Of a stretch of 38,979 nucleotides of DNA, positions 1-38,979 are shown one piece after another. The notes beneath the pieces are model-generated. The model did no database searches and had not been told where the DNA came from. It saw only the letters and a program-made list of their open reading frames with translations. The first letter of the stretch is position 1. Each line of letters opens with the position of its first letter. Source of the DNA: an uncultured Clostridia bacterium (GTDB lineage: Bacteria; Bacillota; Clostridia; Oscillospirales; Oscillospiraceae); NCBI GenBank assembly GCA_946412355.1, contig CAMKGX010000013.1, positions 1 to 38,979 on the forward strand. Reading direction: 5' to 3'. Position numbers and translations under genes: made by a program.

Positions 1-410
1 CGGGCCTCGGTGTAACGGTAGGCAGCCGGGGGGTCGCCATCCACGGAGCCGAAGTTGCCGTGGCCGTCCACCAGCACGTAGCGCATGGAGAAGTCCTGGG
101 CCAGACGCACCATGGCGTCGTACACGGAGGCGTCGCCGTGGGGGTGGTAGTGGCCCAGCACGTCGCCCACGCAGGTGGCGGACTTCTTAAAAGGCTTGTC
201 GGAGGTGAGGCCGCCCTCGTACATGGTGTAGAGAATGCGGCGGTGCACCGGTTTCAGGCCGTCCCGCACGTCGGGCAAAGCCCGGCCCACGATGACGGAC
301 ATGGCGTATTCAATGTAGGACCGCTCCATCTCCGGCACCAGCGGGGAATTGACAATGTGCTGGTCGGGATAGCGGATCTCCTCGGGATCGTATTGGGGTT
401 TTTTGGACAT
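1..410 (-). CDS. gyrA: DNA gyrase subunit A, N-terminal fragment (cut by window edge)
   Basis: First 136 codons of the gyrase A subunit, the DNA-breaking and rejoining subunit of the A2B2 enzyme that supercoils DNA. The fragment starts [11 protein letters not shown] and carries the conserved [20 protein letters not shown] block (residues 35-54), the QRDR helix and the active-site RYTE motif (Tyr133), so the winged-helix core is intact up to the edge. In the QRDR the sequence is [10 protein letters not shown]: the residue equivalent to E. coli Ser83 is Ala94 and the next is Ser95, the same arrangement as in mycobacterial GyrA. Acidic Asp98 is kept. An AAGGAG precedes the ATG by 11 nt. It is the last minus-strand gene of the dnaA-dnaN-recF-gyrB-gyrA order and is separated from gyrB by a 723-bp repeat block, so it may have its own promoter. 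Most of the gene lies outside the window. Confidence 0.97.
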
Positions 411-1133
411 AATCTGTTACACTCCTTGGAAGAGTTGGGTACAATTCATGCGGTCAGCCAAAGCATTACGATGCAAACGCAGGTTTCGGTGTTTTTTGTA
501 GGGGCCGACGCCCTCGGCGGCCCGCCTGCACGGCGGCGGTTAATAGAAATGGTGTCGTTAGATGCTGGGGGTCATCATTTCCTTCGTAGGGCGCGACGAC
601 CCGGCGCGCCGTTGCACGGCGGCGGTTATATAAAAGGTATCGTTGGTTCCCGGTGGGGGTCGATGCCGTTCACCATCTATCCGCCCTTGTCGATCATCGT
701 CACCGGGGTACGGGCCGCCGGGGTCGTCGGCCCCTACGGTGGGAATTGCCGCTGTGTGCCATTCATCCCGCCCTGGCGGTCATTGTCACCCGGCGCGGGC
801 GATTCGTGAATCGCCCCTACGATGTAACCATAACGGCATCGTTTTCCTCCGTAGGGCGCGACGACCCGGCGCGCCGCTTTCCCGGCGGCGGGTTTGATAA
901 AACGTATTGTTGGTTGCGGGTGGGTATCGTTGCCGTTCACCATCTATCCGCCCTTGGTGAGAATCGTCACCTGGGTACGGGCCGCCGGGTCGTCGGCCCC
1001 TACGGTGAGAATTGCCGCCGTGTGCCATTCATCCGGCCATGGCGGTATTTGCCACCTGGGTTCGGGCGACTCGTGAATCGCCCCTACGGATGTGTTTGGC
1101 GCGCTGTTCCTCCGCCGCAAAACACATGGGTTA
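411..1133. repeat. Family I GTAG-hairpin block, two tandem 266-bp units
   Basis: Gap between gyrB and gyrA, without a credible gene. It holds seven GTAG-headed hairpins: 498-524 (class c, plus), 586-611 (d, plus), 711-737 (c, minus), 797-820 (a, minus), 851-876 (d, plus), 978-1003 (c, minus), 1064-1087 (a, minus). Class a has arm GGGCGATTC, c has GGGCCG plus a mismatch and CG, d has GGCGCG plus a mismatch and CG. The d-c-a series 586/711/797 is repeated at 851/978/1064 with a shift of 265-267 bp, so the block is a diverged tandem duplication. Open frames across it (for example 653-1219) only translate the repeats. Confidence 0.85.
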
Positions 1134-3083
1134 TCAATAATCCAAATTCACCGCGTACTGGGCGTTTTTCTCGATCCATTCCTTCCGCGGCTCCACCTTT
1201 TCGCCCATTAAGACGGTGAAGATGGCGTCGGCCCGGAGGGCGTCGTCCATGGTGATGCGGCGCAGGGTGCGGGTGGTGGGGTCCATGGTGGTCTCCCACA
1301 GCTCGTGGGGGTTCATCTCGCCCAGGCCCTTGAAGCGGCTGATGTCCACCTTGGCGTCGGGGTTGTCGCCCCGCATTTCGGCGGACACACGGTCCCGCTC
1401 CTCGTCGGAGAAGGCCACCCGCTGCTGCTTGCCACGGGTCAATTTATACAGCGGCGGCACGGCGGAGTAGACGTACCCCTCCTCGATGAGGGGCCGCATG
1501 AAGCGGAAGAAGAAGGTCAGCAGCAGCGTGCGGATATGGCTGCCGTCCACATCGGCATCGGCCATGATGATGACCTTGTGATACCGCAGACGGTTCAGGT
1601 CAAACTCGTCCCCGATGCCGGCGCCAAGGGCCGTGATGACGGGCTGCAGCTTGTCGTTGCCGTACACCTTGTCGGTCCGCGCCTTCTCCACGTTCAGCAT
1701 CTTGCCCCACAGGGGCAGAATGGCCTGGAACCGGCTGTCCCGCCCCTGGGTGGCGGAGCCGCCTGCGGAGTCGCCCTCCACGATGTAGATTTCCGTCAGC
1801 TCCGGGTTATTCTCGTTGCAGTCCCGCAGCTTGTCGGGCATGGCCGCGCCGCCCAGGGCCGTTTTCCGGCGGATGGACTCCCGGGCCTTCCGGGCGGCCT
1901 CCCGGGCCCGGTTGGCGGTGAGGGCCTTGTCCAGAATGGTGCGGGCGATGGCGGGATGCTCCTCCAGATACACCATCAGCTGGTCGGACACCAGCTGGTC
2001 CACCAGCGTGCGGATGTAGGCGTTGCCCAGCTTATCCTTGGTCTGGCCCTCAAACTGGGCCTCCGTCAGCTTCACGGAGATGACGGCGGTGATGCCCTCC
2101 CGGCAGTCCTCGCCGGACACCTTCTCGTCGCTGTCTTTCAGCATGCCATATTTCAGGCCGTAGGCGTTCAGCACTCTCGTCAGCGCCGTCTTGAAGCCGG
2201 TTTCGTGCATGCCGCCGCCGGGAGTGTGGATGTCGTTGGCAAAGGAGACCAGGGTCTCGGTGTAGCCGTCGTTATACTGCATGGCCACCTCGGCGGTGGC
2301 GTCGTCCTTGGCCCCGGCGATATAGATCACGTCCTCATGGAGGGCGGTCTTGTTGCGGTTGATGTAGGTGACGAACTCCCGGATGCCGCCTTCATAGCAC
2401 ATGGTGTCGCTCTGGGGCAGGCCGGGCCGGTCGTCACGGATGGAAATCCGCAGCCCGGCGTTCAAAAACGCCTGCTCCCGCATGCGGGTGTGGAGGGTCT
2501 CGTACTCGTATTCCAGCGTGTCGAACATCTCCGGGTCGGGCTTGAAGGTGACGGTGGTGCCGGTGTGGTCGGTTTCCCCCACCACGTGCATCTCCTCGGT
2601 GATGTGACCCCGGGAGAAGGCCATCTGGTGGATCTTGCCGTCACGGTGTACCTGCACGGTGAGCCACTCGCTGAGGGCGTTCACCACGCTGGCGCCCACG
2701 CCGTGAAGGCCGCCGGACACCTTGTAGCCCCCGCCGCCGAACTTGCCGCCGGCGTGCAGCACGGTGAACACCACCTCCAGCGCCGGCCGGCCCGTCTGGG
2801 GCTGGATATCCACGGGGATGCCCCGGCCGTTGTCGGTGACGGTGATGGTGTTGCCGGGGTTGATGGTGACGGTGATGTCGGTGCAGTACCCCGCCAGGGC
2901 CTCGTCGATGGAGTTGTCCACGATTTCATACACCAGATGGTGGAGGCCGCTGGCGCTGGTGGAGCCGATGTACATGCCGGGCCGCTTGCGCACGGCCTCC
3001 AGCCCTTCCAGCACCTGGATTTCCGAGCCGCCGTATTCCGCGTCCACGGCGGTGGTCTTTTCCATTTCCAAACTCTCGCTCAT
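1134..3083 (-). CDS. gyrB: DNA gyrase subunit B
   Basis: ATPase subunit of DNA gyrase, 649 residues, full length. The GHKL ATPase domain is at the N-terminus (IQVLEGLEAVRKRPGMYIGS near 22-41, EIVDNSIDEA, DNGRGIPVD, GGLHGVGASVVNALS). The transducer domain follows, then the Toprim domain with the EGDSAGGSA motif and the acidic ADADVDGSHIRT metal site, and the C-terminal YKGLGEMNP-type segment (RFKGLGEMNPHELWETTMD). The ATG at 3083 is preceded by AGAAGGAGAAATACT, and it overlaps the TGA of remB by 4 nt (ATGA), so translation is coupled to remB and recF. The C-terminus has no additional domain. Gyrase expression is classically supercoiling-sensitive, but I see no clear promoter directly upstream because the gene lies inside the recF operon. 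Confidence 0.98.
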   Translation of the reverse strand: MSESLEMEKTTAVDAEYGGSEIQVLEGLEAVRKRPGMYIGSTSASGLHHLVYEIVDNSIDEALAGYCTDITVTINPGNTITVTDNGRGIPVDIQPQTGRPALEVVFTVLHAGGKFGGGGYKVSGGLHGVGASVVNALSEWLTVQVHRDGKIHQMAFSRGHITEEMHVVGETDHTGTTVTFKPDPEMFDTLEYEYETLHTRMREQAFLNAGLRISIRDDRPGLPQSDTMCYEGGIREFVTYINRNKTALHEDVIYIAGAKDDATAEVAMQYNDGYTETLVSFANDIHTPGGGMHETGFKTALTRVLNAYGLKYGMLKDSDEKVSGEDCREGITAVISVKLTEAQFEGQTKDKLGNAYIRTLVDQLVSDQLMVYLEEHPAIARTILDKALTANRAREAARKARESIRRKTALGGAAMPDKLRDCNENNPELTEIYIVEGDSAGGSATQGRDSRFQAILPLWGKMLNVEKARTDKVYGNDKLQPVITALGAGIGDEFDLNRLRYHKVIIMADADVDGSHIRTLLLTFFFRFMRPLIEEGYVYSAVPPLYKLTRGKQQRVAFSDEERDRVSAEMRGDNPDAKVDISRFKGLGEMNPHELWETTMDPTTRTLRRITMDDALRADAIFTVLMGEKVEPRKEWIEKNAQYAVNLDY

Positions 3084-3349
3084 AGTATTTCTCCTTCTTC
3101 GCTGCGGCGAAGCAGCGTTTGGGCATTCAGCTGGGATAGATAGATGATTTGCTTATGGTAAGGGTGGTCGCAGAGGATGAAGCTGCGGGGAATGTCCTCG
3201 CAGGCGCTCTGCACCACGCCGTCCTCCTCCGCCCGCCGCAAAAAGGCCCGGGTGTCCTTGGCGGTGGAGGTGTTGTCCAGGTCAAAGATGCCGATGATGC
3301 GCTTTTTTTCCAGCATCACGTTCTGGCCGATGTGGAGGTAGCCTTTCAC
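3080..3349 (-). CDS. remB: DUF370 / RemB-like regulatory protein
   Basis: An 89-residue DUF370 protein of the RemA/RemB type, at the place where Bacillus subtilis has yaaB (remB), between recF and gyrB. The family fold starts YLHIGQNVMLEKKRIIGIFDLD, followed by a basic segment and the LRRSEEGEI tail. RemA-type paralogues bind DNA and activate matrix genes in Bacillus; the role of RemB-like members in clostridia is poorly known, so the regulatory role is inference. The start is GTG at 3349, overlapping the recF TGA by 4 nt (GTGA); its end overlaps gyrB by 4 nt. These tight overlaps indicate one polycistronic unit recF-remB-gyrB. The assignment rests on both similarity and gene order. Confidence 0.85.
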   Translation of the reverse strand: MKGYLHIGQNVMLEKKRIIGIFDLDNTSTAKDTRAFLRRAEEDGVVQSACEDIPRSFILCDHPYHKQIIYLSQLNAQTLLRRSEEGEIL

Positions 3350-4449
3350 ACCACCGCCCCCTCTCGGATATGGAACACCTTGCCCCCCACCAGGCTTTCC
3401 AGCCGGTCGGCCTCGCAGCAGGTAATGAGAATCTGGCCGCCGGCAATGCGGTTTAAGACAAATTCCTGCCGCTGGGGGTCCAATTCCGACAACACGTCGT
3501 CCAATAGCATGACGGGGTGTTCCCCGAAGGTGTTTTTATGGATTTCCCGCTCCGCCAATTTCAGGGCCAGGGCCGCCGTCCGCACCTGGCCCTGGGAGCA
3601 GAACTGCCGGGCGCTGCGGCCGTTGACGGCCACCTCAAAGTCGTCCTTGTGGGGGCCGGAGAGGCAGAGGCGGCTGGCGATCTCCGCGTCGTAATGGCTG
3701 CGCTGGTGGGCGGTGAGGGCATGATATATGGCGTCCGTGGGGGCCAGGGGGTCGTCAACGGTGGACACGGTGCGGTATTGCAGGGCAAGCTGCTCACGGC
3801 CGCCGCTGCACTGGCTGTGGGCCTGGGCGGCGTACTCATGGAGGGCAGCACAAAACCGGGCGCGGTAGTGAATCAGCACCGCGCCCACCTGGCACAGCCG
3901 CTCATTGAACTCCGGCAGCGTGTCCAAAAGGCCGGGATAGTCCTGGCTGTCCCGCAGGATACGGGTCTTGTGGTCGTAGAGCCGGGTGTACTCGCTGAGG
4001 GCCTCGGCGTACCGGGGCCGCAGCTGGCACAGGCTCATGTCCATAAACCGCCGCCGGGCCGCCGCGCCGTCCCGGATGAGATACAGGTCGTCCGGCGAGA
4101 AGTACACCGTCCGCAGCACGTCAGAGAGGGCGGCGTTGGTCTTGGCGGCCACGCCGTTGACGGTCATCTTCCGCCGCTTGCCCCGGTATAGCTCGATGCG
4201 GGTGACGAAGTCCCGCTCCCGGCTGTGGATGGTCCCCTGCACCAGGGCGCTGTCCCGGTCAAAGCCCATCAGCTCCCGGTCGGACCGGGCCCGGGGGCTC
4301 CTGCCGCAGCTCAAATAGACGCAGGCCTCCAGAAGATTGGTCTTGCCCTGGGCGTTCTCGCCGTAAATCACGTTGCTTTTGCCGTCAAAGGTGACGGTCT
4401 GTTCGCCGTAATTTCGCCACCCGGACAGGGTCAGGCTGTCAAGGCGCAT
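3346..4449 (-). CDS. recF: DNA replication and repair protein RecF
   Basis: SMC-like ATPase of the RecFOR pathway, 367 residues, which loads RecA onto gapped DNA. The N-terminus MRLDSLTLSGWRNY is typical. The Walker A motif is GENAQGKTNLLEA (near 31-43), the ABC signature region is SQGQVRTAALALKLAE near 285-300, and the Walker B motif is VMLLDDVLSELD near 315. The arm domain between them holds the FSPDDLYLIRDGAAARRRFMD block. The gene overlaps yaaA by 11 nt at its start and remB by 4 nt at its end, so yaaA-recF-remB-gyrB is likely one transcript. Length is normal for the family (about 360-370). Confidence 0.97.
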   Translation of the reverse strand: MRLDSLTLSGWRNYGEQTVTFDGKSNVIYGENAQGKTNLLEACVYLSCGRSPRARSDRELMGFDRDSALVQGTIHSRERDFVTRIELYRGKRRKMTVNGVAAKTNAALSDVLRTVYFSPDDLYLIRDGAAARRRFMDMSLCQLRPRYAEALSEYTRLYDHKTRILRDSQDYPGLLDTLPEFNERLCQVGAVLIHYRARFCAALHEYAAQAHSQCSGGREQLALQYRTVSTVDDPLAPTDAIYHALTAHQRSHYDAEIASRLCLSGPHKDDFEVAVNGRSARQFCSQGQVRTAALALKLAEREIHKNTFGEHPVMLLDDVLSELDPQRQEFVLNRIAGGQILITCCEADRLESLVGGKVFHIREGAVV

Positions 4450-4654
4450 AGCTGACGGTCAGCTCCCGCCCGGCAAAGGCCACCACGTCGCCGGGGCGGA
4501 TTTTTTTGCCCCTCTGGGTGCAGATTTCGCCGTTGACGGCCACCTGCTCCTCCTGAATCAGCACCTTGGCCTCCCCGCCGGTGGCAGTGAGGGCGGCGAG
4601 CTTCAGCAGGTCCTGGAGCTTGATGTATTCTGTTGTGATGGGAATTGTGGTCAT
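4439..4654 (-). CDS. yaaA: S4-domain RNA-binding protein, YaaA type
   Basis: A 71-residue S4-like RNA-binding protein in the dnaN-recF interval, the position of yaaA in Bacillus. The S4 core IKLQDLLKLAALTATGGEAK...VAVNGEICTQRGKKIRPGDVV shows the helix-loop plus the NGE..QRGKKI turn. I chose the ATG at 4654 because AGAGGA stands 7 nt upstream; a longer frame back to 4741 would run into the repeat block. The last 11 nt overlap recF. Family members are thought to act with ribosomes or structured RNA; the exact target is not known. Confidence 0.88.
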   Translation of the reverse strand: MTTIPITTEYIKLQDLLKLAALTATGGEAKVLIQEEQVAVNGEICTQRGKKIRPGDVVAFAGRELTVSYAP

Positions 4655-5076
4655 AGTCGTTCCTCTAATGAATACTGAAGAATGAGTCATAAAGGTATCG
4701 GTTACCTCCGTAGGGGCGGGACCTATGTGTCCCGCCTGCACGGCGGCGGTGATATAAAAGGTATCGTTGGTTGAGGGTGGTTTCGGTTACCTCCGTAGGG
4801 GCGCTTCAAGAAGCGCCCGCTGCACGGCGGCGGGTTTCTTGAAAGGCAGGATGGATGCAGATGGGTACCTATTATTTCGTAGGGCGCGACGACTCGGCGC
4901 GCCGCAACGGTGTCGATGATGATAAATGGTATCGTTGGTTGCGGGTGGGTATCGTTGCCGCATGCCATCCATCCACCCCTGGCAATCATCGTCACCTGGG
5001 TACGGGCCGCCGAGGCGGCGGCCCCTACGGTGGCATTTGCCACCGTTTTCATATACCCCGCCCCGCCGTCATTCCT
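4655..5076. repeat. Family I GTAG-hairpin block
   Basis: Gap between dnaN and yaaA. Four hairpins: 4710-4736 (class e, arm GGCGGGAC, plus), 4795-4818 (class b, GGGCGCTTC, plus, loop AA instead of AT), 4879-4904 (class d, plus) and 5003-5028 (class c, minus, with the usual A.G mismatch repaired to a perfect GGGCCGCC/GGCGGCCC stem). The d-to-c distance is 124 bp, as in the gyrA-gyrB block. No gene is supported here. Confidence 0.8.
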
Positions 5077-6186
5077 TTACGCCTTCAGCCGCACCGGCAG
5101 CACCATGTACAGGAAATGGTCGCTGCCGTCGGTGGGCACGATGATGGCCGGGGAGATGCCGGAGTTCAGCTCCATGTGCACGGTGTCCGCCGGGACGTAC
5201 CGCAGGGCCTCCATCATATACCGGTTGTTGAAGCCGATCTCCAGCCCCTGGCCGTCACCCCGGATGGGGCACACGTCCTTGGCTTCGCCGTTGCCGGTTT
5301 TGGCGCTGAAAAATACCTTATCCTTATCGAAAAGGCACTTTACCGGGCTTTTCAGCTTCTCGCTGATCACCACGCTGACCCGGTCCAGGCTGGTGAGCAT
5401 GGTCTTGGTGTCCACCTCCACCACGATGGGGTTGTTCCGGGGGATGGCATTCTTGTAGTCCAAAAACTCGCCCTCCAGCTTGCGGCAGATGAGCTGGGTG
5501 TCGCCGGTCTCAAAGAGCAGATGCCGCTTGCCCAGAATAATGGTGATGAGGTCGTCGCTGTCGGCGCAGATGTTCTCCACCTCCCGCAGGGCCGCCCCCG
5601 GGGCCACGAAGCGGAAGGCGCCGCCCTCGATCTTCTCCAAAGGCTCCCGGCGCAGGGCCAGCCGGAAGCCGTCCACCGACACCACCGTCAGGCCCATGTC
5701 CGCGATTTCGAACAGGCTGCCGGTGTGTACCGGGCGGCTCTCGTTGGTGCTGACGGCAAAGGAGGTCTGGCCGATCATGGCCTTCAGCACCCCCTGCTGG
5801 ATGGACACGCTGTATTCGTCGTCCACCTCCGGCAGCTCGGGGAAGTCGTCGGCGCTCATGCCCAGAATGTCGTAGCTGGCGTCGCCGCACTGTACGTTGA
5901 CGGTGTACCGCTCGCTCTCGGTGAACACCACCACGTCGTCGGGCAAACGGCGGATGATGTCGGTCAGCAGCCTGGCGGAAATCACCAGCCGGCCCGCCGA
6001 GCGGACGTCGGCGGCCACGGTGGTGCGGATGCCGGTCTGCATGTTGTAGCCGGACAGGGTCAGCTTGTCGTCCCCCTCCAGCAGCACGCCCTCCAGGGCG
6101 GGGATGGTGCTCTTGGTGGCCACGGCCCGGGCGGCGGTCATTACGGCGGCTTGCAGCAGCGCCTTTTCGCAGGTAAATTTCAGCAT
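5077..6186 (-). CDS. dnaN: DNA polymerase III beta subunit (sliding clamp)
   Basis: Ring-shaped processivity clamp, 369 residues, made of three similar domains of about 120 residues that dimerise around DNA and recruit polymerase and repair factors. It begins MLKFTCEKALLQAAV and ends with the clamp signature YMVLPVRLKA. Domain 2 begins around ISIQQGVLKAMIGQTSFAVS with the family motif ESRPVHTGSLFE. The reading frame is open further upstream to 6477, but that part crosses the origin; the ATG at 6186 has AAAGGA 9 nt before it and matches the family start. The gene is separated from dnaA by about 690 bp holding oriC-like sequence and a family II repeat, so it probably has its own promoter in that gap. 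Confidence 0.97.
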   Translation of the reverse strand: MLKFTCEKALLQAAVMTAARAVATKSTIPALEGVLLEGDDKLTLSGYNMQTGIRTTVAADVRSAGRLVISARLLTDIIRRLPDDVVVFTESERYTVNVQCGDASYDILGMSADDFPELPEVDDEYSVSIQQGVLKAMIGQTSFAVSTNESRPVHTGSLFEIADMGLTVVSVDGFRLALRREPLEKIEGGAFRFVAPGAALREVENICADSDDLITIILGKRHLLFETGDTQLICRKLEGEFLDYKNAIPRNNPIVVEVDTKTMLTSLDRVSVVISEKLKSPVKCLFDKDKVFFSAKTGNGEAKDVCPIRGDGQGLEIGFNNRYMMEALRYVPADTVHMELNSGISPAIIVPTDGSDHFLYMVLPVRLKA

Positions 6187-6209
6187 GACGCACGTTCCTT
6201 TCTGTCTCT

Positions 6210-6445
6210 GAAAAAAGATGAACCCAGCGGGAATATTTTTCTCCCGCAAAACATAAACTAAAGTTTTTAAGAAGAAGTAGCAGTAGGGGATTTTATTGTG
6301 GAAACAGGGGACAAAGCCCCATGGCGCCACGGTTTTTTCTCCACAGGTCGGTGGGGAAGAAAACCCCTCTTTCCACACGGAAACCCCCCTCCCCCGGCTG
6401 TCCACAGCCTTTCCACGTGGAATCCACAGATGGTGTGGAAAAGGA
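6210..6445. other. Probable replication origin (oriC): DnaA boxes and AT-rich unwinding region
   Basis: Between dnaN and dnaA. TCCACA-core DnaA-box-like sites lie at 6296-6304 (minus), 6337-6345 (plus), 6370-6377 (plus), 6398-6406 (plus), 6420-6428 (plus) and 6434-6442 (minus, TTTTCCACA, one mismatch from TTATCCACA). A palindromic TTTCCACGTGGAA is at 6410-6422. An AT-rich stretch at about 6212-6300 borders them. It contains AAG-AAG-TAG-CAG-TAG at 6272-6286, followed by a GGGG and then the first box; read 3' to 5' this is GAT-GAC-GAT-GAA-GAA, like the DnaA-trio described for bacterial origins. Gene context and box clustering support an origin; function is inferred. Confidence 0.75.
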
Positions 6446-6473
6446 AGAGCGAAGAGGGAAAAGCAAAAACCTG

Positions 6474-6869
6474 TCACAGCCTTCCCACCAAGGGGAAGGC
6501 AGGGGCGAATAGATAAAACTTTGCACGGCCTTCCCCCTGGGGGAAAGGTACCCCAGTGCGCACACTGGGGGGAATGAGGGGGCGATTTTGAGGGAAGTTT
6601 CCGGTAGACGCCCCCTCATCCGTCACGGCCTACGGCCGTGCCACCTTCCCCCCAAGGGGAAGGCTGTGGCAATGACCGGGAACTTCCCGGGAAAACTCGT
6701 GCTCTCGTTGCGGCAAACCGATTTCCAGACCCTTCGGGCCGTGAAAATCGGGCCGCTGCCTTGCGGCGGGCACGCTTCATCCGCCACAGGCGGCGCTGTG
6801 CCCGCACGCCCCCTCATCCGCTTCGCTGCGCTCAGCACCTTCCCCCCAAGGGGAAGGCGGGTCGGTTGC
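6474..6869. repeat. Family II composite palindromic repeat (copy a, about 400 bp)
   Basis: Adjacent to the DnaA boxes on the dnaA side. Three GC-rich CTTCCC/GGGGAAGGC boundary stems occur (about 6479-6500, 6525-6548, 6643-6663) plus a final one at 6839-6867. Inside are a CCCCAGTG/CACTGGGG hairpin (about 6550-6569), complementary ATGAGGGGGCG and CGCCCCCTCAT arms, an ACGGCC/GGCCGT hairpin (about 6625-6640) and a 34-nt hairpin at 6718-6751 with outer arms CCGATTT/AAATCGG. Copies b, c and d elsewhere in the window share this backbone. Confidence 0.8.
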
Positions 6870-6872
6870 CTG

Positions 6873-8192
6873 TCACTTATGCGCGTTGATATTGGTGGTG
6901 ATCTCCTTCACCGTTTCGGCAAAGGCGGGGTCGGTGCGCATCTGCTTCTCCACCTTGTCCAGGCTGTGGAGGACGGTGGTGTGGTCCCGGCCGTCGAACT
7001 CCTTGCCGATTTCCTTCAGGGCCATGGAGGGGATCATCCGCCGCATGAGATACATGGCCACCTGCCGGGCGTTGGTCACGTCCTTGCGCCGCTCCTGGCC
7101 CCGGAGGGTGTCCTCATCCAGGTTGAAGAACCGGGCCACGCTCTGGATGACGTAGGTGGGGGTGATGTAGTCGTTGGCCTTGCGGACGGTGTCCATAATG
7201 GCCTTTTCCAGGGAGTCGGTGTCCAGCTGGTCCCCCAGCAGGTCCCAGTAGGCCAGAATTTTGTTGAGGATGCCCTCAATCTGCCGCACGTTGGCGGTGA
7301 CGTTCTCGGCGATGTAGTCCATGATCTCGTCGGTGAGGCTCATGCCCAGAATCTTGGACTTGTTGCGGATGATGGCCAGGCGGGTCTCGTAATCCGGCGG
7401 CGCCACGTCCGCCATCAGGCCCCATTCAAACCGGGTGCGCAGCCGGTCGTCCAGCAGCGACATCTCCCGGGGCGGCCTATCGGAGGTCATAACGATCTGC
7501 TTGCCCGCCTCGTAAAGGGTGTTGAAGGTATGGAAAAACTCGTTTTGCACCTGTTCCTTGCCGGCCACGAACTGAATATCGTCCACCAGCAGCATATCCG
7601 CGTCCCGGTACTTGGCCCGGAACTCGTCGCCCCGGCCGGAGCGCACCAGCTCAATGAACTCGTTGATGAACTCCTCGCCCTTGACGTACACCACCTTCAT
7701 GTCGGGGTGGCGGATGGGAAGCCGGTTGCGGATGGCGTAGAGCAGATGGGTCTTGCCCAGGCCGCTGTCGCCGTAGATGAACAGGGGGTTATATTTCTTG
7801 GCGGGCACCTCCACCACCGCCCGGGCGGCGGAGTAGGCCAGCTTGTTCTGGGGCCCGGCCACAAAGGTCTCAAAGGTGAAGGCGCTGTCGAAATCGCTGG
7901 AGGCGCCGGGGTGATCGGGCCGCACGCCGTGATAGGCGGCCAGCTGGGCGTCGTCCAGAATCTTGATTTCCATGCCCTGGGAAAAAATATTCTGGACGGT
8001 CATGTAGATAAAGGTGAGGAACTTGCGCTGGATCACGTCACGCTTGAAATCGTTGCCGCAGTGGAGCACGATGGCCTGATCCTCCACCGCCACGATTTTC
8101 ACCTCGTCAAACCAGGTGTTGATGGTGGTGGTGGACAGCTTCTCCTCCAGCACGGCCAATATGTTCTGCCACAGATCGGCCAGTGAGTTCAT
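6873..8192 (-). CDS. dnaA: Chromosomal replication initiator DnaA
   Basis: AAA+ initiator that binds DnaA boxes and melts oriC; 439 residues. Domain I (about 1-80) starts MNSLADLWQNILAVLEEKLS; the domain II linker is short. Domain III carries Walker A GDSGLGKTHLLYAI (near 142-155), Walker B DMLLVDDIQF, sensor 1 and the RTRFEWGL box VII arginine. Domain IV ends with the DNA-binding signature GRDHTTVLHSLDKVEKQM. The ATG at 8192 follows a strong AGAGGAGGG. A promoter with -35 TTTACG and -10 TATAAT lies 60-90 nt upstream. It is divergent from rpmH, the classic arrangement at Firmicute origins. Confidence 0.98.
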   Translation of the reverse strand: MNSLADLWQNILAVLEEKLSTTTINTWFDEVKIVAVEDQAIVLHCGNDFKRDVIQRKFLTFIYMTVQNIFSQGMEIKILDDAQLAAYHGVRPDHPGASSDFDSAFTFETFVAGPQNKLAYSAARAVVEVPAKKYNPLFIYGDSGLGKTHLLYAIRNRLPIRHPDMKVVYVKGEEFINEFIELVRSGRGDEFRAKYRDADMLLVDDIQFVAGKEQVQNEFFHTFNTLYEAGKQIVMTSDRPPREMSLLDDRLRTRFEWGLMADVAPPDYETRLAIIRNKSKILGMSLTDEIMDYIAENVTANVRQIEGILNKILAYWDLLGDQLDTDSLEKAIMDTVRKANDYITPTYVIQSVARFFNLDEDTLRGQERRKDVTNARQVAMYLMRRMIPSMALKEIGKEFDGRDHTTVLHSLDKVEKQMRTDPAFAETVKEITTNINAHK

Positions 8193-8250
8193 GTCCTACC
8201 CTCCTCTCGCCCCCCGCGGGGCACAGTCTCCTGCATGATACAATATAAAT

Positions 8251-8279
8251 ATTATAGCAAAAAATCCCCACGCCGTAAA
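8251..8279 (-). promoter_or_regulatory. dnaA promoter (sigma-A type)
   Basis: On the minus strand, -35 TTTACG (8279-8274) and -10 TATAAT (8256-8251) are 17 nt apart, in an AT-rich island (8236-8335) that stands out from the GC-rich surroundings. The dnaA ATG is 59 nt downstream of the -10. Confidence 0.65.
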
Positions 8280-8399
8280 GGGGAAAATGGGTACAATTAT
8301 TATAATAATGTATCGGGGGTTTTTGAGAGAAAGGAGAACAGTGAAGGGAAAGGGTGCCCGCTGGGCGGACGGATTGGAAACGGCGGACGGTGAAATATG

Positions 8400-9060
8400 G
8401 AGGCTGTTATCATTCACCCGACCCCGGCGGTGAACGTTACCGCATTGCGGGCCGCCGGTGGCGTCGGCCCCTACGGTGGTTGTCGATGCTGCACACCATT
8501 CATCCGCCCTTGGCGGAAATCATCACCTCGCTGAGGGCGATTCGTGAATCGCCCCTACGGTGTAATCATGGCGGCATCGGTTTTTTCGTAGGGGCGCTTC
8601 ATGAAGCGCCCGCAACGGCGGCGTGGCAGCGGAACGGCGTCGGTGGTTACGGAGGGTCACCCCTTTTTTCGTAGGGCGCGACGACCTCGGCGCGCCGTTT
8701 TCCCGGCGGCGGGTTTGCGGAAAGGCACCGTTGGTTGCGGTGGGGCGCGATAATATCCGTAGGGGCCGACGCCCCCGGCGGCCCGTTTCCCGGCGGAGGG
8801 TTTGATAAAAGGTGTCGTTGGCTGCGGCAGGGTCACCTGTTATTTCGTAGGGCGCGACGACCCGGCGCGCCGTTTGCACGGTTGTCGTTACCCATGTACC
8901 GTTTAACCAGCTTTGGCGGTCATCGTTACCCGGTCACGGGCCGCCGGGTCGTCGGCCCCTACGGTGGTTACCGTTGCCGTCTGCCATCCACCCGGGCTTG
9001 TTAATTATCGTTACCGCGCTTCGGGCGATTCGTGCATCGCCCCTACGGTTTTTATGCCAC
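8400..9060. repeat. Family I GTAG-hairpin block, eight modules
   Basis: The dnaA-rpmH divergent gap holds hairpins at 8448-8474 (c, minus), 8535-8558 (a, minus), 8588-8611 (b, plus), 8671-8696 (d, plus), 8759-8785 (c, plus), 8847-8872 (d, plus), 8937-8962 (c, minus) and 9023-9046 (a, minus, one unpaired change in the 3' arm). The a-to-c pairs are 86-87 bp apart. The flanks 8193-8400 and 9061-9270 hold the dnaA and rpmH promoters; I see no gene in the gap. Confidence 0.85.
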
Positions 9061-9120
9061 CATATCTTGTATACTGTTCCCCTTTCCCCCCACAAGGTTC
9101 CAAATTTACATAAAAACTCA

Positions 9121-9150
9121 TTGACAAAAGCCGCATCTTACCTGTATAAT
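9121..9150 (+). promoter_or_regulatory. rpmH operon promoter (sigma-A type)
   Basis: Perfect -35 TTGACA (9121-9126) and perfect -10 TATAAT (9145-9150) with an 18-nt spacer and an extended TG before the -10. It drives rpmH, and probably rnpA-yidD. A 120-nt leader follows. Confidence 0.85.
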
Positions 9151-9270
9151 ACCGTTTGCGCCGTTTTCGGCGCCGCAAATTGTCCACTGCGGCAGGGCCA
9201 CGGCTCTGCTGTCGAGTAAGAGCGGCGTATCGCCGCCGGAGATTCTATTAAAAGATGGAGGTGTCACGCA

Positions 9271-9405
9271 ATGTTCCGTACCTATCAGCCCAAGAAGCGC
9301 CAGCGCTCCAAGGTGCACGGCTTCCGCAAGAGAATGGCTACCGCCAACGGCCGTAAGGTCCTGGCCCGCCGCCGCGCCAAGGGTCGCATCCGCCTGAGCC
9401 ACTAA
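9271..9405 (+). CDS. rpmH: 50S ribosomal protein L34
   Basis: A 44-residue, very basic large-subunit protein, too short to be listed among longer frames. It begins [18 protein letters not shown] and ends [11 protein letters not shown], the invariant L34 pattern with the [19 protein letters not shown] core. AAGATGGAGGTGT precedes the ATG. It is first in rpmH-rnpA-yidD, and the perfect promoter at 9121-9150 fits a highly expressed ribosomal gene. Confidence 0.97.
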
Positions 9406-9419
9406 GAGGCCGCGGAAAA

Positions 9420-9495
9420 TGCGTCGCGTATAGCGTAGATACCCCAGGGACGTCACGAGCGTTAGGCTCTGCCGTCCCTATTGGTCTATGCGCGA
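9420..9495 (+). other. Structured rpmH-rnpA intercistronic hairpin
   Basis: The 108-nt gap between rpmH and rnpA contains nested inverted repeats: GCGTATAG pairs with CTATGCGC, and inside it GGGACG pairs with CGTCCC. There is no T-run, so it is more likely a processing or stability element, or a partial attenuator, than a full terminator. This fits the large excess of L34 over RNase P protein expected from one transcript, but that use is inference. Confidence 0.45.
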
Positions 9496-9513
9496 TGAAA
9501 TGAGGAGGAGTCC

Positions 9514-9858
9514 ATGAAAGCGTCTTGCACGGTGAAGGAAAACCACATCTTCCGCCGCATGTACCGCAAGGGCAAGTGCGCTGTGCGCAGCGGCGTGGTG
9601 GTGTACTGCGCCAAAACCAATCGCCCCCGCTGCCGCCTGGGCGTCACCGTCAGCACCAAAGTGGGCAAGGCGGTGGTGCGCAACCGGGTGCGCCGCCGGT
9701 TTCGTGAGCTGTTCCGGCTGCACGCCGGGGAGATAAAAGGCAGCTACGACGTGATTCTGGTGGGCCGGGGCCGCAGCGCCGACATGCCCTGGGCCAAGCT
9801 GGAGGGCCAGTATCTGGCCTGCCTGCGGGAGCTGGGCATGGTGGAGGACAGGCCATGA
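9514..9858 (+). CDS. rnpA: Ribonuclease P protein component
   Basis: Protein cofactor of RNase P, which trims 5' leaders from tRNA precursors; 114 residues. The RNR signature is clear: [20 protein letters not shown] near residues 48-67. The N-terminal substrate-binding part [14 protein letters not shown] and the [13 protein letters not shown] strand are typical. GAGGAGGAG lies before the ATG. The end overlaps yidD by 4 nt (ATGA), so yidD is translationally coupled. Confidence 0.96.
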
Positions 9859-10064
9859 AGCGCGCCCTCCTGATGCTCATCCGGTTCTACCAGGCCGCCG
9901 TGTCCCCCTTCACCCCGCCCCGCTGCCGCTATATCCCCACCTGCTCCCAGTACGCCCGTGAGGCCATTGAGAAGTACGGCGCGGGCAAGGGCAGCTATCT
10001 GGCGGCAAGGCGACTTTTACGCTGCCACCCGTTTCATAAGGGCGGCTATGACCCCGTTCCGTAA
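9855..10064 (+). CDS. yidD: Membrane protein insertion efficiency factor YidD
   Basis: A 69-residue amphipathic membrane-associated protein with the family pattern [35 protein letters not shown] and the C-terminal [16 protein letters not shown]. The conserved cysteines of YIPTCSQYA and LRCHPF are present. It sits between rnpA and yidC as in most bacteria and is thought to assist YidC-dependent insertion. The ATG overlaps the rnpA stop. Confidence 0.95.
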
Positions 10065-10274
10065 TTGTTACCCCGCATCTTTCGGATCTTTTGCGCCCCT
10101 GCTTCGTCCCTTCCCCTTGCCATACAGATAGTATGCCTGCGGGAAAGGGCCATCGCCGGGACACAAAATCTCTCGAAATCTGCTTTCGGATTTCCGGATA
10201 ATCTACGGATATAATTACGGAAAAATCGCATATTTCCCCTCAAAAAGTCAGTAAATTTACGGAGGAACCCCAAT
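10065..10274 (+). other. yidD-yidC gap with inverted repeats
   Basis: 210 nt without a gene. A long stem CCCTTCCCC.../...GGGAAAGGG spans about 10110-10149. A TATAAT at 10210-10215 could be a yidC -10, but I see no good -35 at 16-18 nt. The yidC ribosome site is ACGGAGGAA just before the ATG. Confidence 0.35.
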
Positions 10275-11381
10275 ATGTTCGCACAACTCGGATACTATAT
10301 CTGTGTTCCCTTCGCATGGCTGACGCGCCTGTTTTACAGCGTCACCGGCTCCTACGGCCTGGCGCTGATCCTGTTCACCCTGGTGGTGAAGATCGTGATC
10401 CTGCCCTTCCAGCTCAAGAGCAAGAAGAGCATGCTGCGGATGAACCGCATGCAGGGCAAGATCAAGGACATCCAGGTGCGCTACGCCAACAATAAGGAGA
10501 AGCAAAACCAGGAGATGGCCGACCTGTACGCCCGGGAGGGCATCAACCCCATGGGCGGCTGCCTCTGGTCCTTCCTGCCCTTCCCCATTCTGATTGCGCT
10601 GTATTACATCATCCGCGTGCCCCTGCGGTACTTCATGTCCATGTCCACCGAGGCCATCGAGGGCGTCCGGGCCCTGGCCGAGACGTTGGGCTATGAGACC
10701 GCCACCTCCGGCCAGGCCGCCGCCTACGAGCAGATTTACCTGGCCAAGTTCGTCCATGAGAACTGGGCCAGCTTCCAGGGGAAGTTTGACCGGCTCATCG
10801 ACCTGGATTACAATTTCCTGGGTATGGACCTGGCCAACACCGTGTCCAACGTGATCCACAACTTCAAGGACGCCGGCTGGAGCGGCTGGGGCCTGATTCT
10901 CCTGCCCATCCTGGCCGCCGGCACCCAGTTCGCCATGAGCCTGGTCACCATGAAGCAGCAGGGCGACGCCGCCCAGAACGGCACCGGCAAGGCCATGATC
11001 TACATGATGCCCCTGATGACCCTGTGGTTCGGCTACATGCTGCCCGCCGCGCTGATGATCTACTGGATTGCCAACGCCGTGTTCTCCCTCATCCAGGAGG
11101 TGCTGCTGAACAAGTACTTCAACAAGATCCTGGACCGTGAGGAGACCGACAAGGAGCGGGAAAAGCGTGAGGCCCGGTATGCCAAGCGCCAGGCCGCCAT
11201 GGCCAACTATAACCGCCAGATGGAGGAGGCCAAGGGCGACAAGAAGATCAAGCAGAAGCAGGCCGAGAAGAAGGCCCAGCAGGCCGAGCGCAAGGCCACC
11301 GGCACCAATGAAAACGGCCGTGTGGGCCAGCGGCCCTACGCCCGGGGCCGGTCCTTCAGCGAAGACCATTACAGTGAATAA
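10275..11381 (+). CDS. yidC: Membrane protein insertase YidC/Oxa1
   Basis: Oxa1-family insertase for integral membrane proteins, 368 residues. The N-terminal hydrophobic segment LILFTLVVKIVILPFQLKSK and the cytoplasmic loop with KKSMLRMNRMQGKIKDIQ and YAREGINPMGGCLW are typical; later membrane spans are at about 192-210 (WGLILLPILAAGTQFAMSL) and 235-275 (MMPLMTLWFGYMLPAALMIYW). The C-terminus is a long Lys/Arg-rich tail (about residues 290-368) of the kind that contacts ribosomes. There is no lipobox cysteine, unlike Bacillus SpoIIIJ. An insert of about 60 residues (GVRALAETLGYETATSGQ...) lies between the first spans. It is followed 12 nt later by jag, as in other Firmicutes. Confidence 0.95.
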   Translation: MFAQLGYYICVPFAWLTRLFYSVTGSYGLALILFTLVVKIVILPFQLKSKKSMLRMNRMQGKIKDIQVRYANNKEKQNQEMADLYAREGINPMGGCLWSFLPFPILIALYYIIRVPLRYFMSMSTEAIEGVRALAETLGYETATSGQAAAYEQIYLAKFVHENWASFQGKFDRLIDLDYNFLGMDLANTVSNVIHNFKDAGWSGWGLILLPILAAGTQFAMSLVTMKQQGDAAQNGTGKAMIYMMPLMTLWFGYMLPAALMIYWIANAVFSLIQEVLLNKYFNKILDREETDKEREKREARYAKRQAAMANYNRQMEEAKGDKKIKQKQAEKKAQQAERKATGTNENGRVGQRPYARGRSFSEDHYSE

Positions 11382-11393
11382 GGAGTTTTGTCT

Positions 11394-12254
11394 ATGAGTT
11401 ATATCGACGTAACAGGCAAGACGACGGAGGAGGCCATCGCCAACGCCCTGGCCCAGCTGGGCATGAGCCGCGACGACGTGTCCGTGGAGATTCTGGCCCA
11501 GGCCAAGAGCGGCTTCCTGGGTCTGGGCGCCAGCCCCGCCAAGGTCCGTGTCACCTACGGCCCCGACGAGGCCACCATGGACGACGTGGTGCTGCCCACC
11601 TTTGAAAAGCCTGTGAAGAAAGAGCCGGCCCCCAAGAAGGCCGCCCAGCCCCAGCCCAAAAAAGAAGAGCCCAAAAAGCCCGCCGAGAAGAAGCCCGAGC
11701 CCAAAAAGGCAGAGCCCAAGAAGGCCGAGCCCGCCGAGAAGGGCGACAGCGCCCCGGTGAAGGCGGCGGAGGAGAATCTGCCGCTGTGCGAGGATAAGAA
11801 CGCCCAGCGCATCACCGCCTTTTTGACGGGCCTGCTGCAGCATCTGGAGTCCGACGCCCAGGTGAAGGTCTACGAGGTGGAAAAGGGCCGGTATAAGGTG
11901 ATTCTGGACGGCGACAAGCTGGGCCAGCTCATCGGTCGCCGGGGCGAAACCCTGGACGCCATCCAGCAGCTCACCAACTACGCCCTCAACGATAAGGGCG
12001 AGAAGCGCATCCGTGTCCAGGTGGACGCGGAGAACTACCGGGCCAAGCGGGAGGCCAGCCTGGAGAGCCTGGCCGCCAAGGTGGCCGCCAAGGTCACCCG
12101 GTATCGCCGCAGCGTCACGCTGGAGCCCATGAACGCCTACGAGCGCCATGTGATCCACGCCGCGCTCCAGGATACCGCCGGCGTCACCACCTACTCCATC
12201 GGCACCGAGCCCAACCGCCGGGTGGTGGTGGCCTACGACCGGGAGAGCCGGTAA
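11394..12254 (+). CDS. jag: RNA-binding protein Jag / KhpB
   Basis: A 286-residue three-domain RNA-binding protein. The Jag-N domain (1-52) includes SGFLGLGASPAKVRVTY. A charged low-complexity linker of about 75 residues is rich in Lys, Pro and Glu with repeated PKKAE units. The KH domain has the IGRRGETLDAIQQLTNYALN motif, and the C-terminal R3H domain is MNAYERHVIHAALQD...EPNRRVVV. I chose ATG 11394, 8 nt after AGGAG, over an in-frame TTG at 11388. KhpB with KhpA binds many transcripts and affects cell elongation in streptococci. It follows yidC in the same transcript and ends at a strong terminator. Confidence 0.95.
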   Translation: MSYIDVTGKTTEEAIANALAQLGMSRDDVSVEILAQAKSGFLGLGASPAKVRVTYGPDEATMDDVVLPTFEKPVKKEPAPKKAAQPQPKKEEPKKPAEKKPEPKKAEPKKAEPAEKGDSAPVKAAEENLPLCEDKNAQRITAFLTGLLQHLESDAQVKVYEVEKGRYKVILDGDKLGQLIGRRGETLDAIQQLTNYALNDKGEKRIRVQVDAENYRAKREASLESLAAKVAAKVTRYRRSVTLEPMNAYERHVIHAALQDTAGVTTYSIGTEPNRRVVVAYDRESR

Positions 12255-12264
12255 AAAGGTTGAT

Positions 12265-12299
12265 AAAAAGAAACGCCCAAATCGGGCGTTTCTTTTTTT
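12265..12299 (+). terminator. Intrinsic terminator after jag
   Basis: A 14-bp stem (AAAAAGAAACGCCC with its complement), 5-nt loop AAATC, and a run of seven T from 12293. It closes the rpmH-to-jag cluster. Confidence 0.93.
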
Positions 12300-12342
12300 G
12301 CGGCGGTATGGTAGAATGGGAAACGGAAACAAAAACCGCCCT

Positions 12343-12512
12343 GCCTTCCCCTTGGGGGGAAGGTGGCACGGCCGTAGGCCGTGACGGATGAGGGGGCGAT
12401 GATCGCCGAGGGCGGGTGAGATGAGGGGGCGTCTACCGGAATCTTTCCGCAAAATCGCCCCCTCATTCCCCCCAGTGTGCGCACTGGGGTACCTTCCCCC
12501 CAAGGGGAAGGC
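12343..12512. repeat. Family II composite palindromic repeat (copy b, 170 bp)
   Basis: The most compact copy: boundary stem GCCTTCCCC/GGGGAAGG at the left, CACGGCC-GTA-GGCCGTG, then GATGAGGGGGCG arms facing CGCCCCCTCAT, a CCCCAGTG-TGCG-CACTGGGG hairpin, and the boundary stem again at 12493-12512. The whole unit can fold as nested hairpins. Confidence 0.85.
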
Positions 12513-12703
12513 GAGCCAATATCGTGCCCCTACGCAACCAACCACCCTTTCATCAAATCCGCCGCCGGGTAACGGGCCGCCGAGTCGTCGGCCCCTAAGG
12601 ACAAAACCGATACCCTCCATTTTACACCACACCATTCCAATCCATCCCCGCAGCGGACACCGCAATTCTCCATGATTCATCTTCCCCGGAAAGGAGGCCC
12701 GCC
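12513..12703. repeat. Partial family I module before the radical SAM gene
   Basis: A class c hairpin in minus orientation at 12573-12597 whose GTAG end is mutated (CCTAA instead of CCTAC), plus a linker and a truncated CCCCTAC end near 12526-12532. No clear promoter is visible for the operon that starts at 12704. Confidence 0.6.
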
Positions 12704-13546
12704 ATGTTCAACCGCGCTTACGTGGAGATCACCAACGTGTGCAATCTCCATTGCGACTTCTGCCCCGGCACCGCTCGGCCCGCCGGGTTTATGACCGTGG
12801 CGGACTTCGCCGCCGCTGCCGCCGCCCTGCGGCCCTACACCGATTACCTCTACCTCCACGTCATGGGCGAGCCCCTGCTCCACCCCCACCTGGAGGACAT
12901 TCTCAAAACCGCCGACGAACAGGGCTTCCGCGTCTGCCTCACCACCAACGGCACCCTGCTGCCCCGCCGGGCCCCGGCGCTGCTGGCCGCCCCGGCCCTG
13001 CGCAAGGTCAGCGTGTCCCTCCACTCCTTTGAGGGCAACGGCGGCACCGACGCCACGGACTACGTAAACGGCGTGTGGCACTTTGCCGCCGCCTTTGCCG
13101 GGGAGGGCCGCCTCTGCGCTCTGCGGCTGTGGAACGAGGGGGGCAAGGAGACCCAAAACCATGCCATTTGCCGCCTTTTGTCGGAAAAATGCGGACAGGA
13201 TGTGGAAAACCTGCCCGCCGACCCCCTGGGCAACCGCCGCCTGGGCCCCGGCCTCTATCTGGAGCGCGCCCCCAAATTTGACTGGCCCGCCTTGGACGCC
13301 CCGGTGCAGATCGTCACCTTCTGCCACGGCCTGCGGCGGCAGATCGCCGTGCTGTGGGACGGCACGGTGGTGCCCTGCTGCCTGGACGGCCAGGGCGTCA
13401 TGGCCCTGGGCAATATCTTCGCCACTCCCCTGTCTGCCATTCTCCAAAGCCCCCGGGCGAAAGCCATCTACGACGGCTTCTCCCGCCGTGAGGCGGTGGA
13501 GGCGCTGTGCCGCCGGTGCGGTTACGCCGCCCGGTTTACGCCGTGA
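12704..13546 (+). CDS. Radical SAM / SPASM-type protein of unknown function
   Basis: A 280-residue radical SAM protein. The CxxxCxxC cluster motif is CNLHCDFC (residues 13-20) inside VEITNVCNLHCDFCPGT; the GxP-type HVMGEPLLHP and the LTTNGTLLP strand follow. The C-terminal third carries a SPASM-like set of cysteines: TFCHG, the VLWDGTVVPCCLDG segment and ALCRRCGYA, which would bind an auxiliary Fe-S cluster. AAAGGAGG stands 6 nt before the ATG. The last 4 nt overlap the GTG start of mutY, so the two are coupled. Relatives include peptide maturases and tRNA or cofactor enzymes, but I see no peptide substrate gene nearby, so no function is assigned. It is slightly shorter than typical SPASM proteins. 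Confidence 0.85.
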   Translation: MFNRAYVEITNVCNLHCDFCPGTARPAGFMTVADFAAAAAALRPYTDYLYLHVMGEPLLHPHLEDILKTADEQGFRVCLTTNGTLLPRRAPALLAAPALRKVSVSLHSFEGNGGTDATDYVNGVWHFAAAFAGEGRLCALRLWNEGGKETQNHAICRLLSEKCGQDVENLPADPLGNRRLGPGLYLERAPKFDWPALDAPVQIVTFCHGLRRQIAVLWDGTVVPCCLDGQGVMALGNIFATPLSAILQSPRAKAIYDGFSRREAVEALCRRCGYAARFTP

Positions 13547-14607
13547 CCGCCCCCGCCCCCCTGCGCCAGCTCCCGGCGGCGCTGCTGCGGTGGTACGATG
13601 AAAACCGCCGGGACCTGCCCTGGCGGCGGCAGGTGTCGCCATACCGCACCTGGGTGTCGGAGATCATGCTGCAGCAGACCCGTGTGGCGGCGGCGGAGCC
13701 CTATTTCCTCCGCTTTATGGCGGCCTTTCCCACCATCGAGGATTTGGCCCGGGCCGACACCGAACAGGTGCTGCGGCTGTGGCAGGGCCTGGGCTATTAC
13801 AGCCGGGCCCGGAACCTGCAAAAGGCCGCCCGGGAGATCGTGGAGCGCCACGGCGGCGTCTTCCCCGACACCTATGAGGCCATCGCCGCCCTGCCCGGCA
13901 TCGGGGACTACACCGCCGGGGCCATTTTGTCCATCGCCTTCGGAAAGCCTTACCCGGCGGTGGACGGCAACGTGCTGCGGATTTTGAGCCGCCTCACCGC
14001 CTGGGAGGGCAACGTGCTGGACGGTGCCGCCCGGGCCACGATGCGGGGCTGGCTGTCTGAGGTGCTGCCCCCCCACCGGCCCGGCGACATGAACCAGGCG
14101 CTGATGGATTTGGGCGCCACCGTCTGTTTGAGCCACGGCCGCCCCCTGTGCGAGAACTGCCCCGCCGCAGCATTTTGCGCCGCCCATAGCCTGGGCCGGG
14201 AGCAGGACTTCCCCGTGCGCGTCAAGAAAACCACCCGGAAAACCGAGACCCTCACCGCCTTTTTGCTGCTGCGGAATGGGGAAATCGCCCTGCGGCAGCG
14301 GCCCGACCGGGGCCTTCTGGCCTCTCTCTGGGAGGTGCCCCACACGGCGGGGGAGCTGGACGAGCAGCAGGCGGCGGAATGGCTGTTGCAAAATGGCGTC
14401 ATTCCCCACCGATGGGTGAAAAAGATACATTGGAAGCATTTATTCACCCACATTGAATGGCAAATCACGGGATATATCGTAGAAATACAGGGAGACGGCG
14501 ACAGCACATGGCTGTGGTGCGGCCCAGAGGAACGCTCCGCCCACCCGGTGCCCTCCGCCTTTTCCCCCTTGATAAAGGAGATTGACAATGGCACAGCTTT
14601 ACTTTAA
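13543..14607 (+). CDS. mutY: A/G-specific adenine glycosylase MutY
   Basis: Removes adenine mispaired with 8-oxoguanine or guanine; 354 residues from the GTG at 13543, which overlaps the preceding stop (GTGA). The helix-hairpin-helix is LPGIGDYTAGAILSIAFGK with the catalytic Asp in AVDGNVLR, and the catalytic Glu is in WVSEIMLQQTRV. The four cysteines of the [4Fe-4S] cluster are in VCLSHGRPLCENCPAAAFC; the first spacing is C-x7-C rather than the x6 of E. coli. The C-terminal NUDIX-like domain (about 220-350) reads the 8-oxoG strand (LWEVPHTAGELDE). The end overlaps tdk by 20 nt. Confidence 0.95.
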   Translation: MTAPAPLRQLPAALLRWYDENRRDLPWRRQVSPYRTWVSEIMLQQTRVAAAEPYFLRFMAAFPTIEDLARADTEQVLRLWQGLGYYSRARNLQKAAREIVERHGGVFPDTYEAIAALPGIGDYTAGAILSIAFGKPYPAVDGNVLRILSRLTAWEGNVLDGAARATMRGWLSEVLPPHRPGDMNQALMDLGATVCLSHGRPLCENCPAAAFCAAHSLGREQDFPVRVKKTTRKTETLTAFLLLRNGEIALRQRPDRGLLASLWEVPHTAGELDEQQAAEWLLQNGVIPHRWVKKIHWKHLFTHIEWQITGYIVEIQGDGDSTWLWCGPEERSAHPVPSAFSPLIKEIDNGTALL

Positions 14608-15175
14608 GTACGGAGCCATGGGCTCCAGCAAGACCGCCAACGCCCTCATGGCCCGGTTTAACTACGAGGAGCGGGGCCAGGCCACGCTGCTGGTGAAGCC
14701 CCAGATGGACACCCGGGACGGCGACCACATCGTCCACTCCCGCATCGGCCTGTCCCACCCCTGCGTCTACTTCCACGAGATGCAGGCCATGCCGGACGCC
14801 GAGCTGCAGAAATACGCCTGCATCATCGTGGACGAGGCCCAGTTCCTCACCCGGGAGGAGGTCTACTACCTGGTGCACCTGGTGGACGACTGCAACATCC
14901 CCGTCATCTGCTACGGCCTGCGGGCCGACTTCCGGGGAGAACTGTTCCCCGGCAGCTACCATTTATTGGTGCTGGCGGACAAGCTGGAGGAGGTAAAAAC
15001 CATCTGCTGGTGCGGTAAAAAGGCCACCTTCAACGCCCGGTTTGACGCCCAGGGCCACGTCCTCAAGGAGGGCGCCCAGGTGGTCATCGGCGCCAACGAC
15101 CAGTATATCGGCCTGTGCCGCCGCCACTGGATGCGCGGCGACCTGGGCCCCGACTTCGACATAAATAAGGTATGA
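14588..15175 (+). CDS. tdk: Thymidine kinase
   Basis: Type II thymidine kinase for dTMP salvage, 195 residues. The P-loop is KYGAMGSSKTANALM (GxMGSGKT-like, with Ser-Ser-Lys-Thr), Walker B is CIIVDEAQFL, and the lasso/zinc region has CWCGKKATFNAR and the final CRRH pair. The ATG at 14588 has AAGGAG 7 nt upstream; an in-frame TTG at 14582 is ignored. It overlaps mutY by 20 nt and the next gene by 4 nt (ATGA), so it is in the same operon. Confidence 0.95.
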   Translation: MAQLYFKYGAMGSSKTANALMARFNYEERGQATLLVKPQMDTRDGDHIVHSRIGLSHPCVYFHEMQAMPDAELQKYACIIVDEAQFLTREEVYYLVHLVDDCNIPVICYGLRADFRGELFPGSYHLLVLADKLEEVKTICWCGKKATFNARFDAQGHVLKEGAQVVIGANDQYIGLCRRHWMRGDLGPDFDINKV

Positions 15176-16035
15176 TCTGCCACCTGTGCCCCCGCCGCTG
15201 CGGCGTGGACCGGGCGGTGCAGCCGGGCTTTTGCGGCATGGGCGAGGGGGTGCGGCTGGCCCGTGCCGCCCTCCACCACTGGGAGGAGCCGGTGATCTCC
15301 GGCACCCGGGGCAGCGGCGCCGTGTTCTTCTCCGGCTGCACGCTGCGGTGCGTCTACTGCCAGAACCATGACATCTCCGCCGGCGGCTTCGGAAAAGACG
15401 TCTCCACCGCCCGGCTCCGGGAGATTTTTGAGGAATTGATCGCCCAGGGGGCCCATAATATCAATCTGGTGACCCCCACCCACTTCCTGCCCTGGATTCT
15501 CCCGGCGCTGACGCCGAAGCTGCCGGTGCCGGTGGTGTATAACTGCGGCGGCTACGAGCGGGTGGAGACGGTGCGGGCCCTGAAGGACACGGTGGACGTG
15601 TGGCTGCCGGATTTGAAGTACGCCGACGGTGCTCTGGCCAAGGGCCTCTCCGGCGCGGAGGACTATTTTGACGTGGCCACCGCCGCCATCGAGGAAATGG
15701 TGGCCCAGGCCGGCCCGCCGGTCATCGAAAACGGCCTTCTCCGCCGTGGCGTCATCATCCGCCATCTGGTGCTGCCGGGGCAGCTGGACAATACCCGGGC
15801 CGTCATCGACTACGTGTCCCGCCGCTTCGCCCACGGGGAGGTGCTGTTCTCCCTCATGGCCCAGTACACCCCCCAGCCGGGGCTGACCGGCCCCCTGGGC
15901 CGCCACGTGACGGCGGCGGAGTACCGCGCCGCCGTGGCCTACATGGAAAACTGCGGCATCCGGGATGGCTTCACCCAGGAGCGCACCTCCGCCCGGGAGG
16001 AGTACACGCCGCCCTTTGACCTGACAGGTGTGTAA
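15172..16035 (+). CDS. pflX: Radical SAM protein, PflX / pyruvate-formate-lyase-activating-like
   Basis: A 287-residue radical SAM protein of the COG1313 (PflX) type. The N-terminal Cys motif CHLCPRRCGVDR...GFCGMGEG precedes the family hallmark ALHHWEEPVISGTRGSGAVFFSGC, then CTLRCVYCQN with the CxxxCxxC cluster ligands. LVTPTHFLPWI, VYNCGGYE and LPDLKYAD strands follow. The biochemical role of this family is not settled; it resembles glycyl-radical-enzyme activators, but no glycyl radical enzyme is next to it. Its start overlaps the tdk stop by 4 nt. It ends the four-gene operon. Confidence 0.87.
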   Translation: MICHLCPRRCGVDRAVQPGFCGMGEGVRLARAALHHWEEPVISGTRGSGAVFFSGCTLRCVYCQNHDISAGGFGKDVSTARLREIFEELIAQGAHNINLVTPTHFLPWILPALTPKLPVPVVYNCGGYERVETVRALKDTVDVWLPDLKYADGALAKGLSGAEDYFDVATAAIEEMVAQAGPPVIENGLLRRGVIIRHLVLPGQLDNTRAVIDYVSRRFAHGEVLFSLMAQYTPQPGLTGPLGRHVTAAEYRAAVAYMENCGIRDGFTQERTSAREEYTPPFDLTGV

Positions 16036-16091
16036 GGCAGAAAACGGCGCCGCCGAAATTGTTAATTTTCTCTAAAATATGAATGACGGGC

Positions 16092-16120
16092 TATACATAA
16101 CTGTGCAAATGTGATAGAAT
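16092..16120 (+). promoter_or_regulatory. Putative hpf promoter
   Basis: -35 TATACA (16092-16097), 17-nt spacer, -10 TAGAAT (16115-16120) in an AT-rich stretch. A 72-nt leader with a GAGGGGA/TCTCCTC inverted repeat runs to the hpf start. Confidence 0.5.
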
Positions 16121-16192
16121 ACCGTCACAGGGATGAGGGGAATCTCCTCTCCGACCCCTGCCTGACCTACCCAGAGGAAAGGAGCCATCAAT

Positions 16193-16732
16193 ATGAAGTT
16201 CACATTCGCCTGCAAGAAAGTCACGCTCAACGACTCCATCAAGGCCTACGCCGAGAAGAAGATCAGCAAGCTGGACAAGTATTTCCCCCAGGAGGCAGAC
16301 GCCTTTGTGACCTTTGCTGTGGAGAAGAAGAACCGCTGCGTGGTGGAGCTGACCATCCGCGCCGCCAACGGCACGTTGTTCCGCGCCCAGGAGGAGGACC
16401 CCGACGGTGATATGCGGGGCGCCATCGACGCCGCCGTCAGCTTCATCGACCGCCGCATCCGCAAGAACAAGACCCGCCTGGCCAAGAACCTGCGCTCCGA
16501 GGCGCTGGTCAGCGAGGTGCCCGCCGAGTTCGACGTGGCGGAGGACACCGAGTTCGACGTGGTGCGCACCAAGCGCTTCGCCGTCAAGCCCATGACCGCC
16601 GACGAGGCCATTTTGCAGATGAACCTGCTGGACCACTCCTTCTACGTGTTCCGCAACGTGGACACCGACGAGATCGACGTGGTCTACCGCCGCAACAACG
16701 GCGGCTACGGCGTCATCGAGACCGAGCAGTAA
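16193..16732 (+). CDS. hpf: Ribosome hibernation promoting factor, long form
   Basis: A 179-residue long HPF/RaiA protein that binds idle 30S subunits and dimerises ribosomes as 100S particles in stationary phase. The N-terminal RaiA domain (1-100) shows FTFACKKVTLNDSIKAYAEKKISKLDKYF and the DMRGAIDAAVSFIDRRIRKNK helix. A linker leads to the C-terminal dimerisation domain with RTKRFAVKPMTADEAILQMNLLDHSFYVFRN and the DEIDVVYRRNNGGYGVIE strand. AGAGGAAAGGAG precedes the ATG. It has its own promoter and is flanked by hairpins, so it is probably monocistronic. Confidence 0.96.
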   Translation: MKFTFACKKVTLNDSIKAYAEKKISKLDKYFPQEADAFVTFAVEKKNRCVVELTIRAANGTLFRAQEEDPDGDMRGAIDAAVSFIDRRIRKNKTRLAKNLRSEALVSEVPAEFDVAEDTEFDVVRTKRFAVKPMTADEAILQMNLLDHSFYVFRNVDTDEIDVVYRRNNGGYGVIETEQ

Positions 16733-16775
16733 AAGTAAAAACCGCCCCTGGGGCGGTGACATAGATGGCATAACG

Positions 16776-16807
16776 ATCCCCCCGGCGCGAAAGCGCCGGG
16801 GGGATTT
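16776..16807 (+). terminator. Terminator-like hairpin after hpf
   Basis: 13-bp perfect stem (ATCCCCCCGGCGC and complement) closed by a GAAA tetraloop, followed by only TT, so termination strength is doubtful. A second small stem ACCGCC/GGCGGT is at 16741-16757. The GGGGGAT top of this hairpin recurs in the 17-bp hairpin at 23960-23998. Confidence 0.6.
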
Positions 16808-16839
16808 GCTGTGGGGGGTCAATAAGGGGAGTTTATTGT

Positions 16840-17465
16840 GAGGTGAATGGTAGGCGGTATCGACAACCGTTCGTAGGGCGGGACCTGCGTGTCCCGCCAA
16901 ACCCGGTACCGTCCACCGCCAAGGGCGGATGAATGGTGTGCGGCATCGACAACCACCGATACCCTTCATCATCTCCGCCGCCGGGCAAAGCGGGCGCTTC
17001 ATGAAGCGCCCCTGCAAAGAGAACCGATGCCTGTGATTTTACCGTAGGGGCGATTCACGAATCGCCCGCAGCGAGGTGATGATTTCCGCCAAGGGCGGAT
17101 GAATGGTGCGCGGCATCGACAACCACCGTAGGGGCCGACGCCCCGGCGGCCCGTACCCCGGTACCTCCCACCGCCAAGGCTGGATAAATGGTAAACGGCA
17201 TCGACAACCGTTCGTAGGGGCGGGGCTCTGCTCCGCCCTTTTCTCGTCAATTGCCGGGGTATTGGGCGGAGCAGAGCCCCGCCCCTACGGAGAAAATCGC
17301 ACCCGTGTGCAACCAACGACGCCTTTCATGAACCCCGCCGCCGGGAAAGCGGCGCGCCGGGTCGTCGCGCCCTACGAAATAACAGGTGCCCCTGCCGCAT
17401 CCAACGACACCTTTCCCGTCATCGCCAATCCGCAAGCGGGCGCTTTATGAAGCGCCCCTACGGAC
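16840..17465. repeat. Family I GTAG-hairpin block, eight modules
   Basis: Gap between hpf and the RND permease. Modules: 16873-16898 (e, plus), 16992-17013 (b, minus), 17044-17067 (a, plus), 17128-17153 (c, plus), 17214-17238 (f, plus), 17264-17288 (f, minus), 17350-17374 (d, minus), 17438-17461 (b, minus). Spacing a-c-f is 84 and 86 bp with the same linker (ending ...ACGGCATCGACAACC). No gene is supported. Confidence 0.85.
17214..17288. repeat. Inverted pair of class f hairpins (BIME-like), empty insertion site
   Basis: Two class f hairpins (arm GGGCGGGGC, loop TCT) face each other across a 25-bp spacer, making a 75-bp palindrome with GTAG at both outer ends. This is the uninterrupted counterpart of 36559-36689, where the same structure carries a 56-bp insertion in the left loop. 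Confidence 0.85.
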
Positions 17466-17487
17466 AGACTGGTATTCCCTTCGCCGT

Positions 17488-20400
17488 TTAGTCCTCCACC
17501 TGCTTCAGCTCCGCCTCGTCTACGTGGCGCAGCTCCTTTTTGTTCATCATGTCGTAGATGCAGGGCACCACGAAAAGGGTCATCAGCGTGGCGTACAGCA
17601 GTCCGCCGATGCACACCAGGGCCACCGGCTGCATCAGCGACGTGCCCACGTTCCGGGCCAGGGCCATGACGATAAGGCCCAAAATGGTGGTCAGCGACGT
17701 CATGAAGATGGGCCGCATGCGTGTGATGCCCGCGTCCACGATGGCGTCCCGCCGGGCCATGCCGGCGATGCGCTGCTGGTTGATGTAGTCCACCAGCACG
17801 ATGCCGTTATTCACGATGATGCCCACCAGCATCACAAAGCCGATGAGGGACACCACGCTGATCTCGATCCCCGCGATCAGCAACGCCATGAAGCCGCCGG
17901 TGAAGGCCAGAGGGATGGTGAACATGACGATAAAGGGCGATTTCAGGCTCTGGAACTGGGCCACCATGATGAAATACACCAGGATGATGCCCAATAGCAG
18001 CATCAGCAATAGCTGCTCCATGGCCTCCATGATCTGCTCGTTCTCGCCGGAGTAGTCCATGGTAACGCCGTCCGGCAGCGTCAGCGAGCCCACGGCCCGC
18101 TGCACCGCCGCGGTGACCAGCGTCACGTTCCGCCCCTCCGCTGCCTGGGCCGTCACGGTGACGTACCGCCGCTGCTCGTCGTGGCGGATGGTGGCCAGGC
18201 TCACGGTCTTTTCCACCGTGGCCACGTCACCCAGCTTAAAGCTGCCGTCGCCGCTGTCCTCGGCGGCGTCAGCGGTATCGGTTACGGCAGAGGCGCCGCC
18301 GACGGAGGACGCGCCGCCCATCATGGCCATCATGCTGCTCATATCAGACCCGCCGCCCATCATGCTCATCATGGAGGACATAGAGCCCATAGAGCTGCCG
18401 CCCATAGCGCCCATAGACGCCATGGCGGACAGGCTGCTGTCGGGGGTGATGGTCAAATCCAGCAGGTTTTCCACCGTCACCCGGTCGGCCTCCAGGCCCT
18501 CGATGACCACGCCCATTTTGCTGCCGTCCAGGGTCACGTCGGCGCCGGTGACGGTGGCGGGCAGGGCCGCCGCGATTTTCATATACACCTGGGCCACGGT
18601 CATGCCGTGGGCCATGGCCTTCTCCCGGTCCACCGCCACGTGGAGGGCCGCCGCGGCGTCCTCCCATCCGTCGGACACGGAGGCCACCCCGTCCACCTGC
18701 TCCATCCGCCGGGCAAGGGCGGTGGCGGCCTGGTGCAGCGTCTCCATGTCGGTGCCGTACAGGTTCACGCCGATGCCGCTGCCGGTGATGAAGTCCATCC
18801 CCGCCATGGCGCCGGAGGCGGACACGGTGCAGTCCAGGTCTTCGCAGGCGGCCTCGATGGCCCGGCCTGCGGCGTTGCCGCTCTTGCCCTCGGGCAGGGT
18901 GATATACAGCGTGGCGTCGTACTGTCCGCCGCCGGTCATGCCGCCGGTCATGCTGTCGCCGCCGATCATGGCGCCCACGGATGCCACGTTCTCCACCGCC
19001 AGCGCCCGCCGGCCCACCTCGTCGGCCAGGGCCACGGCCCGGGCCATGTCCGCGTCCTCCGGCATGGTGACGGTGACGTTGATCATGTTCATGTCCATGT
19101 CGGGTATGAAGGTAAAGCCCCGCTGCACGGCGGCGAAGCCGGTGGTCACCAGCAGCACCAGCGCCAGCAGCAGCACGGCGGCCTTGTGGTCCAGCGACCA
19201 GCGCAGCGCCTTTTCATAGGCGGGATACACGTAGTCCAGCACGCCCTTTTTCGCCTGATGCTCCCGCCGCAGCAGCCCGGAGGCCATGGCGGGCACCAGC
19301 GTCAGCGCCACCAGCAGGGATGCCAGCAGCGAGTAGCACATGGTCAGCGCCAGGTCGGTGAAGAGCTGCTTGGTGATGCCCTCCACGAACACGATGGGAA
19401 GGAAAACGCACACCGTGGTGAGGGTGGAGGCGGTGATGGCCCCCAGCACCTGGCCCGCGCCGGACACCGCCGCCTGGATCACCGTGTAGCCCTTGGCCCG
19501 GAGGCGGTAGATGTTCTCAATGACCACCACCGAGTTGTCCACCAGCATGCCCACCGCCACGGCCAGGCCGGAGAGGGAGATCATGTTGATGGTGACGCCG
19601 CTGAAATACATCAGCACAATGGCGAAAATCACGCTCACCGGGATGGAGACAAGGGTAATCACCGTGGGCCGCCAGTCCCGCAAAAACAGGAACAGCACCA
19701 CCACCGAGAACAGCGCCCCCCACAGCAGGGAGGACAAAATGCTGTTCACAATCAGGTGGATATAGTCGCCCTGGTCCATCAGCGGCACGAAGTGGAGGCC
19801 GGGGTATTCCTGCTCCAGGGCGGCGAAGCGCGCCGCCAGATTCTCGCTGACCTGGGCGGTGGCGTAGTTGGACTGCTTGGTAAAGGAGGCGATGACGCCG
19901 TTTTCGCCGTTAAGCTTGGTGTAGATCTCGGCGCTGTTGTCGGTGACGAACACGGTGGCCACGTCCTCCAGCCGGATGGGTGCCACGTCCTCCAGCCCCA
20001 GGTCGAACAGCACCAGCGTCCGCAGCTCCTCCTGGGAAGCCAGGGCGTCGCCCACCGACACCATGTACTGCACGCCGCTGTCATCGCTGACGTACCCCGC
20101 GGGCATGGCGAAGTCCTGGGCCGTCAGCAGGGCGGAGATGGTGCTCATGCTCAGCATGCCGCCCACGTCGGTCTGGCTCTCCAGATCCTTCCGGGTGTCT
20201 TTCAGGGAGGCGAGGCCCTGCTCCACGGTGGACAGGGCGCTGTCCAGCTGCATTTCCGACTTGGTCAGCAGCGTCACCGCGTCCAAAAGGCCCCCCACGC
20301 CCTGGGACAGCTGGCCGCCGAGCTTGGCCAGCTCCTTGTCGTTGTTCAGGGTGTCGGTAAGGCTCTCCATGGCCTTGGAAGCGTCGGTCATGGTCTTTTG

Positions 20401-21336
20401 CAGGGCCTCCAACTGGGCCGAAAGGGCGGAGATGCGGTCCGTCCACTGCTGGGGGTCGATCTGGCTGAAATAGTCGGGCCAGTCGGCGGGATTCTCCGGC
20501 AGGGGCCCCAAATCGGTGGCGGTGGCGGGCAGGTCGGTGCCGGTGGCGGCGCCCCCCGCCGGGGCGCTGACGTCGGGCAGGGCCGCCCGGGCTTTTTTGA
20601 TGGCGGACACCACGCCGTCGCCGACGCCGTCCGCCGCCGCTTTTTTGCCGTCGGCCAGGGCCTTTTGGGCGGCGGTGAGCTGCGCCTTGGCGTCGTTTAG
20701 CTGCTTCTGGGCCGCATCCAGCTTTTTCGCCGTCGCGTCGTACACGGTGTGGGACACGCTATCCAGCTTTTCCGGGTCCAGGATCACGTGGAGCTGCCGG
20801 TCCACCGTGCCGTTGATGTCCACGCTGGCCACGCCGGTGACGCCCGTCAGCTTCTGGGCCAGTGTCTCATCCACGAAGTCGCTGACCTGGTGGACGTCCT
20901 TGCCGTCGTAGCTGATGGCCGTCACCATCACCGGCAGCATGGAGGGGTTGATTTTCATCACGTAAGGGGTGGCCACGGTGTCGCTCCACTGGCCGGACAG
21001 TGCGGTGATTTTCTGCTGAATGTCCACCGCCACCGTGTCCATGTTCACCCCTTCTTCAAATTCCAGCACCACCATGGACACGCTGTTGCTGCTGGTGGAG
21101 GTCACCTCTTTGATGTGCTCCAACGTGGCCATGGACTGCTCCACCGGCCCGGTCACCTCCTGCTCCACGCTCTCGGGGCTGGCGCCGGGGTAAGCGGTGA
21201 CGATAATGGCATAGGGGAAGTCCATGTTGGGCAGCAGGTCGGGGGTCATCTTGATGTAGGCCACCACGCCCAGCACGATGATGGCCAGCACCGCCACAAA
21301 CACGGTCAGCGGTTTTTTCACGCTGAAAGCAGGCAT
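17488..21336 (-). CDS. RND-family efflux permease (AcrB/HAE1-like) with coiled-coil and Met-rich inserts
   Basis: A 1282-residue RND inner-membrane pump, proton driven, longer than the usual 1030-1065. The N-terminal anchor is KKPLTVFVAVLAIIVLGVVAY. TM4 carries the relay Asp in AVGMLVDNSVVVIENI, and late spans include LLLMLLLGIILVYFIMVAQFQS and GFVMLVGIIVNNGIVLVDYI. Two inserts are unusual: residues about 195-390 form a predicted coiled coil (heptad-like LDAAQKQLNDAKAQLTAAQK and later Leu/Asp-rich helices) inside the first porter loop, and residues about 966-1014 hold 14 Met in 42 residues with Gly/Ser. No membrane-fusion or outer-membrane channel gene is adjacent. ATG 21336 is chosen for AAAGGAGGGGG 8 nt upstream; substrate is unknown. 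A Gram-positive envelope would need no TolC. Confidence 0.9.
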   Translation of the reverse strand: MPAFSVKKPLTVFVAVLAIIVLGVVAYIKMTPDLLPNMDFPYAIIVTAYPGASPESVEQEVTGPVEQSMATLEHIKEVTSTSSNSVSMVVLEFEEGVNMDTVAVDIQQKITALSGQWSDTVATPYVMKINPSMLPVMVTAISYDGKDVHQVSDFVDETLAQKLTGVTGVASVDINGTVDRQLHVILDPEKLDSVSHTVYDATAKKLDAAQKQLNDAKAQLTAAQKALADGKKAAADGVGDGVVSAIKKARAALPDVSAPAGGAATGTDLPATATDLGPLPENPADWPDYFSQIDPQQWTDRISALSAQLEALQKTMTDASKAMESLTDTLNNDKELAKLGGQLSQGVGGLLDAVTLLTKSEMQLDSALSTVEQGLASLKDTRKDLESQTDVGGMLSMSTISALLTAQDFAMPAGYVSDDSGVQYMVSVGDALASQEELRTLVLFDLGLEDVAPIRLEDVATVFVTDNSAEIYTKLNGENGVIASFTKQSNYATAQVSENLAARFAALEQEYPGLHFVPLMDQGDYIHLIVNSILSSLLWGALFSVVVLFLFLRDWRPTVITLVSIPVSVIFAIVLMYFSGVTINMISLSGLAVAVGMLVDNSVVVIENIYRLRAKGYTVIQAAVSGAGQVLGAITASTLTTVCVFLPIVFVEGITKQLFTDLALTMCYSLLASLLVALTLVPAMASGLLRREHQAKKGVLDYVYPAYEKALRWSLDHKAAVLLLALVLLVTTGFAAVQRGFTFIPDMDMNMINVTVTMPEDADMARAVALADEVGRRALAVENVASVGAMIGGDSMTGGMTGGGQYDATLYITLPEGKSGNAAGRAIEAACEDLDCTVSASGAMAGMDFITGSGIGVNLYGTDMETLHQAATALARRMEQVDGVASVSDGWEDAAAALHVAVDREKAMAHGMTVAQVYMKIAAALPATVTGADVTLDGSKMGVVIEGLEADRVTVENLLDLTITPDSSLSAMASMGAMGGSSMGSMSSMMSMMGGGSDMSSMMAMMGGASSVGGASAVTDTADAAEDSGDGSFKLGDVATVEKTVSLATIRHDEQRRYVTVTAQAAEGRNVTLVTAAVQRAVGSLTLPDGVTMDYSGENEQIMEAMEQLLLMLLLGIILVYFIMVAQFQSLKSPFIVMFTIPLAFTGGFMALLIAGIEISVVSLIGFVMLVGIIVNNGIVLVDYINQQRIAGMARRDAIVDAGITRMRPIFMTSLTTILGLIVMALARNVGTSLMQPVALVCIGGLLYATLMTLFVVPCIYDMMNKKELRHVDEAELKQVED

Positions 21337-21379
21337 CCGCACCCCCTCCTTTCTCAATTTCATAACATTTCAGTGTGAC

Positions 21380-21408
21380 AGTATATCACCCGGATTTTTC
21401 CAATGCAA
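21380..21408 (-). promoter_or_regulatory. RND permease promoter (sigma-A type)
   Basis: Minus strand -35 TTGCAT (21408-21403), 17-nt spacer, -10 TATACT (21385-21380). The start codon is 43 nt beyond the -10. Confidence 0.7.
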
Positions 21409-21529
21409 GAACGGGGGAGAATTGTTTATGAAAACGTTACAAACGCCCCTGCAAAGCAGGAAGAAAAAGGGAAATGGAGGACGAAAAAGGGGGAAAAGGA
21501 GGACGCGAAAAAGCAGGATGAATGGCAAA

Positions 21530-21662
21530 TGGCAACGCCCCTACGGTGTAATCATGGCGGCATCGGTTTCTCCGTAGGGCGGGACCTGCGTGTCCCGCCT
21601 TGCCGGTTGGCGGAGTTGCGGGGGCAGGGCAATGCGTAGGGCGCGACGACTCGGCGCGCCGT
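21530..21662. repeat. Family I hairpins downstream of the RND promoter region
   Basis: A truncated GCCCCTACGG end at about 21537-21546, class e at 21574-21599 (plus) and class d at 21636-21661 (plus). The stretch 21409-21530 is AG-rich and holds no recognisable gene. Confidence 0.75.
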
Positions 21663-21703
21663 TGCCTTCCCCAGGCGGCACTGTGCCCGCACGCCCGCGC
21701 ATG

Positions 21704-21736
21704 AAAAAAAGAGAGGCGCCACGCCTCTCTTTTTTC
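21704..21736. terminator. Bidirectional terminator after hemW
   Basis: Stem AAAAAAGAGAGGCG with its complement, 3-nt loop, and a T-run on either strand. It lies 3 nt after the hemW stop on the minus strand. Confidence 0.93.
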
Positions 21737-21739
21737 TTT

Positions 21740-22897
21740 TCACCGCGCCATCTGCGCGTCAAACACCGCCTGCTGCACCTGCAAAATAATGGCGTTGGAC
21801 ACCAGAAAGCCCCGGGGCGTCAGCCGCCAGCCGCTTTCGGTGGGGGCGGCCAGGCCGTGGTCCGCCAGTTGCCGGAACACCGCCTCCGCCCCGGCGAAGG
21901 GCTTGCGGTACGTCCGCTCCACGGTGGTGCGGGAGATGCCCTCCGCCGTTCGCAGGGACAGCATGATGTACTCCATGCACCGCTCCCGGGGCAAAATCTC
22001 CTCCCGCTCGCTCAGCCGCATCTCCCCGGCGAGGTAGCCGTCCAAATCCCGCTCATAGGCAAAGCGCACGTTGCCGAAGTCGGAATGGGCCCCGGGGCCG
22101 AAGCCGGCGTAGGGCGCCATGCGCCAATACCGCAGGTTGTGGCGGCTCTCCCGGCCCGGCCGGGCAAAGTTGGAGATTTCGTACTGCTGGTAGCCCGCCA
22201 ACCCCAGCGCCTCCACCGCCCACAGGTACATGTCGGCCTGGGCCTCGTCGTCCGGCAGGTCGGCGCTGTCCCGCCGCTGCCACAGGGGCGTGCCCTCCTC
22301 CACCTTCAGCCCGTAGGCGCTGATGTGGTCCGTGCCCAGGGCGATGGCGCTCTCCAGCGTCCGTTGCCAGTGGGCCATGGTCTGGCCCGGCAGGCCGTAC
22401 ATCAGGTCGATGCTGACGTTGTCAAACCCGGCGCTCCGGGCGGCGGACACCGCCTGCTGCACCTGCGCCGCCGTGTGGATGCGGCCGATGGCGCGGAGCA
22501 TATCGTCGTCCATGGCCTGGGCCCCCAATGACAGGCGGTTGAACCCCGCCTTGCGCAGCATTTTCAGGGCTTTCACGTCCCCGGCGCTGTCCGGGTTGGC
22601 CTCCAGGGTGATCTCCGCGTCCGCCGTCAGACGATAGCTTTTGCGGATGGTTTTCAGCAGGGCGGCCAGCCGCTTGGGGCCCAGATAGCTGGGGGTGCCG
22701 CCGCCGAAATACACCGTGTCCACCTGCTGTCCCGCCATCCGGGGGGCCACCTCCCGGAGATGGGCGGTGAGGGCGGCGCAGTAGTCGTCCATTTTGTCCT
22801 CCCGGTGGGCCAGGGAGTAGAAGTCGCAGTAGCTGCACTTGGCGGCGCAAAAGGGGATGTGGACGTACAGGCCCACGTTGGGTCGTTGGGCGGTCAT
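21740..22897 (-). CDS. hemW: Radical SAM family heme chaperone HemW
   Basis: A 385-residue HemN-like radical SAM protein that binds haem and delivers it to haem enzymes; it does not act as the coproporphyrinogen dehydrogenase. The start LYVHIPFCAAKCSYCDFYS holds the CxxxCxxC cluster, then VYFGGGTPSYLGP, ITLEANPDS, RLSLGAQAMDD and DLMYGLPGQT motifs; the HemN_C domain ends the protein. HemW proteins lack the extra N-terminal part of HemN. The ATG at 22897 follows GGAGGAGG at 7 nt; the frame is open further to 22984 but that part overlaps the ferredoxin gene. In many Firmicutes hemW follows lepA; here it follows a ferredoxin with a 4-nt overlap, so reduction by that ferredoxin is possible but unproven. 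Confidence 0.93.
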   Translation of the reverse strand: MTAQRPNVGLYVHIPFCAAKCSYCDFYSLAHREDKMDDYCAALTAHLREVAPRMAGQQVDTVYFGGGTPSYLGPKRLAALLKTIRKSYRLTADAEITLEANPDSAGDVKALKMLRKAGFNRLSLGAQAMDDDMLRAIGRIHTAAQVQQAVSAARSAGFDNVSIDLMYGLPGQTMAHWQRTLESAIALGTDHISAYGLKVEEGTPLWQRRDSADLPDDEAQADMYLWAVEALGLAGYQQYEISNFARPGRESRHNLRYWRMAPYAGFGPGAHSDFGNVRFAYERDLDGYLAGEMRLSEREEILPRERCMEYIMLSLRTAEGISRTTVERTYRKPFAGAEAVFRQLADHGLAAPTESGWRLTPRGFLVSNAIILQVQQAVFDAQMAR

Positions 22898-23139
22898 GGG
22901 GCGGCCTCCTCCGTCATTTTGGGGGGCAGCATGGTGACCGCCCCGGAAAAGCAGTTGACCTTGCAGCTCCGGCAGCCGATGCACCTGTCCTCATCCACCT
23001 CATAGAGGCCGTCGGGCCGCAGCACGATGCAGTCCATCACGCAGAACATGGCGCACCAGCCGCAGCCGGTGCAGCTTACCGGGTCGATGACGGCCCGCTG
23101 CCGCGCCTTGCGCCCAAAGGGATGGGCGGGATCGTACAT
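22894..23139 (-). CDS. 2[4Fe-4S] ferredoxin-type protein
   Basis: An 81-residue bacterial-type ferredoxin. Two cluster motifs are visible: CTGCGWCAMFCVMDC and CIGCRSCKVNCFS, so two [4Fe-4S] clusters are expected. ATG 23139 is chosen (GAGGGGA upstream, MYDPAHPFGRK start) over the upstream in-frame start at 23172. The TGA overlaps the hemW ATG (ATGA). It has its own promoter 35 nt upstream and probably forms an operon with hemW. The electron donor or acceptor is unknown. Confidence 0.88.
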   Translation of the reverse strand: MYDPAHPFGRKARQRAVIDPVSCTGCGWCAMFCVMDCIVLRPDGLYEVDEDRCIGCRSCKVNCFSGAVTMLPPKMTEEAAP

Positions 23140-23173
23140 GGCGCTCCCCTCGCTTTCTATAACACTTTTCAAT

Positions 23174-23202
23174 AGTATATCCCATTTTTAACAGGATGGC
23201 AA
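23174..23202 (-). promoter_or_regulatory. Ferredoxin-hemW promoter
   Basis: Minus strand -35 TTGCCA (23202-23197), 17-nt spacer, -10 TATACT (23179-23174). It is divergent from, and next to, the spoVAC promoter. Confidence 0.75.
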
Positions 23203-23203
23203 C

Positions 23204-23233
23204 GCATGATTTGGCCCGGTTTGCCCCATACTG
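23204..23233 (+). promoter_or_regulatory. Putative sigma-G-type promoter of spoVAC
   Basis: -35 GCATG (23204-23208) and -10 CATACTG (23227-23233), 18 nt apart. The sigma-G consensus is GHATR / CATNHTA, so the match is six of seven at the -10. It fits forespore expression of spoVA genes. The start codon is 24 nt beyond the -10. Confidence 0.55.
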
Positions 23234-23257
23234 TGGAAAAACGGAAAGGATGATTTC

Positions 23258-23707
23258 ATGAATCTCTCGCCGCAGGAATACGACAAGCTGGTGCGCCAAA
23301 TGGCGCCCCGCTCCCCCCTGGGGAAAAACACCGCCCTGGCCTTCGCTGTGGGCGGCGCCATCTGCTGCCTGGGCCAGGCCATCCGGGACGGCTGGGCCGC
23401 CGCCGGGCTGGGGACTGACGACGCCGCCACCGCCACCTCGGTGACGCTGGTGTTCCTCTCCGCCCTGCTGACGGGCCTGGGGCTGTACCACAAGCTGGCC
23501 CGCCACGCCGGGGCCGGCACCCTGGTGCCCATCACCGGCTTTGCCAACGCCGTGGCCTCCCCCGCCATCGACTTTCGGGCCGAGGGCCTCATCACCGGCA
23601 CGGCGGTGAAGCTGTTCACCGTGGCGGGGCCGGTGATTGTGTTCGGCACCGCCGCCAGCGCCGTCTACGGGGTGATTTTGTGGGCGCTGTCCGCTGTGGG
23701 GGGATGA
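23258..23707 (+). CDS. spoVAC: Stage V sporulation protein AC (SpoVAC)
   Basis: A 149-residue forespore inner-membrane protein of the SpoVA channel, which takes up dipicolinic acid in sporulation and releases it in germination. The family start YDKLVRQMAPRSPLGKN leads to three or four hydrophobic segments (ALAFAVGGAICCLGQAI, SVTLVFLSALLTGLGLY, AVKLFTVAGPVIVFGTAASAVYG). AAAGGA lies 7 nt before the ATG. In most clostridia spoVAC is followed by spoVAD and spoVAE; here the gene stands alone and is followed by non-coding hairpin-rich DNA. Confidence 0.92.
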   Translation: MNLSPQEYDKLVRQMAPRSPLGKNTALAFAVGGAICCLGQAIRDGWAAAGLGTDDAATATSVTLVFLSALLTGLGLYHKLARHAGAGTLVPITGFANAVASPAIDFRAEGLITGTAVKLFTVAGPVIVFGTAASAVYGVILWALSAVGG

Positions 23708-23773
23708 TTTTGGGCCGACTTGGCGGCAGCAGAAAAACGGCGATAAATATTTGCGAAATATGCGCATAGCATA

Positions 23774-23828
23774 TTGCAATTTCGCCTCCCGCATGATATA
23801 GTACGCCAAAACCAACCCCCAAAGGAGG
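23774..23828 (+). promoter_or_regulatory. Promoter-like sequence with ribosome-binding site but no clear gene
   Basis: -35 TTGCAA (23774-23779), 17-nt spacer, -10 TATAGT (23797-23802), and AAAGGAGG at 23821-23828. No ATG, GTG or TTG lies at a usable distance. The frame that follows reads CQICPGCGTVCLLCPPG, with five Cys in CxxC patterns, but it lacks a start and runs into a repeat. It may be a broken small gene or a chance arrangement. Confidence 0.3.
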
Positions 23829-23959
23829 CGCCCCACAGCCTGTCAAATCTGTCCCGGCTGCGGCACGGTGTGCCTGCTGTGTCCCCCGGGCCGTTTGCTG
23901 ATGGCCCTCCATGCCCGCCTCATGACACGAAAAAAGCTTCTATCTCTTTTTCTCTCCAA

Positions 23960-23998
23960 TGGAAATCCCCCGGCCCGAAAAGGGCCGGGGGATTTCCA
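23960..23998. terminator. 17-bp perfect hairpin after spoVAC
   Basis: Stem TGGAAATCCCCCGGCCC with its complement and loop GAAAA, not followed by a T-run. It may stop or stabilise the end of a transcript from spoVAC. Its GGGGGATTT end matches the hairpin after hpf. Confidence 0.5.
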
Positions 23999-24000
23999 AG

Positions 24001-24192
24001 CCTGTCAAAAAACGGCTCCGCCGTTTTTTGACAATGGGATTGCAGTCTACTGCGCGCACGAATAGTGCGCCGGAGGCGCACTATTCGCACACTTCGTAGC
24101 CTGAGAAGTGAAAAAAGTGACGCGCATGTCGTCACTTTTTTCGGATTTCATGGGTTCGCGCCTGCGGGCGCGAAATCTGCGATGCTTTTTGA
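24001..24192 (+). repeat. Family III modular hairpin element (copy 1)
   Basis: Slot 1 is 24003-24033, arm TGTCAAAAAACGGC, loop TCC. Constant TGCAGTCTACTGCGCGCAC follows. Slot 2 is about 24059-24087, arm CGAATAGTGCGCC, loop GGA. Constant GCACACTTCGTAGCCTGAG follows. Slot 3 is 24110-24142, arm GAAAAAAGTGACG. Constant GATTTCATGGGTTCGCGCC and its complementary GGGCGCGAA arm end with ATCTGCGATGCTTTTT. Copy 2 at 30627-30857 has the same constant parts and different hairpins. Confidence 0.88.
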
Positions 24193-24231
24193 CAATCTGG
24201 GAAATCCTCGGATATACGATTACGGTCACCG

Positions 24232-24270
24232 TAAAAAGCAGAAACCGCCACTCTGCCAAGTGACGGTTTC
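24232..24270 (-). terminator. Intrinsic terminator of the hup-divIC cluster
   Basis: On the minus strand GAAACCG-t-CACT pairs with AGTG-g-CGGTTTC around the loop, followed by CTGCTTTTT. It lies 112 nt after the divIC stop. Confidence 0.7.
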
Positions 24271-24302
24271 CGTGCTTCATAACAGCATAGAACCATAATT
24301 CG

Positions 24303-24335
24303 GGCGGAGCCGCTTTTGGCAGCGCCTTTTTACAT
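24303..24335 (+). terminator. Plus-strand terminator facing divIC
   Basis: GGCG...CGCC stem with inner GCC/GGC pairing and loop, followed by TTTTTACATTTT. It would stop transcription from spoVAC or from the family III element before divIC. Confidence 0.6.
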
Positions 24336-24381
24336 TTTCATTATACCCGCGGCTTTCCGGGCTGTCAAGCCCTTTTGGGGG

Positions 24382-24666
24382 TCAGTCGTTGACGTCGTAG
24401 AAGATGCGCTCGCCGCTCTCCGCCAGGCCCAGCAGCTCTCGGGCCAGGCCCTTGATGAAGTTCTCGTCCCCGGCCTTGCTCAGGTCGGCCTTCAGGGCGT
24501 CGTTGGCCTGGGTCTGCTGCTCCACCTGGGCGGCCAGGGAGGCCTGCTCCTGCCGGGCGTAGGACAGCTTGCGGTACACCTGGGCCGTCTCCACCGCCAG
24601 CACCGCCACCAGCACCAGCAGCACGGCGATGAGCAGCGGGCTTGCCTTGCGGCGTGATTTTTTCAT
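24382..24666 (-). CDS. divIC: Septum formation initiator DivIC/FtsB
   Basis: A 94-residue bitopic division protein. A short basic cytoplasmic start MKKSRRKAS, one membrane span (LLIAVLLVLVAVLAVETAQVY) and an extracellular coiled coil (LSYARQEQASLAAQVEQQTQ...DALKADL) lead to the conserved end with FIKGLARELLGLAESGERIFYD. It complexes with FtsL and DivIB in the divisome. ATG 24666 has AAGGAGG 8 nt upstream, so independent initiation is expected even though the frame is open into yabQ. Order hup-rqcP-yabP-yabQ-divIC matches Firmicute synteny. Confidence 0.9.
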   Translation of the reverse strand: MKKSRRKASPLLIAVLLVLVAVLAVETAQVYRKLSYARQEQASLAAQVEQQTQANDALKADLSKAGDENFIKGLARELLGLAESGERIFYDVND

Positions 24667-25137
24667 GGGCTGACCCTCCTTCGGCAAATTGGTATCTTTT
24701 ATTGTAAACCACTTTGCCGCAAAAGAAAAGGCTTTTTTGCCAAATGGCAGAAAAAGGGACCAAAGGGCCGCCATGCCCCGCCAAAGCTGGCGAAAAGGCC
24801 ACCCCAGCGCTGCGAAAAAGGCGGCGAAGCACTCCGCCCAGAAGTCCCACACCGGCCGCAGCAGCCGCGCCGGCCAAAGCCACCAGCCCAGGGCCCCGGC
24901 GGCGCCGCCCAGCACCATGTACAGCCGCAGCTCGCCGCCCCCCAGCCCCAGGGCCAGCCACAGCGTCAGCGCCCCGGCGGCCAAGGCGTAGAGGCCGTCC
25001 AGCAGATGGGTCAGCAAGCGGCTGCGCCGCCGCCGCAGCCGCACCGAGCGCAGCAGGTCGTACAGCACCGCCCCCGCCACGCCCAGGCCCGCCGCCGCGG
25101 CCAGGGCGGCGGCCTGCTGGGGGATGTGGTTTTCCAT
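24382..25137 (-). CDS. yabQ: YabQ reading continuously into DivIC (251 residues)
   Basis: The YabQ part (residues 1-157) starts MENHIPQQAAALAAA and has about four hydrophobic segments, with the family stretch VLYDLLRSVRLRRRRS; YabQ is a spore-cortex membrane protein made in the mother cell. No stop codon separates it from the downstream divIC: the frame passes through FTIKDTNLPKEGQP into MKKSRRKAS. Two proteins are therefore encoded in one frame, as a fusion and as the separate DivIC product. The ATG overlaps the yabP TGA. The YabQ part is shorter than the 211 residues of B. subtilis, so the loss of a stop codon is possible. Whether the long form is made is not known. Confidence 0.75.
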   Translation of the reverse strand: MENHIPQQAAALAAAAGLGVAGAVLYDLLRSVRLRRRRSRLLTHLLDGLYALAAGALTLWLALGLGGGELRLYMVLGGAAGALGWWLWPARLLRPVWDFWAECFAAFFAALGWPFRQLWRGMAALWSLFLPFGKKAFSFAAKWFTIKDTNLPKEGQPMKKSRRKASPLLIAVLLVLVAVLAVETAQVYRKLSYARQEQASLAAQVEQQTQANDALKADLSKAGDENFIKGLARELLGLAESGERIFYDVND

Positions 25138-25418
25138 CAGGCGAACAGGCGGCGCCACAGCCCGCCCTGCTGGCGGGGGGCGTCCTCGTAGTCCAGGCCG
25201 TCGATGCGGCCATCCACGTGGAGCTCGCCGCCGTCCAGGCTCAGCTTGTCGATGTGCAGCCCTTCCCCTGTCACCACCAGCACCCCGGCGCAGGTGGACA
25301 TGACGATGCAGCTCTCGTCAAACCGCTCCACGTCCTCCACCCCCGCCACGGTGAGATGCTCCCGGCCCTCCAGCGTCACGCGGTGATACAGCGCCCCGGA
25401 CGATACCTCGTATGCCAT
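25137..25418 (-). CDS. yabP: Sporulation protein YabP
   Basis: A 93-residue YabP-family protein needed for cortex formation with YabQ. The repeated strand pattern HRVTLEGREHLTVAGVEDVERFDE...IVMSTCAGVLVVTGEGLHIDKLSLDGGELHVDG is typical. The ATG at 25418 comes right after the U-run of a terminator-like hairpin whose 3' arm carries the ribosome site GGGAGGGGG. The TGA overlaps the yabQ ATG. Bacillus yabP-yabQ is sigma-E controlled; I could not identify a sigma-E promoter here. Confidence 0.9.
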   Translation of the reverse strand: MAYEVSSGALYHRVTLEGREHLTVAGVEDVERFDESCIVMSTCAGVLVVTGEGLHIDKLSLDGGELHVDGRIDGLDYEDAPRQQGGLWRRLFA

Positions 25419-25467
25419 AAAAAAGACCCCCTCCCCATGGTGTTACCATGTGTATGAGGGGGGCTTT
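25419..25467 (-). promoter_or_regulatory. Terminator-like hairpin enclosing the yabP ribosome-binding site
   Basis: Minus-strand RNA from rqcP would fold AAAAGCCCCCCTC against GGGGAGGGGGTCTTTT, with an inner CATGGT/ACCATG stem, and then TTTTTT next to the yabP ATG. The structure can end the rqcP transcript and at the same time sequester the yabP ribosome site. Confidence 0.65.
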
Positions 25468-25471
25468 TCCT

Positions 25472-25717
25472 TTATGCGTTGATTTCTTTATACATGGCGG
25501 CAGCGGCGTCCTTGCCCACGTTCTCCGCCACGGCCACCACCTCCACGGTGAGGGTGCGCCCGCCGAAGGCGATGGCGATCACGTCACCCACCTTCACGTC
25601 GTAGCTGGCCCGGGCCACCTTGCCGTTTACGGTGACCCGCTCATTGTCGCAGGCCTCGTTGGCCACAGTGCGGCGCTTGATGAGGCGGCTGACCTTCAGA
25701 TATTTATCCAGTCGCAT
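25472..25717 (-). CDS. rqcP: S4-domain ribosome quality control protein RqcP
   Basis: An 81-residue S4-domain protein (YabO/Hsp15-like) that assists RqcH in C-terminal Ala tailing on stalled 50S subunits. The fold begins MRLDKYLKVSRLIKRRTVANEACD and continues VNGKVARASYDVKVGDVI. AAGGAG stands 6 nt before the ATG. It lies between hup and yabP; both of its borders carry terminator hairpins, so its transcript may be partly separate. Confidence 0.93.
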   Translation of the reverse strand: MRLDKYLKVSRLIKRRTVANEACDNERVTVNGKVARASYDVKVGDVIAIAFGGRTLTVEVVAVAENVGKDAAAAMYKEINA

Positions 25718-25729
25718 AGGAATCTCCTT

Positions 25730-25757
25730 AAAAACAAGAGGAGGGCTTACGCCCTCC
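25730..25757 (-). terminator. Terminator between hup and rqcP
   Basis: Minus strand GGAGGGC-GTAA-GCCCTCC followed by TCTTGTTTTT. It overlaps the rqcP leader, so only readthrough would reach rqcP. Confidence 0.8.
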
Positions 25758-25774
25758 CCCGTGCATGAAATTTT

Positions 25775-26047
25775 TTACTTAACGGCGTCCTTCAGAGCCT
25801 TGCCGGCCTTGAAAGCGGGCACCTTGGCGGCAGCGATGGTGACGGCAGCGCCGGTGCGGGGGTTCACGCCGGAGCGAGCAGCGCGCTTCTTGGTCTCGAA
25901 AGAGCCAAAGCCCACCAGCTGGACCTTCTCCTCCTTGGCCAGGGCCTCGGTGACAACGGCCAGAGCGGCGTTGACGGCAGCCTCGGTATCCTTCTTGGAC
26001 AGGTTGGCCTTCTCGGCCACAGCAGCGATCAGTTCGGTCTTGTTCAT
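25775..26047 (-). CDS. hup: HU-family DNA-binding protein
   Basis: A 90-residue histone-like protein that bends and compacts DNA. The pattern [20 protein letters not shown], the GFGSFE hinge and the RSGVNPRTG beta-arm with the intercalating Pro are all present. AGGAGGA stands 9 nt before the ATG. A sigma-A promoter with -35 TTGACG is 80-110 nt upstream. It ends at the terminator at 25730-25757, as expected for an abundant protein. Confidence 0.97.
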
Positions 26048-26128
26048 GGTTTCTTATCCTCCTATTATAATAGCTTTGGTGAACAAAATAGATGCCCGGG
26101 AATTGTCAAAAAATCCCCCGACCCGTAT

Positions 26129-26157
26129 ATTATCCCATAAAACCCGGTAATCGTCAA
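26129..26157 (-). promoter_or_regulatory. hup promoter (sigma-A type)
   Basis: Minus strand -35 TTGACG (26157-26152), 17-nt spacer, -10 GATAAT (26134-26129), in an AT-rich stretch. Confidence 0.7.
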
Positions 26158-26259
26158 GCATCTCTTTGCATATCCTGAAATATTGTGCATTTTCCCATGA
26201 AATGCCACCAAAAATTCCCATAAACAGTGAAAAAGTAAAAACCGCGCCGGAATAATTAT

Positions 26260-26660
26260 GCGCGGGCGGGTGGACGACAAACGGCATCGCCCGTCACCGT
26301 AGGGGCGCTTCAGGTCGCGCCCATAACCCGGTGGCGAATACCGCCAAGGCCGATTGAATGGCAAGGGGCATCGTCTATCACCGTAGGGGCCGACGACCCG
26401 GCGGCCCGTACCCAGGCCCGGCCCCCCGCCAACGCCGGGTGGATGGTACACGGTATCGGCACCCTACGAACATCATCGGCACCGCTCGCAACCAACGATA
26501 CCTTCCCAGGTGTTGCCGCCGCGGCACGGCGCGCCGAGGTCGTCGCGCCCTACGGCATAATCATAACGGCATCGGTTTTCTTTGTAGGGGCGCTTCGTGA
26601 AGCGCCCGTAACCCGGTGGCGAATACCGCCAAGGCCGGGTGAATGGCAAAAGATAACAAT
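26260..26660. repeat. Family I GTAG-hairpin block, four modules
   Basis: 26299-26322 (class i, arm GGGCGC with loop TTCAGGTC, plus), 26383-26408 (c, plus), 26527-26553 (d, minus), 26584-26607 (b, plus). Class i takes the place of class a, 84 bp before class c. Confidence 0.82.
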
Positions 26661-26670
26661 AACCGCCCCA

Positions 26671-26914
26671 GCCTTCCCCTCGGGGGGAAGGTACCCCAGT
26701 GCGCACACTGGGGGGAATGAGGGGGCGATATTTCGGAAAGCTGCGGTCATCGCCCCCTCATCCGTCACGGCCTACGGCCGTGCCACCTCTTGCCCACGTT
26801 GCGGCATCCGGTTCCCAGGCCCGTTGGGCCATGGCAACCGGGCCGCTGCCTGGCTGTGCCCTCGCTTCATCCGCCGCCGGCGGCGCTTCGGGCGCAGCCC
26901 CCCAGGGGGAAGGC
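26671..26914. repeat. Family II composite palindromic repeat (copy c, 244 bp)
   Basis: Starts with GCCTTCCCC, then CCCCAGTG/CACTGGGG, GAGGGGGCG/CGCCCCCTC arms, ACGGCC/GGCCGT, a 34-nt hairpin at 26808-26841 with outer arms CCGGTT/AACCGG, a large GGCTGTGCCC/GGGCGCAGCC stem with inner GCCGCC/GGCGGC, and ends with GGGGGAAGGC. The 34-nt hairpin is identical to that of copy d and differs from copy a at a paired position. Confidence 0.85.
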
Positions 26915-26982
26915 TGGGGCAGCGTATTCCAACCCATCCGCGCAGCGGATCCCTCCATTCTTCATTCTTCCGTCTTCATTAT

Positions 26983-28488
26983 TCACCGCCCCCGCAGTCG
27001 GGCCACGTCCTCCCGGGTCACCGCTCCCAGGGCCAGGGCTGCGGCGGCGTATACCCCACCGCACACCGCCGCCGCCGGTACCACCGCCCAGGGCCCCGGC
27101 ACCGCCGCCGCCATCAGGCGGCAGCACCCCGGCGCTGCCAGGGCCATCACCGCTCCCGCCGCCGCCCCGGGCAGCAGCTCCGTCCACAGCCCGGGCACCG
27201 CCCGGCCCACCAGCAGCAGATCCACCGCCGCCGCCAGGCCGTAGCACCCCGCCGTGGCCCAGGCCGCTCCCTGTACCCCCATCCGGGGCACCAGGGCCAC
27301 GTTCAGGGCGATTTTCACCGCCGCCCCCAGGGCCAATGCCGCCAGCGGCGCACGGGGCCGCCCTTTTGCCTGCAACATCCCGGTGCAGACCCCCATCAGC
27401 CCCACCGCCGCCGACGATGCCCCCAAAATTTGCAGATGGGGCGCGGCAAAATCGGCGGTGGCCTCGCCGTAGAAAAGGGCCAAAAGGGGATGGGCCAATG
27501 CCGACAGCCCTAGCCCCAGGGGAAAGGCGATGAGCCCCGCCAGCCGTACCGCGCTGCGGCACAGCTGCCCGGCCCGGCCGGGCTGACCGGCGGCGGTGTA
27601 CCGGGCGATGGGGGGAATCAGCGCCGCCGTCACCGGCATCAGCAGCGACGGCGGCAGCACGAACAGGGTCAGGCCGTAGGTGTAGTAACCGTACTGCTCT
27701 GCCGCCCGGGCCGCCGTCATGGTCCGCTGCAGCGCGGCCATGGTGAGGGACTGGTCCAGCACCGTGATGAGGCTCATGCCCACCCCGCCCACGGTGATGG
27801 GCGCCGCCACCGCCAAAAGCTGCCGCAAAATGGCCCGCCGGGGGGTGTCATCCGCCGACGGGATGCGCCGCCGTTGGGGCAGCAGACAGAGAAGGCCCGC
27901 CAGCTCCCCTGCCGTCACCCCCGCCACGGCTCCTGCCGCCGCCATGTCCGGCCCCAGCCCCCGGCCCACCGCCAGCAGCGCCAGGCCCAGGCCCACCATG
28001 AGCTTCACCGCCGACTCCGCCACCTGGCTCACCGCCGTGGGGGCCATGTCCCCCAGGCCCTGGGTGGCCCCCCGCAGGGGCGTCATCAGGCACACGCAGG
28101 CCACCCCCGGCGCCAGGGCGGCGATGGCGGGGGCGGCGCCGCCGTCGTGGAGCACCGCCGCCAAAGGCTTGGCCAAAAGCAACATAGCGCCGCCGCCGAG
28201 AAGGCCCAGGGCCGTCATCAGCAGCAGCGCTGTGGAGAAAATGCGCCCCGCCCGCCCCGGATGGGGACGAGCGGCGGCGGTCAGGGTGCTTAGGGCCACC
28301 GTCATGCCGGAGGTGGCCAGCAGCAGCACCGTGTTGTATACGTTGTAGGCGGCGTAGAAGTGGGCCATGCCCGCGCTGCCCAGCGCCCGCCCCAGGGGGA
28401 TTTTGTACACCGCCCCCAGCAGCTTGGTGAGGAACACCGCCGCCGTCAAAATGGCAGCGCCCCGGAGAAACCGCCCGTTGCCGCCCAT
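26983..28488 (-). CDS. SpoVB/MurJ-like polysaccharide (lipid II type) flippase
   Basis: A 501-residue multidrug/oligosaccharidyl-lipid/polysaccharide superfamily transporter of the SpoVB/YabM type with about 14 predicted membrane segments. The start AAILTAAVFLTKLLGAVYKIPLGRALG is diagnostic of SpoVB-like proteins; LIPPIARYTAAG and LGVCTGMLQAKGRP-type segments follow. A role in moving peptidoglycan or cell-wall precursors is inferred from the family; which one cannot be told here. AAGGAG stands 8 nt before the ATG, 13 nt after the hemZ stop, so it is likely the last gene of the MBL-hemZ transcript. The sequence is very GC- and Ala-rich. Confidence 0.85.
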   Translation of the reverse strand: MGGNGRFLRGAAILTAAVFLTKLLGAVYKIPLGRALGSAGMAHFYAAYNVYNTVLLLATSGMTVALSTLTAAARPHPGRAGRIFSTALLLMTALGLLGGGAMLLLAKPLAAVLHDGGAAPAIAALAPGVACVCLMTPLRGATQGLGDMAPTAVSQVAESAVKLMVGLGLALLAVGRGLGPDMAAAGAVAGVTAGELAGLLCLLPQRRRIPSADDTPRRAILRQLLAVAAPITVGGVGMSLITVLDQSLTMAALQRTMTAARAAEQYGYYTYGLTLFVLPPSLLMPVTAALIPPIARYTAAGQPGRAGQLCRSAVRLAGLIAFPLGLGLSALAHPLLALFYGEATADFAAPHLQILGASSAAVGLMGVCTGMLQAKGRPRAPLAALALGAAVKIALNVALVPRMGVQGAAWATAGCYGLAAAVDLLLVGRAVPGLWTELLPGAAAGAVMALAAPGCCRLMAAAVPGPWAVVPAAAVCGGVYAAAALALGAVTREDVARLRGR

Positions 28489-28500
28489 GAAAATCGCTCC

Positions 28501-29979
28501 TTACTTTCGCATATTCTCATGGAACACCCGGAACGTCTCCAGATTTTCCGCCACCTTTTCGGGCCGCTGGATGTATTCCGTGGGGTACTTGGGGTGAAAC
28601 AGGCGCTCAATGTGCTGCCTGGGCCAATCCACCATCTTCGTGGAGCCGCCCGCCCCCAGGGACAGGATGCTGTGCAGCTCCTCCATGATGTAGATATTAT
28701 ATAGGCCCTCGCTGCCGGGTATGCACCAGCCTGTGTTTTCAAAGCTGCCGGACATGTACTTCTGCCGGTACAGGTAATAGGGCACGAAGCCGGCGGCGCG
28801 GAGGGTGGGATCGGCGTAGTCCAGCATGGCGGCCACGTCCTCCGCCGTGGGGATGGCAAGGCCCTCCAACAGAATCCGGCTGCCCTTTTTCAGCGACAGG
28901 GTGTGGACGGTGATATTGTCGGCGCCGTAGGAAAGGCACGCGTCCAGCGTGCGGCGGAAGCCGTCGGGGGTGTCCTCGGGCAATCCGGCAATTAAATCCA
29001 TGTTCACGTGGGGGAAGCCCAGCTCGGTGGCAAGGGCCATGGCGGCGCGGATCTCCTCCGCCGTGTGGCGGCGGCCAATGGCGGTGAGCACCTTGTCCTC
29101 CAGGCTCTGGGGATTGACGCTGATGCGGTCGATATTGTGCCGCAGCAGCACCAGCAGCTTCTCCCGGTCGATGGTGTCGGGCCGCCCCGCCTCCACGCAC
29201 CGCTCTGCGGCGTGGGTCAGGTCGAAGGAGCGCTCCAAATGGGTCAGCAGCCGGTCCATCTGTTCCGCCGAAAGGGTGGTGGGGGTGCCGCCGCCCATGT
29301 AGAAGGATTTGATCCGCAGCCCCGCCTGGGCCACCATGGCCCCGGCGGCGGTGATCTCGTTCATCAGCGCGGTGAGATAGGGCTCCATCAAATGGAACGA
29401 TTTGGCCACCGACTGGCTGACGAAGCTGCAATAGGCGCAGCGGGTGGGGCAAAAGGGAATGCCCACATACAGGCTGATGTCATTGGGCTGCAAGTCCGAC
29501 AGGGCCTTGCGGCCCGCCTGGGCCGTCTCGATGGCCAGGCGGCGGCGGGGGGCGGACACGCAGTAGGTATCCCGGAGGATTTTGTCCACCTGGGCCGGGG
29601 TTTTCCCGGCGGCCAGATATTGGCCCGCCAGCTTGCCGGGCCGGATGCCGGTCAACGCGCCCCAGGCGGGGGTCTGGCCCGTCACGGCCCGGGCGGCTTT
29701 GAAGAAGCTCAGTTTCACCGCCCGCTGCCGCAGCCGCTCCTGCTCGTATTCGTCGGCGGCGCCGTCAATGCGCACCCGGCTGACGCCCCGGCCCTCACGG
29801 CCCTCATAGCGGATGAGGGTGGTGGCGGTGGCGTAGGTTTTCCCCAGGGACAGGCGGACGTCCGCCTGGTTTTCCTCGGCGGCGTCGGGCTCATACACGG
29901 GCCGCTCCTGGGGGAAGAAGGCCAGCAGGCTCTGCTCCACGGCGTAGCGCTGGTCGTGTCCGGTAAAGATCAGTTTCAT
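28501..29979 (-). CDS. hemZ: Coproporphyrinogen dehydrogenase-like HemZ
   Basis: A 492-residue HemN-family radical SAM protein with the extra N-terminal domain (about 1-165) that marks HemZ. The cluster motif is IPFCPTRCAYCSFVSQ near 180, preceded by ISLYVG; MGGGTPTTLSAEQM, ISVNPQSLEDKVL and DLIAGLPEDTPDGF follow. Unlike HemW it has a long C-terminal region ending PEKVAENLETFRVFHENMRK. Firmicute HemZ is described as an oxygen-independent coproporphyrinogen III dehydrogenase candidate, though its exact reaction is not certain. It overlaps the MBL gene by 4 nt. Confidence 0.93.
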   Translation of the reverse strand: MKLIFTGHDQRYAVEQSLLAFFPQERPVYEPDAAEENQADVRLSLGKTYATATTLIRYEGREGRGVSRVRIDGAADEYEQERLRQRAVKLSFFKAARAVTGQTPAWGALTGIRPGKLAGQYLAAGKTPAQVDKILRDTYCVSAPRRRLAIETAQAGRKALSDLQPNDISLYVGIPFCPTRCAYCSFVSQSVAKSFHLMEPYLTALMNEITAAGAMVAQAGLRIKSFYMGGGTPTTLSAEQMDRLLTHLERSFDLTHAAERCVEAGRPDTIDREKLLVLLRHNIDRISVNPQSLEDKVLTAIGRRHTAEEIRAAMALATELGFPHVNMDLIAGLPEDTPDGFRRTLDACLSYGADNITVHTLSLKKGSRILLEGLAIPTAEDVAAMLDYADPTLRAAGFVPYYLYRQKYMSGSFENTGWCIPGSEGLYNIYIMEELHSILSLGAGGSTKMVDWPRQHIERLFHPKYPTEYIQRPEKVAENLETFRVFHENMRK

Positions 29980-30596
29980 AGGCCCATCCCCTGTCGCAGA
30001 TAGGGATTGTGCTGCCGCTCAAAGGCCAACGTGGTTTCCCCCTCGTGGCCGCAGAGGCAGCGGTAGTCGCCGGGGAGCTTGCCCAGCCGCCCCAGGGAGC
30101 GCAGCATGGCGGCATAGCTGCCGTCGGGGAAGTCCGTCCGCCCGCAGCTGCCCCGGAACAGGGTGTCGCCGCAGAAAATCACGCCGGGGCCCACGAGGCA
30201 CACGCTGCCGGCGCTGTGGCCCGGCGTTTCCAGCACGGTAAAGGTGACGTTTCCCACGGAAATCGTGTCCCCTTCCCGGTAAAACCGCTGGTTTTTGTCA
30301 CTTAACCGGGGGAATTTCAGCTCCCAGCCGCCGCCGGCGGGGGCGTTCACCACGTCGGCGGGATGGATGTACACCGGCGTATCGGGCCACTGTTCCAGCA
30401 GCCCCGCCACGGCGGTGCAGTGGTCAAAATGGCCGTGGGTCAGCCAGATGGCGGCCAGGGGGCAGCCGGTATTCCCGATGGCGGCGATGATGCGGCCCGC
30501 CTCGTCCCCCGGGTCCACCACCACGGTCTGGTTGCCGTGGGTGACGACGTAGCAGTTGGTCATAATGGGCCCCACCTGCAGCGATGTGATGGTCAT
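29976..30596 (-). CDS. MBL-fold metallo-hydrolase (YcbL / glyoxalase II-like)
   Basis: A 206-residue metallo-beta-lactamase fold protein with the metal motif THGHFDH (residues 54-60), the GHSAGSVC segment, GDTLFRGSCGRTD and the CGHE histidine. It resembles the short YcbL-type hydroxyacylglutathione hydrolase-like proteins often found between dtd and hemZ in clostridia. The substrate is not known. AAGGAGGA stands 6 nt before the ATG. It overlaps hemZ by 4 nt. Confidence 0.9.
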   Translation of the reverse strand: MTITSLQVGPIMTNCYVVTHGNQTVVVDPGDEAGRIIAAIGNTGCPLAAIWLTHGHFDHCTAVAGLLEQWPDTPVYIHPADVVNAPAGGGWELKFPRLSDKNQRFYREGDTISVGNVTFTVLETPGHSAGSVCLVGPGVIFCGDTLFRGSCGRTDFPDGSYAAMLRSLGRLGKLPGDYRCLCGHEGETTLAFERQHNPYLRQGMGL

Positions 30597-30626
30597 GGAG
30601 TGTCCTCCTTAACGCTTGGAATTGTG

Positions 30627-30857
30627 AAAAAAGCATCGCAGATTTCGCGCCCGCAGGCGCGAATCCATGAAATCAAAATTTCCGGCGGCGTGTACCCCAA
30701 GGGCACTGGCTCCACCAGCCGCTCATTCTTCGCGGGGTGTCGCTGGCGTACGTCGGAAATTTTACTTCTCAGGCCACGAAGTGTGCGAGCGTAAGCGAGT
30801 GCGCGCAGTGGACTGCAAGCCAACTATCGGAAAACGGCAAAGCCGTTTTCCGATAAG
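30627..30857 (-). repeat. Family III modular hairpin element (copy 2), with a 56-bp insertion
   Basis: Read on the minus strand: slot 1 at 30855-30825 (arm TATCGGAAAACGGC, loop TTT), constant TGCAGTCCACTGCGCGCAC, a short slot 2 (TCGCTTACGCTC), constant GCACACTTCGTGGCCTGAG, slot 3 arms CGGAAATTTT at 30763-30754 and 30684-30675 with the 56-bp element between them, then the constant GCGCGAA hairpin and ATCTGCGATGCTTTTT. Slot 1 starts 2 nt after the dtd stop codon. It separates dtd from the MBL gene. Confidence 0.88.
30693..30748. mobile_element. 56-bp loop-inserted element, copy C
   Basis: Begins TACCCCAAGGGCACTGGCTC and ends GTGTCGCTGGCG. It splits the loop of a hairpin with arms AAAATTTCCG/CGGAAATTTT. 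It matches copies at 36573-36628 and 36937-36992 except in a few central positions. No transposase is encoded; the ends TACCCC and GGGGTG can pair. Confidence 0.8.
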
Positions 30858-31304
30858 CTAAAGGTTGTCCGTGTCCACAATCAGGGTGACGGGGCCGTCG
30901 TTGCGGCTGTCCACCTGCATATCGGCGCCGAAGATGCCCGTCTCCACGTGGAAGCCCCGCTCCCGGCACCCGGCGATGAACCGCTCATACAGGGGAATGG
31001 CGGTGTCGGGCCGGGCGGCGCCCAGAAATTCGGGCCGGCGGCCCTTTTTGCAGTTGCCGTACAGGGTGAACTGGGAGATGACCAGAATTTCGCCCCCCAC
31101 GTCCTTCAGCCCCAGGTTCATCTTCTCGTTCTCGTCCTCGAAGATGCGCAGGCCCGTCAGCTTGTCGCACAGCTTGTCGCATTCCGCCTCGGTGTCGTTC
31201 ACGCCCACCCCCAGCAGAATGAGAAAGCCCTGTCCGATCTGTCCGTGCACCGCGCCGTCAATGGTGACGGAGGCGTGCTTCACCCGGGTCAATACCGCTC
31301 GCAT
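30858..31304 (-). CDS. dtd: D-aminoacyl-tRNA deacylase
   Basis: A 148-residue Dtd that hydrolyses D-aminoacyl-tRNA (and Gly-tRNA-Ala), protecting translation. The family motifs SQFTLYGN (residues 78-85) and NDGPVTLIVDT at the C-terminus form the chiral pocket. ATG 31304 has AAGGAG 8 nt upstream; the frame is open to 31397 but the extra part crosses the tandem hairpins. It sits downstream of rel in the usual clostridial order, but a 644-bp repeat block intervenes. Confidence 0.96.
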   Translation of the reverse strand: MRAVLTRVKHASVTIDGAVHGQIGQGFLILLGVGVNDTEAECDKLCDKLTGLRIFEDENEKMNLGLKDVGGEILVISQFTLYGNCKKGRRPEFLGAARPDTAIPLYERFIAGCRERGFHVETGIFGADMQVDSRNDGPVTLIVDTDNL

Positions 31305-31360
31305 AATGTGATCTCCTTGTGTTGTAAATAGTGAAATAGTCCGCCGGGGGGAGGAATAAT

Positions 31361-31460
31361 GAATTGCGCCAAAGGCGCGTGAATTGCCTGACGGCATGAA
31401 TTGTGCCTGACGGCATGAATTGTGCCTGACGGCACATGATTTGCGCCTTGCGGCACATTA
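31361..31460. repeat. Tandem short-hairpin array (five units)
   Basis: Units of 17-23 bp beginning GAATTG or GATTTG at 31361, 31381, 31398, 31417 and 31438, each with a small hairpin (GCGCC-AAA-GGCGC, TGCC-TGAC-GGCA and variants). The leading GAATTG is constant, while the hairpins vary in length. It lies upstream of dtd. Confidence 0.8.
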
Positions 31461-31948
31461 CATTGTAGGGGCCGACGACCCCTATGGTTTTGCACCGTAG
31501 GGGCGATTCACGAATCGCCCGCAGCCCGGTAACGAAAACCGAAAAGGTGGGGTGGATGGTAAAACGGTGTCGTCAACCACCGTAGGGGCCGACGACCCGG
31601 CGGCCCGCAGCCCAAGTGACGACCACCACCAAGGGCGGGTGGATGGCAAGCGGTATCATCAACCACCCGCAACCAACGATACCATTTATCATTACCGCCA
31701 GCGGGTACGGCGCGCCGAGTCGTCGCGCCCTACGGATTATTGTAACTGTCCGCAACCAACGGTGCCTTTCCGCAAACCCGCCGCCGGGTAACGGGCCGCC
31801 GGGGGCGGCGGCCCCTACAAAGATACTCGGCCCCTATGGTTTTGCACCGTAGGGGCGATTCACGAATCGCCCGCAGCCCGGTGACGAACAGCGAAAAGGT
31901 GGGGTGGATGGAAAACGGCGTCGTTATCCGCCGTTTTTGCATGACGGT
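31461..31948. repeat. Family I GTAG-hairpin block with a roughly 90-bp direct duplication
   Basis: 31465-31482 (class c, truncated, plus), 31497-31520 (a, plus), 31582-31607 (c, plus), 31708-31733 (d, minus), 31792-31817 (c, minus, perfect stem), 31849-31872 (a, plus). The stretch starting CCCCTATGGTTTTGCACC at 31480 is repeated at 31831 through GGTGGGGTGGATGG, 351 bp apart, with a few differences. Confidence 0.82.
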
Positions 31949-34165
31949 TTATCCCGCGGGTCTTGTCACCCGCATGATGCCCGGCACGCTCTCCAGCTTT
32001 TTCACCACGTTTTTCAGCTGCTCGTGGCCCGCCACCTCCACCTCCAGGTCCATGACGCCGTAGCCGTCGGGGGTGGACCGGGCGTTGAGGGAGCAGACCC
32101 GGGTCTTGGTGGTGCTCAAAATGGTGGACACGTCGGTGAGCATGCCGATGCGGTCCTTGGCCACCAGCTGCAACGTGGTGTGGTACGTCTCGGAGATGTT
32201 GTCGGCCCAGGTGACTTTGATCCACCGGCCCGCCTCCTCGGGCTTGCGCCGCTCGGGGGCGGCGTTGGGGCAGTCGGTACGGTGTACGGACACGCCGTAG
32301 CCACGGGTGATGAAGCCCACGATGTCGTCCCCCGGCACCGGGGAGCAGCACTTGGAGAACTTCACCAGACAGTTGGAAAGTCCCTCCACGATGACGCCGT
32401 GCTCGCCGCTGGATTTCCGGGGCACGGTGGGCTCGAAGATGGGGATGGGGCTGGCCTCCTCCGCTGTGGCCTCGCCGGTGTTCCGGTCGGCCTGGCGGGC
32501 CTCCGTCACCTTGCGGATCTCCTCCCGCAGCCGGCCCACCAGCTTCAGCGACGTGACGCCGCCGTAGCCGATGGCGGCATACATATCGTCCAACGTGTTG
32601 AAGCTGGTCTTTTTCAGCACCTGGGGCAGCATCTCCTCGGAGGTCATCTCCCGCAGGGTCACGCCGCAGCGCTTCAGCTCCGCCTCAAAGCTGGCCCGGC
32701 CGTTGACGATGTTCTCGTCCCGCTTCTCGTGCTTGAACCACTGGCGGATCTTGCTGCGGGCGTTGCTGGACTTGGCGTACTGCAGCCAGTCCCGGCTGGG
32801 GCCGTGGGCGCTCTGGGAGGTGGTGACCTCCACCACGTCGCCGTTGTGCAGCGGCGTGGTGAGCTGGGCGATGTGGCCGTTCACCTTGGCGGCCACCATG
32901 TGGTTGCCCACCTGGGAATGGATGGTGTAGGCAAAGTCGATGGGGGTGGCCCCGGCGGGCAGGTTGATCACATCCCCCTGGGGGGTGAACACAAACACCT
33001 CGTCGGCAAACATGTCCACCTTCAGGGAGTGGATAAAGTCCTCGGCGTCGGCGCCGTCCTGGTTTTCCAGCAGGCGGCGGACCCACTCGTAGCGGCTCTC
33101 GTCCCCCTGGCCCTGGCCCGCCTGCTTGTATTTCCAATGGGCCGCCACGCCGTACTCCGCGATCTCGTGCATCTCGTGGGTGCGGATCTGCACCTCGAAG
33201 GGGATGCCCCCCTCCCCCATCACCGTGGTGTGGAGGGATTGGTACATATTGGGCTTGGGGGTGCCGATATAGTCCTTGAACCGGCCCAGAATGGGCTTAT
33301 ATAAATCGTGGATGATGCCCAGCACGTTGTAGCAGTCCGCCACCGTGTTCACCAGCACCCTAAAGGCGATGAGGTCGAACACGTCGTCCAGGCTCTTGGC
33401 CTTGGAGTACATCTTGCGGTAGATGCTGTACGGGTGCTTCATCCGGCCGTACACGGTGGCGCCGGTGATGCCGGCCTCGGTGAGCCGGGTCTGGATCTGG
33501 GCCTGCACCCGCTCCATAAAGCCCTCGTACTCGGCGCTCTTGGCGCTTAAAGAGTCGATAATCTCCTGGTAGCCGGCGCCGTCCAGGTATTTCAGGCTTA
33601 AATCCTCCAGCTCCCATTTCATCTTCTGCATGCCCAGCCGGTGGGCGATGGGGGCGTAGATCTCCATGGTCTCGTAGGACTTCTGCTTCTGCTTGGCCGG
33701 GGTCTGGTACTCCATGGTGCGCATGTTGTGGAGCCGGTCGGCGATTTTGATGAGGATGACCCGGATATCCTTGCTCATGGCCATCAGCATCTTCCGCAGA
33801 TTCTCCATCTGCTCCTCTTCCTTGGAGGTGTACTGCACCCGCGTCAGCTTGCTGACGCCCTCCACCAGGTCCGCCACCGTGGGGGAGAACAGCTTTGCAA
33901 TGTCCTCGTGGGTGGCGTCGGTGTCCTCAATGGTGTCGTGGAGCAGGGCCGCCATAATGGACTCGCTGTCCAGATGCAGCTCCTCGGCCAGAATCTGGGC
34001 CACGTTGAGGGGATGGGTCACGTAGGGGGAGCCGTCCTTCCGCTTCTGCTGGCCATGGTGGGCGGCGGCGTACTCATAGGCCTGGCGGATGTGGGCAAAG
34101 TCCGCCCCGGGGTTGTAGCTGCGTATGGTGTCCTCCAAATGCTGATACATCTCGTCGGGTGTCAT
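31949..34165 (-). CDS. relA: Bifunctional (p)ppGpp synthetase/hydrolase Rel
   Basis: A 738-residue long RelA/SpoT homologue controlling the stringent response. The HD hydrolase (about 30-190) has HDTIEDT, KIADRLHNMRTM; the synthetase (about 240-370) has GRMKHPYSIYRKM, GTPKPNMYQSLHTTV and EVQIRTHEMHEIAEYGVAAHWKYK. TGS, helical, zinc-finger-like (CCSPVPGDDIVGF) and C-terminal ACT domains follow. Both catalytic centres look intact, so it should be bifunctional. AAGGAGG stands before the ATG at 34165, which overlaps recJ by 4 nt. In many clostridia apt lies between recJ and rel; here it is absent. Confidence 0.96.
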   Translation of the reverse strand: MTPDEMYQHLEDTIRSYNPGADFAHIRQAYEYAAAHHGQQKRKDGSPYVTHPLNVAQILAEELHLDSESIMAALLHDTIEDTDATHEDIAKLFSPTVADLVEGVSKLTRVQYTSKEEEQMENLRKMLMAMSKDIRVILIKIADRLHNMRTMEYQTPAKQKQKSYETMEIYAPIAHRLGMQKMKWELEDLSLKYLDGAGYQEIIDSLSAKSAEYEGFMERVQAQIQTRLTEAGITGATVYGRMKHPYSIYRKMYSKAKSLDDVFDLIAFRVLVNTVADCYNVLGIIHDLYKPILGRFKDYIGTPKPNMYQSLHTTVMGEGGIPFEVQIRTHEMHEIAEYGVAAHWKYKQAGQGQGDESRYEWVRRLLENQDGADAEDFIHSLKVDMFADEVFVFTPQGDVINLPAGATPIDFAYTIHSQVGNHMVAAKVNGHIAQLTTPLHNGDVVEVTTSQSAHGPSRDWLQYAKSSNARSKIRQWFKHEKRDENIVNGRASFEAELKRCGVTLREMTSEEMLPQVLKKTSFNTLDDMYAAIGYGGVTSLKLVGRLREEIRKVTEARQADRNTGEATAEEASPIPIFEPTVPRKSSGEHGVIVEGLSNCLVKFSKCCSPVPGDDIVGFITRGYGVSVHRTDCPNAAPERRKPEEAGRWIKVTWADNISETYHTTLQLVAKDRIGMLTDVSTILSTTKTRVCSLNARSTPDGYGVMDLEVEVAGHEQLKNVVKKLESVPGIMRVTRPAG

Positions 34166-36255
34166 CCGCGTCCGCCTCCTTTTCCCATGGTGTCAATGGA
34201 TAGCTGCTCTATGTAGGGGCACTGCTCCAGGTCGGCCCGGGCCACGTCGCCCCGGGTAATGGTGACGCTGTCCCGGTGGCGCTCCACCGTCAGCAGCCCC
34301 CGCTCCCGGAACACCTCCAGGCACAGCGCCGCCCGGCCGAAGGCGTCGGCCCGGCCCAGCCGCTCTGCCAGCTGCCGCAGCAGCGGCAGGTAGGCGCAGT
34401 CCAGAGGCCCGGCGGAGAGCCGGTGGTCGATACACCGCCAGGCGGCGGCGAAATGCTCCCGCCCCGGCAGCAGCCGCCGGGCGTCCCGGGCGGGGATGCG
34501 CTCACCGTCCAGCACCTGCTGCACCAGGGCCAGGGCCTCCATCTCCCGGGTGCTGGGGTTCACCGAGGGCCGGATGTCCACCATCTGGAGCTGCACGGTG
34601 CGTTTGCCCCGGAACTCGTTGACCTGTAAATAAAAGGCGGCGTCCACCCTGTCGCCTACGGCTACGCCGCAGTCCTCGGCAGTGGTGGAGAAGAAAATGC
34701 CGTCAAACTGGCTGCTGCCCCGGGTGAGCCGCAGCTTCAAATGCCGGTTCTGGCCCACGTTCTGGGTGCGGCTCAGCGTGGCGCCCCGCAGACAGAACAC
34801 GGGCCGGGGGTTGCCGGCGCCGTAGGGCTCCAGGGCGCTGAGGGCCTCCACCTCGGCCAAGGTCACGTCGCCGGGGCGCTGTATCACCATGTCCACGTCC
34901 AGTGACGACACCGGCGCCGCGCCGCCCCGGTAGGCGGCGGCATACTCGTTCATCCGCCGGCGGAAAGCGGGGATGTTCTTCTCCTCGATGGTGAAGCCCG
35001 CCGCCAGCTCGTGGCCGCCGAAGCCCAGCAGCAAATCGGAGCAGCTCTCCAGGGCGGCAAACAGGTTGAAGCCCCCCCAGCTGCGGCAGGAGCCCTTGCC
35101 GGTGGCGCCGTTTAAGTGGATCATAAAGCTGGGCCGGGAGTATTTCTCGCTGAGGCGGGAGGCCACAATGCCCACCACGCCCTGGTGCCACCGCTGGTCG
35201 GACAGCACCAGCGCGCTGCGCAGGTGCTCCGGCATGGCGGCGATCATCTCCTCGGCCTGGGTGTAGATGGTCTGCTCCACGTTCTGCCGCTCCCGGTTCA
35301 GGTCGCACAGGGCCCGGGCCATCTCGGCGGCCTTCACAGGGTCGTCGCACAGCAGCAGGTCCGCCGCCATGTCCGCCTCCCCCATCCGCCCGGCGGCGTT
35401 GATGCGGGGGGACAGCACGAAGCCGATCTGCACGGAGGTGATCTCTTTTTTGTCCAGTCCCGCCTCCGCCAACAGGGCGTGGAGGCCGATGAAGTCGCTG
35501 CGCTCAATGGACGCCAGGCCCCGGGACACGATGGTGCGGTTCTCGCCGGACATCTGCATCACGTCCGCCACCGTGCCGATGGCCGCCAGGGTGCAGTAGC
35601 GGGAGAAGAGAGCCTCCTCCCTGTCGCTGCCCCCCAGGGCCAGGGCCAGCTTCAGCGCCACGCCGCAGCCCGCCAGGTGCTTGAAGGGATAGGGGCAGTC
35701 GCTGCGGTGGGGGTCGATCACCGCCGCCGCGGAGGGCAGGGTGTCCTTGCACTCGTGGTGGTCGGTGATCACCACGTCCATGCCCACGGACTTGGCGTAG
35801 TCCGTCTCCTCCACGCCGGTGATGCCGCAGTCCACCGTCACCAGCAGCTTCACGCCCTGGCGGCGGAGGGTGTCGATGGCGTCGCAGCTCAGGCCGTAGC
35901 CGTCCTCGATGCGGCGGGGGATGTAGTGCACCACGTCGGCGCCACGGCTTTTGAGATAGTCCACCAGGATGCAGGTGGCGGTGATGCCGTCCACGTCGTA
36001 GTCGCCGTAAATGGCGATTTTCTCCCGATTGGCAAGGGCGTCGTTGATGCGCGCCACCGCCTTGTCCATGTCCGCCATCAAAAAGGGGGAATAGGTCAGG
36101 CTGGTCTCCTGCTCCAAAAAGGCGGCGGCCGCCTCCGGCGTGGTGATGCCCCGTGATACCAGCACGCCGCTGACAAGATAGGGATAGCCCGCCGCGCGCA
36201 GGGCGTCAATGGCCCCCTCGTCCACCTCCGGGGTCTGCCAGAGCTCATATTTCAC
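34162..36255 (-). CDS. recJ: Single-stranded-DNA-specific exonuclease RecJ
   Basis: A 697-residue 5'-3' single-strand exonuclease for recombination and mismatch repair. DHH motifs are visible: GDYDVDGITATC (near 88), TVDCGITG, VVITDHHECKD and CGVALKLALAL. The DHHA1 motif GFGGHELAAGFT follows, then an OB domain and a C-terminal extension of about 130 residues. The start is GTG at 36255 with GGGAGGTGA 7 nt upstream. The open frame back to 36915 only translates repeats. The rel start overlaps its end. Confidence 0.94.
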   Translation of the reverse strand: MKYELWQTPEVDEGAIDALRAAGYPYLVSGVLVSRGITTPEAAAAFLEQETSLTYSPFLMADMDKAVARINDALANREKIAIYGDYDVDGITATCILVDYLKSRGADVVHYIPRRIEDGYGLSCDAIDTLRRQGVKLLVTVDCGITGVEETDYAKSVGMDVVITDHHECKDTLPSAAAVIDPHRSDCPYPFKHLAGCGVALKLALALGGSDREEALFSRYCTLAAIGTVADVMQMSGENRTIVSRGLASIERSDFIGLHALLAEAGLDKKEITSVQIGFVLSPRINAAGRMGEADMAADLLLCDDPVKAAEMARALCDLNRERQNVEQTIYTQAEEMIAAMPEHLRSALVLSDQRWHQGVVGIVASRLSEKYSRPSFMIHLNGATGKGSCRSWGGFNLFAALESCSDLLLGFGGHELAAGFTIEEKNIPAFRRRMNEYAAAYRGGAAPVSSLDVDMVIQRPGDVTLAEVEALSALEPYGAGNPRPVFCLRGATLSRTQNVGQNRHLKLRLTRGSSQFDGIFFSTTAEDCGVAVGDRVDAAFYLQVNEFRGKRTVQLQMVDIRPSVNPSTREMEALALVQQVLDGERIPARDARRLLPGREHFAAAWRCIDHRLSAGPLDCAYLPLLRQLAERLGRADAFGRAALCLEVFRERGLLTVERHRDSVTITRGDVARADLEQCPYIEQLSIDTMGKGGGRG

Positions 36256-36282
36256 GGCCGCGTCACCTCCCTCGCCGTAGAG

Positions 36283-36310
36283 ATAATAATTCAGATACAA
36301 TATATCACAA
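36283..36310 (-). promoter_or_regulatory. recJ promoter
   Basis: Minus strand -35 TTGTGA (36310-36305), 16-nt spacer, -10 TATTAT (36288-36283), in a short AT-rich island. The GTG start is 28 nt beyond the -10. Confidence 0.55.
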
Positions 36311-36572
36311 AATCCCGGCGGCGTAAAGGGAGGATTTGTACCCGCCGCCAATTCCCGCCGCCGTAACAAACGGCCGCCACGATTACACCGTAGGGGCGAT
36401 TCACGAATCGCCCGCCGCCCAGGTAACGAAAACCGCCTGTCCGGATGAATGGCACACGGCAACGACCCCACCGTAGGGGCCGACGCCCCGGCGGCCCGTA
36501 CCCCGGTAACGAAAACCACCCGGGCCGGTTGGATGGTACACGGCATCGACAACCATGCGTAGGGGCGGGGCT

Positions 36573-36628
36573 TACCCCAAGGGCACTGGCTCCACCGACT
36601 GCTCATTCTTCGCAGGGTGTCGCTGGCG
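36573..36628. mobile_element. 56-bp loop-inserted element, copy A
   Basis: Inserted after GGGGCT in the TCT loop of a class f hairpin. Comparison with the empty inverted pair at 17214-17288 shows a clean insertion: removing 56 bp restores GGGGCT-CTGCTCCGCC. It starts TACCCCAAGGGCACTGGC and ends GGTGTCGCTGGCG. Confidence 0.85.
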
Positions 36629-36707
36629 CTGCTCCGCCCTTTTCTCGTCATTCGCCCCGGCCACGGGCGGAGCAGAGCCCCGCCCCTACAAATTATTCGT
36701 CCCCCCC

Positions 36708-36874
36708 GCCTTCCCCTTGGGGGGCTGTGCCCGAAGCGCCGCCGGCGGCGGATAAAGCGAGGGCACAGCCAGGCAGCGGCCCGGTTGCCATGGCCCAACG
36801 GGCCTGGGAACCGGATGCCGCAACGTGGGCAAGAGGTGTCACGGCCTGTAAAGGCCGTGACGGATGAGGGGGCG
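36708..36874. repeat. Family II composite palindromic repeat (copy d, minus orientation)
   Basis: Reverse of copy c: GCCTTCCCC, then a perfect GGCTGTGCCC/GGGCACAGCC stem with inner CGCCGCC/GGCGGCG, the 34-nt hairpin with CCGGTT/AACCGG arms, ACGGCC/GGCCGT, and GATGAGGGGGCG at the end. The outer GGCTGTGCCC stem is perfect here and has one mismatch in copy c. Confidence 0.85.
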
Positions 36875-36936
36875 ACGACCGCCCGGGCGGGTTGAATGGT
36901 GTGTGGAAACGACAACCATGCGTAGGGGCGGACGCC

Positions 36937-36992
36937 TACCCCAAGGGCACTGGCTCCACCATCCGCTCATTCTTCGCGGGGTGTCGCTGGCG
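36937..36992. mobile_element. 56-bp loop-inserted element, copy B
   Basis: Same ends as copies A and C, inside the loop of a class g hairpin (GGGGCGGAC...GTCCGCCCC). Length is 56 bp in all three copies; the centre differs (ATCC here, GACT in A, AGCC in C). Confidence 0.8.
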
Positions 36993-37180
36993 CTGTCCGC
37001 CCCCTGTGCGTCAACCACCTTGGGCTGGGGAAGACAGAGTCGTCCTCCCCTACGAACAAAATCCTGCCCCTCGCAACCCCGCCAACCGGCAAGGCGGGAC
37101 ACGTAGGTCCCGCCCTACGGTCTCATTGTGCCTCGTCCCAATGGGCGAAACGCTTTTCCCTCTCCCCCTTCCCCGAACGC

Positions 37181-37214
37181 AAAAAGAGAACCCGCTTTCG
37201 CAGGTTCTCTTTTT
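37181..37214. terminator. Bidirectional terminator after the AtoE-family gene
   Basis: 12-bp stem AAAAAGAGAACC with its complement, 10-nt loop and T-runs on both strands. It is 26 nt downstream of the stop on the minus strand. Confidence 0.92.
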
Positions 37215-37240
37215 GTTCAAATGGGATGTTTGGGGATGAA

Positions 37241-38599
37241 TCAGAAGAACATACCCCAGGCCAGGAAGCCCAGCACGGCTACAACGCCGGTGAACAGCAG
37301 CACGATGACCAGATAACCCATGACGTCGCGGGCGCTCAGCTTGGCGATACCCAGAGCAGGCAGAGCCCAGAACGGCTGGATCATGTTGGTCCACTGGTCG
37401 CCCCAGGCCACCGCCATGGCGGTACGGCCGGCGTCGATGCCCAGAGCGGCACCGGCGGGCATCATGATGGGGCCCTGGACGGCCCACTGGCCGCCGCCGG
37501 AGGGCACGAAGAAGTTGACGATACCGGCAGCCAGGAAGGACAGCATGGGGAAGGTGATGCCGTTGGAGATGCTGACAAAGAACTGGGAGATCACGCCGGC
37601 CAGAGACACGCCGTCCACGTTCTTGGCGGTCATCAGGCCCATGATACCGGCATAGAAGGGGAACTGCAGCAGCACGCCGGCGGCGCCCGCGGCGGCCTCG
37701 CCGATGGCGTCCACGTAGCGGCGCAGGTCGCCGTGGAGCAGGATGCCCAGGAACAGGAAGATGAAGTTCACGATGTTCAGGCCCAGGGAACCCTTCTCAA
37801 TGAAGAAGTAGTGAATGATGTAGGCCAGGCCCATCACCACCAGGATGACCCACAGGATCTTGGAGTGCTCCATCTTGTCGGCGGGGGTGTCCACCTTGTA
37901 CTCGCGCTCGGCCTCATCCTTCAGCAGGGAGGGATCGATGGTGACGGTGTGGTCCTTGTCGGGATGCATGGCGTAGTTGACGAAGGGCATACCCACCAGG
38001 ATCACGGCGCACATGATCAGGTTCATGGGGTGCAGGATGGTGGCGCTGATGGGGGCCTGATACAGCACCTCACCGAAGGTCTTGCCGGCCACCAGGTCCA
38101 GGGGGATGGAGCCGGACAGGCCCGCGTGCCACACCACGAAGCCGGAGTAGGCGGAGGCGATCAGCAGGGGATAGTCCACGCTGGGCACCCGGCGCACAAC
38201 CTCCTTGGCCAGCAGCGCGCCGATAACCAGGCCGAAGCCCCAGTTGAGCCAGCAGCAGATGGTGGACACGAAGGTGGTCATCAGGATGGCGTGCATGGGG
38301 GTGCGGCACATGCCGGCCAGGGTGCGCAGCAGGGCCTTAAAGGGCTTGGCGGAGGCGCAGGCGGAGCCCAGCACCAGCACCAGGGCCATCTGCATGGAGA
38401 AGCTCAGCAGGCTCCAGAAGGTGGAGTTGCCGCCCCAGGCGGTGATCAGGTCAGGCTGACTGGCGGAGAACACGGGCAGACCCGTGGCGGCCAGGGCGCC
38501 GATAAAGACCACGAAGGTCAGGATGACTGCGAACAGAAAAGCGTCCGGCAGCCAACGGTTGACTACGCGAACGCAGCCGTTGGTGAATTTCTTAAACAT
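37241..38599 (-). CDS. AtoE-family short-chain fatty acid transporter
   Basis: A 452-residue, 10-12-span carrier of the AtoE/TIGR00366 short-chain fatty acid transporter family. The start FTNGCVRVVNRWLPDAFLFAVILTFVVF is typical, followed by WGGNSTFWSLLSFSMQMALVLVLG, WLNWGFGLVIGALLAKEV and the signature FFVPSGGGQWAVQGPIM near 360 and WGDQWTNMIQPFWALPAL near 405. Transport of acetoacetate, butyrate or related acids is inferred; the substrate is not known. GAGGAG stands before the ATG at 38599. It is monocistronic between its promoter and terminator. Confidence 0.9.
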   Translation of the reverse strand: MFKKFTNGCVRVVNRWLPDAFLFAVILTFVVFIGALAATGLPVFSASQPDLITAWGGNSTFWSLLSFSMQMALVLVLGSACASAKPFKALLRTLAGMCRTPMHAILMTTFVSTICCWLNWGFGLVIGALLAKEVVRRVPSVDYPLLIASAYSGFVVWHAGLSGSIPLDLVAGKTFGEVLYQAPISATILHPMNLIMCAVILVGMPFVNYAMHPDKDHTVTIDPSLLKDEAEREYKVDTPADKMEHSKILWVILVVMGLAYIIHYFFIEKGSLGLNIVNFIFLFLGILLHGDLRRYVDAIGEAAAGAAGVLLQFPFYAGIMGLMTAKNVDGVSLAGVISQFFVSISNGITFPMLSFLAAGIVNFFVPSGGGQWAVQGPIMMPAGAALGIDAGRTAMAVAWGDQWTNMIQPFWALPALGIAKLSARDVMGYLVIVLLFTGVVAVLGFLAWGMFF

Positions 38600-38690
38600 G
38601 ATTCACTCTCCTCGTAATTTTCAGACGGTGGCCGTCTGTGGTCAAGCCCGCAGCTCCCCTACGGAAATTGCGAACTTTTTAACGATGCCC

Positions 38691-38719
38691 ATTATAATAC
38701 GCCGGAGGCGGAAAAGGAA
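38691..38719 (-). promoter_or_regulatory. Putative promoter of the AtoE-family gene
   Basis: Minus strand -10 TATAAT (38696-38691), 17-nt spacer, weak -35 TTCCTT (38719-38714). The leader is about 85 nt. Confidence 0.5.
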
Positions 38720-38814
38720 ATCGGAAAATTGCCGAATTTTTAACACATTAACTGTGCAGTACGCACAAAATTGCCAAATTTGTCCGTCAAAATGGGAACG
38801 ATGGACGATGAAGC

Positions 38815-38979
38815 GCCAAAAACGGCGCGCCCTACGCATTGCCCCGCCCTTCCGCAACCCCGCCAACCGGCAAACGGGCGCTTCATGAAGCGCCCCTACG
38901 GAGAAACCGATGCCGCCACGATTGCACCGTAGGGGCGATTCACGAATCGCCCGCCGCCCAGGTAACGAGAATCACCCAG
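38815..38979. repeat. Family I modules at the right edge
   Basis: A class d remnant at 38823-38835 whose whole apex is lost (GGCGCGCC then CTAC), class b at 38876-38899 (minus) and class a at 38929-38952 (plus). The block continues beyond the window. The part 38720-38815 is AT-rich and holds nothing recognisable. Confidence 0.78.

Follow-up and report, generated by a model that had tools for sequence, protein, structure and literature searches.

A 56-bp double-hairpin unit at the tips of many different host hairpins in uncultured gut Clostridia

Introduction

Bacterial genomes are often full of small palindromic repeats. The window described here, a stretch of 38,979 nucleotides of an uncultured bacterium of the Oscillospiraceae (contig CAMKGX010000013.1 of assembly GCA_946412355.1), bears on how these spread, through a unit of fixed length that occupies several host hairpins, can be traced across close relatives and has exact empty sites. 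Such a unit lets one ask directly whether the tip of a hairpin is sufficient as a target and which process copies 56 nucleotides there. Insertion of DNA guided by shape instead of sequence, if true, would be new and possibly useful. The carriers belong to one genus of uncultured gut bacteria, and the unit is present dozens of times in some of their genomes.

The unit and its host hairpins in the window

A preliminary description of the window had noted three 56-bp copies with common ends, which split the loops of three separate hairpins. This is borne out: all three, on the plus strand, begin with TACCCC and end with GGCG. The first copy (36573..36628), a variant with GACTGC/GCAG, lies between the left arm GTAGGGGCGGGGCT (36559..36572, plus strand) and the right arm CTGCTCCGCCC (36629..36639, plus strand) of a class f hairpin, whose ortholog in the related genome G040 is empty. 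The second (36937..36992) separates the arms of a class g hairpin (36922..36936 and 36993..37003, plus strand). The third (30693..30748) is situated in the slot-3 hairpin of a family III element, between arms at 30675..30692 and 30749..30763 (plus strand). The element that holds it (30626..30864, plus strand, boundaries approximate) is wholly lacking at the orthologous site in G003, G023 and G040.

Family III is a mobile multi-hairpin element, about 180 bp long without the unit, seen in the window at 30626-30864 and in locus L061 at about 1430-1665. The sequence of its stems varies between copies while their pairing is kept, and no Rfam match was found for it. In the window it has TTGT on both sides.

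The two class f hairpins at 17214..17238 (plus strand) and 17264..17288 (minus strand) both equal the class f host minus exactly 56 bp, and the earlier view of this pair as a natural empty site is correct. An empty site for the third host also lies within the window, a family III slot-3 hairpin on the minus strand at about 24110..24143 (GACGACATG/CGCGTC, the slash marking the junction). Hairpins carrying a GTAG tag, of at least six stem classes, form dense clusters at 498-9046, 16873-17461, 26299-26584, 31465-31849 and 36390-38929.

Filled and empty sites in related genomes

Syntenic sequence in G003, G023 and G040 matches the window at about 94%. Around the empty G040 ortholog of the first copy (36573) the left flank matches at 75/80 and the right flank at 29/31 positions, until the flanks diverge. 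A filled site of G003 (C15:78895) is empty in G040, with matches of 137/150 on the right and 11/11, falling to 22/30, on the left. A class b unit of G040 is lacking in G023, where the right flank matches at 74/80, the left at 55/80, and one base differs at the tip.

An automatic ortholog screen took in 203 of 214 copies, namely those flanked on each side by 100 bp or more, and the majority of copies have no ortholog among the fetched loci. Five passed, one of which (L261) was a self-match and was dropped. Three filled/empty pairs are clean, with 20/20 matches at the junction: L061/L087 (2401 bp, 94.8%), L067/L185 (1491 bp, 91.8%) and L266/L272 (1467 bp, 90.3%). The fourth, L084/L132, is weaker, with 16/20 at the junction and 46 gaps. 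At the 20/20 junctions of the three clean pairs there is neither a target-site duplication nor any added base. The exact unit is therefore present or absent at orthologous sites with unchanged flanks and without target duplication. The proposal that a non-coding 56-bp unit was cleanly inserted into pre-existing hairpins is upheld by these orthologous sites and by the many different hosts.

The L061 locus is found in three states: in G003 and G040 it consists of 21 bp, in G000, the source genome of the window, of family III, and in G023 of family III plus the unit. The flanks of the L061 unit match the empty G000 ortholog at 84/89 and 89/89 positions, as against about 69/87 and 78/89 for the best of the other filled copies. 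Since the flanks match the empty ortholog and not other filled copies, the 56 bp move by themselves and no long conversion tract is involved. The three states would also be explained if the composite had inserted whole and G000 had then lost exactly the 56 bp.

Size and distribution of the family

A 50-nt core pattern, allowing up to 3 mismatches, finds 27 copies in G000 (2.06 Mb, 92 contigs) and none when read backwards, showing that the family is not due to chance. A covariance model finds 56 matches there, including one cut by a contig end, one weak match (35 bits) and four on the near-identical contigs C44 and C51. On the latter two, one pair of units recurs at almost matching coordinates (9660-10259 and 9666-10265, respectively), and the contigs are possibly a duplicate assembly.

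Genus-wide there are at least 259 model matches, in 12 of the 32 genomes examined. The numbers per genome are at least 69 (G040), 56 (G000), 51 (G023), 36 (G003), 15 (G007), 11 (G046), 7 (G041), 5 (G011), 4 (G002), 2 (G020), 2 (G001) and 1 (G024); they are lower bounds because at most 150 candidates were scored per genome. No match was found in 294 other genomes of the order under stricter filters, which recover only 19 of the 56 matches in G000. In a scan of sequence collections, the matches listed were Oscillospiraceae or Ruminococcaceae records, many of them from goat stomach. The unit pattern does not occur in the viral contigs searched, and phages and plasmids gave no unit match at 1e-5. 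The length is highly constant: 199 of 213 sequence-distinct copies in the fetched loci, a number that leaves out five more cut by a locus end, are exactly 56 bp long.

Fold of the unit

The unit folds into a short hairpin (columns 3-5/9-11) followed by a long hairpin (columns 14-33/37-54). Among 45 distinct sequences, 97.4% of the cells in this structure are paired. Changes on both sides of a pair occur at 7 of 17 pairs, a number reached in 6 of 500 shuffles, whereas partners slid out of register give 0-2 such pairs. There are 54 cells changed on both sides as against 13.8 in shuffled alignments, and the covariation score is 0.226 as against 0.099. The number of base-pair types (11) is not above that in the shuffles (12.1), 479 of 500 of which are as high. 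The compensatory changes among the 45 copies show that the fold is conserved, but the short helix has no change on both sides and the covariation thus supports the long helix only. Distant copies swap whole helices, for example CCTTTGT/ACAAAGG.

Read on the minus strand, the unit would form helices containing two tandem GA/GA mismatches, with a GNA-like tip, and the bases concerned are invariant. One reading frame of the unit is open, but the changes track base pairs, and a coding role is unlikely. Rfam models gave no match to window positions 29000-38979 at E values up to 1. The unit thus consists of two adjacent hairpins, is non-coding and is dispersed, as is characteristic of double-hairpin elements.

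Position at the hairpin apex

When the unit is removed, 172 of 210 copies with flanks leave a stem with a score of at least 6 that closes on the junction; three of the 213 copies were dropped for short flanks. The same score is reached at 9.9% of random positions, at 10.4% of positions shifted by 12-26 nt and in 28% of cases when the flanks of two different copies are joined, the last figure being high because the flanks are GC-rich and repeated. A stricter score, used first, gave 141/210 as against 4.4% for random positions and 19.3% for mismatched flanks. It missed class e, for which reason the loop limit was loosened. Inspection by eye of the 38 low scorers showed 13 with arms of the same family containing mismatches, 11 with arms of two families, 10 off the apex, two in tandem and two truncated.

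The hosts with the unit at the apex, as judged by eye, include five GTAG-tagged classes (f, g, e, b and d), slots 3 and 1 of family III, class X (CATCCGCC/GGCGGCG) and the hosts of L109, L095, L099/L199 and L252/L253. Off-apex positions are found in the CGGATTG/CC repeat (L213, L209 and L258, with the unit reversed in L206 and probably in L260), in GTAGGGG/CGAGACC (L096 and L108), in family III seven bases away from the tip (L254), and in L252 at 5090 and L253 at 7374. In L213, L209, L258 and L206 the off-apex host is a CGGATTGCC...CTCGCAATGAC repeat, which apparently holds the unit in both orientations.

A hand count gives about 12 families or slots with the unit at the apex as against about five off-apex contexts, the families being counted by eye and five of them sharing the GTAG tag. 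The binomial probability of about 12 apex contexts in 17 is 3.8e-9 for a chance rate of 0.10, and 2.2e-4 and 0.011 for assumed rates of 0.27 and 0.40. Of 214 copies, 125 have GTAGG within 20 nt of the unit to its left alone and five have it on both sides; none has it to the right alone. Where the tag is present, the unit has a single orientation relative to it.

The preliminary description asked whether all copies lie at hairpin apices and held that the target is a structure, hosts being alike in shape and not in sequence. An apex position holds for the 172 copies that leave a closing stem but not for the off-apex contexts. The claim of a structural target is favored by the approximately 12 apex families or slots and weakened by the approximately five off-apex contexts, one of them seemingly in both orientations; selective amplification of insertions at the apex could lead to a like distribution. 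The hosts are many and different, as had been claimed, but most copies are not independent insertions, and in 20 of 210 the two arms come from different families.

Spread of the unit among its hosts

Copies with identical cores lie in the same host class in 78.6% of 304 pairs, as against 18.4% after shuffling (highest shuffle 31.2%). Identical units thus keep their host class, implying that the hairpin and its insert spread as a composite. Most copies look like products of such spread, transfer from one host family to another being rarer. Nevertheless, 5 of 17 shared cores are each spread over two or three host classes, among which is the unrelated class X, and transfer between hosts has therefore been recent. 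In 168,859 bp of the source genome, chosen for holding copies, 81 empty hairpins of six classes were counted and 20 units, showing that the hosts are far from full.

Search for an enzyme and a parental element

The 18 bases at the 5' end of the unit, allowing up to 2 mismatches, occur at 56 places in the source genome. At 54 of these a model match starts; the other two (C34:12040 and C42:17856, with 2 mismatches) are not starts of model matches. None of the places in this genome begins a longer element of the kind that the preliminary description proposed to look for.

No transposase common to the carriers was found in the two families tested, PF01797 and PF02371. The former (Y1) was detected in G000, G003, G011, G024 and G040 and not in G001, G002, G007, G020 and G023, the ten carriers examined. 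Of the negative genomes, G023 and G007 have 51 and 15 unit copies and a completeness of 96%. PF02371 (IS110, DEDD) was found in 2 of 12 carriers, G000 and G040, and not in G003, G023 or G007. Four Y1 and two IS110 loci that were examined have no adjoining GTAGGG hairpin of the host classes.

Several known element types fit poorly. There are no fixed bases to the left of the unit, the left flanks ending in CT, CC, AC, TG, CG, CA or GA; this speaks against an IS200/IS605 derivative, which would insert after a fixed short sequence. The rarity of the DEDD transposase among carriers speaks against a derivative of IS110/IS1111. The unit is not a MITE, having no terminal inverted repeats (TACCCC... 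at one end, CGCCAGC... at the other when reversed) and no target-site duplication. Nor is it a REP of the GTAG family: it starts with T/C/G-A/G-CCCC, has two hairpins and lacks a GTAG tag at its foot, the tag belonging to five of the host classes.

How the unit may reach new hosts

Copying of the unit into hairpin tips is the simplest model to account for the apex position, the exact ends, the absence of duplication, the fixed polarity and the unrelated hosts. New host families would be reached when the unit is copied into the unpaired tip of an extruded or single-stranded hairpin, which may arise, for instance, at a replication fork. The copying agent would be either an enzyme or a process of replication or repair. 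Once filled, the host hairpin would spread together with its insert and the host repeat, and recombination inside the common 56 bp may occasionally join the arms of two host families. We give about even chances to the reading that the unit is a double-hairpin mobile element, non-autonomous and non-coding, which reaches new hosts through unpaired hairpin tips. Structure-directed insertion is the best reading of the cross-family transfers. In its broad form, that an undiscovered structure-guided process inserts the unit, with fixed strand polarity, at the tips of practically all hairpins that are extruded or single-stranded, irrespective of their sequence, the proposal is tentative, and it is with the same reserve that the target of a mobile element might be said to be the shape of DNA (or RNA).

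The main rival, which we hold to be rather unlikely, is random or weakly selective insertion followed by survivorship, in which only apex insertions multiplied because these alone keep the host stem whole. Repeat families do make up most of the hosts, the core variant goes closely with the host class, and off-apex contexts are found in few copies (e.g., L096/L108, L206, L209, L213, L254, L258 and L260), all of which would be expected from it. However, an apex hit would have had to precede amplification in each of at least 12 host families or slots, and some hosts (those of L109, L095, L099/L199 and L252/L253) have one or two copies only. Moreover, the ortholog pairs represent gain or loss in a host copy already in place, not amplification.

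It is improbable that the unit was ancestral in the composites and that the empty sites arose by exact loss, through hairpin deletion during replication, together with gene conversion within a class. The copies with arms of two families are consistent with recombination inside the unit, and the linkers of class f are themselves repeated. A single ancestor, however, cannot give the same unit in unrelated hosts, and empty hairpins outnumber filled ones in the 168,859 bp surveyed. A conversion tract is absent from the flanks of both L061 and L067, and the ends of the unit, on inspection of the sequence, lack the direct repeats that slippage would need.

That the unit is left over from a transposon of known type, be it IS110/IS1111, which is known to enter REP hairpins, or IS200/IS605/RAYT, is very improbable. 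Passages of PMC1525189 and PMC3733652 describe IS elements of several families entering REPs and RAYT-linked REPs that the GTAG-tagged hosts resemble, and the orientation of the unit is fixed relative to GTAG. Against this, PF02371 is confined to two carriers and PF01797 is absent from half of those examined, while the six Y1 and IS110 loci have no host-class hairpin beside them and the left flank of the unit has no fixed bases.

Least credible is a functional module of RNA or DNA, such as a protein-binding domain, selected at hairpin tips and only incidentally mobile: compensatory changes keep its fold, and its minus strand has invariant bases at the GA/GA mismatches and the GNA-type tip, but its presence differs at the same site between close relatives, 20 of 32 genomes of the genus have no match and Rfam gave none for window positions 29000-38979.

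Relation to known repeats

The REP/BIME repeats, as treated in passages of PMC3733652, resemble the system in that five of the host classes here are GTAG-tagged and paired head to head. The 56-bp unit differs from them in being untagged, in having a conserved two-hairpin fold and in sitting at the tips of hairpins from many host families, some of them untagged. In addition, some of its carriers lack any match to a Y1 transposase. The same passages place the REPs of three species inside other palindromes, which is the closest bacterial parallel to one palindrome lying inside another. TnpA-REP enzymes, according to part of PMC8266576, act on single-stranded hairpins with a strand preference. The elements IS1397, ISKpn1 and IS621 likewise use a hairpin repeat as a target, at a fixed point (PMC1525189, in part); they carry genes and enter one REP consensus, whereas the unit has no gene and many hosts.

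The palindromes of Volvox organelles, in the passages of PMC2670323 that concern them, are about 50 nt long and often inserted into one another, and no enzyme is named there. They differ from the unit in lying in organelle DNA, in being AT-rich in mitochondria and in having other loop sequences, and those passages describe no fixed 56-bp unit with unrelated hosts. Mitochondrial double-hairpin elements (repetitive hairpin-forming elements) are similarly small, non-coding, hairpin-forming and dispersed, but are mitochondrial, and apex targeting is not described in the relevant part of PMC2800124.

A fixed structured unit common to many host hairpins was not found described in the open-licence PMC literature. 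The small dispersed repeats of cyanobacteria treated by Elhai et al. in 2008 are reportedly also very small and mobile and without a known enzyme.

Mixed-arm and tandem copies

In L036, L048, L116, L031, L060, L069 and others the left arm belongs to one family and the right arm to another, an arrangement that recombination within the unit would produce. Several copies of this kind are close to the end of a contig (e.g., L044, L055 and L082) and may be assembly chimeras; the filled/empty ortholog pairs do not depend on such copies. In L050 (at 1697 and 1754) and L072 (at 188 and 245) two units are arranged in tandem, with one C between them, within a single class b loop.
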